A model generated the notes under the pieces. The model worked only from the letters and a program-made list of their open reading frames with translations, was not told the origin of the DNA and made no database searches. From Filobasidium wieringae (lineage: Eukaryota > Basidiomycota > Tremellomycetes > Filobasidiales > Filobasidiaceae), in NCBI GenBank assembly GCA_001600055.1, contig BCIV01000018.1, positions 496,001 to 560,000 on the forward strand: 64,000 nt of DNA, read 5' to 3'. This document shows positions 1 to 64,000 of the stretch, piece after piece. Each line of letters opens with the position of its first letter. Positions within the stretch are counted from its first letter, which is position 1. The translations under genes were made by a program, and so were the position numbers.

Positions 1-246
1 CCGCTTTGATCTTCCCGTCCTGCACATCTTCCTTGCTTCCAGCAGCCGCATCAGATCCATCGCTCCATCCGGTTCCCCTGTTGGAATTGAGAAGGAGACC
101 GGTATCTTATTCCCACCTGCTCGGTTCCGATAACGACATTCCAGGCTGGACATACACTGGGTCTAGTCGCGCACACGTTTCTGACCATGGGAGCGGTATT
201 CCTGGAACATTACAGCATAGAGGTTTAATCAAAGATGAATCTCGGT

Positions 247-870
247 CTAGTTCCAACTGTACATTGCTTTGAAGGCTGCGATCATCCCGTCACTGTCCAA
301 TCCGCTTTTGAGGTTCTCTCGGACCGCCGACTGTCGTGATTCACTCGCCTTCTGAACGGCCGCCAGCGTGGTATCCCCGAGAGATACTTCCTTCCAACGT
401 ACTGCCAATGACATTGCCTCCATATAGAGTTTGCGTTCTTTGACCCCCCTCAGACTACCTGGCAGTTTGCTGCGATCAAAGAGGATCCGGTAGATGATGC
501 TGGCCTGTTCTTTGCAGCGGCGAGACTCATCGTCATCTTCCCCAGCTCCTTCTTCCTTGGCACTTTCTTACTCTTCGTCTTCTCCTCCGCTTCCAACGAC
601 CTCTTCTACTACGCCAGCAAGCGCTTTGGCGCGTTTCTGAGTGTTGAATCGAACAGGTTGTGCTGCAATCGACTCGAGCAATCTGGTAAGCCTTATGGAC
701 TCTGAAGCTTGCACTTCAGTACACTGATTCACCCAAATCCTTAACAGAACCGTTTACTGATTCGTAGTTATTCTGAGAGATCCGCGAAGTAAACGACGAC
801 AAGAGGCATTACCTCTTCTATGCTGCGAGCATTCCAGTCACGCCAATAGTCTTGCTCGCGCCTCCTAATC
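247..870 (-). pseudogene. Decayed gene relic, function unknown
   Basis: The minus strand from 682 down to a TAG at 247-249 reads as ordinary coding sequence (a glutamate-rich stretch, then segments such as RRCKEQASIIYRILFDRSKL and KERKLYMEAMSLAVRWKEVS). It is interrupted by one in-frame TAA at 568-570. An acceptor-like TTACCAG lies just upstream of 682. Another coding-like stretch (REQDYWRDWNARSIEE) lies near 790-870, beyond a donor-like GTAAAC. I could find no intron that removes the TAA and keeps the frame. I read this as the 3' part of a gene with a nonsense mutation, or a relic. I do not recognise the family. A real stop within an unrecognised splice variant, or a sequencing error, is also possible. 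Confidence 0.4.
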
Positions 871-879
871 AACAAACAC

Positions 880-2681
880 TTCCCACCGTAATAGCACTGA
901 TGATGTACGTTTCCAGTGCAGTCACACTTTTGTGCCCATTCTTATGACTGACTTAATCGGTACTTATCCAATGAATGGCGCGACTGGCATTCGAGGAATT
1001 GCCAAACTAGAGGTAGTTCGCAACTACTTGGTATGGCATTGGCTTCGGATCGATTCTAATATCATAATAATGGATCGGCATGTCTCCGACAAATTCTATG
1101 TGTTATGCACATATATATCTTTCACCTTTACTCTCTGTACACGTGTCTGCCTTATTAGTTCACCATGGGCTACGATCAGTCTGTATACGAGGTTGAGGTG
1201 ATTTTATAGATACTCCTCGCAGTGCGTATCGCGAAAACAAATTTGACTTGGGTTCTATCACAAATATGCTCATGTTGAATCTAGACAACCAAGTCTTTGC
1301 CAGAGGAATCGCTAGATAGATAGGAAGCTTCCGTTATTATATTTTATCTAGATTGACTCCGCATTCAACCTCTTGAGGTTAAGGATCGTCGGCCACATGG
1401 TTTCGTTTACGTACGCATAGTCAGGAATGAACTCCGCTAGTATTATATGGGGAACGTTTTGGAGATAGAAACGTTAGACCGGTCATACCACAACCGCATC
1501 CTTTCTCAATGTCCGTTTCATGTGCGCGACACGATAATCAATGTGAAAGGTCAGAGCTGCTCTCGCAGACAACTGTCGGATTGTTGCTACGTGACAGTAC
1601 AGGGTATGAAAGAACCTACTTCTTCCTCCTAGTCAACACTGGTGTCAGTAGGTGACGGCTGGCCCAGGCCTCGATCGTCGATATGAAAGTAAAGTAGCAA
1701 CTGAAGTGAAACGCGGATTACGAGCTCGAGTGAAATTGCTGTGCGGCATTTTGCTGTGTGATGCGGATTGTGCGGTGCCTGACATGAACCGATCAGATGC
1801 GCCACATCATCGCATTTCATCAAAATGCCGTAAAAATGAGAACACGAAACTCATTTTGTTCTTGCGCGTCGAGATCTGGGATGGGGTATGCGTTTCGCCT
1901 CAACTAGACCTGCCGCTAGAGATTCTAGAGAGACTGCAGGGTATGAGAGTAGCTGTATTTTCATTGTACATGACTGATGCTGAGATTTTAGAGGTCTACT
2001 CGATGCTGTGTGCTGATCGCTTCTGCTGATCGAGCAGTAGTAGTGTGTGGTCGCCTTCTACATAGCCTTTCTCTGGCTCTCTACCCATTTTCTTCGGTTC
2101 ACGCGCGCGCGCCTGTGGAACCGAGAGCCGCCGCTGCCTTCCTTTCTCTCTCTCGCTGTGCCCTGCCTGCTGCTCGCTGAGCTGCCCCAAGCACGGATCT
2201 CCCAAGCAATACACGCTCTTTCACTCGCTTTTGATCATTGTTGAGCCTCTCCTTGCTTGCTCCCCTCTGCCTCTCACCCACCCAGTCTTGCCAACGACAG
2301 AGGAGTGTACGACGGACGACACGACAACACACTTGATCGACAACTCCACACTCGATAGCTAGACTGATCGAGTGCTGATTGAGATCAACACGGATCAAAG
2401 GGCCGAAGATCGAGAGCCAGTCTTTCAGCAAGAAAAGACGCTTCCACTCTTCCGTCACTCCGACCTTCCCTTCTTTATCCCGACCTTGACGCCCTCTTTT
2501 GATTCTCTGACGACTCGATTTTCTCCTCTACTCACACGACCGTACGAACCTTACCTCGAATACCTCTACCTATCTACGAAATATACACGACCCTCTTTTT
2601 TTGATCACACAAAATCAATCGACAAACACGTACTCGGAAAAAGATAGACATAACTCGACTGATCTCAAGCTCGATATCAAG
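880..2681. other. Intergenic region, AGS1 upstream region
   Basis: No convincing gene. Open frames here (for example 1652-2029) lack any recognisable domain and have no splice continuation. From about 2040 to 2680 the plus strand becomes pyrimidine-rich, with a short CG dinucleotide run near 2101-2113. This fits the promoter and 5' leader of the adjoining glucan synthase gene. No TATA box was assigned. Confidence 0.5.
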
Positions 2682-5600
2682 ATGGCTTCGCGTTCAGGAT
2701 GGACTGCTACGCTCCTCTTCGCTCTCTCGGCGATCATTGGAGTGCAAGGTCATGTTTATAACGAAACGATGGATCCTTGGAACTTGAACAAGAACCAAGG
2801 TAGGTGGTCTTCTCATCTTCTTCGCGACTCCTTTTTACCTGTGCAGGTAGCTCACCGACTGTCTCGATCCATTGAATAGCTGCTACGGACGTTTTGGATT
2901 ATACGACCCAGAGGAGTAACACGACTTATACTCCGAGTCCCGCAAACTGGCGGGTAAGAACCTTCTTCCCCCTTTTTTTCCTCTGACTCCTTCTGACCTG
3001 TTTTACCTCCATAGTCTTTACCCTCCTACACCCTGCTTTTGGACAAATGGTTCGATGGCGCCCCGGATAACAACGATTTCTTCAAGACCCAATTCGAGTG
3101 GGACATCAGCGAGACTCAACTTCGTTATGGAGGAGACGCCAAGGGTTTGATGAACAAGAGAGGTCTGGATTACCTCCAGGGAATGGGAGTCAGGAGTATT
3201 TATATCGCTGGTACCCCTTGGTTGAACATGCCTTGGCAAGCCGATAGTCAGTCCTACTCTTCCTTTTGTGATACCCTCGGAGATAGGGGTTCATGGGCTG
3301 ATCGTTCTTGTCATTGTGCGTTGTGGGGTGAATAGGTTATTCGGCTATCGACTTCACGCTATTTGATCCTCACTTTGGAACTCTGCAAGAGTGGGTCGAT
3401 CTGATCGATGAGCTGCATAGGAGGGATATGTACATTATTGCCGATTTCACCGTTGGAACTATGGGAGACTTTATCGGGTTCAAGGAGTGAGTTTTCGAAT
3501 GACCCTGCTAGCAGTCGGATGGCCACTAACGACTCGTCTTTGTTAGTCACTTGAACTCGTCTACCCCTTTCTCTTTAGACGAGTACGATGCGGAATGGAA
3601 GCTCCCACCTTATGCTCCTTGGGGAATCACCGAGTACCCCGATTTCAAGTTCGATAACAACAACTACAACGAGACCTGTGAATACCCCGTCTTCTGGTTG
3701 GATGATGGTACCATCGTCAACTCCGGAGCTGTCGGTTGTTATCACTCGGAATTCGATCAGTACGGTGATACCGAAGCTTTCGGAGTGTTCCCCGATTGGC
3801 AGCGACAGTTGTCCAAGTTCGCTTCCGTCCAGGATCGATTGAGGGAATGGATGCCGAGTGTCAATGCGAAGCTGCAACATCTCAGTTGTCTGGCGATCGA
3901 GGCTTTGGACTTGGATGGTATTCGAATCGACAAGGCTACTCAGGTCACCGTGGAGGCTTTGGCCGAGTGGTCTGCTCACGTTAGACAATGTGCCTCTGAT
4001 TTGGGAAAGAAGAACTTCTTTATCCCTGGAGAAGTCACCGGAGGAGATACTTTCGGGGCTCTTTATTATGGACGAGGAAGGACTCCCCAACAACACCCCG
4101 ACTTTGCAACCGCCACCGAGATGCAACCGGGAGAGTCTCAGTACTTCTTGCGTGACCAGAACGTCAACTCGCTCGATTCCGCTGCCTTCCATTATTCCAT
4201 CTACCGTTCGCTCTGTCGATTCTTGGGAATGGACGGGAACTTGCAAACCGCTTATGATGTCGATGTCAACTTCATCACCGCTTGGAACCAGATGGTGACT
4301 AGCAACGATTTCCTGAACCCCAACACCTTACAGTTCGATCCCAAGCATATGTACGGAACTACCAACCAGGATGTGTTCAGGTGGCCTTCTTTGACCAACG
4401 GAACTCACAAGAACGCTTTAGGTAACTTCATCACGACCCTCTTGATGCCCGGCATGCCTTTGCTGTGGTATGGAGAGGAGCAAGGAATGTACCTCTTCGA
4501 CAACGGTGCAAGCAATTATCTGTACGGTCGTCAAGCGATGACTGCCACCAAGGCTTGGCAGAGGCACGGTTGCTACAAGATGGGTTCTTCCCAGTACTAC
4601 AACATGCCTTACGACAAGGCTTTGACTGGTTGTGATGACGATTGGAACTCTCTGGATCACTTCGATCCTACCGCCGATGGTCGTCGGTTGGTCAAGCACA
4701 TGAACGAGTTGAGGGCCCATTTCCCTGCGCTACAAGACGGAATGAGTGTGCTTTTGCGAGGAAATTGGACCCATAGGATTCAGCTACCCGGTTCCAACCA
4801 AACTCAGACTGAAGTTGGTCTCTGGACTGTGGAACGTGGTCCTCTGGCTTTCCAGAACAGCAGCGACGGATTCGTTGCCAACGAGGAGCAAAGGGTTTGG
4901 TTGTTGTACACCAACGAAAACTACACAAAGTCCTACGGATCTGACTGTACTCAAGACGGCTGGATTTCAACTCCTTATTCGTACCCGATGACCTTACAGA
5001 ACTTGTTCTGGCCTTATGACACTCACACTCTTGAAGCGTCGCTGGATAATTACTATAACTCGACCACCAGCACTACCGTCAGAGGGTGTTTGCGGAACGT
5101 AAACATGAGTGCATTCGAATTCAAGGCTCTAGTCCCTCAAGCCAACTGGGTCCAGGCTGCGCCCGTTCTCACCCGATTCACGCCAGGACATGACGCTCGA
5201 CTTGTCTCGGACGACAGCAACACCATCAATATCCGTCTCGAATTTGACCAGCCGATGGATTGTGACTCTGTCACAAATGCTATCAGCATTGATGGGAAGT
5301 TTGCCTCGGGAATGACTCCAACCGTTAACGCCAATGCCAATGGTTGTCAGAGTTTCACTCCTACCGAACAGCCAGAGCTCATCGGAGTCGCTCCCTCAGC
5401 ATGGTATTGGGAGGGTACCATTCAGAACGCGCCCGACGGCATTTACGACATCACGATCGGAAGCGCTCGTACTCAGGCGGGTACCGCTGGTACCGCTGCC
5501 GGCTCCACGAGCGGTCTCGACCACGTTCTTGTGCGAAAGGGTACCGCTGCCAACGTCATGGTTTTCCCAGACACCGCTGAATACAGCGACTCGATTCTAA

Positions 5601-8600
5601 GCGAGAGTAGCGGTGTGTACACCATAACTCACGCTGCACCCGGTGCCGATATGTTCAGGTACTCCGCTGACTTTGGTCAGACTTGGACTGATTGGACCGC
5701 TTACGAGGACACGACTACTGCCAATGCTACCTTGTTCGAGGACAAGTGGTGGGATGGTCATCACGTCGAAGTTCAGTACTGGTCGGAGATCTCAGGATCG
5801 GCTGCTACTATCGTACAAGGTGATGCCGGTTGGACTGGTGAACGTCGTTTCCCTCAATTGCTCGCTCGAGGTGTATTCAACCAGTGGGGTTTCGACTCGG
5901 GAACCAAGTCAGCATTGTCAAACGACAAGACTGGTCTTTGGTCCATGCCTTTCATGTCTACCTGGCCCGCTTACATTCAGCTGAACGTATACGGTTACGA
6001 TGACTTCTTCTATGGTGACACCGATGCGGATGGTATTATCGATCGGCTGCCACCCAACGCCCAGTCACCCAATTACCTGAACATTTCGACACCCCCTATG
6101 CCGCATGTGTCATGGACCCTTTACCTTAATGACAAGAGTGGAGAGTGGTACATCATCCCTCGCGGACACTACGTCGCCGCCGTTATTCTCTTTGCTTTGT
6201 TGCTCGCAATTCCTCCTATCACCGCTTTCGCCGCTGCCGCCATCTTCCGATACTCATTCTATGCTATCAAGATCAACAAGTGGGGTGTCAAGCCAAAGGC
6301 TGCCAGCTATTTCCCTCTCGGAAGGGAGAAGAAGGCCGAGTCTGGGGGTGAAATGATGGCTGGTGCCGCCGTCGTCTCGGAAAAGAAGGACAAGCATCCC
6401 GTCAAGCCAATTGGTTGGCCAGAGGTTCCTGGAAAACGACGAAAAGTGCTGATCGCTACGCTCGAGTACGAGATCATCGACTGGAAGCTCAAGGTCAAGA
6501 TTGGAGGATTGGGAGTCATGTCTTCGTTGATGGGTAAAGCCATGAGCGATTGTGATATGATTTGGGTGGTACCAAAGGTCAAGGATATCGAGTACCCTCA
6601 GGGAGATTATGCCGAGCCTATCGAGGTCATCATCTTCGGAGAGCCCTATTTGATTGAGGTTGAAACCCATCAGTTGGACAACATCACCTACGTCATTCTT
6701 GACAGTCCTGTTTTCCGTGCGCAAACCAAGGCCGACCCCTACCCTCAGCGAATGGACGATCTCAGTTCTGCCATTTTCTATTCTACATGGAACCAGGCCA
6801 TTGCCGAGACTATCCGTCGTAACCCTGTTGTCGACATCTACCACATCAACGACTACCACGGTGCTTTGGCTCCTCTCTACCTCTTGCCCAAGATCTTGCC
6901 TACCTGTTTATCACTTCACAACGCCGAGTTCCAAGGTCTTTGGCCATTGCGAACAAAGGATGAGATGAAGGAAGTCTGTGCTGCATTCAACATCCCCAAG
7001 GAAGTCTGTACCAAGTATGTTCAGTTCGGAAACACTTTCAACTTGCTTCATGCGGGAGCCAGTTTCATCAGTCTTCACCAGAAGAGTGTCGGAGTGGCTG
7101 GTGTGTCTGACAAATACGGAAAACGTTCCTGGGCTCGATACCCCGCTTTGTGGACCTTGAAAAACATCGACTCGCTGCCCAACCCCGATCCCACAGATAT
7201 TGCTGCTCTTGACGAGCAACCAATTGCTGTCGACAAGATTCAGGTTGATCAGGAAGCAGAGTCGAAGCGTCCCGAGGATAAACGTCTGGCTCAAGAATGG
7301 GCTGGTCTGAAGCAAGACCCCAACGCTGAGCTATTCGTCTTCGTCGGACGTTGGTCCAAGCAGAAGGGAGTCGACTTGATTGCCGATGTCATGCCTGCTA
7401 TGATGGAAAAGAAGCCAAAGATTCAGCTTATCACCGTTGGACCGGTCATCGATCTTTATGGTCGGTTTGCTGCCGAGAAGCTGGCACGATTGATGGAAAT
7501 CTATCCCGATCGAGTGTTCTCTAAGCCCGAATTTACTTCGTTGCCTCCCTGCTTGTTCAGTGGAGCTGATTTCGCGTTGATCCCCTCTCGTGACGAGCCT
7601 TTCGGTTTGGTCGCCGTCGAGTTCGGACGAAAGGGAGCTCTTGGAGTTGGTTCCAGGCTCGGAGGTTTGGGATTGATGCCTGGTTGGTGGTTCCCTGTCG
7701 AAAGTAGTGCCACTGAGCATATGCTTTCACAATTGACCAAGACTATCAAGTTGGCCTTGCGATCTACTGAGGAAGAACGTGCTATTCTGCGTGCTCGATC
7801 CGCCGTACAACGATTCCCTGTCGTCGAATGGCGTCAGCGTTTGGAGGATTTCCAGAAGAGGAGTATTCACATGAGCCGTTCCTTGGCCGGTGAAAACGCT
7901 TACTATTATGACATGGACTTGACTGGCCCTCAGGGTCTCTATCACCACCAGAACTTGAGTGACGCAAGTCTAGCAGGAGACTGGCGTAACAGTGTGGCTA
8001 CTCTTCCCGATTCGCCAAACCCTAACAACCACCGCGGTTCGATGACGCCTTCTTCTCCTTTAGCTAGTCCTTCATCTCAACAGACTGGTTTCGAAGATCA
8101 GCGTGGAGGCTACCCTGGTCCAGGCGGATACCCTCAAAACAACGGCTATCTCACTGCCGAGGATCCAAACAAACGAGCCAACCGAACGTCAGCAGACTCC
8201 TTCTACGAAGACGATCCAGACAGGAGGTCGGCACAAGGAGCCCAAATCCCGCCTCTTTATTACGATGGCGACCGCAGTCCATCTGCTGACGTCAATCCCG
8301 CTGCGCCTCACAAACCTTCAAAGTTCTTTACCGGAGGTGGTAACGGCTATTCTCCCAACGGACACGACATCTACGAGGACGACGAACAGTCTGAACGTGA
8401 CTCTACCGCTGCCAACTCGTACATCCAGGCTGGTCCTGCTGCGGGTCAGTCATACGATAGCTTCTTGGCTGCTGCCAATAGGCAGATCGCAAAGCAGTCT
8501 AAGGGTACCCGGGATCCGTTCATGGAAAACCGACAAAGCATGGACAGTCAAGGTGGCTTTGGATCGCCCAGCCGACCCTTCACTGCTCATTCCCGTCAAT

Positions 8601-10778
8601 CGTCGTTCGACTCTATTTCGTCTATCATGGATGAGAAGGGTGGATCTTCTCCGCTGAATAAGGCCATTGTCGATTTCACAGACGCGGATGGAGAAGTTGC
8701 ACAAAATTTCGTACAGAGATTGCAAATCCTGTCTGCTGACAACTCTAAGGGAGATCTGTGTATTGAGAAGTTTTTGATGAAGAGTGAAAAGGCTTTCTTC
8801 GACGATGTCAAGAAGGGCCGAATGTCTTGTGAGTTGACATTGTGATACGGCAACGACACGTACTTATTCTCCGTACACAACCTTAGCTATGATGAGCGTG
8901 AAATCATCGCGTGACTCCTTCGTACAATCGAGAGCACCGAGTGAGATTGACGGATATCGACCAGAGTGTGAGTACTATACGTGATATGGCTACGGTCCAG
9001 GACCTGATGAAACTGAATCGCAGTTGTAAACGAATTGCCTTCAGCGCCTTACTCCATGGGTGGTCACGAATCTGCGGATAATCATTATGGCGAGAGCGGC
9101 TATGGAGAGGATCTGCATGACAACCGTCCAGAGGATAAGCCGATGACAAGGGTACAGATGTTCATGCAGAAATCCGTCTTTACCTGGCCATTATACACCA
9201 TCGTTATTTCCATTGGACAACTCCTGTGTGCTGTGAGTAATCTCCTCGGAGAAGGGTTATGCGCATCCCTGACATCCGTTGCTCGGTAGACCTCTTTCCA
9301 ATTGACGCTTTTGACTGGAAGCAACTCTTCCACAAATGTCGACCTGTACATCATTGGAGCCATCTTCTTTGTCGCCTCGATCTTCTGGTATGTCTTGTTC
9401 AGGATGAAGCCCTCCGTCTGGGTTCTGGCTTTGCCTTGGTGCTTGTAAGTCGCTGTCAACTTCTCGGCTCATTGCGAGGTATCTAATCTTTAAGCGGTAT
9501 TTAACAGCTTCGCTATTGCCTTCTTCTTGATCGGTTTGCCTTCCCTGCACGGACCATTCACGCATTCTCACAAGATCGTGACCTCCATTGCTACATGGTT
9601 CTACGCCGTCGCCTCTGCTGCCGGTTTCCTCTTCTTCGGATGCAACTTTGGTGAGGAAGCTGGAGCTGCAACCGAGGTCTGGGTGTTACGAGCTTGTATC
9701 GTACAAGGTCTGCAACAGATCTGGGTTTCCGCCTTGTGGTACTGGGGAGCTCAGATCACCGGACGAGACCCGGACGACTACGTTTCTCCTCGATTCCTCA
9801 TCTACATCGTCTGGCCACTTGCCGTCATGAGTTTGGCATTCGCCTACTCGATGTTCTGGGGATTGCCTGATTACTACCGACAAATCCCACCCTATGTTCC
9901 CAACTTCTTCAAGACCTTGTTCCGAAGACGTTTGGTCATCTGGTTCTTGATCGCCGAGGTTTTGAGGAACTACTGGTTGAGTGCTCCTTATGGTCGAAAC
10001 TGGGCATATTTGTGGAGCAACGTGCAGGTCCCTACTTGGGCCATCGTTGTCATGATCGCCATCTTCTTTGTTGGTGTTTGGGGATTGTTGATGGGTCTCC
10101 TGATCCGTGAGTAACAGAACGAGACCATTTGCGGGGTGATCGAAACTAATCGCGCGGTCATCTCGATTTCAGATTACTCCAAGGTACATTCCTGGCTCTT
10201 GCCCGTGTTCGCCGTCGGTTTGGGTTGCCCAAGATGGTGTCAAATGTGGTGGGGAGTTTCCGGTGTCGGTCTTTACGTACCTTGGGGAGGAGTCGCCGGT
10301 CCATACTTGGGAACTTGTCTCTGGTTGTGGCTCGGTGTGCTCGATGCCATTCAGGGAGTAGGATTGGGAATGATTCTGCTACAGACTCTTTCCCGATTGC
10401 ACGTCTGTGCGACCCTCGCGTTGGCTCAGATGGTCGGTTCGATCGTAGCGATTATTGCTAGGGCGACTGCACCGGATAAGAACGGACCGGGAGGTGTGTT
10501 CCCCAACCCATCGTTGTGGGATATTGGTGGTACTGGGGATAACAACCCGCTTGCTGTGAGTGTGATGTTTCGATTCGACGCGAGATGCTGGGAACTGAAT
10601 GGATCTTGATAATCTTAGGAATGGGCCTTCTGGGTCGCATTGGCTTGTCAGATCATCATTGTTATCGGATACTTCTTCTTCTTCCGAAAGGAACAATTGG
10701 TACGTCCAGTATCGTCTATACCCGCTACCGCGATCGAGTGACTTATACATCCATTCTGTCCTACAGAGCAAACCATAA
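2682..10778 (+). CDS. AGS1: Cell-wall alpha-1,3-glucan synthase
   Basis: Makes the alpha-1,3-glucan of the fungal cell wall at the plasma membrane; in Cryptococcus this polymer anchors the capsule. Exons: 2682-2799, 2880-2953, 3015-3246, 3336-3486, 3547-8828, 8887-8967, 9024-9232, 9290-9444, 9508-10106, 10173-10555, 10619-10699, 10767-10778. These sum to 2458 codons plus stop, about the usual Ags1 length. Domains in order: signal peptide (1-24); extracellular GH13 amylase-like domain with DGIRIDKA near residue 314; membrane segment near 1064-1092; cytosolic starch/glycogen-synthase-like GT5 domain (about 1150-1630) with KIGGLG, GRWSKQKG and SRDEPFGLVAVEFG; Ser/Pro-rich linker; C-terminal multi-spanning domain (about 2030-2458), thought to export the glucan. 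The start is the first ATG of the exon that encodes the signal peptide. Most of the protein lies in one 5.3-kb exon. Confidence 0.96.
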
Positions 10779-11425
10779 TTGGCTTGATCACATCGCTCAA
10801 AACACCCATAGAATACCCTTTACCACGACATGTCTCGAAAATCTCACGATACCAACATAAACACAATCTTTCACGACAAAAAACACCCCCTGCACGACGA
10901 GAAGGGCCGGGTTGGGGCTTTTGGCAAGACGTCGAACGCTTCCCTCCCGTGTATCTATCCTTCTCACTTCCCTCTCTCTTCATACTTTGTTCTCTGGTTC
11001 GACGATTCCGATATATAGACTTGTTTCCTAGCCTTGTATCGATTCCCGAGCTGAATACGATGGTTATTTCGATGTACCTTGATTGTCCAATTGGTGGTCG
11101 TGGATTGGAAAGGATGATGCGATGATGATAGCGTGCTTATCCGAGTTTCACGAAGCGGGAGCCGAGAGCCAAGGGTGAGCAATACGCCGCGTCGGTGCCG
11201 GAATTCGGGCGGGGGACGAGCGATATCGACCGTGAATCGTGAATCGTTTGGATTGGACGCTCGTGCCACAACAGCGACACCGTTTGAGCGGGCACAGGTG
11301 CTCTCACACACTCACATACACACACACCCACACACCTACACTCACATCACATACCACACCACTCTCTCTGACCCGACTCATGTACAGCCTGCGATACCTT
11401 ACAATCACGAAATGACGCCAAGATC
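10779..11425. other. Intergenic region with CA-rich microsatellite
   Basis: Separates the AGS1 stop from the MED13 start on the same strand. It contains an imperfect CA/ACT microsatellite at about 11301-11361 directly upstream of MED13. No further gene is seen. Confidence 0.6.
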
Positions 11426-14400
11426 ATGCCACCAGCGATCACCTTGAACGTCCATAACAACACAACACGGACCGTATCGCTACAACCTATCATCATGCCA
11501 GAAACTCGATCTCGGTCAAACCGACGCAAGATCAGTATTCAAGGTAGCCTCGATCGGTTGTACTACCGTCGATTCATCTTGAGCGGGAATGATGCGGTAC
11601 AGACCAGCAAGGGGAAAGAGAAGGAGCCTACGAGAGGCGTTGCTTCGTTAGCGATACGAGTAAGATCGGAATGGAAAGACGACAGTCATGCGGACGTTTT
11701 CGTTTGGGTCGATCAAACTCTGGAAGATCTGAGTTCCAAGTCGATCTGGTTGTTTAGCTTTATCCAAGGGAAGAATGAGGAATACGCTACGGCGGCGGGT
11801 ATCGATACCTCTGATCTCGTGACCGCGAATGACCGACAGTCCACCAAGCTACCTCTCAACGCCCACGGGTCTATCGACCTACGTATGTTCTTGAATGAAG
11901 ACAAGCATGCCAACTGCCCAACATGTGGACCCAACAAGCCTCTCCGTCATCATCCTCGTCAACCAGGGGATCAAACTGATCTCAAAGACATCTTGGTCGG
12001 CCAAAAGATTCCCCATTTCGCTCAGATATGGAATCGCTTCGGAAACGCTTTGGCGGATCATTTTGCCTGGCAAGAAGGCTGGGCCCCAGAAAGACTGGCC
12101 ATGATCGTTTCGGCAGAAGAACCTCCTGCACCCCGGGTCATTGTCAGGCGGAAGAGATCTACCAAGAAGATAGAGGTCCACTTGATCTTGCTGGATTCGC
12201 ATAGAGGGAAATTACCTATGCCTCCGGAAGACCCTGAACGATGGAATGTGTGGGATCGGGCGGACTCCGGAAAGATCCAGACGCTATGGCCAACGAGGAA
12301 AAGGGCGCTTCATATTCGACGGATTCGAATGAGAGATGATCATTTGGAAAAGATCATACATGACTTTAATCGAGCGATAGGGAGGAAGAGCGCGATGTCT
12401 CTGAAAAGAGAGAAGATATGGGGGTTTCTGTGGTTGCCTGCAGATCAAAGAGAGGTTGGGGTTCCGAAGAAGGGGGATAAGGGTTGGTATTGCGTATGGC
12501 CTCTTTCTTGGCTGGTTACGGACAATATTACTGGCTTGAAACCTGTCCAGTCTGTATCGACTCCAAATCATCTGGATCAGCTTCAGAGGATTGTTCCGTT
12601 CGGTTCTGAGGATGGGATGGGAGATACCTTGGTATTGCTCGATCGATTACGAAAGGGAGATACCAAGACGGACGAAACACAACCTTACCAGAACGAAGAA
12701 GCGAGGATGTGTTCAGACTATCTGCCCGAATTGAAAGACCAAAGTGGACTACCGTCCCTGTCGGAGATGCAGTCCTGGCTGACTTTCGATTCCGCTATGG
12801 ACGATCTGGCTGAAACCCCAGCCGACCCTACACCTCCTTTCCGGTCGGACAACGATCACCTAGCTCCAGTCAACCACGATTCTGTGGATGCCATCTCGAG
12901 TAAAATCTTATCTCCTACTGCAAATCCGACGCCGGTTGGGCAGCGGGAGTGGGAGATGCCAGGATTCTCGATTTATGACCATCAGGATGATGGGGATGGG
13001 GATATGGTCACGGACAACGATTTCGATTTCTTCGATGCGCCTCATGCTCATACTGGGATTTTCGATGGGTTCAGCTACGAAAAGCCTGAAGAGGTGCCTT
13101 TGGTTGTCGCGAATTACAAGGAGCGGGAGGAGAATACGCCTGGCGTTTCATCTGACCATGGCTACGGGGGAGGAATCAAGGAAGATTGGAAGCCTATACA
13201 AGCAGAGTATGATCCAGCTCCTCCCTATATCGAACAAGCTTCAGTTCAGACGGAGGAGGAGGAGGAGCATTTGAATATTGTTTCTCCCATGCAGCAACAG
13301 CAACCCGACTCGGACGAATTCGACGATTTGTTTGGGGATCACGACGAGACGGACAGGGAATCAGTGGCCGATATCGCTGAAGCGCACAACGATGATGTCC
13401 GTTTCATGGAAGTCGACGAAGATTCTGCGTCAATGAACTTGCCGGAATCACCTACTCCGGAGCAGGAGAAGACTCCTTTACTCATCAAGTCTTCATTGCC
13501 GCGGTCGATCCCGGTTCTGCCGAAATGGATACCTCTCGAATACGCCATTGCATCCCCTTTTTTACCGCGGGACACCATCGATCTCGTGTCTACCGATATG
13601 CTGCCGTTGATATTCAAAAGCTCACAAGAGAGCACTTCGCTCAAAAGGTCTAGATCTACTGACCTGGCGGATTTGTATGGAGACGGACTGGTCAAAAATA
13701 GGAAACTATATCGAACGGATCTTCAATCGCAAACCAATCAACGTAAAGTTTCACTACGTCGAGGGTATCATGAGAGTGATCAGGATGACCGATCTCATTC
13801 AGACAGCGAGGAGGATCCATTGAGCGACTTTGAGGACTTTTCCGACATGGAAGATTCGTCGAAGAAGCGCCCTATTTCGAACTCCCGACCGTCTGGACTA
13901 GCAGGGAAGTCCGATAGCTTTGACTTGGGCTCATTCCCATGGGTATCCCTCGAAGCTGTGCTTGATCTTGTTGGATCGGCGACACCTTTAGGGCTGCAGT
14001 TGACTGCCACTGAGATTGATCTGGTCCAATTGGAGGAAGCATACGAACATCTAGAGCCTGCGACTCCCCTGAATTCCAGCATGAAAATCGTAGACTCGGC
14101 TGTCAAACCTAGTTCCCCCGCATCTATGGGATTTCAGAATTGGCTGCTATCTGCAATGCTGGAGGATCCAGACCTTCGAGCCGCAATCACTCAAGAGGGC
14201 CCTCCTGCTCTGACTTCCGGGACGAATGTCTTCCGGCCTGCGTCCCGCATTCGAATGAGGTATCAAGGCAGACCGGTCGAGCTTTCAGCTACTGCTTTCA
14301 AGCTTTGGAAGGAGCTTGGACTGACGCCGTCCTCCGGGCCAAAGGAATCCTCCTTATTCGCGATCTATGACGATAAACACTTGCACCCTTCGGCTGCTGA

Positions 14401-15753
14401 GCGTTGGTATGAGACGCTTTCAGCGGCTTATAAGGTGAGCTTATGCTACTACCATTCGTGGTACGGATCAAAATGACTGACCATCTTCTTCGAATAGGGT
14501 TCTGGTTACGGAAGCCTGGTGCAGCCAGGTGAACTATTCGAATCGACTTCTTTGGTTACAGCAGATCTTCCTCGCATCGATAATGCTCTTCGTAAGTGAA
14601 AATCGTTTATAATCTAGCGTAGATACGATTCTCACCGACGTTATCACCAGGTGTTATACAACGCCATCGCTTGAAGCATAAACCGAACATCATCCTCATC
14701 CTCCTTCCTCCGAACACAAAAGATCCATCGACAACGCTTCTAAGCCTCATGGAGAAGTGTCACGAGCAATTTAATACCGCATACCCCGCATACCCTCATA
14801 CCAACACTGTATTACAATTTTCTTTCTTGGATAGCCTTCATGACTCCGACTGTATCGACCGTCTTGCTTCTACGATCTATCACAGGCTTCCATCTCATAT
14901 GCCACCGGGACTCTCAACTACTGTATCCAACACCAGCATCGCATCGGCAAACATGCCTTCTTTCACGCTCTCTCCATCTGGTCTCAATCCTGCGTCACTA
15001 TTATCGTTGCGTTGGCCAGCCCCATCTCTTTCTCCGTTGGATACCGGTCGGATCCTTCATGTAGCGTACGGCGTTGGACGACAGGGGCAACTGTTCGTGA
15101 CATGTTTGGACGAGCTGGGCGAAATATGGAACGTCCAAACCTGGCAATCATCCAGTACACCAAATTCGCCAACAACTAGAATTGGAACGGTTTGGACGTT
15201 CATTAACAACGTTATCCGCTGTACGAACATAGAATGGCGAATCGTTGTGACACGTATAGGCAGCTGTTCAAATCAGGAGCTGAGTGGTAAGCATAGCCAG
15301 TAATTCCAATCGCTCATTGAGACTGACGGACAAAGGAGTCCTATAGCTTGGCAGACGGTGATGCAGAAAGCTTGCCTTCTCGGACCGTCGACCTTGCATT
15401 TCGAGCTATTACAATGCGATCTCGGGAACCCATACCAACTCCAGTATGATGGGGGACAGTGTGTCACCGAGTCGAAAGCGGAGGTGACCGTGGATCCTGT
15501 CCTCATTGTTAAAGGAACCTACGCCATAGGTCGGAAGGAATCTGATCGGTATCAGGTTGACCATTTGTTTTCGGCCTCCTCTCAAAACGGTACCATCTGT
15601 CAAACGGACACCGAGTTGATGAGAAGCATCCGAGCTAGTTTCAACGGTTTGCAGGTACTTGGTCACCTGCGATGGGGTTTCCCTGTGGACAACCCTCTTC
15701 CGCCGCATCTTCAACTCATACAGATGTACCAGAACGTTGTTGTCGCTGCCTAA
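11426..15753 (+). CDS. MED13: Mediator kinase-module subunit Med13
   Basis: Large subunit linking the Cdk8 kinase module to core Mediator in the nucleus (yeast Srb9/Ssn2). Exons 11426-14434, 14498-14591, 14651-15286 and 15347-15753 join in frame to 1381 codons. The C-terminal third carries the signature: an LPP..K..TTLL segment, then QLFVTCLDELGEIWNVQTW, then WRIVVTRIGSCSNQEL followed across an intron by AWQ. These match the Med13 C-terminal domain pattern of a D.GE motif and a (V/I)V..(K/R)(I/L)G....E...W motif. The middle is acidic and disordered (about residues 480-850). The N-terminal half has a CVWPLSWLVTD segment like the WP-L motif of Med13. In-frame ATGs at 11426 and 11498 both fit; I took the first. 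The family name rests on the C-terminal half. Confidence 0.75.
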
Positions 15754-16442
15754 TCTGTTCGTTATATAAGGGACGGCGATAATACGCGATGTCGCTATGT
15801 CTCGAGACCGCCTTGTAGCCAGATGGCCAAACGACCTTTTCAAAATTCTTGCAAAGCAGGTCATTAAAGACAGCCGAATGTCAAATTTTACAAGCGGACT
15901 GGCGCTCTTGATCTGCTGCCAAAAGGAGACCGAGCACTTCGATATAACAGGCAATTCTGTGTATGAGATCCCCGCTGTCTGAGCAGAAATATTCAAAGAT
16001 TTCGGCTCTGCTTTATCGAGACGGTCCCCCTTCCGTACCAATTCTGCCTTTAGAACATCGACTTGGCGACGAGGATGACGACTGACAGACTTGGTCAGAC
16101 CTGACATATTGGCGCAGGGTACACTGAATATTGAAAATAGGGGAGCTCGAATGTTATGATGATTGAATCTCGCATTGGTGTGACAGTAGCCGAGACGGCG
16201 TCGAGGCCGTGCCAGTACATCATGAACGGACAAGGGGAACTTGTACGAGCAGGAGAATGAGGAGAACCAGGACGCCGAGCCGAGAGACGAGACGAGGCTT
16301 GATGCATTCATGCGAGTGGCTCGCCAATCAGCTGGCTCGGTACTCGGTACAACAAGTGTAATTCGTGCCCGCCCTATACGTGGGATACTTGACTGACAAG
16401 GAGGCCGCGACTGCTCGATACAGACATAAGCCACAGTCAACG
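15754..16442. other. Convergent intergenic region
   Basis: Lies between the 3' ends of MED13 (+) and the PAN-like gene (-). A long minus-strand open frame crosses it and the last MED13 exon, but it has no recognisable domain and I treat it as chance. It may hold the 3' end of the PAN-like gene if an alternative last intron is used. Confidence 0.45.
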
Positions 16443-17119
16443 TCATATTCTTTTATCGTTACAGACCGATAACGTACCAGCTGCAGCATTTTGATCGCAA
16501 GTGAGTCCTCGCGCGGCACCTTGCCATCCGTTGACAGTGACGGGAAAGTAACCGTCGATCTCGGTAAGGGTGTAACAAACCTGAGTGTATTTCCAAGTGT
16601 CGGCCACGCAAGCTGTTGAGCGTGTAAAAGGTTTGATCATTAGCTCGGCAATCCTACTGAGAGAGACGTGGGCAACTCACATGGCATGCTCTGACACAAC
16701 TGGTGACAAGCCTCACGACTGGCAATGCCTGTAGTTTGTGCTGCGGCGGGATAACTAATGTCCAAGCCGGTATAAACGGCCCAGGGCGTGTTTCCGGTAG
16801 AAGTATAAGCAGAGCAGTTTGAGGCAGGGAAATTCGAAGCGCTGGTTGTGGCGGCGGATGCAGCGGCGGTCGTGGTTGCGGAGGTGGTGGCTCGTTTTGC
16901 TTTCGGATTGTCTCTCAGGTCGATGAGCTTGCTCCGAGTGACGTGATTTAGTCGGCGAACAGGAGCCTGGGAAGAAGTGGCGGGGATGATTATGGGTAAC
17001 TTGGTCTGGAATGTAGAGAGGAGTTCGGATCGAGAGCGAGGTCTGAAGCCAACTCTGGTGGAGGACGCCGTCATGAATAGACAGGCAAGACTGAGGAATA
17101 GGAGGATGCGGGGAAACAT
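16443..17119 (-). CDS. Small secreted protein with PAN/apple-like cysteine domain
   Basis: Exon 1 runs 17119-16681 and exon 2 runs 16612-16443, giving 202 codons. The N-terminus (MFPRILLFLSLACLFMTASS) is a clear signal peptide. An Ala/Thr-rich spacer follows. The last ~100 residues have spaced cysteines (NCSAYT, EACHQLCQSMPSC, TWKYTQVCYTL, GLTCDQ), the spacing seen in PAN/apple-type modules that bind protein or carbohydrate. The intron falls inside this module and rejoins SMP-SCVADTW. A donor-like GTACGT sits 32 nt before the stop, so a third exon reaching to about 16328 is possible and the C-terminus is uncertain. Family assignment is by cysteine pattern only; the protein could be a lineage-specific wall or secreted factor. 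Confidence 0.55.
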
Positions 17120-18381
17120 GGTGTAAGCTTGTAGGAGGAGGGACTGGAGGAAGTGAGGTGTAAGAATGAGTTGCGGGAAGAGTCGGCCGGCCGGGGAGGG
17201 TTGGTACGAGAGAGGAGATAGAGATAGGCCTGAGTGTGATGGCGAGATACCCAAGAGAAAGAGAAATGGGATAGAAGGGAGGTGGGGGATAAGGGCGAAA
17301 GATGGATCGGGAGAGAGGAGCGAAGGACAGGTGAAGGTAAAGATGACAAGGGCGATCACTGATGAATTACATCGCGGTCGATCCTGCTTATATAGCCACA
17401 TCGATTTGAGCGCAGACCAAATCTAGCCAGGACCCCGTTCATGTGTAAGACATGCGGAGGTTGTGCACTGTGAACGCACGACAGGATAAAGAGACCGTAG
17501 GCGAGTATGTATGTACAAGTATTCGAATATAGCTATACATTGACTCTGTATAGCTATATTCGAACAGACAGTCATCAAGCAGTGACAAAATAGATCGGAT
17601 GTAATGGCCTCGATGCATTAGATCCGGTGCGCGAAGGCGCTGAGTTGGTGAGTAACCTGCGGATCTGTCTTTTCCGGTTTCACATCTCTTCCTGAGACAA
17701 GATCTTCGAAGTCTTCGAAGGCCGACGGTTGATCAGGAACAGGATCTGGTTAGGCCGAAGTATGGGTCGATTGCCACCGATACGGGCATCCTGACATTCA
17801 CATGTCCTTTCCCAACTCAGCGTGCTGGATATCCACCTTGGTTTTTGGTGGCCCCTTCTACTTGAGCTACTTCAAGGCCGTTCATCAACACTGAGAAGAC
17901 ATACTTCCGGTCCGATGGTAATAGTTGTCAAGCCCCTGCACATCACCATCGAACAGAGTCATTGGTATGACAATAATGGTGTCCATTGACACTCCTAGCC
18001 ATAAGCATCAGATAAATATCTCATCATCAGTTAGAGGTAGATGCGGATCTTTGGCCTCCTAGCAGCTTGGTGGCGGACGTTCACAAATCAGAGCTGATGC
18101 CTACTACTATTTCATGATGTCTTAAGACCTCGAACATGATGAACCTTGATACCGTTGGGCCCATTTCTTTCCCTTGCCGGTGCGCCGGGTTGTGTGGGAG
18201 GGAGACAGATCAGGCCATCCGCTGAGCGATTTGGATTGCCTTTGATACCGCAAACATACCACCGAAATGAAATTTGAGGAAGTCACTCGTCCAGCTACCG
18301 ATATCCATCAAACATACTCAACTTTGGAACCTAACAAAGAGAAGCTCAGGGATTATGCATAAACGTCATGTTAAGTCAATC
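17120..18381. other. Intergenic region, 1.26 kb
   Basis: Upstream of the PAN-like gene and downstream of SEC63 (both minus strand). No protein-coding gene is supported. Its main feature is the perfect hairpin listed separately. A short CTTCGAAG repeat occurs near 17705-17720. Confidence 0.5.
17522..17564. repeat. Perfect 18-bp inverted repeat (hairpin)
   Basis: Left arm TTCGAATATAGCTATACA at 17522-17539 and its exact reverse complement at 17547-17564, with a 7-nt loop. It lies about 400 bp upstream of the PAN-like gene start. It is too perfect to be likely by chance, but its role is unknown (cruciform, paired binding sites or transposon footprint). Confidence 0.9.
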
Positions 18382-20982
18382 TCAATCGCTGTCTGAGTCG
18401 CTATCCGAATCACGATTTCCTTTCCTTGGAGTGTCGTCCTCGCTATCGCTGGTGTCGGCATCGGAATCTGAATCGTCGTCGTGCTCCTCGTCCGCGTTCC
18501 TGACTTTCTGGCCCTTAAGCATAGCAATCTGACCGGCAATGCTATCGATGTCTGGTTCACTGATGTCTCCGTCATCTTCCACAGCTTCCTCCTCCGGATT
18601 TGATACAGTAAGCTGCGGATAGGTGGAGATTAGTACGGCGAAGCGGGCATTCAGTAATGGTCAAGCTCACCACCATAGACTTCGAGGGGATTACGCCTGG
18701 ATAGGTATCGCTGATGTAGTATACCTCGAGAGTGGTGCTTCCAGGACTGGGTGGAGCAGGGAAGCTCAGCTTGAATGTCTTGCCTTTAGCTGAACTGCCA
18801 TCTGCTTTAGCGCTTGACGAAAGAAGGGGGATGTCTCCGATCCGCTGGGGAGGGAAGAGAACGGTGTTCGTTGTAGCATCGGCTACAACAACCCACCAAT
18901 GGGGTTTACGATGCTGCAGGGAGGCGAGACCAATCAGTAATGTACATAGAATATGAGGCCAATGCACATACAGCTGGCCATCGTGGGGCATGTGCGTAGA
19001 CTTCCTCTTTTTCATCCTTCGTCGTCGCATTTGCATTCTTTTTCGATGACTGTATCGCATCAATGGATGGCCCCGGAGCCGTCAAATGCACAGTGTAGTT
19101 GAACTGGCAAAGCGAACCAACAGTAATGGAGTTTTCGCCCTCAACTGAAAGGTCAAACCAAGTCAATAATCGTGTTAGATCCAGCAGCGGCTGCGTTCAA
19201 CTCACCTTCAAACTTGGCGTCCGTGATATGGAGACGGGGGATTTCCTTTGCGACTCGAAGCCCCTCGTTCCCGACCAACTCAGAAAGTTCGCGATCTCCC
19301 TCGATCTTGGCTTGCCAATCATCCCCAAGAACTCCCTTCATCAACAGGGTCTTTGCTTTTTCAACATCAACGCTTGGCAATTGCATGGTCGGGAAATCGA
19401 TAGAAGGCGTAGCTTGGACAAGTTGAGCGTACATGTTCATGCATGCAGTAGTGGTATCGAGCCAGTGGTAAGCAACAGCTACGTTGATAAGAGATGGCAT
19501 AACTTTGGGAACCTGCAGAAGTATCTTCCGGCGCTCTGTCGGAGGTAAAATCAACAAACCGATCCTGTATCCCAAGCAGATGGTAAGGCTCACCTTCCAG
19601 CAACTCTGACTCGAGATCGTCCACCCGCAATAAATGACTCCAGAGCAAGGATACCGCACGTCGGTTAGAAGGGTTAGGCAGAACCACTCCTTTGCCATTT
19701 CCACCTTCCCACCCGGCGCTCAAAACATCTCCCAACCCCAATCTCTCGCACTCTCCCTTGATCCGTTTTTCCAAAGCTTCGGTCTGGGTTTGTTTTGCCC
19801 GTTTGACCTTTTTCGAACCCTTTGATCCAGCTGATAGTATGAGTTTGAGTTCAGATGCGGAGGCAAGAAGGGCGAGGAGCGCAGGGAAAGAGATGTTTTC
19901 TTTCAAGTTATGGAAGAACATTTCAGCAGTCGAAGAGAGAGCGCCATCCTTGGTCAAAACACGTTGTCTGAACCACCATCGGCCCTGATGGTAGGAAAAC
20001 GGATTTTGTTCAGAAAACAAAGCACAGAATAGTGCAAATATTATATTGTCAAAAGGGCTTACCACGACGAAGGGGATTCCTCCTCCGAGACCAAGTCCAT
20101 ACAACGCCAAGATCCAGAATCCATTGTTTCCCTCAACAATCCACTTCGGAATGGCGATTTTGTCTTCCCTAGGCTGTTGTCCGTCCGGGTTACCGAATTT
20201 GCGCAGGTTCTCTCGGATAGTATCATCAGTCAAACTGAGCAAGTCAAGGTAGGTTTAAGTTTCTTATACTATCAGAGTCTACAGAACCTCGCCATCTCAC
20301 GATTTGTAGGCCTTGGTCAGTTCGACGTAGTATGCTTCGGCTTCCTCCTTGGTCTGGTTGTCACTAGACCTGATCTTGTCTGGATGGCTATATGCACAAA
20401 GGGACATGAGCATCTTATCCTTAAGCGTTTCCGTTTCCCACCTGCGGAAACGTACTACTTGAGCGAAATACGCTTATAGTGCTTTTTGATAGCCTTCTCG
20501 TCACTTGACTGATGTGGGGTATAGCCTCGTGAATTTAGGCAGCCGTTTATTGCAGATTACCGAACAACCTCACTCACAGAGCTGATACCAAGAATCTCAA
20601 AAGGATCATAGATCTTCAAGCTACCTGGCTCTTCTTGTGAGATCGTATACGCCAATGCAAAGAATGCCGCCCATCCAGCTAGCAGGAGAAGATTTCTGAA
20701 CGAATCGTATATAATCAGCTCAGTAGTCGTTACTGGTCGTTCATGTTCCTCATGGACTCACCGGATAGAAAAGAGATTCAGTCCTCGTTCACCAGCCTTC
20801 AAGGCCTTGATCTTCTTCTGACAATCCGCACAACTACATTCTTTGCCTTTCTTGGGTCCGCTCGTCACACTTCGTTTCAGTAGGACTAAGGTTGTCGGAA
20901 AGAGGACGAGAGAGAGGAAGGATATTCCGAAGTAAGATGCCAAAGCACCGGACTCGTCATAAACTGTCTCTCCGGACGACAT
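18382..20982 (-). CDS. SEC63: ER protein-translocation subunit Sec63 (J-domain protein)
   Basis: Recruits BiP/Kar2 to the Sec61 channel for post-translational import into the ER. Exons: 20982-20762, 20695-20578, 20508-20456, 20387-20301, 20234-20063, 19984-19594, 19535-19206, 19144-18972, 18913-18671, 18612-18382; total 672 codons (yeast Sec63 has 663). Visible features: membrane segments near 14-36 and 75-95; lumenal J domain starting DPFEILGIS with the HPD motif near 132-134, split by an intron between Y and HPDK; a third membrane segment near 197-217; the long Sec63/Brl domain (VDDLESELLE, then SLINVAVAYHWLDTT); and a strongly acidic Asp/Ser tail (about 600-672), the usual Sec62-binding end. 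All splice phases agree. Confidence 0.95.
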
Positions 20983-21250
20983 GCTGGCGACTATAGCCTA
21001 TGATATTGTTGAACGAAGCGAGTGAACATCAATCAACTTGAAATTACAATGTTGGAATACCGAGCGCTCTATTCCGCCACGTCCTGGCACGAGTAGTCAT
21101 AACTCAGAGCTCAGACTTGTCGACGAATGACTTCGTCACATCTCCCGAGTGCACAACGATGCCATACAAAACCAACGCATGCATGATTATGAAGTAAGCG
21201 AGCAAGTACCTGATCAGAACATCTATGGATACAGTATGCTAGATACGAGA

Positions 21251-23878
21251 TCAATCGTAATTTTCTATGAGTTTAGATCGCGCTCGTAAACGAGGTCCGT
21301 AAGTGTAGAAGATGAAAGGGAAAGCTCCCATAGCCACAGCTATGAATCCCAAAGTCGAACATGCCCTGCAGAGAAGCAATTCCTCAATATTCATAGGGAT
21401 GTGGGAGTTTGATGTAAGAGGGCTTACCAAGCAATTCCCAAATTTCCGAAAAGAGGTTGGACTGCAAAAGGCAGACCGTAGTTATCCGAAATAGCGTAAA
21501 GGTTAGCATCTAAATGCCAACGAGGGTGATGGAAGTGATACTTATTACTGCAAAGAGCGATCGCAAGAAGGTATTGCTCGCCACAGCACTGGCAGCCCGC
21601 TTGGTATAAGAATCGATCAAGTAATTCAAACCGGACTGATAGCGATCGATTAGCAACCTGTCGACCTAACCTAAACGTATGGATCGGTCGTCTCGCTCAC
21701 CTGGAAGATCAACAAGAAACTGGTACCGATCAAGGTAAACCCGAGGACCGAGGGGAACCAGTTTATGCTTGGATCCGAGGTCCATCCTGCTAAGAAGAAT
21801 CCAGCGGGGAAAAGGACAGATCCGATCATCATAGGTGGCAGGCCTGCGTTGTATAGGCTCGACGTTAGTATAGCGAATTTCGTTTAATGAACGCGGTTCT
21901 CTGGTACTCACGCATTTCAGGTCTCGCCCGTCCTCCGTTCCTCTCAAGATGGGGTCCGAACACGAAAGTAGACCAAGCGATGTTGATACCTATTCATTCA
22001 CATTGCTCAATCAGCACAACCCCCGCAAACCAGCATGAATGGAATCTCACCCGCAGCGATGAAGCATCCGACCATGACTCCGAGGAAAGGTAGTGCACCG
22101 ACTAAAGAGTTCCAACCCCTATTTTGCTCGTAGATCACCTAACGGTGTATCGACCCCAAGTCAGATCAAGGATTCATGATGTGACCGCAAACCACGTGCA
22201 ACGAACCGGTATCGCTCCGAAAAGCATGTAGCTGAAATCAATGGGAGTAAGACACTACAAAGCGCGTCAACCCAAATGTAAGACTTACAGGATTCCATAA
22301 GTAAATGAGTTATACCTGTTCCAAAAACGCCCATCAGATCTGGGCATTCGAATCTCTCTGTGCGTTCGCGACCTCAACTTACAAAGTGATACAGCTGACC
22401 ATAGGTTCCGTAGCGATCATAATAAGCGGCAAGCTCAAATTGCTCTCCAGGAATTTGACCAGGTCCCTCTCCCTCTCTTCGTGTTTAGAATGTAATGCCC
22501 ATCTTCCCGTCTTTCTTCGAAGCTTGGCTGCTTTACGGGTAAGAATAACGGGAGCGAATGTTTCGGGAAGGAAGATTATATCCAGGATCAACACAGTGCA
22601 GGTCAGGATTAGGGAGAGGTATTCCGTCCATCTCCAACCTAGGTATGATTGGGCTGCTGCGCCGCCTATGATCGGACTATGTGATTTGGAAGGACATTGA
22701 GTTGAGATCGAGACGTTAAGTGAGAGAGTATGGCTTACCCAATCGTAGGACCCGCTACGACGGCGAGACTGTAAAAGACCACAGCCGTTCCTCTTTCCTT
22801 TTGATCAAACATATCTGCCAATCCTCCTCCGACAGTAGTCACCGGCTATTCATCTCTCACTACATCAGCAATCCTCGTCTCCCCTTTGTCATCTCGAAAC
22901 AAATGCAAACTCACAGCAGAAGCAAACAACCCGGCGAAAAACCTCGTGATGAATATAGTCTGAACATCCTTGGCCACAGCCGTCCCAGCAGTAAAACAAG
23001 CGAAAATAAAGACGGGTCCTATGATACTAGCTTTCCTTCCGTACTCTTCACTAAGAGGGGCCCAGATAAGAGGCCCAGGTACGTATCCCAAGATGAATAG
23101 AGAGACACCGAGGACGGTGGTTTGCCTGGTTAGGTTGAATTCTGCACCGTAGTACGAGGAGGCGGAGGAGAAGACGGAGGATGCGAAGGTGGAGCACATT
23201 GTTGTGAGACCGAAAAGCATTGTGGTTGTGACTTTTCTGCGAAACGACTGTGGGACGTTGAAGATGGTCGTGGAAGTCGATAGATGATTGATGAGGACAT
23301 GTGAGAATCAGTGATATGGATGGGTGGACATCTAGAAGGATGTAAGATGACTTACCCAGTTTTTAGGATTAGCTTGGTCCGTCTGATACAGGGAAGCTTT
23401 CGTAAGTCTAGGTACCAAGTACAAAAGAGCGAAACGGACAAACCTTGCTATCGAAAGTGACGATATCATCCTTCCACTCCCTCTCTTCAGGTGACACGTT
23501 CTGTTTCTCATCCACTCTCGACTCGGAAGGTCTCAACGATCCTGTGAGTTTCCTCTTCAACCCCGAGTTCCCTTTCCCGTCAGTTCCTCTTTTTCCCTTC
23601 TCGTTCCCATCCGCAGCATTCCAGCCGTTTTCCATCTCATGCTCGTGCTCGTGCCCTTCCTCCTCGATCCTTTCCACCCCTTCACCCCGGTTAACGAGCG
23701 TCATACTCGTCCTCGGCGTTCCTTCCGCACTTTCAAGAGGATTATGATCGTGTTCATCTATTATGAAAGAATCGATATGGTCTAGCGGGGTCGTTATCCT
23801 GTGCAGATTCGTCCCGGGGTATATTATAGGAGCGGGCAGGGTTTGTGACCTTGATCTCGTTGTTGGTCTGAGAGACAT
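21251..23878 (-). CDS. MFS transporter, drug:H+ antiporter-1 type
   Basis: Exons: 23878-23444, 23382-23356, 23247-22915, 22845-22739, 22676-22383, 22315-22289, 22231-22207, 22138-22051, 21989-21912, 21843-21701, 21635-21542, 21461-21428, 21365-21251; total 599 codons. A long charged cytosolic N-terminus (about 145 residues) precedes NPKNW and about 12 membrane segments. The DHA1 family signature is clear: [20 protein letters not shown] after TM2-3, and the NLGIAWACSTLGF-like end of TM11-12. Such proteins export drugs, polyamines or organic acids at the plasma membrane; the substrate cannot be told. Three donors are weak (GTTTGT, GTTCGT, GTATCA), so small shifts are possible. No biosynthetic cluster surrounds it. 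Confidence 0.88.
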
Positions 23879-24244
23879 GATGACAGACGACGAGGGTATG
23901 AACGAGGAAATGTGGCTGGGTATATGTCGACGGTATTTGCCCCTGTCGGCCGGTCGAATCTGTTTCCCTTTGAAGTCGAAATCTCGAAGAATCGCAGTTC
24001 AGTTTTGGGAAATAACTCGCGATCGAGATTACGTCGTTTCATCTATTTCCTCTGCGATGCCGAACACTCGGCAACGGTCATCACCGATAGCGCATAAGGA
24101 GTGGCTGATAACGCATACACTCATGGTGTGTCGATCACATACAGCTGCTACATCTCCCGACCGAGACAAGCAAATGTGTCATGTGTCTTGATAAGATTGA
24201 AGTTCTGATGCATGTATTTAGGTGTGCGTGAGAAATTCGTCTCC
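23879..24244. other. Intergenic region between MFS gene and UFE1
   Basis: About 366 bp holding the MFS gene promoter and the UFE1 3' end; no gene seen. Confidence 0.5.
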
Positions 24245-25642
24245 CTAGCTATAGAAATCCAGGAACAACAGCGCCAGACTGGCAATGACCAGGAAGACGA
24301 CCAAATACAACCTCCCCTCTTTCCCCCTCTCCCTAGCTCTCTTCAGCTGAGTATTCGCCCGGTCCAGATCAGCCACCGTCTCTATAGCTTCATCGTAAAG
24401 AAGCTCGATACTCTCCGTCTGAGTAGCCAGATGGGCGATCAAGGAGGATTGTAATTGACTGATCTCCAAGAGAGATTTCTCCGCCCTCAAGACGGTATTC
24501 AACGTCGTGTTCATGTTCTCCAAGAGCGTGTCGTTTTCCGAAGAGAACTGTTGGATCTGTTCTTGTGTCAGAGTAGAATCGTTCGATTGGTCCTTCATGG
24601 ATCCTTCGGGTAGTGGCATGGTAGGGATGGTCAATGTGATCGGTTTCCCATCTACCCCGACTCTCTTTCCCGCTCCCAATCGTCTGATCAGACCTCCAGC
24701 TCTACCCGGCCCGTCAGAGTCGGCAGTGACGAGTCCTCCCAAACTCTTCCCCCGTTCTGACCGAATCTTGGCTCGTTCTTCTTGCATCTCCCGAATCGTG
24801 TCGCTCAATCTTAGAAGGGAATTATTCAAGGACCAAAGGATAGAAGCATGATGAGCCGTAAGGATCGTAGATCGTTGTTGAGGAGTGATCCCTTGTTCCT
24901 GAGTATTCGTCAAAGAGGGTAAAAGGGTCGAGAGTAATGATCCGGTAGCAGATGGTTTCGTTCTATTCTGCCGTACTAAAATCACCCACACATATAGTAT
25001 AATCAGCCTTCCTACCCTTCCCTCTCCTCCTTAGTCCAAACCTAAGAGGAAAAGAAACTCACTCTTCTCCCTAACCTCCAAAACCCCTACCCGCTCCTTA
25101 CACCCTCCCAAGACGACCCTAGCTCTCAAATCCACTTCTTCCCTTTCCCTCTCCGTAAGGACTTTCGCCCGTTCCAAAGCTTTCAGACGTTTTTGTTCTG
25201 GATCTTCTGGGGTTGAGGTCGAGGTCGAGGAAGTAGGACGGGGTGTGGGCGCTCGGGAAATGGGTACGGGTTGGGTTGAGAGATAAGCTCTTCGGATTGA
25301 TTGAAGGTGGGTGGAAAGGGATGTTAAATGGGTATACTATCGTCCGCAAACCCCACGTGCTCTATCAATTCCTTCTGCCCAACAACTCTACGACCTCGAA
25401 ACAGAAGGACATACGATAGAATACCCCTCCTTCAGAAACTCCCGCTCTTCCTCCCTCTCCCTCTTCTCCTCCTCTGTCAATCGTTTTCTTCTCCTCCGTC
25501 GTCCAAACGATCCTAGATCTTCTTTCGGTTGCTGGCTAAGGGGACCGGAGGGGGTCCCCGGGCGGGAAGGAGGGTATTGGGTCTGTGTGGATCCGGAGGG
25601 GAGGAGAGCGAGGAGTTCGGGAAGTCGGTTCGTCGGTGGCAT
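24245..25642 (-). CDS. UFE1: ER Qa-SNARE, syntaxin-18/Ufe1 family
   Basis: t-SNARE for fusion of Golgi-derived vesicles with the ER. Exons 25642-25415, 25336-25063 and 24975-24245 give 410 codons. The N-terminal part has the syntaxin-18 pattern EFLKEGYSI joined across an intron to YTHLTSLSTHLQSIRRAYLS. Near residues 320-385 is the SNARE motif (ENDTLLENMNTTLNTV.RAEKSLLEISQLQSSL..HL..Q...I..LYDEA), followed by a single C-terminal membrane anchor ending LALLFLDFYS, very like the FLDWY end of syntaxin 18. A basic run RRRRRKR lies near residue 50. Length and order fit the family. The 5' neighbour, gluconokinase, is unrelated. Confidence 0.88.
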
Positions 25643-26276
25643 TTTCAGCTTCTATATGTTCTTCACTGCGTTATGAAAGAGACTGTGATGGGGCTGAGGG
25701 TTCTTGGAGGAGGGAACGGTGATGAGGAATTGGTCTGTATCGACTGAAGTGAATTGTAGGTTATGACGTCTTGTTCCCCTTGCAACCTGACATGTTTCTC
25801 TATGAGGGGTCTTGTTTCGCGTTTCATCGTGTGTGCTCAGATGCACTAGATGGTTATGTAAAGCCCAAGAGCACTTCTTAGCTAAAGCAAGATCGATGGA
25901 GTATCGTTGCAACGGAGATAGTTGGGCATAGATCGTAGTTGAGTTGTCGTCCTGCTGGTATAAAGAGAACCATGTTATTGCGTGTCTTCCTAGACGCGTT
26001 TCTCAGAATCGTCTTCGCGCTGCTGTATATCTCGTCTGCTAGGCCTGCCTACACCCTGTTATATCGTTGATCAGTCTGTCGTACCTGCTCTCGGTCCTTT
26101 CCCGGGTTTTAGACGGATTGGGAACTCTCCTTTCACCCACCTTATACAGAACATTCGGAACGCTGCCTCGCAGTCGCCTTCCAGGGGAATCTCCTTATCC
26201 CGCAGAATCTTCGTATGCATTTCTATATTTGATTTGTACATCGCATCCATACTCATACACACCCCTCGCCCCGGAT
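25643..26276. other. Intergenic region upstream of UFE1
   Basis: 634 bp between the UFE1 start and the gluconokinase stop. Several short open frames are present, but none has a domain or splice continuation. Confidence 0.5.
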
Positions 26277-27444
26277 CTACCTAGCGACGATCTCGATGAT
26301 CTTCTTGACCGCGCTCTTTGTGATTTCTTCCGGAGTCTTACTGATATCCACATCTACCACACCTTCTTCCCCCGTTGGGTCTTCTAGCGTTGCCAATTGA
26401 GAGTCCAGCATCTACAGGGAAGAAGGAAAGGTCAGGGTAGGGCTTTCGGAAACGAGGAAAGGAGACGTACTTTGGCTCCCATGAAGTGGTTTTTTCGTTT
26501 AGAGATTCGGTCCTGTAAGAGTTCCCGAGAACCGTTACAGTAGACGAAGAAGGTATCTAAGCGCGAAGGGTCCGGGTTGTAATGTACCTAGATCAATGAA
26601 TCACCTAAAGTCAATACGACCTTGTAGAAAGGTGATGGCATGAACGGTAATAATCACCTTTGTCGTTCCATTCCCATCGCTCTCCTCGACCGGTAGATCC
26701 ACTTCGACACTCCCCCTCAATATCTCCCTATAGCTCTTTTTCAATGCAGAACAAGCCATGACCACGGCAGGTCTTCCCAAACTCCTCTGTCTACTCGATC
26801 CCTCTTCCTCCGCGGCGTGTCTCCATTTCCAACCCTCTCCGAATTCCCACTCGGCCATTCCGGCAATATCCTCCGTCTCTCTGGATAAACTGCCTTCTTC
26901 CCCCGAACCCAGGACGCCGAAGAGAGAACGTTTTTCGGTGATCCATTCTTCCCTGCAGATACGTTCTGCGGTCGAACGGATCAGAGCGAGCCAGGGGAGT
27001 CGGTCAGTGTCCGTCAACGGGGTCCCGGCTGTCATCTTCTCGACATTGGTCTTGGGGTGGAGGGTATCACCATCGATGAAAGGGAGGGAAAGGGATTGAG
27101 CGAGAGACATTCCGATAGTAGATTTCCCACTATGAAATCAACCGTCGATAGTGATCAGACTCGTTTTCCGGCCGGACAAGACGGCTCAGGCGGACTTACC
27201 ACGAAGCAGGACCCATGACGATGATCAAAGCCGGTCTAGCCCCGTTCAACGGTCTCTGCAACCCATCCTCGGCAGCGGCGAACTTGACATCAGCTTCTTC
27301 CTCCATAATCTCTCTTTCTGCTTCTTTAGCGTCTGCCGGTTGAGGGATCCCGCTCTGAGGAGCTTCTCCGGTTTTCTGTAGGAGGAAGGTGAATGCTGAG
27401 AAGAAGAGGAATACGGGTAGGGTTTGGGAGGTGACGAGGGACAT
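26277..27444 (-). CDS. Gluconokinase with N-terminal hydrophobic segment
   Basis: Phosphorylates D-gluconate to 6-phosphogluconate, feeding the pentose-phosphate pathway. Exons 27444-27200, 27129-26658, 26587-26471 and 26411-26277 give 322 codons. The P-loop GPASCGKST is assembled across intron 1. Family motifs follow: GDTLHPKTNVEKMTAGTPLTDTDRLPWL, then ACSALKKSYREILRG, then NHFMGAKMLDSQLATLEDP, ending in VD...TPEEI. It is longer than typical gluconokinases (about 170-200 residues). There is an extra N-terminus with a hydrophobic stretch (LPVFLFFSAFTFLLQ, residues 10-24), which could be a membrane or organelle signal, and an insertion of about 50 residues after WLALIRSTAERI. A CGG-N6-CCG element lies 174 bp upstream of the ATG. 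Confidence 0.88.
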
Positions 27445-27786
27445 GGTGGGTGGGTGTGGTGGGGAGCGGTGTGCGGTGTGCGGTGTATATGTATGCGGGG
27501 TGTACGATGTCGCTGTGGTCGCTGTTGAATGTGAACTGGACCGAACGTTCCGAAGAGAATCGCTCGTTCGCTATTCCTGGAAACTTTGTTTTTGCGGGCA
27601 TGGTCAACGTCATCGGACGGTTCGGACCGGATTACGTGAACGCCCGAGTCGTGAACACGCTATGTGGGTTCATCTGGCATGTACCTCACCCATGATAACA
27701 TACCCTGAGAACCCATACGAACTCGATGAGGGCTGTGAATCAGGGTATATAGTGGATAAATCATACAACATCCATCCATCGCGCTC
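27445..27786. other. Intergenic region upstream of gluconokinase
   Basis: 342 bp. Contains GT-rich repeats (GGTGTGCGGTGTGCGGTGT near 27467-27486) close to the gluconokinase ATG and a CGG-N6-CCG palindrome at 27618-27629. The MSH6 3' end lies on the far side. Confidence 0.5.
27618..27629. promoter_or_regulatory. CGG-N6-CCG palindrome upstream of gluconokinase
   Basis: CGGTTCGGACCG, the spacing bound by Ppr1/UaY-type Zn2Cys6 factors. The identical 12-mer occurs at 49320-49331 upstream of dihydroxyacetone kinase. A binding role is inferred from sequence only. Confidence 0.35.
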
Positions 27787-30700
27787 CTAAGCGATACTTC
27801 GCCTGATCACATTCAACTGCGCCGAAAGACTAGCCAGCTTCATACTATCGTTCCCCAACGTATTCCGTTCAGGATCACAAGCATTGACCAAAAACGCGAA
27901 ATCTACACAAATTACAAGGATATCAGCGAGTTCCCTGACCACATCTAGCGGGGATTATACGCTTACCGGCTTGAGCGATAGCGGAGAGCTTGGAATGACG
28001 CCTCGTCATCAACTTGTTCTGTAGATCCGCAAAGAATTCTTTGGAGACCGATTCGGCCCGGGTCACGATCGATTCCGGTACCCCAGCCAGGTGAGCCACA
28101 TCTATAGTCATCCACGCCGTTAGCGAACCGCACCCCAAGATCATGGGCGGACGACAACTCACGAGTCCCGAAACTGCTCTCCGCGACGCCATCGATCAAC
28201 TTGTAAAGCGGGATCACCTCCCTCCTCTCATCGTTGACGTGCGTAGCCATATGCTGACAACGAACATTAGGATGAGGTTTCGGGGAAAGGTACGCTTCCG
28301 TGAGGGTATGATAGTGAGTACTGAAGAACCCGATGGGGAGGGTGTGAGTGGCGAGTTGGTGTAGGATCGCTTCGGCTAGGGATTGACCGTCGAACGTCGC
28401 GGTACCTCGACCGAGTTCTGTGAGGAGCATGGAGCAATTAGATTAGTTCGTCAGTGCTTGGATATGTGAATACATACCATCAAGAATAGTCATAGCCTTC
28501 GGTCCAGCCTCCGTCAGAATCTTCTTCGCCTATTGTGTGAATTCCCCAATCAGTCTTCCGCCGTCCTGTCAGATGCTAGATGACATAAACAAAAGCCATA
28601 CCTCATCCATCTCTACGGCAAAAGTAGAACGACCCGAAAAGATGGCATCGTAGGCTCCCATCCGAGTGGCGATCCGATCAACCGGTGATATTCTGAAAAC
28701 AAGTACCACCGCACCGTCAGCACGTCTCGCATAGCCGCCAAAGTTGTGCATGTATATGACTCACCTGGCTTGTGTGGCCGGCACGAAACATCCCAATTGA
28801 CAGAGAATGATACCCATCGCGGTAGATCTCATCAGTGTCGATTTACCAGCAGTATCTGAGCATGCAAGGATTAGAGGCTTGAACACCTTGTGCCGCAATG
28901 CGAACCAGAACTCGATGGCTTACTGGGACCGGTCAACAACACTTGTCGCGCAAGATCGCCTCCAAGCTTGATATCATTTGCGATGAAATCCGTCCTCAAC
29001 GACATGCAAGGATGACGAAGGTCGATGAAATCGATAAACGCGGCATCGGATTCCACAATCTCTGGGCGGACTTTAGGCTCGTCCATGTCAGCCGAAGCTT
29101 TCGCTAGCGAAAGTAGACAATCCAGCTCTGCAAGTACCCTTTCGAACAGCAGAACAAGTGGTCTTGAGTTGCAGCTTAACTTTACTGCTAATCCATATAC
29201 ACTCACCTCACCGCCTTGAGCCACGTTTCTCTATCGTTGTCAAACTCCGCCATCAACGTTCCATAGAACTCGGCGAATGCTATCTTCCGCGTCTCTCGCG
29301 CTTCCTGGGTGACTCGGATGAGCGGTAACGTCTCGGAAGTGACATATCGATTGTATGCCTAGAGGATCCGATGATGAGTATGGTTAGAGCAGATCAACGA
29401 GGTGATCTTCAACGTACTTTGGTTCCGGAAGTCTTTGTCCAATTGCCGGGAGCAGAGAAACCAGAGGCGGGTGCTTGGATGTGATATATTTCCTGAAAAA
29501 AACCTCATCAGCTATGACTCTAGGTACGATTAAAGTCCAACTTACCTTTTGTCCCTGAGCTGAATGCCAGAAAGTGAGCGATTTGCACTTGGTCTTTGTC
29601 TTGTACTGTTCCAGCTTGTCGTCCAAAGCAGCTTCAGCTTCGTCAACCGCTTGAGCAGCTTCATCGCACACCACGCTGGCGCCTTTACGAGGTTGTATAC
29701 CTGTAACGGAGATGAGGATTAGGCACGAAAAGCAGTAAGGGCATTTCTCTCTTACGTACATCCTTCTTCCAGGCGGTACAGTTTTTTCAAGTTGGTTCGG
29801 AAGCTGGTCAAGTCAGGGCAACCGCGAATCAATCCGCTGACGCTGTTCGTCTCGAAATCCTCTGATGCTTTAGCGAGCTTTTCGAAACCGTTCGATATCT
29901 TATCGAAGGCGTCGACGACCTTGAGAAAGTCGGATTGTTTACATCTACCAGCATGGATACGAGATATCAATCGTTCCAGGTCGGGTACGCCTCGAGCGAT
30001 CTTGCCAAAGGTTTCGCTGAATGTCGGGTGGTTCATCAGATCCTCAACAGCATCGAGTCTATAGGACGCGGTCGTGATTAGCAAGCCAAATACGGACGCT
30101 GTTTCGGATACTCACCTTGCATTGATTGCGCTGACATCCCTCAAGGGTACTGTCAGCCATATCCTGAATAGACGCTTTCCGAAAGGCGTTATACATCGTT
30201 GCAATAATTGTAGTAAAGTCCCCTCGTCGCCTCCCTCGTTGTTGAGCAAGATCTGCCATGATGCAAGCATTAATTAGCACATCACGATGGCTGGGCATCA
30301 CTTTCAATCTTACTTCGAGGTGACTCAATGTTTGACCATCTAGAACCATACCCTCCCCTTTTCTAATCGGATCGTATATGTTGAAGCTCTTCTGACTGAG
30401 CAGATCCGTTGCCATGTTGAGACTTCTCAAGTAGAATATCATTCCTCCCAATGCTTCTATGGTCAGAACTTGATTCTGCGCCACCATTTCCGCGATGGCG
30501 TCTGGAATCTGGGCGTCGCCCGATTCCGACTCGAAGAACGTGTTTAGTTCCTGGACGGTATTGTCAAACGGCATAAACTCGGTTTCAGGCTTGAGCGAAA
30601 CCCAAGAAGTGTTCATTGGTAAAGCGTTACGCAACAACCTCATCGTGGTCACGGTCAAATTGCCCTGGGAGCAAGAACGATCGATCAGTGAAAGTTGCTT

Positions 30701-33006
30701 GCACAATCATTGCCCTCGACTAACCTTTTCGTGAAGCAACTCCTTGATGCGCAATTGCCTCGTGAGTGTTTCCAGCCTCGTCCCCACGTTATCGTCCTCC
30801 CAACAGCTTAGTTCGAATTGACCCGTCGCAGCATCCAGAATGCACACCCCGTAAGCGGCTTTCGAACCGTCCGCCGAACGACCTTCCTTGATGGCCACGC
30901 AGTGTGACGCTTCCTCCTCGGTCAAAAATGCCTCGTCCACAACCGTACCGTTTGTAAATACGCTTGCAAGCTCTCTTCGGACGATCCCATCGCTCTTTGA
31001 TTTTTCTTTACTGCCGACGTTGGCTTTATTACGCATTTCCATTCTACGGGACGAGAGTTTAGTCATACGGCATCCTCTGGCCAGCTGGCACCTGTCTGTC
31101 TTACCCGATAGCTGTCTCGGCCTGTTCCACCTTTCCGACCTTGTAACCAGCAGCCAGGAATTTCGCAGCCCACCAGTCGAACGATGCCTCTGGAACTCCA
31201 ACCTATTCCGATCGGTCTTCGTCAGGTGTATGTTAAGCTTACGCGACTGATTGACCTACCATCTTCATCTTGACCCTATCCGTCAGTTTCAGGTCAAATT
31301 CCGCGTGTCCTATCTCGGCGTCGTTCTCGTACAATTCGTAGAATTTACCCTACATCCATCAAAACTTCTGGATCAGCTGGTGGTCTTCGTCCTCCTCTGG
31401 ATCGAGCGATACTCACCTTCTGAAAGAAAAGGACCGTATCGAAATGATTCTGCTTGATCTCCCAGAATTGTTTCTCGAACGGACTGAAAGTGTTCCAGGC
31501 TTTGTTGGGAATATGAACCGTCCTTCCGTCATATTCCGGATCTCCAATTCGATGACCTTCTTTCTATTCCACATGGAACGAAATTCGAAGTAAATCCCCG
31601 ATGAATTCGACGCTTCTAGCTTAGTATATCCAGAAAGGTAGACTCACGTCCTTCAGGTCCTTCAGGAACTCAAAACAACTCTCTTCCGCCTTCTTTTTCT
31701 CCTTCGCCTCGATCTTTCCCCTCTCTGCCTGAGTCATGAACCCTCCAGCACTTCCAGACGGTTGATTAGACCCCTTTTTCGCACCTAGTGGTTTAGGAGG
31801 GGGACGTTTAGGGGTACTCGAAGAGGGGGCGGAGGGGTCGTAGGCGAATCGCGAGCGGGAGGCGGGGGTTGATTTGGGTACGGAAGGTTTCTTGGGGGTC
31901 TGTTCGAAATCGTCCATCGCTGCGGCTATGATACAACACCCCGATCTCTCGATCAGCTCCGAACCGGGTGCTCAAGTAAGACCTCATCTACTTACCCAGA
32001 GCGTCTTCGTCCAACCCAAAGTCGTCCATCTCGAAATCCTCTTCACCCTCCCCTTCATCTATCAGAGTCGCGTCCCCTTCCGCCAACTCGAAATCATCGT
32101 CGTCATCTGCACCCTTTCTGAGCTTTCTCTTCTTAGCAGAGCCAGATGCTGCAGTGGGCTTTTTCTTAATCGATACGTCGCTGCCGAGCAGGAACAGGTG
32201 GTTAGACAAGTCTGCAGGAAGCAAGGGGGATTGGTCGAGGACAAACCTATCGGACCCTGAGTCCGTCTCTGCGTATACAACTTTTCTCTTCGAATGTCTC
32301 CCTCTTCCCTAGAAAAACGGTAATTAGGGACGATCGTGAGCTGCAAGTCGAATGCATTGAAGCCGTAGCTGTAGACTAAGGGGTAGCATACGACTTAATC
32401 AATGCTTACCTGGAGTTTGATCGGGCTTTCTTCTTCCTCCTCTTCTTCCATGACAAGCGGCAAGGGTTTCTTCGATACAGTGGGAGTACGATTGAGATCC
32501 TCATCTACTTCCATTGCGGTCGACTCGTCGATCTCGCTCAACGGACTGGAAGATAATTCCGATTTCTTGTCATTAGTGGTCGAGCTGGGTCTCTTGCTTG
32601 GAGGAAGGATTCGTGATGATGAGGGTATATCGACCATAGTCTGACTGGAGGAAGGTAGTATTGGCATGTCTTTGGACAATTTCAGGAAGACGTCCGTATC
32701 CTCTTCCGTCCTGTCCTTGTCCTCATCGATCTCTATCGGTTCTTCCTCGCTATTTAGCCTCTTCAAAACCTTCCCCGGTGTCCGACTCTTGTTCAAGAGG
32801 GGAGAAGAGAACAATTCCCCGCTCCCTTTCCTTGCAGGAGTCTTCTTGATTGTAGACTTTGTCGTAGACCCGCCTGGGGTTGTGGAGGTACTTGCTTTAT
32901 CATTCGAAGGTGTTCGAGCGGGAGTAGGAGGTGCCCCGTTGGCCTTTCCGAAAAACCCGAATAAAGTTGTTTGTTTCGTTTGAGATGACTGCGAGGAAGG
33001 AGCCAT
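27787..33006 (-). CDS. MSH6: DNA mismatch-repair protein Msh6
   Basis: Partner of Msh2 in MutS-alpha, recognising mismatches and small loops in the nucleus. Exons: 33006-32410, 32308-32247, 32180-31996, 31925-31648, 31563-31417, 31349-31260, 31202-31105, 31043-30725, 30664-30314, 30252-30116, 30058-29760, 29700-29546, 29492-29418, 29358-29207, 29138-28924, 28855-28765, 28692-28602, 28529-28478, 28417-28163, 28101-27967, 27902-27787; total 1299 codons. The N-terminus carries a PCNA-binding box (QTTLFGFF) that starts about residue 12, then a disordered acidic region. The mismatch-binding motif GKFYEL appears at the start of exon 6. The ATPase has Walker A GPNTAGKST (about 1051-1059, like yeast Msh6), and Walker B MTILDELGRGT is rebuilt across an intron (about 1127-1137). 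It ends with a helix-turn-helix dimer segment. The start at MAPSSQSSQ was chosen because it places the PCNA box at the N-terminus. Confidence 0.96.
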
Positions 33007-33664
33007 GTCGCTATCAGTTCTTGCGGAGAGGCAATGATACAGGCCAGAGCGATAAGAAGGACGTCGAAATGATAAACTTGGTGAGCGGGTTATGTTATGA
33101 GATGTTGGCTGAATTGACAAATACGCGTCGATAAATGACGCGTTTCTCGCGTTTCATCTTTCGGAGATCACTTACATTCCCCTGTAACTCTCGTATTGGC
33201 AATATTATTATTGTTATCCAGTTCGATCAAGTCTATACCGTCATGGCATAGACGTGCAGAAATAAGCCCTTGCTTTGCTCTTCTACGTCCTGCAAAGCCC
33301 TGCACGGACTGGCACCGGTTTTGATCACGTGACCTCTTACGCTTGTGTTGCACCTCATCGATGCGCTTGTCCCCTTTGAACTATAGGTACTATACTACTG
33401 GCTACTGGGAGATACGAGATCTGCGAGAGCTCCCAGGCGAGGGTAGATGAACAGAACTGCTCAAGATCCGCTACCGCTACCATGCAAGGTAACAAGCAAG
33501 CCGAGCGAGAGCGCAAGTTGCCGAAGCTCGCGTCCACCGCTAGGCATTCGTCATCGCCGAGCCACTCGATAATCATAATACAACTCACAGATTACAGATC
33601 TCACAAAATTAAGCTTGATAGGAACTGAAACCTGTCTCGACCACATCACGAACACACCTGCAAG
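33007..33664. other. Divergent promoter region MSH6 / DUF3237 gene
   Basis: 658 bp between two divergent starts. It is AT-rich near the MSH6 side and no gene is supported. Confidence 0.5.
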
Positions 33665-34373
33665 ATGCATTTCACCCATCCTCCTTCATTGGCGAAACTA
33701 CCTGAGCCTAAACTCGAGTTTCTATTCCACCTGGAATGCGAGATAGGCGAGACTCTGGACTTTGGGGTGATTCCTGGAACGGGAGTGGACAGGAAGAGTT
33801 GCGTCTTTTCCGGTGGAGTGTTCGAGGGTCCGAAACTGAAAGGCCATGTCTTGTGAGCATACTTTTCGATTTTCTGTATTCTCAGTTGAAAGCTAACGCT
33901 GCTCATATTCTCTTGTCTGGCGTAGGCCAGGAGGAGCAGACTGGCTGGTCACTCTCCCTAACGGCACAGGCCTCCCAGATACCCGGTACAATTTGAAAAC
34001 AGAAGACGGGGCTCTCATTTACGTTCAAACAAGAGGAAGTCGGGTAGGACCCAAAGAAGTTTTGGATCGGATCGCAGCTGGTGAAGAGGTTGGGCCGGAA
34101 GAATATCGGTAAGCGTCGGTAGTTTGTTGTATGCTCGATATGCTCTGATCATGTGCTTTGAATCATTCCAGAATGAGATTGACCGTACAATTGGAAACTG
34201 GACATCCAGATTATGCGTGGCTCAATACCGCGGTTATCATCGCTAGTGCAGCGAAAAGCGGTAATCTCGGTAAGTCTGGGCTGTTGGTGTTTGTCCGATT
34301 ACCTGTCTGAGCAATGCCTGATAAACGCTTCGTCGCTTGAACAGTGGTCTATGATGCCTATCAAGTCCTGTAA
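33665..34373 (+). CDS. DUF3237 (UPF0311) family protein
   Basis: Exons 33665-33852, 33926-34108, 34172-34269 and 34345-34373 give 165 codons. The family pattern is clear: an N-terminal PKLEFLFHLECEIGETLDFG strand pair, FSGGVFEGPKLKGHVLPGGADW (rebuilt across intron 1), LKTEDGALIYVQTRG, then HPDYAWLNTAVIIA and a final YDAYQV. Members are small single-domain beta-barrel-like proteins of unknown biochemical function in fungi and bacteria. Length is typical. No targeting signal is visible. Confidence 0.88.
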
Positions 34374-34454
34374 CTATGATCAACCGTATCAAAGCAATTC
34401 ATCAATGCATCCAGCCAACAATGACCCGTCCAGCGAGCTAATATCAGCCAGCTC

Positions 34455-35328
34455 CTAGAATACGGGGTACGAAGGGGGGTTGACAGGACTGTTGTGTGCC
34501 TTGTGGCGACCAGAAATCGACCTCCATTTTAGCCGCCAGCTACGTTTGATTTCAGGTGATACATTGTCCGGGGGGCATTCTTGCTTGCGGGAAGGCCGCT
34601 TCTGACGCTTCTTGGATTTTTTAGATAATCTACGTCGTTGATCGATTCCCTCTGTCAGTGACTTGAATCCTGTATGTTTACTACCATTGCGCATGAGTCT
34701 TTCTGGTTCTAATACATAAAAACCAAATCAGTCCGTCTGAAAAATCAATCGTAGAGATGACGCACGACTTACGTGGATGATCTTCATATTCATAAGGTAT
34801 CTGCGGTTTTGCAATTTCCCCCATGTGTTGCCGGGAGGGTGGAAATTCTTTTTCACTTCCTATCAACGTATTTGCTTGACTGAGCGGAGACGTGGTCAGG
34901 TTTTTCGGCTTTAATATTGCATTCCCCACTTGTACATCTTCCAGCGAGGATATTGAAGATCCCGAAGCGCTGTCAGCGGGGAACCAGGGGTTGTCCCTCA
35001 ACTGGCTGATGAGGTTCGTAGGACCATGGTCCTCTTCACTGAAACAGCTACTAAAGCGACTCCGTATACTGCTGAGAACGGAACGGACCCCTTGCCTAGC
35101 CTCTTCAAGGAAAGAAGACCTGTCCAAGCTGATCGTGCCCGTCCTTGCGCCTGAACTGCTGCTGGAAAGTGAAGGATCGGTTGCTGAGCGTTGCAACCTA
35201 TAGGAATCCCAGCTGTGCGTAGTGGAAGCTGATGAGATAGAGCTGGTTGGATAGTCGCTATTCTGGCCGAACTTTGTGTTCAGAGGAGCCAGACGCTTTC
35301 GTAGTTTCTCTCCGTCACTCGATCTCAT
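34455..35328 (-). CDS. Hypothetical protein, Ser-rich then basic
   Basis: Exons 35328-34773 and 34708-34455 give 269 codons in frame through one intron (GTAAGT..TATTAG). I do not recognise a family. The first two thirds are Ser/Thr-rich and look disordered, with a possible short helix (ARQGVRSVLSSIRSRFSS). After the intron the protein is strongly basic (RRRLSKKSKKRQKRPSRKQ), a candidate nuclear-localisation or nucleic-acid-binding tail. Its 3' end is only 81 bp from the convergent DUF3237 gene. The coding call rests on the clean frame and good splice sites. Confidence 0.55.
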
Positions 35329-36769
35329 GGAAGTCGGTGGATCTTCTGATTAAGGGTTTAAATCGTGTCCTCCTGTGGTACCATAGTACTCTATGCAAAT
35401 CGTAATCATATTGGCACTAAGCGATACAAGTCATGCTACCATACGAAGCTGGAGCTATATGATATGACGTCGTCTCGGGAGTGGAAATGAAAGCAGTGAA
35501 CAGCCTGAAACGCGGGGTCGGAAGGCTTTCTGAAGGTGTTTCATCCTCCGCCTAGGATCTGGCACTATTATCAGCCTACGTGATATCTCACAAGCAGCTC
35601 TTCGAGTTGTTCTTTCCGGTATATACAATATTTTGGAGAGACTCTGGTTCATAAACGGTCTGCGTCAGTGCAGGTTCAAGACGAGATTATTGACAGAGAA
35701 ATCTATGACGGGCCGTTTGAGCCACAGAAAAAGCGTGTTATCCTTTTACTTTTATGCAAATTTCGGAAACTTCTTTAGCCTTTAAAATGACTTCTTTAGC
35801 CTTTAAATCAGATTCTTTAAACCTACATACCCTTATATACCTCCTGTCCCTGCTTTATATCTTTGTAAACACGTTGTTTGCCCTCAGTCATCTCATCCTC
35901 CTTGTCCTCTACTTACAACAGGTACATGGAATGCTCAGGAGGTTGAGGTGATCTAAACAATCTGATTTAAAGGCTAAAGAAGTCATTTTAAAGGCTAAAG
36001 GAGTCAGTTTAAAGGCTAAAGGAGTAAATCTGCAACTCGCTTTTTTCGCGTGTTTTTTCGCATATTCTTTGGCCTTTTTACGCGTATTTTTCGCTCTTCC
36101 CTTGATCTGCACATATCCATCATTTTTCTTTGCTTGAAACACTAGTGGATGATTGCATTGCAACATCACATGCTTTTAATAGGTCTGACAGCAAAAAAGT
36201 CCAGGTGATTGGCTCTTATAGTGGGGTGATTTTAACACTCAAATTTAAACAATAAACAATCTTTTTAAAGGCGCTCAGGGGCGCAAACGGCGCGCCATAG
36301 AAATCCGACCTGGCGACTCTGCGGTTCAAGCCTCATCATCCGATGAATTTCTTCAGTGTAGAAAACTCACACCTTCCGATACTCTTCCGCACTTCCCTTC
36401 AATTCAAGAGTATCTGTTCCGCATTCAAGCATTAAACCTCACCTCAAGGCCTCAACACGCCCTCCGCCGACCCCGAGCGAAGACAAAAAGCACCCCCCCA
36501 ACCGCGCTTAAAGTCAGATGAAACACGGACCCAAACCGCGCTTCCTAAGCGAGAACGAACGCGTCGAACGTGACAAAAGGGCTACGATGGCCACGGTGTG
36601 AACGTGTGAACCAAAGGACCTTTTGATGTTGTGCGGTGTGTGAAGGAACAAGGGAACGTGTGCTCGAGGGTTGAGCGTTGGGTTTGTCCTTGTGGTGAGT
36701 GGGAGGTTATAGGTCGGACCGACTGGCGATTGGGGGGGTGATCGGGGGTTAAGGGGTCGATCTCATTCA
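35329..36769. other. AT-rich intergenic region with fold-back element
   Basis: 1.44 kb without a supported gene. It is markedly more AT-rich than the rest of the window from about 35700 to 36260 and contains the repeats listed separately. A minus-strand open frame (35909-36169) encodes a lysine-rich stretch (KGRAKNTRKKAKEYAKKHAKK) that reads straight into the repeats; it may be a transposase relic, but I cannot show it. Confidence 0.5.
35769..36023. repeat. Fold-back element with 21-bp tandem repeats in both arms
   Basis: The 16-mer TTCTTTAGCCTTTAAA occurs at 35771 and 35792. Its reverse complement occurs at 35966, 35987 (one change) and 36008 (one change). Copies are spaced exactly 21 bp within each arm. 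The 46-nt left arm (35769-35814) pairs with 35959-36004 with one mismatch, leaving a loop of about 144 nt. The structure fits a MITE or fold-back transposon remnant. Confidence 0.85.
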
Positions 36770-38180
36770 ATGTCGTTGAGTATCAAGATGAACCTCATTC
36801 TCTCCCTCCTCCTCTTCAACTCAATACAACGTCAGTAGTAATTCCCTACGAACCCGTTTCTCAATCATCATCTTCCTAACCAAACACCAACCATTACCAA
36901 ACCAGTCCCCACCACCCTTAGCTCCCCTTCGCACTCCCTCTCTCAAGGGTCACCTCGTCTTTCTTCCGTAAAGAACATGACGTCTGTCGAAACGGGAAGG
37001 GAGAACGCTCATTACGGATCGACAATGATGAAGAGATCGGGTCCGAACTGTAATAATCTCTGTACAACGCTGGATTACCCTGGGTTATCTTCTTTCAACG
37101 TATGCTCTCTACTCATCCACGAAGAAGAAATGTATAGGCTAACCTGAGCTGAATGAAACGAATCTTTTTAGGAGTGTAAGGAAGACGATCAGCATTGTCG
37201 ATGTTCATCAGGAGAACGGATCGCTTCCTCTTGTCTCTCCTGCCTGCTCAACCTAGGTTCTATAACGGAAGGTCAGTCCATCGCTCGCGTTCACAAATTG
37301 TGTTTCTCCCCGATGGACTGATCCTGACTGACCGAATGGGGGATTTGACATGTGATGCATGTGGTACGTGACGATGATAGTCTGGGATTGGTACGGTCGA
37401 TGCAACCTCATCCCCGCTCAACCGAGCGGGCCGAGTTGTCGTCCCCTTTGTACCCAGGACCTTGTTGTCGTATCGAAATTGACCGTGCGTCTCTATCTCT
37501 TACTCTCTCTCTCTCTATCTCTTTCTCTCTCTGTCTCTCTCTAGACGCGGGACGCAAGGGGGATCGAGACTGACGTGATACGTACATGTGCATGCTACGC
37601 CGACGATAGCAATGCAGGGCGGAAGACGACCCCTGCCTCTGCCCCCTCATCGGGCAAATACAGGGCGAGGGGTGTTTGGATTGTATAATGTTCCTGGGTG
37701 GGGGGAAATATACCGGTCAGTACGGTATCACATGGCGGTTTCGTCGATAAGGTTCTGACGAGGACTGATTCTTGGGACGGGATGGGATGGGTAGGTGAGG
37801 ATGCTAGGCAGAGGTGCGTTTTGGCCGCTGGGGTTGGGGGGCCGGTTGAGGTTGGGACGGGAGGATTGGGGACGTTTAGTTCTACCTTTGATTCTACCCA
37901 TACCCACTCGAGCACGTCCGGGACGATCATGGTTGTTACGTCCACTACCGAGAGTACCAGTGGGACGACAACGGTTCTGAGTGGGTCGGGACAGGTCAGT
38001 AGTCCGGGCGGGGGGACGGGGGTGGGAAACGCTACTCGGGCTTCGGGGTCGATTATAGTTATTCCCAGTGCGACTGGGGGTGCTCGTAGGAGTAGATCCA
38101 TCTTGGGGACGGGAGATGGGGTTGTAGTGATTGTTATGGGATTTGTGATCAGTAGTCTAGCGATGTTGATGTTGACATGA
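36770..38180 (+). CDS. Secreted cysteine-rich, Ser/Thr-rich surface protein (structure partly uncertain)
   Basis: Exon 1 (36770-36830) encodes a signal peptide (MNLILSLLLFNSI). Exon 2 (from 36906 to about 37098) and exon 3 (from about 37172) join in frame to give a cysteine module: CNNLC, ECKEDDQHCRCSSGE, SSCLSC. This C-x3-C..C-x7-C-x-C..C-x2-C spacing is common in small basidiomycete surface proteins. Further exons between 37276 and 37700 are unclear: a CRPLC stretch at 37376-37492, and possibly CAC at about 37595. The last open stretch, ending 38180, is Ser/Thr/Gly-rich with a hydrophobic C-terminus (VVVIVMGFVISSLAMLMLT), as in GPI-anchored or membrane-tethered wall proteins. I do not know its function. 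Confidence 0.5.
37489..37543 (+). repeat. CT-rich microsatellite
   Basis: An imperfect (CT)n tract ending in CTCTAG. It probably forms the pyrimidine tract and 3' splice site of an intron in the surrounding surface-protein gene. Confidence 0.6.
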
Positions 38181-38757
38181 CATGATAGAGTAGTAGATGT
38201 TCAACAGTTCGACGGACGATCAACCTCGAAAACCCCCGCGATCGATCGAGAAGTCACGAGATGGTGACTGACGCATCCTGACCCTGGGCGCTGTCCGTCG
38301 GAACCGGTCGATCAGTGATGAAACGCGTAGAAACGGGGTGATGAAACGATCATCGGGGTTGATCGGTGGCTGTTCCTCGAGTTGCGAGTTGATCTGCGTT
38401 ACGTTGTTGGGTCGCTGGGGGGTGACTGCTCGAGATGAGGGCGGGGAAGGGAACCGAAAGAAGGAAGTGTCGAACCGAGGGAGTGGTCCAAAGGGATCTA
38501 CACGGGTGTTCTAGCGTGAGAGGAGCGGGGGGATGATCGGTGTTTGAGTATGAAATGTCCTTTGATGTCTCTGATCCAAATTCATTTCATCAGAGAGAAA
38601 AGACATGAATGATGATGTTCGATCGAGTTGAAATAGCGAGAACATCGTTCACAGCCACATCGCCGTTTCATCTCATTTCACATCCTCGCCACTCCCAATC
38701 GCCAATCACCACTCACTCGTCGACCAATCACCAGCCACCAACCACCAGCCACCGACG
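38181..38757. other. Intergenic region
   Basis: 577 bp upstream of the large unknown gene. The last 60 bp contain CACCA/CAACC repeats just before the ATG. No gene is seen. Confidence 0.5.
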
Positions 38758-41700
38758 ATGTCACCGTCATTCTACAACAACATCTCATTCGCGACCTCTG
38801 CTCCGAACATAAACATCTCAAGGGCGAGAGTAGACACTTGTCCTCAATTCTCTCTCTTGCCAGACCACTCACCCTCCTCTTCCCCTTCATCCAGTAGCAA
38901 GAAACATTCCCCGTACGGCGTCGGCGGGAAGAAGATGTCAAGCAGTAGACCGGGAACGGGGTCAACGGTAGCCTCGCTCATGACAGGAGGGAATTATTCT
39001 CAGACGACACTTCCGTCCGCAACGGGATCTACCAACCCGTCGAGCTTCTTATCGACTTTATCGCCCAGTCCAAAGATCACTCCTTTTTCGCTCTTACCTG
39101 CTACTTCTCTTTCGATAGCATCACCCCCTGCTCAGATACAGCCAACTGTACCGCCGCCTGCGTCTGGCACTACGAAATCGACGGCGCGTAACCCAGGGAC
39201 GACTCAGCTTCTCGATTTCCTCTCCCGACCTAACCTCACTCTCGAGACGGGGAAAGAGGGGGTAAAAGAATGGGTCACCCTGTGGACGGGAAGAGGGGTC
39301 CGCGTGAGGGACTTGGAAAGAAGCGTAACGGGTCTACTTCGGGTCGAGGTGAGGCTGTTTCAGATCCCTTCCCTTCGTTCGTTTGAAGTCGCCAGATTAA
39401 TTCATCCTATGAATCTTAAACGATCCAGTTATCGGCCCACCCGAACCTTCCCCTGATCATTCAGGTTCTACAATCACCTTCCACTCAACTTATCCTCCCG
39501 CCCAACCTTTCCCGTACGACACCGCTCCTCAAGGACCAAGCCTTCTGGGAGATCAACAAGAAGACGGTCGTCGATTGTTTGATAGAATGCGAAGGTGTCT
39601 ATTCCGGGACCCGGACTGTACCTGGGACGGATCGTACTCATTCGGAAGGGAGGAAGGGGAGGGAGAGGAGTCATTCCGGTGGAGAAATCACTCTAATGAA
39701 AGAACAGGAGGAAGATGAGGAATCCCCCGCCTTGGCCGCTTCCACCTCCTCCCCCGCTGTCGGAGGACTCTCGAGGTTCTTGAGTAGGAGTATAAAACCA
39801 TCCAAATCGAGCTCGGAATCCATCAGACCTCTCCCGGTCTCTTACCTCTCCACAGCCTCCTGTCCTTCCACCCAAGATCCAGTCTCCGCGTCTAATTCTA
39901 ATTCCAGTTCGAACGGGAATCTAGGGGACCCATGGGCACCGGTAGAGGGTGTGAAGGAACGTACGGGACTGGTAGGGTTTTTCAGGAGGAGGACTAAATT
40001 GGAACCTTCCCGCGTCGGGGAGGAGACGGGGAGATCTCGGGAAGGGTTGGCTAGGATCCGATCGGGACCTTCTTCCGCCCCTGACAATGGGGGCAAGAAT
40101 AGGGAGAAGACGTTTGCGGGGATCCTGCTTGGGTCGGGTAAGGTGAGGAAGGATAGGGAACGGTCGAGGGAAGAGATTCAGGTGAGGTCTTTAGGGGATA
40201 ACGTGGCGAGGGATGAGGAGTGGGGGAATATCACGGTCACCCCTCCCCCTCCTCTTGCTCCTCCTACTGCGGGACATACCGCTCGACCGGCTCCGCAAGG
40301 GAAACTTAGGGAACAACAGGTCCAGGAAGTCTTATTGGCCTATATCACTAAACGGAGCACCACCTGGGACCTCTCTAAAGAACTAGGCACCTCCACGCTC
40401 GACGATCCGGCCGAAGGGGGGCTCGTGAGCAGGACCGCCAGCAGAGTCGGGTTGGGCAGGAAAGGCAGTATCGCCAGCGCTAGTCATGATGAGGAAGAGG
40501 GGGAGAGGAAGATGAAGAGGGGGATGTTGGAGTTGGAAGCAGTTAATACCAAACTGGCACAGATCGAGTTCGAGGTGAGTCTCGCGCGCGCGCCTGCGGA
40601 TTCAGGTTCGGGTCACTCGGGATTGCATTGCGAGTGTTGACGAGATGATCCCGACCTACAGCTCATCTTGCGTTGCGGAAAGCATTTTCATCCGGCGATC
40701 CAGTCCGCTCTCCATAAAGTCCGGTTCCACATGGGTTACTGTTCTTCCATCCAACTCGTCAAGCGGTTGAACGCGTTGGAAAGGGAAGCTCATCATTTCG
40801 ATCAGGAGGGCAAGGTTCAGCATGATATCACCGATCTCGTCAAGGATAAGGCGAGGATGAAGATAGAGGCTTGGATACGGTTGAGATGGGACATAGTCGA
40901 TAGGTGGGAACTGGTCAAGTTGTTGAAGAACGATGTGCTCTGTAAGGTGAGTGGACGGTGTGCGATCGCTTACTGTAAACCGCGCGCGGCGTTGATGTTT
41001 ACTCGTTTGTGATAGGTCCCGGAAGATATACAGGCGCTCGTAAGGACGGCGATGGCTACCGTCACTCTCCCCGCAACTTCGTTCCCCCCTTTCAAAGCCA
41101 GCTCGTCCAAGTTCAAGGTCAGCGAGATGATGCATAACAGATCATTGGAGAATAGACGACCTTCGTTGTCTAATAACCTTAGCACGTGGGGAGGATCCAC
41201 ACCGAATCTAGCCATCCCTTTCTCTTCCCCCTCGGTCTCCTCCGTGGCCTCCATGATTAAGGAGAACCGAGCGGAGACGCTCTTGATCAATATCCTAGCG
41301 TTACCGACCTTGACGAATACTCGGGAACTGGTCATCGAGTGGATCCGGAAATTACGACAACAACGCTTGAAGGATGGAACGGGCTGGTGGCTCTCCGATG
41401 GAAAGTCCGTCTCTGGAGTGGAATACATGGAGAGCGTCCTCGAATCGTTGGAACTGGATTGTTACGAGAAGAAACAGTATCAATTACAGACCATGTTCGA
41501 TACCGTTCGAAAGGCGTTCCTCCTGGAACCCTCTCAAGTACACGATCGAGCCAGAGCGGGCGAGGCGGCGAGGAGGTATCGTGAAGCCTCCGAGGGGAAG
41601 ATCTTCCCCCGTTCCACGCTCGTGACAAAGGTTTGGCAGGAGAACGATGGACCACCGTCTTTCAAAGTACATCGGCCTAATTTCGCGATCGGTGAGGCTA

Positions 41701-43322
41701 ATACAGCTCAGGACGTGTTGACCGCATCTCTTTCGACGGAATCGCGTCGACCCAGCCTTGTCGGGCTGACAGCCATCTTGGAAGATAAGAGCAGCTCATC
41801 ACATTCTGTAGAAGATTCTCTTATCACACATAACGTGCTCGGTCTGCTTCCAGCAGACTCGATCGTACCGGAAGCCGTCGAACCTGTTCCACCTCGACTC
41901 TCTGTAGAGATCCCTAGAGCGCTACCCCGGCATCGTAAAGCACTCAGCAAACTTTCCGAGGCCGGATCGGAGATGGCTATGGAAATGGCATCGATATTTG
42001 CCACGCGGGATTCCAATTCTAGGGCGTCGAATCATACAATATCGATTCTCGACCATGATGGCGATATAAAAACGAGGCCGTTCACTGAAGACGCCGCTCA
42101 TCCGAACGTGTCTACCATCTGGGAAGTCGAACAAAGTTCGTCAACGGAACCTGGCCTAGTCTCCGCTCCAGTGGAATCACACGCGGACGATCTCTCTCCT
42201 TCTGTTTCCCGGAATTTCCCTCTAGAAGAGGATGAGAACGATAGCATCTCTCCATTCCCAAAGCCCACCTCTCCTCCAAGACCGATTCCAGATAGGTCGA
42301 CTAGTCTCCTCAACGAAACGAACTCCCGCAGCCGCAACCTTGGCTCGAACATTGAACGGGGACGTCAATCTCGGACATCATCGTATAATAGCGATGAAGT
42401 TTCGGCGACAGGCAGTCGGATGGCCTACCTTCAGCCTTCGACTCTGTCCCAAGTCTTGACTTTGTTTAACGGGAGAGGGCAGCTGATACCAGGATTAAGT
42501 CCTGGTATGCTTGAGATTGAATTGCTCAAGATTGTCGAGACCGAAAGACAAAAATCGCTGGCGCGGGCGAGAGATTGGACACAGCAAGACGTCGATAGGG
42601 TCGGATGGCTTATCGATGAGATACGTGCGACTGTAAGTGCGCGCCTATGTTTCATTGCTTCCTATCTTGACATGACTTGAGTTGTGCAGGTCAACCTTCC
42701 TCAAATCGATCACATTTTCGCTCGAGTACGCTCGTCCTTGGAGGCGAATTGTGCTGGCGGTGACAGCGCATTACCGATCAACATATCGGTGCCAAATACT
42801 CCCGGAGGTCTGACGATAACGACACCTTCGCCTCATAGCGGTCGAGTCGACTCGTCTGCACCATGGCAACGTAGTTATGGCGAGAAAGGCGAGGTCAGCC
42901 TTGGCCAGCTCCGACTAGTGGGAGCACATTCCGTAACTTCGCTGGTGACACAATCTACTGGCATAGAACGACCACGTATCGCATCAACCAGTTCATTCCA
43001 AGGCAGCTCCGCTGCGCCGTCGCAGGAGGATCATATACCCGTATCGTCTGCAGATACACCGACAACGATAGACTTGAGGGCGGCTAGAAGAGTGTCGTTC
43101 GCTGGTCACGAAGGGATCGTTTACCCAGGCATCCCGACCAGTTCACCAGACTCGACTCCACGCCCCATAGACGGTCTTCCTTCTTCTATCTTGTTAGGCA
43201 GATTACCGGATTCTCCTGCCACAGCCAGATGGTCGACGGACGTACCCTGGACAGATAATAAAGACGCGCCACCTCCATACCATCCTGTCAGCAAAGGGAC
43301 GAGTTCAGAAAGATCCGATTGA
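38758..43322 (+). CDS. Large unknown protein with conserved helical core
   Basis: Exons 38758-39348, 39465-40574, 40662-40946, 41016-42632 and 42690-43322 join in phase 0 at every junction to 1411 codons. I do not recognise the family. The N-terminus is Ser/Pro-rich. A compact region follows (LLDFLSRPNLTLETGKEGVKEWVTLW..LLRVEVLQSP..LILPPNL..DQAFWEINKKTVVDCLIECE). A long low-complexity insert comes next, then a charged helical block (about residues 560-850: LILRCGKHFHPAIQSALHKV, ALEREAHHFDQEG, WIRLRWDIVDRWELVKLL). The C-terminal 500 residues are Ser/Thr-rich. There is no signal peptide or membrane segment. A scaffold in polarity or signalling would fit, but this is a guess. Confidence 0.75.
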
Positions 43323-43529
43323 GGCTGACTACATCAGTTGAAGGCTTTTGTTGTACGGAGAGTGTAGTGTATTTGGTTCGTTATGCTGTTGTAGCGATAT
43401 TGGCACGACCTTGACGGTTCGCGCGAAGACTCAGGTTCGGCTTTGTCCTAGGCCGCCTTTAGTTCAAGGTCAACCTTTTGTGAAGCCAGTCCAAATATCC
43501 GCAATGCAGTTTAAATTGTCCAAGACGTT

Positions 43530-44513
43530 ATGGTGCGACGTATACAAGGGTGGGATCCCGTTCTAATCATCAGCCAGGTGAGCATCCATGCCAACCTGTA
43601 CAGCTAAACAGCTAAACCAACCGTTCCCCAAACACATCCAGATCATCACGTTACAAGCATTGCATTACCTGCTTCTGGCACTCTTGACCCCTCCAATAGT
43701 CACCCTCCTGACCGATGGGAACGCTTTGACGTACGCCGGAGGCGCATATGTCGAGAGCTATGTCCTGGATTGGCGGGAAATGGCGAGTCGAACAACGGCT
43801 AGAGAATTACCTCGGAAACCACCGGCAAAGCATGCTCTAGTCCGCAGAGATGTAGAGATGGATGAACCAATTCGGAGGATAAGCTTCAGGTCTATAGAAG
43901 GACCGGCTCCGGTCTCCATGAAGCCAGCTGAAAGACCTTCAGCTCGAGCAGTAGGCAACCTTAGGCGGGACGTACAAGATATCGAACGAACACATTACGC
44001 TGTAAAGGACGACAAGGACGATGCCTACGAAGTGTGGGATTATGGCGTCAGTAGGAAAAGAGGTTGGGTCTTGGCCTGGACCTGGATATTCGCCTGTCTC
44101 CTCGAGTAAGCAGTCCTTCATGGAATACAATGACTAGGATTGACCACCTTTCTCGGAAATAGCGTCATTCCCCTTTATTACCTCATCAGAAAACCAACCC
44201 ACATCCTCGATTTCTCTCTTACCCTTCTCTTCAATCATATCGTCCTGACAACATACCATACCGGAAAGTTTCCAACGAGCCTTTTCTTTTGGCTGGTCAT
44301 GGGTATCGGTTCAGCATTGACCATAACATGCGCAGAACAGGTTAGGACTCCTCCAATCCTCCTTCCATCTTATCGTGTTCTGATTCATGTGCATTTCTTC
44401 TGTAGCTATGTGTCAAGCGGGAGATGAATGAAGGTCTGGGGGCTCAGCCGTTCGGCTCGTCTGGCGATGGGACTCGATTAGAAGCCGAGGCGTACGAATT
44501 AGACGATCGATAG
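43530..44513 (+). CDS. SYS1: Golgi membrane protein Sys1
   Basis: Sys1 is a four-span Golgi protein that recruits Arl3/ARFRP1. Exons: 43530-43577 (MVRRIQGWDPVLIISQ), 43642-44105 (IITLQALHYLLLALLTP..), about 44142-44340 (TTFLGNSVIPLYYLIRKP..LDFSLTLLFNHIVLTTYHTGKFPTS) and 44406-44513. The WDP start, the LQ.LHY first span and the TTFLG..PLYYLIR..LDF block are diagnostic. About 75 extra residues (SRTTARELPRKPPAK.. to ..DYGVSRKRG) lie in the loop after span 1. Between exons 2 and 3 the frames agree and the donor GTAAGC is good, but no AG acceptor sits at the in-frame border (the bases before 44142 are TT). That suggests an unusual splice site or a sequence error. Expected length is about 270 residues. 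Confidence 0.82.
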
Positions 44514-44630
44514 GTTTCTTCGCAACAGCATTATATATGCCTTACTGTATACTCTATATATTCTATACAACAGTCTATCAGAACTGCACATCATACGTCT
44601 CAACACCTCTTGCCTGGCTTGTTACCTGAC

Positions 44631-46376
44631 TTATACATAAGTGATCGTCGTACCCATCTTGATCACCTCTTTGACCGTGCCCAACATCCCTATTAGAACC
44701 CTCCCAACTTCCTCGACAATTCCGTTCACTCCGCCCACCCCGTCGGCCTCCATCCCAGCTCGTGCAGCCCTCCTTCTCCTTCTTCTCTGAATCATACCTA
44801 GCATGAACCATATAATCGAAACGACCGATAAAGCCCTGATCATCCCCGTGAACAGTGGGCTGCGGGATAACCGAAGATGAAGGGGAGTCCGGTTGCGTGA
44901 CTTTGTGAGGTCTATTCGACGACGATCCGTAGGACTCGGTTCCCCTTGGGAATCAGAAGTGGATAAGGGGGTATCGAGGTATCGGACGATTCGTTGGCGC
45001 ATTGTTTCGAATGCTGAGTGCCGTCGTCCTGTTGGGTAATGCTCTATGGATGTAGGCGTCAAGACTAACAGAAGGGAAATGTCAGTATCATATTGTATAT
45101 AAGCTGAGTTCTTGAGGGAATGGCACTTACTCAGACTGACGTCATCTCCCTTCTCTTCCTTTGCGATAGTTAACTCCTTCTTATTCTTTGTGCTCTTATT
45201 TTCATCGGAAGCTTGTGACCTTTTCGATTCAGCTGCAGCACTCGCTGATCCCACTCCATAATCCCCCGGCCTAACCGTTCGATCTGTCAAAGCGCTGAAT
45301 GCACTCAGACTGGGTGTTCTTGCATCAAGCGAATTGCTCGGGGAAGGAGAGGGAAGGTGTAAAGCTGATCCTGACAGTGAATTCGATTCGGAGAAGATGG
45401 ATGATGAGAGGGAAGTAACTGAGTTGGTCAGGGATGTAGAGGCCGAGAGGGAACGGGTTTGTTGGTATGATTTGTGTTGCGTCTCGAGAGCATGCAACTT
45501 TTTCAGAAGTTTCTGTTGCGGTTGCGAAAGATTTAGTCATCAGGGCTCATCTGCTCAAAGGAAAGAGGAAAGACGGACCTCCTGTTCTTCTGCCTTTGGG
45601 AATAATCCACCAAGAATCATCTCCCTACTCAACTCCCAATCCTCGAATCGCGGTAAGATCTCCAAGACATAAGTCTTCAGCACGTGTTTGTACCCCTTGG
45701 AAAGCGCCGTGAGACCCTGAACGAGCACCCAATCGTCATCTATCCCTTTCTTCCCGGAAGATGAAGCCACATTCCCATTCCCGTTCCCGTTCACAGAATG
45801 ATGAGATTTATGTCTCCGAGGATTAGACAAACGATCTATCGTATCCTCTTCTAAACCTGTCAGCCATTTTTCTACTTCTTGCCTGGCCATGAACAAAGGA
45901 TGGGCTTGGCGCGTTTGAGCAGGGAGAGAGTCGGAGTAAGGTGTTGGAGAGGAAGAATGGATTTTGAGAAGGGAGAGCAGGATGGTATGTAGGATACTCG
46001 GGTGTATGGGAGAGCTTGAACCGGCTTGTGTGGGGTCCGAATGTTCCTTCTGATACGTTTCCGTAATCTTGCTGAACAATCCATTGGAGTGGCCCGTTTC
46101 TTCTCCATTGGAAGCGATAGATTCGGTATACTTTGAGACCAACACAAACACCCAAAGCTTATACGCCTTTATTCTCTCTTCGCTCATCTTCAACCACCCT
46201 TGAATCGTTCTTGGTAGTCCATGAACATGATGGGTTATCCGGTCTTCAGGCACGGTCGAAGTCGATAGTAGCGATAGCACGGTGGATTCCGCTGCTTGAA
46301 AATCTCGAGTGAGGAGATGTTGAGTCGTGCTATGGTACAAACGCTCGTATCGTTCTCTCTCCTCCATTGTGGTCAT
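44631..46376 (-). CDS. Predicted membrane-anchored protein, possibly Pex26-like
   Basis: Exons 46376-45579, 45512-45131 and 45064-44631 give 537 codons. The soluble N-terminal two thirds are helical (ERLYHSTTQHLLTRDFQAAESTVLSLL; RIKAYKLWVFVLVSKYTESIA; GYKHVLKTYVLEILPRFEDWELSREMILGGLFPKAEEQE), like a TPR-type fold. A Ser-rich linker follows. One strong hydrophobic span (IRALSVVSIIWFMLGMI) is flanked by RRRRRR, with a weaker hydrophobic end (RVLIGMLGTVKEVI). A helical body plus a near-C-terminal anchor resembles fungal peroxin Pex26/Pex15, which tethers Pex1-Pex6 to peroxisomes. That is a resemblance in layout only. The start at MTTMEER was preferred to an upstream ATG at 46439. Confidence 0.6.
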
Positions 46377-46638
46377 GGTAAGATCTATGTGTGGTGTATG
46401 GTTCCGACTTGTGATTTTATAGAATGAGTCGAGGAGCAATTGTCGATCATGTCAAGGCTCAACGTCTAGCATTACGAAAGCGCATAAAGCCAAGAGCATG
46501 CGTTATTCGGTCATAACCGGTAACAACCGAATCCCTCCGGCAGCCCGGGCATCATCATTTATTTGTGATTCCTCGGGATCATTCCTAAATGTTACACACA
46601 TATACATCCAGATTCCATTCACGAGGCTCATGGTCCCA

Positions 46639-49151
46639 TTACGATTTGGCCTGATACCCTCGAATAGCATCGACCAACCTCCAGACCCCCCAAGCACCAG
46701 GATCAGGTATATCCGCCTTGAGCAGATCTTCCTGATTCACATAACTACCCCTTCCAGCAAGCGCTACGAGCTTCTTCGTCTCGTTTGCAGCTTCCAACGC
46801 AGCTTCCGCCGCACCGTTTATATCGCCCGGTTGGTTAGTGAGATGCTTGACATAGGCTTCCAAAGGATCGACGAGGGTTCGACTGGGCGGTCTAGCGCGA
46901 GTGACTGTTCGTGTATGAAAATCAGCTTCGCACAAATCACCTCGCCACAATAAATCTTGGCTCACATAGATAAAGATTAGCCAAAGCGCTCTCAGCAGCT
47001 TCCGACCAATGCTTCTCCTCGATCATTTCCTCTCCACCAGCTGCTATCCGGCCTAAAGCTGCGCCAAGGCCGGAGAAGAAGATACTATATAACGACCCGC
47101 TCGTCCCGCCCATAACCTCTTCCGCCGCCTCGGCAATAAGGTTGATATCACTGATCAAATTCTTCCCGTTGATCTTCTTCTCCTCGATCTCTTTGAGTAC
47201 ACCTAAGATGCTTGCCATCGATCAACCCCAGATCTTATCGCCTATTTGAAGTACGGACTGAGACTCACCTTCCGCTCCGGACCTGAGGGTCAGGCCCGCA
47301 TCCCCATCACCAGCGATCACATCTTGCCTAGTGATCTCCGGTTCAGCCTCGACCACCGCCTCACAAGCGCGTTTCAACGCATTCAAGAATCCTTCAGGAT
47401 CATTAGCTATCCAATCCAAATCAAAGTAGAGTCCATGAGCCCTTGATCCTACCCAAAGTATCTCGCAAGGGACAACGCACCTCGACAAGCAGGCAACTCG
47501 GCCCTGATCTGTTCGACCTGCTCAACACGTTCTTCGACCGTTCCAGGTTCTGTGGGATTGTACCATCCCCAACCAGGAGCGGACGCTGGGGAATCGAGGT
47601 ATCGTAGGATATCGGATTTATCTGCTCCTGTTGATTTGTCACGAGGAAGGAGCAGAAGAGTGAGGGAGAACCCGGGGACGGAGAGGGAAGTCTTTGCGTT
47701 CGATGAATCGTCGCGAATCAATAGCTGGAATGTGTACGTGATGTGATGGTGGTCAAGGCTTACCATATAAGTTCCGTTTAGTACTCGAACAGGTCTGATA
47801 CCGTTTTTCCTCAACCAGGCGACACTTTCTCCGCAGATCGCTCCCATCTCCAACTCCGTCATTCCTCCCAAGTTATTCACGAGGAGGACGACTTCGTCCT
47901 TGCCATCCTCTATCGAGTCCCCAGATCAGTCTTCATTCACGCAGAGTAAAACGGCAACAGGGAGAAGAACTTACTGGCAAATGGAACGAAAGATCGATCT
48001 TCGTCCTCAGTCTCGGTGATGGAAGTCAACAACCCATCCACGAGCTCTGACATAGGAGGTGCCTTCTTCCTTGCGACACCGGATTCGTTATGAATCCCCA
48101 TACCCTACACATGGAGCTGAGATCAGTCCCGGTGTTATCTATTCACCACGCTGGAGTTCTTACCAGATCGATGTCCCCTGAAACAATTTCAGTCGGTTCA
48201 GCGTTAGTCCCAGGGACCTAGACAAGCAAATGAGATTCGAACGATCAGCGCAAAGTCATCGCTCTTACGTCTAGGTGGTGACTGACATAACAATGCTCCA
48301 ATCCAACACCATACGATCCTAAGTTGGCTGCTATGCCCTGAGCGATCTTTTCTACCTCGGGTAAGGATAGACCTTCTGCTGCAGCCGCCGCAGCTATTTT
48401 GTACGCAAGAACGGTTCCCGCCATTCCCCTGGTCGCCGTGGAAACATTAAAGTCAGGTTATGAAGGAGAAAGACTTGTACGGAAAGACTTACCGACGACC
48501 GACGATTCCTCCTTGCTTTTTGCCTACACTGACATCGTCCCCGATGAGGAGAACGCGGACGTCGGAATCGTTTATATGTTGAGCTTTTGCTTGTGACGCT
48601 GCTAGCCCAAAGTGCAGTGCGTCACCCGAGTAGTTCATCACTACTACAAGGACACTGGGGAAGGCGTGGAGGTAGACTTGTAAGTTTGCCTAATCTGAGT
48701 AGAAACAACAAAGAAACGGAACTTACCCAGACTTGTTCAAAACCCGGTCGATAGCCCAGCGGATCTGCTTGACATTGGGACTAGCAAAGACCGCTCCGCA
48801 GACCGCAGCGTCCAAGAGACCTTGTCCGACGAATCCAGCATGTGCAGGCTCGTGTCCCGATCCTCCACCGGAGATGATAGATACTCTGTTCTTCTCGGAA
48901 TCTGTTTTCTCCCTGTATACCACTGGAATGCAATCTGCATTTACTACTACGACTTCCGCGTTCAGAGGGGGACATGTTTTACGGACCTTTCGTTTGTGTG
49001 TTGACCTTTACGGTAGGGTTCTGAGCAGCAAGACCGACGAGGCAGTCAGAGACCAAGTCTTTTGGGTCATTGTGGATGTAATGACCTGTTCCACCTGGAT
49101 TAGCCTTCGAAAGTGCTAACGGTTAGAGGAGATTGACATACCTCGAGGCAT
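46639..49151 (-). CDS. DAK1: Dihydroxyacetone kinase (ATP-dependent, DhaK-DhaL fusion)
   Basis: Converts dihydroxyacetone plus ATP to dihydroxyacetone phosphate, for glycolysis and detoxification. Exons: 49151-49142, 49094-48987, 48934-48727, 48654-48493, 48428-48287, 48217-48164, 48104-47975, 47909-47764, 47724-47481, 47406-47269, 47202-46966, 46904-46639; total 614 codons. The DhaK half has [39 protein letters not shown] and LEHCYVPG (the His-containing active-site loop), then MGIHNESG and LVNNLGG. The DhaL half has [17 protein letters not shown] (Mg-ATP aspartates, about 436-452), [16 protein letters not shown] and [18 protein letters not shown]. The first exon is only 10 nt (MPR plus one base). 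This is the first gene of the proposed cluster; two CGG-N12-CCG elements lie in its promoter. Confidence 0.95.
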
Positions 49152-49211
49152 TTTATGAGCTGATATCAGGACGGAGCGGAAAAAGCTTGACGAGTGTTCA
49201 ATGATATGAAC

Positions 49212-49229
49212 CGGTTGTCCAGAATTCCG
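49212..49229 (+). promoter_or_regulatory. Weak copy of the cluster CGG-N12-CCG element
   Basis: CGGTTGTCCAGAATTCCG, 61 bp upstream of the kinase ATG. It has the same 18-bp length and CGG/CCG ends as the stronger copies, but the core agrees only in part. Confidence 0.4.
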
Positions 49230-49319
49230 ATCCCTTAGAAGTGATTGTTATATTGTTAGTTATTTATCATCCTCGGAGGATTCTGAAGGTTGAGATTATC
49301 AAAGAGCTTGGCCTGACCT

Positions 49320-49331
49320 CGGTTCGGACCG
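49320..49331. promoter_or_regulatory. CGG-N6-CCG palindrome upstream of dihydroxyacetone kinase
   Basis: CGGTTCGGACCG, identical to 27618-27629 upstream of gluconokinase. Its last two bases overlap the start of the cluster element at 49330. Confidence 0.35.
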
Positions 49332-49347
49332 GCCGTGCCTGAATCCG
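49330..49347 (+). promoter_or_regulatory. Cluster CGG-N12-CCG element, kinase promoter
   Basis: CGGCCGTGCCTGAATCCG, 179 bp upstream of the kinase ATG. It shares 15 of 18 bases with the copy at 52996 (reverse strand) and 16 of 18 with the copy at 58408. A candidate binding site for the adjoining Zn2Cys6 regulator. Confidence 0.65.
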
Positions 49348-49591
49348 TCATACACACCTCAGATCGCATATCCACTTTCCACAATGGACGTCAATCGATG
49401 TGATGTCCGTTCGACGCCCCATGCCCCGACTCATATCTAAAAGTGGTGTCAATCTGACACAAGCCAAATCAGAGGATATGTTGTTCTTCAGATTAGCATG
49501 TCTTGGGATTGTTCTCGAGTATGTCATCGATCTGTGTCATTTCACCCAGAGTACAATCAAGGATATCTGTGTGATCCCACTTGGCATTGGG

Positions 49592-52500
49592 TCATCCAGC
49601 CGCATCCCCGCTCAACCCCTCAGCAGCCATCACCTCGTTCAAATACGCTTCGGCCCAAGCGATATCAACAGGAAGCAAGTCTTGCTCCAGCACAGCTGGC
49701 ATTTGGTTGGTATTGACGACTTCGATCGGATTTTGTCCCGTCGATGGCGGTCCGCTTGTCAAGTTTGGATAGACGAATGTATAGTGGTAGTCCGAGGGCG
49801 AGTTGAATGTGCCGGTCAGACCGAAACCTACCACTGTATTGAGGATTCATCAATACAAGCCTTCTCTCGTAGCTGATACCGGAGAGTACTAACGATCATT
49901 CGACAACCACTGACGCGTATCATCCCTCCCGTCCCCTACCTCATCATCATACCTCTCCCCGATCTCCCCATCTGCGACCCCCGTCCCGCCCGCTTCAAGG
50001 GCCTCCGCTCTCTGCGTAAGCGCCCGATGAATGTAACTTACTCCCTTCCAGAACCCCTCAAGCGAAGTTAAAGTATCTACCAATCGATGATAGTTTGCGC
50101 TTGCCGTTGAGATCACATGCGCGCGTCCGGCGGAACGGGAGACATTCGTTCGACCGATGTCACCGGATTGACGAGTGGATTGTGCGACTTTGAGGTACAT
50201 TATGAGATGACAGAATTTTGGCTCGAAAAGATCTGGACTTACGGAAAGCGCGAGCGGCGGTATAGATTGGATAGTTGATCCATGGTTGTGAGATCGCTCT
50301 CGGGTCGATCTGGCAGTGATCGCACGTACAACCATGTTTCATCAGTACCGGTGTGCGGTGTCAATTCCACCACGAAACCTACCAACTCTGCAAAAGCTAC
50401 GATATCCAGAATACTCTTCGCCGAGCTCACTGAAATTTCCTTGCCATCGATATCTTCAGTGACGCTCGACCCGAAATGATCCGTCAGCAACAAAGAAGGG
50501 TCGTGCGCCAATATGATCAGCCTAGTAAAACATGATCAATATTGATGTCCTCATGGCTGTAGATCGGAAACAGAGCTGATATTTACGTATGAAACCAAAG
50601 CTAAAAACGAGTCAATAAACAGTTGGAAAAACACGCGGACCGAGCACACTCACATGCAGTAAAACAAACGCTCCTCCCCTATCAAGCGGTACGTACGCCT
50701 GAAAAGTGATCGTCTGGAAGTTCAACTCCGGGGGTAAACTCATATTGAAATCGTTCAATGCTAATTGAGTGGAATGTAGAGGGACTATATTCCCAGATCG
50801 ATCGGATTCGACCAAGATTCGAGATGTCTTGCTGACCAGTCCGAAGATCTCGACGAGATAAGGTAAAGGGTCGGGAAGATGTCGTCCGTTGGAGGCGATG
50901 AGAGGAGGGAACGCAGGGATGGAAGTACCTGGTAATTGGTACATCCCTGCTCTACCAGCTGCATAGTCAACTCAGCATGTTACGCAATGACAAGGATTCG
51001 CATTTCAAATAAGACGTACTGCCGATCTCCATGATAGCGTCCATCATGCTCAGGGACCAATGTAACCTCTGGCAACGCCACAACGATTCCGTATCTTGTG
51101 GATTCAGCAGTTGATCTTGCGGAACGCGATCCAGTCCTGCATTCGAATTTCATTGACCATAAGAACGTCGGCATCGATTTCATGTGGATGGGTCATCTCA
51201 CTGACCAAGATCCTGTGCCATCCTCATCGCCATCCCTGAATACCTACGAGAACTGTCAGCTCGACCAGGCTTGTTGAGTATTGCTCGAAATCATACGACG
51301 TACATCCAAAGTCCCTATCCCAAGACAACAATAATCACCAGTAAGCCTGAATCCCTTGCCCCGTAAAACCCATCGCACACACTCACACTATCCCTATCCG
51401 CCCCAAATTCGAACCAACTGATGATCAACAGAGTCTCCACCAACTCCAGAGTAGCCATAGCAAGTCTATGCCCTACGTCCGCCTTTGCTCTTGCCATCCA
51501 AGAATCCGCTGGAGATTTGATCCCTTCCCCCAAGCTCTCTAGGTACGTTTCGTCAGAATATATAGGAGAGTATCGGGCGGCTAGAGCACAGATGGCATTG
51601 ATTAGGAAAGAGGGACTGGATCCTATTTGATATGCGGTGGCAACGGGGGGCAGGGCGAGGGAAGGGAAGAAATAACCGAAATGACGGTGAAAGATGGGTA
51701 GGAGATGTTGTATTGCGCTTATATGCTTGATGATTCGTGACATTAACGCCTCTGTCGAATGGGAGTTGAACATCACGTGGAACTCACAGGTACATCCCCG
51801 TCCGGCTCTGGTTCTACGATAAGAGGAATGGATGAACCTTGTTCTGGAGAGACTGCCGGAATATTGGTCGGCGAAGATGGAACAGAAACATCACACCGGA
51901 CACGTTTGAATCCGGGTTCGATTGCGGTTGCACCACTACCGAATGGTTTGAAGCATTTACACGAGGATACAGGAGCGAGACATCAGGGAGAAGCATTGAT
52001 ATTGTGGTCGTGCAAAGTAATCAAGCATGAGTGTGAGGCGCATTGGAAAGGTAATCAGAGGACCGTGCTCACAAGTATCTGATCAAATCGGTACCAACCG
52101 GAACAGTGGCCATTAGTTTCATCCTCGATCGTAAGATTTTGTAGTACCCATCCTCACCTAAAATAAGGGATCCTTATCTTCGAAACGATTCGCCCTCCGC
52201 TCCTGACACTGACAGGTGAAGGTCCGTTCAAGTTGGATACGGTCGTGTTGAAATCATTCGCAGCGGAAGTGTAGCCAGTTATATCGTGAAGCTTGGTTGA
52301 GGCGTAGTCGGAAGCTGAAGTCTGGCCGGGGAATGAGGAATGGGTATTGATAGCAGGAGCGACATGTGAAGAGGTACTGGCTATGAGGTGATCTGGCAGT
52401 TTACCGGTACAGGAAGTAGGAGTAGTTTTCGACCGTTTATCTGACGAGGATTTTGGTTCCGATGATCCCGGGATATCATCACCCCCAGCGACATTCAGCT

Positions 52501-52771
52501 TATTCCGTTGATCTTGACCTTCTCCCTTTCTTTTCCTCTGCGAAGGTTGGGTCCAATGACAAACCTTGCCGGATTTCTGACACCCCGAGCAAGTAGGTTT
52601 CTCTCCTGAACATTTGATCTTCCTAGTACGACACTGAACGCATGCCATGTTTGTCCTGGTAGGTTGGTAGTTTTCTAGATCGATCGTGAAATGAGCTAGA
52701 CGAGCTTGCATCTCGGTCGGGAAGACGAGAGGTGTTCCCGTGGGAAGGACTTCCGAGGGGTCGTCGCCCAT
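49592..52771 (-). CDS. Zn2Cys6 transcription factor, putative cluster regulator
   Basis: Fungal binuclear-zinc regulator of 784 codons. Exons: 52771-52158, 52078-52073, 51935-51788, 51725-51387, 51314-51304, 51243-51206, 51136-51020, 50958-50654, 50600-50587, 50521-50349, 50296-50243, 50187-49894, 49833-49592. The zinc cluster (residues 44-71) reads C-x2-C-x6-C-x6-C-x2-C-x6-C in ACVQCRTRKIKCSGEKPTCSGCQKSGKVC. The fungal-specific regulatory domain follows: FRYFGATAIEPGFK, ALAARYSP, GLWMYSGMAMRMAQDLGLD, LWFHTLIILAHDPSLL and NYPIYTAARAF. Three exons are tiny (6, 11 and 14 nt), and each is required to rebuild one of these motifs. It is divergent from the dehydrogenase across 373 bp that contain the shared CGG-N12-CCG element, so it may regulate itself. 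No target family is known to me. Confidence 0.88.
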
Positions 52772-53144
52772 GTTTCCTGCCCCGGATTTCGCGGTGGGTA
52801 TTAACTTGTACGTTGTTACAGCCTCTACAAGGCTCAGCTAGTTCATAATCCTGAAAGCATTGAAGAATTTGGGAAAGAAACGGTTTGTGAACGTTTCCTT
52901 GTCGAGGCAGGAGATGACGGAAATAGATATGCGAAATGACAACATATGCGATCTGAAGCGGGACCATGCGTTTTATATGCGGGGCTCTCGGTGTTCGGAT
53001 TCAGGAACAACCGCGAGTTCATCGCTCAACTGGCGCCGGGATTGCGATTTAGATATAATTCCACGCTGCTCATCTTGGAACAACTCAAGGTCAAGCGGTT
53101 GGTTTCCTACCTGATACAACACATTTAGACTCATACAACACACC
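52772..53144. other. Divergent promoter, regulator / dehydrogenase
   Basis: 373 bp between two divergent ATGs, holding the cluster element at 52996-53013. No other gene is supported; the short open frames here lack domains. Confidence 0.6.
52996..53013 (-). promoter_or_regulatory. Cluster CGG-N12-CCG element, regulator/dehydrogenase promoter
   Basis: On the minus strand CGGTTGTTCCTGAATCCG. It lies 132 bp from the dehydrogenase ATG and 225 bp from the regulator ATG. The core TGA-W-TCCG and flanks match the copies at 49330, 58331 and 58408. Confidence 0.65.
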
Positions 53145-54302
53145 ATGCCTTCCGTAGAGAACGTCGCTCAAAAACTCTCAAACGGGTCTACCGCCGTTGA
53201 TCCTGCCGTCGCGGGTCAAAACGAAAACGCTAAACGTAAGTATTCATTGACACTGACGAGTCACCATCTTCGCAGCCCTGACTCGATATACATAGCCGCC
53301 CTCGCTCAGGTCAAAAGCGATGCTCTCTTCTCCCTCGCCAACCAAGGAATCATCGTAACAGGCGGAGCTCGAGGTCTAGGTCTCTGCGTGGCAACGGCTC
53401 TCCTCGAATCCCACGCCTCCCATGTCTATTGTGTCGATGTCCTAGACAGTCCCTCGAAAGAAGAATGGGCTATTGCCGAAAAGGTTGCAGCTCAGGGAGG
53501 TGCCAAGATCGACTACAGAAAATTGGATATCACGGATGAAGAGGCTGTGAAGAGGGTGATCAAGGGGATCTATGATGAATGTCAATACGATGTTTCGGGT
53601 TTCTTTGGAGCTGCTGGGATTCAGCAGATGGTACCTGCGCTTGATTATCCTGCCAAGGACTTTAGACGAATCATGGAAGTCAACGTCACTGGTAAGTCGC
53701 ATCTCCCATCTGAGAAAGCGTATCAGAACTCTAAAACCGTTCGTTTTCTTATTAGGTACTTTCTTGACCATCCAAGCTGCCGCAAACGAGATGAAGGAAC
53801 GCAACATTAAGGGTAGTATCGTAATGACCGCCTCCATGTCCGGTTCCATCGCCAACAAAGGTCAGTCCACTAGTCTAAGAATATAAGAACCATTTGACCG
53901 ATACTCTCCTATTCATGTTGGCGTACAGGATTGACTTGCCTGGCCTATAACACCTCCAAAGCGGCTTTGCTCCAGATGTGTAGGAGCGCTGCGGCCGAAT
54001 GGGGTCACTATGGGATCAGAGTAAACGTAAGTTAACTCTTCCTCTTCACTAAATTCGATACCCGTTGACAGTCATATCCCCCTTCTCAGACTCTCTCCCC
54101 GGGATACATCCGAACAGCCATGACGGACGGTCTCCTCGCAACCCGTCCCGACCTGGAGGAAGAATGGTTACGAGGAAGCATGCTCGAGCGTCTATCCACC
54201 CCCGATGAGTTCAGAGGCCCGGCGGTCTACCTCCTCAGTAGGGCTAGTAGTTTCATGACGGGAGCGGATCTGATTGTGGATGGAGGTCATACTGCTTTCT
54301 GA
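53145..54302 (+). CDS. Short-chain dehydrogenase/reductase, sugar-alcohol type
   Basis: Exons 53145-53235, 53296-53691, 53756-53860, 53929-54026 and 54090-54302 give 300 codons. A classical SDR: cofactor motif TGGARGLG (about 52-59), LDITDEEAV, GFFGAAGIQ, VNVTG, IVMTASMSGSIANKG, catalytic YNTSK (Tyr about 204, Lys about 208), RVNTLSPGYIRTAMT, and the end SFMTGADLIVDGGHTAF. The N-terminal extension of about 45 residues and the whole layout resemble fungal D-arabinitol/mannitol dehydrogenases and L-xylulose reductases, which interconvert ketoses and polyols. The exact substrate is inferred. Its start faces the regulator gene across a promoter bearing the shared element. Confidence 0.9.
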
Positions 54303-55436
54303 GGGAAATAGGATTTTGTAATATCGGCTATGGGTACTGTAATGATTAGCATGGGAATCGATTCTGGTATACTGGGAAACTCTATCATTGACTTGAACCG
54401 CCCTGAACAGGCGTTGTCAATCCGCGGCAAATACGTCCCGACATCACTCCTTGTAGTCGGACGCACCTCCTTCGGGCAATCCCAGCACTATGGAGCTACT
54501 TATCCTATGCCTATACTTGATATCGAACGCTTGTTGATGGATGCGTCCGACTATCCTCTATTCGATAACACAGCCCCTGTAGGGTTCCGATATTCTTGCA
54601 TGACACGATCGGTCGTTGACAAGCGTAGTAACGCGTAAATCGATATCTACAACATTGTGAAACATGCACGTCAAATGAAACACTTTCGATGGAATTTTGA
54701 CAATTGCAAGAAGCAGCGCTTCAAGATGATAAGCTGAACCATTGATCCCCCCCAATATTGTCATGTTCAGCATCTAAACAGATCACTCCTATTCTGACCC
54801 AAATGTCCTTTTTGCTGCAATGCAGTCTCTCCAACCTCTCTTCAATTTTAGAAATCGCCACTCATCTTGGCAGGTTGTTCCTCATCTCCTGATTGGCAAC
54901 GACCCATTCCGTGGAGACGCGCAAGTGCGTCGTGCTATGAATACACAGCGTCGCTTAGTCGATTGTCGACTGACACTGAAATCGCTCATCATCCATCCCT
55001 CGACAATCAGAATAAAATAAGATCTTATCAAAACGTTGATCTGTCATTGCCACTGGCAGTCAACAAATCAAGAGATGACGAGAATATGACAATAAAGAAC
55101 GAGATGGAAATAATGGCCAAAAGATTGGGCAGTCGTGACTGTGACTTTGAGACCCTCCATCTTGGACAGCTATGCGTTAACATGCATGGTTTCCGATGCC
55201 AACTTCTATCTCCCTCGATGTCCCAGAGTTTCTTCCCAAAAGAGCATACAAGGCAGAGAAGCTTCTGTGGATGTGTGCTCGATCCGTCCACTCCACAGCA
55301 ACCGCCATAAGAGCTCTACACCAAAACAGACTAGCGAAGAAAATATTGCAAGTTCACTTGAGCGCCATATAAACATACACCATATACTACATAACAACAT
55401 TGAATGGACGGTACTTGCTATCTGCTTCTAATCTAA
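54303..55436. other. Convergent intergenic region inside the cluster
   Basis: 1.13 kb between the 3' ends of the dehydrogenase (+) and the transketolase-like gene (-). Several open frames of 60-150 codons occur, but none has a recognisable domain or paired splice sites. I see no gene and no copy of the cluster element. Confidence 0.5.
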
Positions 55437-58192
55437 CTAGTGGGAGACGGTCCCGAGCAATAATTCCTCGAACTCGCCAACACGCGGTAAACGACCTGCT
55501 TCCTGCCATTTTGAGCCCCAACTATCAATTTTACGTGCCATATTATCTGGCCCAAATCCAAAGTACTCGTATAGCTGTTCTTGAGGAGCGGAGTGACCCT
55601 GATTTGCAGCGTACTTAATGACTGCAAGCGATATTGTCAACTGGCATGAAAGACTTACGAAAGTCTGCATGGAGAGGGAAGCATGCGCATATCGCGCCCA
55701 ACCGTAGGAAGCCCAAGCTTCAATTGCAACGATCAGCGAGGTGCTGGGGATCACCAGCTCTTTGTATCCGGCATCCTGAACGTCGAAATGCTTTTGCGAG
55801 GGCATCGAGACCACTCGGACGTTGTCAAATTTAGTCACCTTTTTGGCTGCGTCGATCGCTCGGGTCACCTCTGCTCCGGTCGACACGATAGTGAGATCGG
55901 GTTCATTCGACCCCTTGCTCCAGATGACATAAGCACCTCGAGCCACCTCGCTTCTATCGCTCCCTTCGAGAAGGGGTACCGGTTGACGACTGAGAGTGAA
56001 GATGCTTGGCGTATCGGAAGACTTGTCATCCAGTGCCAAGAGCCACATCCCCATACATTCCTCGGCGTCTGCAGGTCGAATCAAGTTGATATTCGGTAAA
56101 GCTCGGTAAAAGGTGGCCAAGGCGATTGGCTGATGGGTTGGACCTGGAATAATCAGAAGTCTCAATCAGCATAAGAACCAATCACCTGATTTGCCAGAAT
56201 ACCTCACCGTCTTCGCCGATACCGATAGAATCGTGAGTTGCAATGCCGATAAATCGCAACTTCTGCAGAGCCGCCATTCGCGCGGCGGGCGCGGCGTAAA
56301 TCCAAAACATAAAGAAGGTTGACATGATGCTAGATAGGGAATCGGGATCCGTCAGTTGGGGTCCCTTTGCGCTTTTCCTGACATTCATTACTTACGGAAT
56401 GAACATTCCCTTGTGGTAGGCGGCGATACCATTTCCAAGACCGACCATAGCAAACTCTCGAATACCATAACGAATTTGTCTGCCCGAATAGTCACCCAGA
56501 CCGGACTCGGGCTAAGTAAGGAACGATGAAGCACTTCAGGTACAGTCGACACAATCGATCAAAGGGATACTCACGTTTTGAAACTCCACTTGACCTGCGA
56601 AATTGACGAACGTCGATTCCAATAAATCGGCCGAACCCGCTACAAAGCTCTTGTTCTGCGGTACGAGCGCCTGTACCGCTATCCCGCTCGATTTCCTTGT
56701 AGGTTGAGCCGCACTGGGCAGGTTCTCTTTGCTGGGAAGAGCATCCCTCCATCCATCCGGTGCAAATCGTCCTTGCAGCCTCGCTTCGAACTCGGCGTTG
56801 AGCTCGGGATACTTTTCTGCGTACTGTTTCATAGTGGCGTTCCATTTGGACTGAGCTTCCGCCCCCTTTTGCTTGCACCCTTCGAAGTATTCGTACACTT
56901 TGGCAGGGACGTGGAATTTCTTGCTAGGATCGAAGTCGAGGGTTTCCTTGACGTAGGCGACCTCGTCTGGTCCCAATGCTTGACCATGAGCGGGACCCGA
57001 GTCGGCTTTTCGGGACGAGAATCCAATGACGGTTCGGATGTTTACCAGCGTGGGTTTTCCCTTCAAGCTCTTGGCTTTGTCAAATCCAGCAAGGATAGCA
57101 GCGAGCTACGAGAAGATGGACGAGATCAGTTGTGGAACCTCCGACCGACTATATCGAACACTCACGTCGTTTGATCCGTCATACACATCGACGACGTTCC
57201 ATCCTTGAGCAATGAGCTTAGCAGAGGTGTCCTCGGTGAAACAGTTGTCAATAGATCCGTCCACCGTGATTCGATTGTTATCGTACACGAGAATTAAGTT
57301 GTCCAGCCCGAGATGTCCAGCCAATGAGATCGCTAACAGATGTGACAAGCATAATGGACGAGTTAGGAATATTGTATACTGACACAAAAAGAGGAAGAAG
57401 AACTCACATTCTTGCCCGACACCTTCCTGGAGACATCCGTCACCGGTGAAACACCAGATCTTGTTATCAACGACCTTCAAATCGTCTTTGTTGTAAGTCG
57501 CTGCGAGTTGCTTGGAAGCAATAGCCATTCCGACGGCATTTGAGATACCCTGACCGAGTGGTCCGGTAGTCACTTCGATACCTAATGAAACGGAGGTACG
57601 AAATGGGTCAACAGGATGTGAGATCACTTCGAATGTAGGAGAGGATTACCTGGATATTCAATTTCGGGATGTCCAGCTGCCATTGATCCACTGGTAGCAG
57701 GAGAATGGTACATTCTGATCTGATCCAGAGTCCAAGCCTCGTATCCCGAGAAATGCAAGAAGAGGTATTGGAACAGGCACGCATGCCCGGCCGACAGAAC
57801 GAATCGATCTCGGTTGAACCAGTCGGGGTCAAGGGGGTTGTAGGTCATTTCGTATCGCCAAAGAGCGATTCCGATAGCCGCCGCTCCCATGACTGTTCCA
57901 GGATGTCCTCCCTTGTACTGCGGTGCGTGCTTGAGATCAGGATAAGACCAGACGAACCATGCCTTGTCTGTTGCTTACCTCCTGACATAGATCAGCAGCG
58001 AGACATCGGATGGTGTTCAGCACGATCTGTTCTTCTTTGGGCTGATAAAGAAAAGGTGAACACTGAGCTCCGGCGTCGTCTAGACCTTCAAGTCCAGACA
58101 CTCACTGAGGCGACCTTGTCGGTTGTATGGGCATCCTTCTGAATCGCGGTAGAGTGACCGTGTGAGAGCGCGTCTTCAGTTTTAGCGATCAT
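55437..58192 (-). CDS. Transketolase-family enzyme, dihydroxyacetone-synthase-like
   Basis: TPP enzyme of 724 codons. Exons: 58192-58106, 58041-57979, 57917-57650, 57581-57408, 57332-57166, 57105-56575, 56511-56396, 56329-56208, 56143-55659, 55598-55437. Motifs: [40 protein letters not shown], the TPP motif [23 protein letters not shown] (about 188-220), [69 protein letters not shown] and IRPADAEE. A usual transketolase reads HGAPLG and lacks the [19 protein letters not shown] style; here the loop reads PAHGQALG, as in fungal proteins annotated as dihydroxyacetone synthase (xylulose 5-phosphate + formaldehyde to glyceraldehyde 3-phosphate + dihydroxyacetone). It lacks a peroxisomal -SKL-type end (ends TVSH). 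The true donor/acceptor pair is unknown. Confidence 0.88.
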
Positions 58193-58330
58193 GTTAGGGA
58201 ATCGTGGATCTTGTGTGTGTGTGTAGAGTGTTTGGTATGAAGAGCTGCAGAGTTGGTTCAGATTGAATCATAAAGTCGGAGTTGCTACTTTATGAATCTG
58301 GAGCATCCACCTTGTTCACCTAATCAAGCG

Positions 58331-58348
58331 CGGCTGTTCCTGACTCCG
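58331..58348 (+). promoter_or_regulatory. Cluster CGG-N12-CCG element 1, transketolase-like/transporter promoter
   Basis: CGGCTGTTCCTGACTCCG, 139 bp from the transketolase-like ATG and 277 bp from the transporter ATG. Confidence 0.65.
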
Positions 58349-58407
58349 CAACGCGAACTCCGATCAGTTCATGATCACGTGATTGCGATCTATGCGGTAG
58401 TTGCGCT

Positions 58408-58425
58408 CGGTCGTGCCTGATTCCG
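58408..58425 (+). promoter_or_regulatory. Cluster CGG-N12-CCG element 2, transketolase-like/transporter promoter
   Basis: CGGTCGTGCCTGATTCCG, 60 bp beyond element 1 and 200 bp from the transporter ATG. It differs from the kinase-promoter copy at two positions. Confidence 0.65.
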
Positions 58426-58624
58426 CTCGGTGCCCCGTTGCAATCTCTCCCCCGCACACGATGATACCGAACCGAAAACTGTAAGCGATCGGCATGTGCT
58501 TCAGACCGCACGATTAGCATATATAGCTGACACCATATGTCCAACTAATGTTTCACTCACTTGAAGGATCCAGCACACCATAACACCACCTACTACTCAA
58601 CACATCCTCCGACACGACTTGAGG

Positions 58625-60585
58625 ATGTCTACTACCTTACTGAGAGGTCGCGCTGTAAACTGGGCTATCACTGCTTGTTGCGGTTCCGCCTTCTTGTGAG
58701 TTTTTATTCTACCTGACCACGCGCTTGCAACGCTGATGTATCCGAATTACGCCTACAGACTTTTCGGATATGATCAAGGAGTCATGTCTGGTCTCCTGAC
58801 TGGTCGAGCATTCACGAACCAGTTCCCTGAAATCGATACCACCGATAGTGGGACAGGCTCCGCTTCTCTGCAAGGAACTGTCGTGGCAATCTACGAAATC
58901 GGTTGTCTGTTCGGATCATTGTTCACTTTCTTTTATGGAGAGAGATTCGGTCGTCGAAGAACGATCATGCTGGGATGTACCGTCCTTATGATTGGAGCTG
59001 CGATCCAAACCGCTTCTTACGGTATACCGCAGGTGAGCCGCAGACGTCTGGAGTCCCGCTTTCAGACCTTGACTGATGGAAGAGTATTACTGACGTAGCT
59101 CATTGTGGGGCGTATCGTCACTGGTCTGGGTAACGGTATCAATACCTCAACCGTCCCCGTTTGGCATTCCGAAACCACTCGAGCTCACGCGCGAGGTCGA
59201 GCTCTTTGTATCGAATTGGCCATCAACATCTTCGGAGTGATGTCCGCCTACTGGATCGATTACGGAATGTCATTCGTCAACAGCCAAGCTCAGTTCAGGG
59301 TCCCTCTTGCCATTCAGATCCTATTCGCTATAGTGACGATAGGATTGATCTTCGTCTGTCCTGAATCTCCCAGGTGGTTGCTCAAGCACGGGTACGATGA
59401 GAAATCACGAGCGGTCTTGGATCAATTATCGCTTCACCAAGGACTCGATCGTGCCGAGCTCCTCGGCGCCGAGTTCAACGATATTCAAACGGCGTTGAAG
59501 GAAGAAGAGGCGGCTACGCTCAAGGACAAGAACGGGAAACCCGTCTCTGGCGTTCGAGCTTGCTTCACTAATGGCAAGGATAGGTATTTCTATCGTGTCA
59601 TGCTCGGTGTTGGTTCCCAGTTCATGCAACAGTGAGTGCTTTCTTGCTGCGGCGCGGTTCTTCTCTCCACGCCAGTCTTGCTGACCTGATTGTTATGCGT
59701 AGATTATGTGGTATCAACCTCATCACTTACTGTACGTTCCTCTCTTGCTTCATTCCAATCGCGACTGACCAAAACTCCTCTTCTCGTTCGGAAACTTCTC
59801 TTACAGATGCCCCTGTGATCTTCGAGCAATCTGTAGGGCTGAGCCACTCAGTTTCTCTTCTCCTATCCGGATTCAACGGGATTGCCTATTTCATCTCATC
59901 GCTCATCCCCATTTGGTTGATTGATCGAGTGGGAAGGAGAAAACTCATGCTCTTCGCCGCTATCGGTCAATGCGCTTGTATGGCTGTTCTCGCCGGTACC
60001 ACGTCAGTCACGGGGAAAGGTACGGGTATCATTGCCGCAACCATGCTCTTCTTGTTCAAGTGAGTCTCGTGACCCGCGCGATCAGTCGCTATAGTGCGCT
60101 GACTTGACGTGGACAGCTTCTTCTTCGCCGTCGGATTGCTCGCTATTCCTTGGTTACTTCCGTCCGAGTACGCTCCCTTGCCTATCAGAGCACCAGCTGC
60201 AGCTCTGGCTTCCGCAAGTAATTGGATCGTAAGTTCTCACATAGGATATTTCACGCAACCATCCTCACAACCTCACTTCCCGCTCTTGCTATAGTTCACA
60301 TTCCTGGTGGTCGAGATCACTCCCGTTTCCATCAGGACTATCGGGTACAAGACCTACATCTACTTCTGCGTCTTCAACGCCTGCTTCGTTCCCCTCATAT
60401 ACTTTGTCTACCCAGAGACGGCTCGACTCAGCTTGGAATCGATCGACCAACTGTTTACTGGACCGAAGGTCCTCTTGCATCTGGATCCGCGGGATGAGAT
60501 CGTGCATAACCGAGATAACGAGGAAACTTTCCCTCAGAATGATGATAAGGCCTATTTGGAGCATGCCGAGAGCGGTCGATCCTGA
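58625..60585 (+). CDS. MFS sugar transporter
   Basis: Exons 58625-58695, 58759-59032, 59099-59631, 59703-59731, 59807-60059, 60117-60228 and 60295-60585 give 520 codons. Sugar-porter signatures in order: LLFGYDQGVMSGLL (TM1), GERFGRRRTIMLG after TM2, GRIVTGLGNGINTSTVPVWHSE, PESPRWLLKHG at the end of TM6, QLCGINLITYYAPVIFE (TM7, rebuilt over introns 3 and 4), DRVGRRKLM, and the PETARLSLE end. Twelve membrane segments are expected, at the plasma membrane. Specificity (hexose, pentose or polyol) cannot be read. It is divergent from the transketolase-like gene and shares two CGG-N12-CCG elements, so it is probably the uptake component of the cluster. Confidence 0.93.
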
Positions 60586-61089
60586 TTTAACATCTGGGTA
60601 AACCGGGTCTGGCATCAAAAGAGGGCATCGAAGGAAAAGGTGGTTCTCAAAGAACAGGTTTGACGAATTTGTACTTGTTAGGTCGATAAAGGTTTATGGT
60701 TATGGTCCTTGTCTGTACGTCTCTCAAAAAGACCAGGCAAGAATGAACGATCGAAGAGTGAATTATGTAATAACATACAACAAAATGACCGGCATTTGCC
60801 AAATTACCACAAGGTCCCAATTCGCAGGCGATAAAAGAGGTCGATTCCGCTTTTTAGACTTCATATTTCTCTCAAAAGGTGAATGAAGAAAGTAAACTCA
60901 TCCGTCGTCGTGATCCGCAATTCGGTCCCATATCTCCCACTCCTGTCGACATGAAAGCATGGTATTCAGGTCGTGCTAGTGTATAGCCACAAAGGACGAG
61001 AAAAACGAGTCAGTCCGTGATCGAACCAGAACGACGATCATTCTCCTTTGACCCTCTACCCATCGAGACGCCAGCAGATATCAAAGATC
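60586..61089. other. Convergent intergenic region
   Basis: About 500 bp between the 3' ends of the transporter (+) and SPF30 (-). No gene is seen. It marks the right edge of the cluster. Confidence 0.5.
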
Positions 61090-62079
61090 TTAATCTTCCC
61101 GTTGTCCGCCTGGAGTGAACTTGTGCTTCCCCATCTTGTCATATGTTGTGACTCCTTGTCCGCTGCCGACGACTCCGACTGTTAAGTATAAAAATATGTA
61201 AGGAACGACACATATGGTTTCATCGAATGACTGCATACCTTTGCCTGCGATTCGAATGGCACACCATTAGTTTTTCAACTATATGAAAATGATTCTCACA
61301 AAAACTCACCTGTAGGGTTATCTGGTGTTCGGAAGATCGATTTACCCTCCAATCTAACCAGTCCAATCCGTCAATTCAGCCAGCAAGTTCAAGTCTCATG
61401 ATCAACGTGCTACTGACCCTCCAATCTTGACCCCCTTCTTAGCCGCTTTCTTCCCAAAGCTTTCCCAAGCGCTCTTCTTCTGTAAGGTCTCTTGCGTCTT
61501 CTCCTTCTGCTTCTCAGCCCATTTCTCATTCTTCTTCTTCCTCTTTTCTTTTTCCCTCTCCTCCTCTACTTGACTGAGTTTGCGTTTTACACCTGTATTG
61601 GCGGCGGGGGCGGAGGATTCTAGAGGTACTGAGCCTAGGGGTCGGAGGCAGGGTGGGGGTAGCGTTATAGGGGATGTATAACCTTTGAAGATGAGGGTGT
61701 ACATAGGCTGGTCTGGGGTACCGGAGATGGCTGTTATCCGGGCTGGGTACCTATCGAGGCGAATCGACACACGGACGAGGCTTTTGAATAACGGTGGTGA
61801 AGAAGAGGCGAAGAATAGGACAAACCATTTCATATCCTTATACCTAGCGGAAACTTCCTCCCCAGCCTTGAATCCTTTCTCCTTGGCCTTTCCTTTATTC
61901 TTACTAGTCGGCTCAGCATCTTTGGCAGCACCAGTAGACCCAAGCGCTTGTTTTGTAAGGTCGATAATCTCTACGAGCTCGCTTTGTAGAGTGAGGAGTT
62001 CTGCGTTTGATGGGTCTGCTTCCAGCCCTAGTTTGACTTGAGAAAGCTGGTACTCGAATCCTTCTAGTTCAACCTCCAT
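61090..62079 (-). CDS. SPF30: Splicing factor SPF30 / SMNDC1 (Tudor domain)
   Basis: Spliceosome assembly factor that binds symmetric dimethyl-arginine in Sm proteins. Exons 62079-61826, 61750-61418, 61353-61310, 61244-61239 (6 nt) and 61178-61090 give 241 codons. Features: an N-terminal coiled helix (LEGFEYQLSQVKLGLEADP..ELLTLQSELVEII), the Tudor core (ARYKDMK-WYPARITAISGTPDQPMYTLIFKGY, about 72-110), a charged helix (EEEREKEKRKKKNEKWAEKQKEK), and the conserved C-terminal signature SAWESFGKKAAKKG..GKSIFRTPDNPTGKVGVVGSG. The 6-nt exon supplies Gly-Lys of PTGKVGV. Ends GGQRED. Divergent from SPC19. Confidence 0.9.
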
Positions 62080-62338
62080 TATATATGCGTGTAACTCTCA
62101 GTGATTTGATTGATAGATGATGAGAGGTTTGCAGGCGTCGAATTACTCTTGAGATTCGAAGAGATTGATAGAAGGGGTGACATCAGAGGATAATGGCTCA
62201 TCCCTTTGCGCTTCTATTTGGCGCGTTCCCGTAATCGCGGGGGGTTGTTGTTATTGATGTCGATAGCAACAAGATACATCTCGTTTTGGATCTTGCCTGT
62301 TGCCTGAACATCTTTACAGGGACTACCACTTCAGGACC

Positions 62339-63041
62339 ATGGCAGACACTCTCTCATACCTAGAGGAATGCGTGAACGCTACCGAAGCATGTGTCAAAAC
62401 GGTAAGTCTGAAGCCTGAACAGCGCTCGAAAGAGCGATAACTATAACTGACCTACCGGTCATTGTCTTACAGCAAGATCGAGCGATAGCACAGTTACAGA
62501 AAGGCATCCAAGATCTACCTAGATTGACAAAGATTCTTCACAACGAGAGAGTGAGCCCGCGCTTCGATGTTTGCCCTCCTCTAGATGTATACTCATGCTT
62601 TATTATGATCGTAGCATTACCTTCTTCTCCCCGAACCGCTACTGCAACAATATAAGGCGGAACTCTCCGACTCCCTCTCACCTCAAATCGATCAGTTGAT
62701 CGAAAAGGCCGAAGCTTCTATAGCTAAATCTCAACGAAGAGCGGTGGATCTGAAACAGACTGTGAGCGTCGTCCATCCCCTACCTACCGTCGATATAAAC
62801 TGAACGTCGTTTATCGCACCATCAGCTGGATGTCGTGACCCAATCATCTTTAAACCCTAACACCCTTCCTACATCCCGGCCATTACAAACGAAACCAACA
62901 GCAGCCAAAGTCTCTTCGAGTCAAGCTCCAGCGAAGATCCCATTCGAGATGAAACAACTATCGCACGCGCAACGGAAGAGGTATATCATGCTCAAGGGGA
63001 AAAAGGATCGATTAGAGAGGGAATTGGCTAAGCTCAGTTAA
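62339..63041 (+). CDS. SPC19: DASH (Dam1) complex subunit Spc19
   Basis: Kinetochore subunit of the ring complex coupling chromosomes to microtubules, specific to fungi. Exons 62339-62401, 62473-62550, 62615-62761 and 62826-63041 give 167 codons, typical for Spc19. The pattern matches the family: YLEECVNATEACVKT, LQKGIQDLPRLTKILHNERHYLLLPEPLL, then SDSLSPQIDQLIEKAEASIAKSQRR. The C-terminus (PFEMKQLSHAQRKRYIMLKGKKDRLERELAKL) is a basic coiled coil. It shares a 259-bp divergent promoter with SPF30. Confidence 0.82.
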
Positions 63042-63356
63042 GCTGGCTGGAGCAGGGGTTTGGCTTACGGGGTTTGTTGAAGGTTGTAATCGCTATCCCG
63101 AGGATGGTAATGTTGTAAGAAACACTTATAATCAGTCCGCTAAGATCGCGACTTTTGAGAACTGTCACCGAGCGATTTCCATCCTTCCGCTCGATTCCGC
63201 GATGCAAGTCGAGCTCGAGGATTACGATCGTATGTCTGACCCAACGTTCCTAATACATCCACCGCTACAGTATCGTAAATTTTCACTTCTTATACACGCG
63301 CACCATCTTGTCTGACCTTCGATGAGGCGATGAGGTGAACGAATCATCTGAACGAA
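63042..63356. other. Convergent intergenic region
   Basis: 315 bp between SPC19 and the last gene. No feature is recognised. Confidence 0.5.
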
Positions 63357-64000
63357 TCATTTACCTCCCGCCTTGCCCTTGGCGTTACCACCGCAATAAT
63401 TACCCTGTTTCCTGACTTCATCAAAGACGGTCATGACCACTCTGCTCTCCGCATGATTGCATCGATCGGATTCGAGTTTCTTATCCCGGATACACCTTGC
63501 GACCTCGCTGGTGAAATGGAAGGAGCGGATGGTGAGAACGAATTCAACGGGAATTACAACCGGGGGTGGCGACTCACTCGGCTTGGTAGTTCATCCCTCG
63601 GGCTGCTGCTTCGGGAATAGGACACTTTTTGACGATAGCTTCCGGTTTGGGGTTGGACTCGGTAGGACGAGGATAGATCGTGAATCCCTCTGGCCTGTAC
63701 GTAGGAGCTAGATCCGCGTTGACGAAAAATCAACTTCCGATCATTTCACTCCCAGCTCCAAACCTTCCCGCGGACTCACTATCGATCACAATCTCCGCCT
63801 CCTCCATCTCCAAATGAACACACCCCCTGGGACTGGTCTCCGTCTCCATACTTGTCCTACAGATAGCGGTTCCCACGCCCTTCCATTCGACGACCCAGTT
63901 GGAATTGAGGTCCACTCCGGTACGTTCGTAAGGAATCATATGACCTGTGATGGACGATGGGGGCGAATGCGATTTGTTTGCGGGGTTTTGGTGGAGGAGC
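63357..64000 (-). CDS. Unknown cysteine-containing protein, 5' end beyond the window
   Basis: The last exons are 63694-63578 and 63507-63357, joined in phase 2. They encode GFTIYPRPTESNPKPEAIVKKC.. and ..DEVARCIRDKKLESDRCNHAES..RKQGNYCGGNAKGKAGGK. A further coding-like exon on the same strand (from about 63942 down to about 63780: MIPYERTGVDLNSNWVVEW.., with two cysteines) ends at a good donor but in a phase that does not fit the next exon, so the 5' structure is unresolved. The even cysteines suggest disulphides, and the C-x9/10-C spacing faintly recalls CHCH proteins. I do not recognise the family. Confidence 0.45.

Follow-up and report, generated by a model that had tools for sequence, protein, structure and literature searches.

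A stretch of 64,000 nucleotides from the genome of the basidiomycete Filobasidium wieringae (the window) contains a cluster of five genes served by three promoters, in which four strong copies of an 18-bp sequence, CGGYYGTKCCTGANTCCG, are found (Table 1). This arrangement raises the question of whether the element acts as the operator for all five genes, which would form one pathway-specific regulon, and is bound by the Zn2Cys6 protein encoded in the same cluster. The analysis described below favors this interpretation, with a probability of roughly 0.7.

Table 1. Genes of the cluster and copies of the 18-bp element (positions in the window; distances are to the modelled ATG codons)
Feature	Position	Strand	Size, domains or sequence	Context
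Dihydroxyacetone kinase (DAK) family gene (Dak1 + Dak2)	46639..49151	-	PF02733 (1.3e-95), PF02734 (2e-34)	
Weak copy	49212..49229	+	CGGTTGTCCAGAATTCCG	61 bp from DAK ATG; CGG-N12-CCG kept, interior lost
Strong copy 1	49330..49347	+	CGGCCGTGCCTGAATCCG	DAK promoter, 179 bp to ATG
Zn2Cys6 regulator	49592..52771	-	PF00172 (3.7e-10); fungal-specific transcription factor domain PF04082 (9.2e-12)	
Strong copy 2	52996..53013	-	CGGTTGTTCCTGAATCCG	Regulator/SDR common promoter; 225 bp to regulator, 132 bp to SDR
SDR, polyol (arabinitol/mannitol) dehydrogenase-like	53145..54302	+	300 aa, 5 exons	
Transketolase, dihydroxyacetone synthase clade	55437..58192	-	724 aa, 10 exons; PF00456, PF02779, PF22613	
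Strong copy 3	58331..58348	+	CGGCTGTTCCTGACTCCG	Transketolase/sugar porter common promoter; 139 bp to transketolase, 277 bp to sugar porter
Strong copy 4	58408..58425	+	CGGTCGTGCCTGATTCCG	Transketolase/sugar porter common promoter; 216 bp to transketolase, 200 bp to sugar porter
MFS sugar porter	58625..60585	+	545 aa, 6 exons; PF00083 (6.7e-100)	

The DAK gene, which has 11 exons in the best-scoring model and possible alternative start codons, matches TIGR02361 with 588 bits, and the sugar porter matches TIGR00879 with 282 bits, in each case exceeding the cut-off. The top structure match of the SDR is an unnamed SDR (3r1i, 1.1e-41), followed by mannitol dehydrogenase (1h5q, 6.5e-39); many of its homologues are named D-arabinitol 2-dehydrogenase in the source records, and most of the others are listed as hypothetical proteins or SDRs. 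A JGI metagenome contig of 43,656 bases also encodes a piece of an SDR with 86% identity. The transketolase has all three domains listed in Table 1. Its homologues named dihydroxyacetone synthase are 45 to 74% identical to it, and many of the closest matches are named plain transketolase. In a tree of 15 sequences, it falls into a single clade (support 1.000) with the enzymes from Komagataella, Candida boidinii, Kuraishia, and Aspergillus, while the C15 transketolase of the same genome is found outside that clade, together with three named transketolases and Smittium. The genome also has, at C1:9.3-11.9 kb, a related gene for dihydroxyacetone synthase. It adjoins a different Zn2Cys6 gene, and a scan of its promoter revealed no copy of the element.

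The zinc cluster of the regulator, encoded by the first exon, is intact (CxxCRxRKIKCSG), and none of its six cysteines varies among the 8 sequences aligned. Seven Tremellomycete homologues share 32 to 43% identity with the regulator over 52 to 65% of the query, a coverage that is lowered by the exon model used as the query in the domain and homologue searches, which is approximate and unreliable in the middle and includes one empty exon (52158-52157). In nine other Tremellomycetes, homologues of at least two of the three proteins SDR, transketolase, and regulator are found on contigs of identical size, which, along with their adjacent gene numbers, suggests that the cluster genes stay together in some members of this class. 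Genomes in which they seem to be linked include those of Filobasidium floriforme (FFLO_06608 to FFLO_06611), Kwoniella bestiolae, K. pini, K. dejecticola, Naganishia friedmannii (QFC21_006211/006212), Kockovaella imperatae, and Tremellales sp. Uapishka_1. This linkage is not universal, as the best SDR and transketolase homologues in Naganishia liquefaciens are on different contigs (sizes 888501 and 765594).

A pattern scan of the window with the consensus recovered the four strong copies exactly where the preliminary description had placed them (49330, 52996 in reverse orientation, 58331, and 58408), and its statement that they lie solely in the three promoters serving the five genes, including the regulator's own, holds as well. 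Its distance range of 60 to 280 bp from the ATGs agrees with the values obtained here, 132 to 277 bp for the strong copies and 61 bp for the weak one. No further copies had been noticed in the window and, indeed, the four strong copies are the only matches at up to three mismatches; shuffled versions of the window contained on average 1.0 such match, and 1 in 100 shuffles reached four. The conserved interior noted earlier was likewise borne out: 14 of the 18 element columns are identical in all four copies, compared to none of the 40 flanking columns, and pairwise identity over the six pairs of copies is 14 to 16 of 18 positions inside the element and 1 to 10 of 20 in the flanks. Copies 2 and 3 represent one flank pair that agrees at 10/20 and 8/20 positions. 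As the flanks cannot be aligned, the copies are discrete sites, and an origin from duplicated promoter DNA was rejected.

The preliminary description had proposed a genome scan, naming enrichment limited to this cluster and sugar genes as support for the element and many random copies outside promoters as evidence against it. In the 19.76-Mb genome, there are four exact copies of CGGYYGTKCCTGANTCCG, all in the three promoters of the cluster, and abundant random copies were not found. Matches with one, two, and three mismatches number 1, 18, and 222, respectively. An order-4 Markov model, trained on 190 kb of sequence that was not randomly sampled (the 64-kb window with the sites included, 78 kb around some of the genome-scan matches, and 48 kb of chosen stretches), predicts 0.03, 0.70, 18.1, and 245 matches at zero, one, two, and three mismatches, so that the degenerate matches fit chance. 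At up to three mismatches, the reversed pattern used as a control has 165 matches versus 245 for CGGYYGTKCCTGANTCCG; this excess was rejected as a sign of weak sites, given that the same model predicts 166 and 264, respectively.

Since the consensus was built from the sites themselves, non-circular tests carry more weight. A de novo search that did not use the consensus, looking for the best quartet of 18-mers in which every one of the three intergenic regions is represented, recovered the same four sites. Their score of 46 of 54 matches was equalled in none of 1,000 dinucleotide shuffles (maximum, 42) and in none of 1,000 random triples of the same size taken from the rest of the window, which is mostly coding (maximum, 43). 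In leave-one-out tests, a matrix built from any three copies found the fourth one, with 0.03 to 0.32 chance matches per genome expected from simulated sequence. The four-site element is real, statistically significant, and, genome-wide, confined to this cluster.

The inner element GTKCCTGANTCCG occurs nine times in the genome; four of these are the strong sites, and none of the other five has CGG at the left end. The contexts examined were those of 7 of the 18 two-mismatch matches and of the inner-element matches on C7, C8, and C9; the other two inner-element matches are C2:987064, already among the seven, and C13:5268, the one-mismatch match, located inside a 654-aa open frame without a Pfam match. 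Seven of the 10 examined matches are in scored open frames, three of which are weak (scores of 8.3 to 11.9), and three are outside; those at C8:936397 and C9:298270 may be intergenic. The two-mismatch match at C20:353034 is found near the exons of a GH43 beta-xylosidase and a sugar porter; inspected by eye, it appears to lie inside the GH43 reading frame and was counted as chance rather than as a regulon member. Of the enrichment proposed earlier, confinement to the cluster stands; association with other sugar genes gained no support from the 7 of 18 two-mismatch matches examined, among which this is the only one next to sugar genes.

The cluster-encoded Zn2Cys6 protein can be predicted to bind the 18-bp element. 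Binding is probably dimeric, with the two zinc clusters occupying the terminal CGG triplets, which are separated by 12 bp, and the asymmetric interior would provide additional contacts. It would be expected to activate, rather than repress, the genes for the sugar porter, polyol dehydrogenase, transketolase, and dihydroxyacetone kinase from the three promoters, likely with a polyol or ketose as the inducer, and to exert feedback on its own gene. The location of copy 2 in the regulator's own promoter counts in favor of this assignment, as do the intact zinc cluster and the lack of the element in the promoter of the related gene on C1.

According to PMC5559640, Zn2Cys6 proteins usually recognize CGG triplets in pairs; monomeric and asymmetric zinc-cluster sites are discussed there as well. 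Accordingly, the regulator could bind as a monomer or asymmetrically, as AlcR does and Pho7 may, leaving the CGG-CCG symmetry incidental. The interior of the element, which is not palindromic, would suit such binding, as would the first-exon structure predicted by AlphaFold2, which has no helix past residue 67 and hence no evident coiled-coil dimer of the Gal4 type, albeit at low confidence (mean pLDDT of 48.9, with residues 84 to 193 all below 50). However, CGG and CCG are present in all four strong copies and even in the weak copy that has lost the interior. Furthermore, CGG-N12-CCG occurs five times in 1,245 bp, with 0.26 expected, four of these being the strong sites, versus seven matches in total at the 17 remaining spacings between N3 and N20; paired inverted triplets at a fixed spacing, as described earlier, are borne out by this preference for N12. 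Monomeric or asymmetric binding is therefore considered unlikely; it overlaps the dimer interpretation in everything except the binding mode. As for the weak copy at 49212, its CGG-N12-CCG pattern was confirmed and its standing as a site was not: with a matrix score of 11.8, it is matched by two further positions in the window and surpassed by two others (12.7), and taken alone it is therefore not significant.

It appears improbable that the element is bound by a factor encoded elsewhere, which could be an AtrR-type zinc-cluster protein or a second factor that recognizes the interior, while the cluster regulator acts at other sites or jointly with it. CGG-N12-CCG is the published AtrR consensus, and the interior GTKCCTGANTCCG is conserved beyond the need of a triplet pair; its TGANTC core presumably resembles that of bZIP sites. 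However, a factor with a wide regulon would need sites elsewhere, whereas exact copies are found only in the cluster and degenerate ones occur at the chance level, and the five copies of GTKCCTGANTCCG outside the cluster all lack the left-end CGG. A similarity without regulatory function, due to chance or left over from promoter duplication and compatible with there being four copies only, a consensus fitted to them, and the partial agreement between the flanks of copies 2 and 3, is highly improbable in view of a quartet score never reached in shuffles or real triples and of flanks that have no column common to all four copies.

With the cluster regulator as the preferred binder, these data amount to a sequence-level prediction of a closed and complete regulon in Tremellomycetes, with one regulator, one operator type, and five genes. 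Among the PubMed Central papers under CC0, CC BY, or CC BY-SA licenses that were listed for the terms used, none describes such a Tremellomycetes cluster in its title or the opening of its abstract. If the prediction is true, the element predicts the gene content of a polyol/ketose pathway, basidiomycete yeasts gain a tightly inducible promoter, and a dihydroxyacetone synthase-type transketolase becomes linked to sugar-alcohol catabolism. A bolder version, in which a regulator that has no coiled coil recognizes the two CGG triplets, 12 bp apart, along with the asymmetric interior at near-absolute specificity and controls an undescribed Tremellomycetes polyol/ketose pathway with a non-methylotrophic dihydroxyacetone synthase-type transketolase and a dihydroxyacetone kinase, is doubtful.

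The CGG-N12-CCG architecture as such is already known, and the element described here is a further example, well supported as a cis-element. In PMC10294635, CGGN12CCG is the consensus of the AtrR response element of Aspergillus fumigatus. This Zn2Cys6 target, too, has exactly 12 bp between CGG and CCG, and its natural sites can be imperfect. AtrR differs in acting on cyp51A, abcG1, and ftrA in an ascomycete, with the full motif present in a minority of its target promoters (PMC10294635). In contrast, the element in F. wieringae has a strongly conserved interior and sites limited to one five-gene cluster.

Gal4-type operators have the spacing CGG-N11-CCG. Similarly to the paired-CGG sites covered in PMC5559640, the element consists of inverted CGG triplets at a fixed spacing, in this case in front of genes of sugar metabolism that have a pathway-specific regulator. 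It differs from the Gal4-type operators in the N12 spacing and the asymmetric conserved interior, and its predicted regulator in having no evident coiled coil in the model.

The erythrulose kinase of the Yarrowia lipolytica erythritol cluster belongs to the DAK family, and the erythrulose-phosphate isomerases of clusters of this type are RpiB-type proteins. An exon-by-exon search of the whole F. wieringae genome for PF02502 (LacAB_rpiB) gave no matches (the control gave matches in 7 of 14 genomes, and these seven are bacteria), which disfavors a Yarrowia-type erythritol cluster. According to PMC5557077 and PMC10935855, the Yarrowia cluster, with its regulator Euf1, likewise combines polyol dehydrogenase and erythrulose kinase genes with short common promoter motifs (ATGCA, CGGAT, and CGGCTT), and 168 genes rise with Euf1. 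Of these motifs, as given there, CGGAT (reverse, ATCCG) is contained in two of the four strong copies. The F. wieringae cluster differs in its single, cluster-confined 18-bp element and in the presence of a dihydroxyacetone synthase-like transketolase.

In methylotrophic yeasts, dihydroxyacetone synthase and dihydroxyacetone kinase serve the xylulose monophosphate route. Both enzyme families are represented in the F. wieringae cluster, and the Komagataella phaffii enzyme is 48% identical to the cluster transketolase; here, however, they are clustered with a polyol dehydrogenase-like SDR and a sugar porter.

The 18-bp CGG-N12-CCG element occupies exactly the four strong positions assigned to it in the preliminary description, and no further place in the window matches at ≤3 mismatches, in agreement with the earlier impression that there were none. 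When the entire genome (19.76 Mb, 33 contigs) was scanned with the consensus, exact matches proved to be exclusive to the cluster, with all 4 falling within its 9.1 kb; near matches numbered 1, 18, and 222 at one, two, and three mismatches, respectively (the last by subtraction from 245). The chance expectations at 0, 1, 2, and 3 mismatches are 0.03, 0.70, 18.1, and 245, as computed with an order-4 Markov model whose training set was 190 kb of the genome (the window, the surroundings of consensus matches, and chosen stretches) and which was run for 31 genome equivalents. Judged by these counts, the four cluster sites are the only departure from chance seen genome-wide.

Cluster genes, element copies, and intergenic regions (window coordinates)
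Feature	Position	Strand	Family matches
DAK family kinase	46639-49151	-	PF02733, PF02734; TIGR02361 above cut-off
Zn2Cys6 regulator	49592-52771	-	PF00172, PF04082
SDR	53145-54302	+	
Transketolase	55437-58192	-	
MFS sugar porter	58625-60585	+	
Element, strong	49330-49347	+	
Element, strong	52996-53013	-	
Element, strong	58331-58348	+	
Element, strong	58408-58425	+	
Element, weak	49212-49229	+	
Intergenic region tested	49152-49591		
Intergenic region tested	52772-53144		
Intergenic region tested	58193-58624		

The sole one-mismatch copy lies inside a 654-aa open frame (C13:4090-6051, on another contig of this genome); neither this frame nor a 513-aa one (C13:1114-2652), both near the contig end, had a match in a Pfam search. 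One two-mismatch match, at C20:350000-356000, where GH43 beta-xylosidase exons are divergent from an MFS sugar porter gene, appears by eye to fall within the GH43 reading frame.

Because the consensus had been derived from the same four sites, a consensus-free test was added, in which the best four 18-mers, at least one per region, were sought in the three intergenic regions (1,245 bp in total). This search recovered the same four sites with 46/54 matches, versus maxima of 42/54 in 1,000 dinucleotide shuffles and 43/54 in 1,000 same-size triples from the remaining window. In a leave-one-out test, the matrix built from any three copies found the fourth, at scores for which simulated sequence yields 0.03 to 0.32 chance matches per genome.

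The strong copies share 14 of 18 columns (pairwise identity, 14 to 16 of 18); their flanks are identical at only 1 to 10 of 20 positions in pairwise comparison, and of the 40 flanking columns, not one is common to all four. Across the three promoters, the n = 12 form of CGG-Nn-CCG is found five times and the other 17 spacings (n = 3 to 20) together seven times. The Poisson probability of five at n = 12, given the rest of the window, is ∼8e-6; with four of the five sites already known, this figure serves more to describe the pattern than to test it independently. The fifth, the weaker copy at 49212, keeps the triplets and spacing but has lost the interior and carries no significance alone. A CGG-N13-CCG match, off the N12 spacing, is found at 58490-58508 in the transketolase/porter promoter. 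The inner stretch GTKCCTGANTCCG occurs nine times in the genome, at the four cluster sites and five others, none of which has the left-end CGG. The interior is asymmetric, which makes the element more than two paired triplets.

In a 15-sequence tree, the cluster transketolase belongs to the dihydroxyacetone synthase clade, grouping (support, 1.000) with the enzymes of Komagataella phaffii, Candida boidinii, Kuraishia, and Aspergillus; the other transketolase, on contig C15 (45 to 52% identical to it per stretch) falls outside, with named transketolases. The DAK kinase has a relative on contig C6 (39 to 47% identity). For the SDR, the second-best solved-structure match is mannitol dehydrogenase 1h5q (6.5e-39), and source databases label many of its homologues as D-arabinitol 2-dehydrogenase. 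The 1.1 kb separating the 3' ends of the SDR and transketolase genes (54303-55436) has no gene assigned. Going by the protein families, a sugar-alcohol route can be proposed: the porter would take up the sugar alcohol, the polyol-dehydrogenase-like SDR would oxidize it to a ketose, the transketolase, a ketol transferase, would cleave the ketose by two-carbon transfer, and the kinase would phosphorylate dihydroxyacetone.

An internal control is provided by a second dihydroxyacetone-synthase-like gene (62 to 84% identical per stretch), located 9 to 12 kb in from one end of contig C1. It adjoins another, divergent Zn2Cys6 gene, the one that, outside the cluster, best matches the Filobasidium homologue of the cluster regulator (1.1e-9). 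The region between these two genes contains no copy of the element and a single CGG-N13-CCG; because of this absence, the element accompanies the cluster regulator rather than dihydroxyacetone synthase genes generally. Also present in the subtelomeric stretch C1 ∼9263-18178 are a piece of a class II aldolase (PF01116) and a frame that, on visual inspection, looks like a sugar-acid dehydrogenase, with no match in a Pfam search. The stretch may represent a further sugar or sugar-acid cluster, served by a regulator of its own. A GH10 xylanase piece (PF00331) is found at C1:6259-6669, near the contig end.

The nearest protein relatives come from Tremellomycetes (Filobasidium, Kwoniella, and Naganishia), placing the source organism among basidiomycete yeasts or their relatives. 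In nine further Tremellomycetes, contigs of identical size suggest that two or three of the regulator, transketolase, and SDR homologues lie on one contig. These are Filobasidium floriforme (FFLO_06608 for the regulator and FFLO_06611 for the transketolase), Tremellales sp. Uapishka_1 (all three genes, with the SDR as g780 and the regulator as g782), Naganishia friedmannii (QFC21_006211 and QFC21_006212), Kwoniella bestiolae, Kockovaella imperatae, Kwoniella sp. DSM 27419, K. sp. CBS 9459, K. dejecticola, and K. pini. Gene numbers indicate closeness only in the first three; the Kwoniella contigs span 1.5 to 2.5 Mb, so co-location there shows little beyond a common chromosome. Two observations count against such linkage: in Naganishia liquefaciens, the contig with the SDR homologue differs in size from the one with the transketolase homologue, and the best 120 SDR matches listed include none from Filobasidium. 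This evidence for a conserved neighborhood is indirect. An SDR piece encoded on a 43,656-base JGI metagenome contig is a close relative, with 86% identity to the cluster SDR across 56% of its length.

The zinc cluster of the regulator is intact (CxxCRxRKIKCSG), and one element copy lies in its own promoter. Zn2Cys6 proteins usually target paired CGG triplets as homodimers (PMC5559640), and CGG-N12-CCG is the consensus of AtrR from Aspergillus fumigatus (PMC10294635; PMC12505884), the only two papers returned by a search for three written forms of the motif. These features point to a pathway-specific switch in which the regulator would bind the element, presumably activating the cluster genes, and feed back on its own gene; the initial reading of the element as its putative site is plausible. 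Binding as a monomer or asymmetrically is a live alternative to a Gal4-like picture, against which two features count: the asymmetric interior and a model of the regulator's first exon that has no helix beyond residue 67 (mean pLDDT, 48.9, hence weak).

A search of this genome for RpiB family members gave no match. The Yarrowia erythritol cluster (PMC5557077; PMC10935855) has the dehydrogenase-plus-kinase theme in common with this cluster, and its motifs are unlike the element except for ATCCG, present in two of the four strong copies. With AtrR, the cluster element has the CGG-N12-CCG consensus itself in common.
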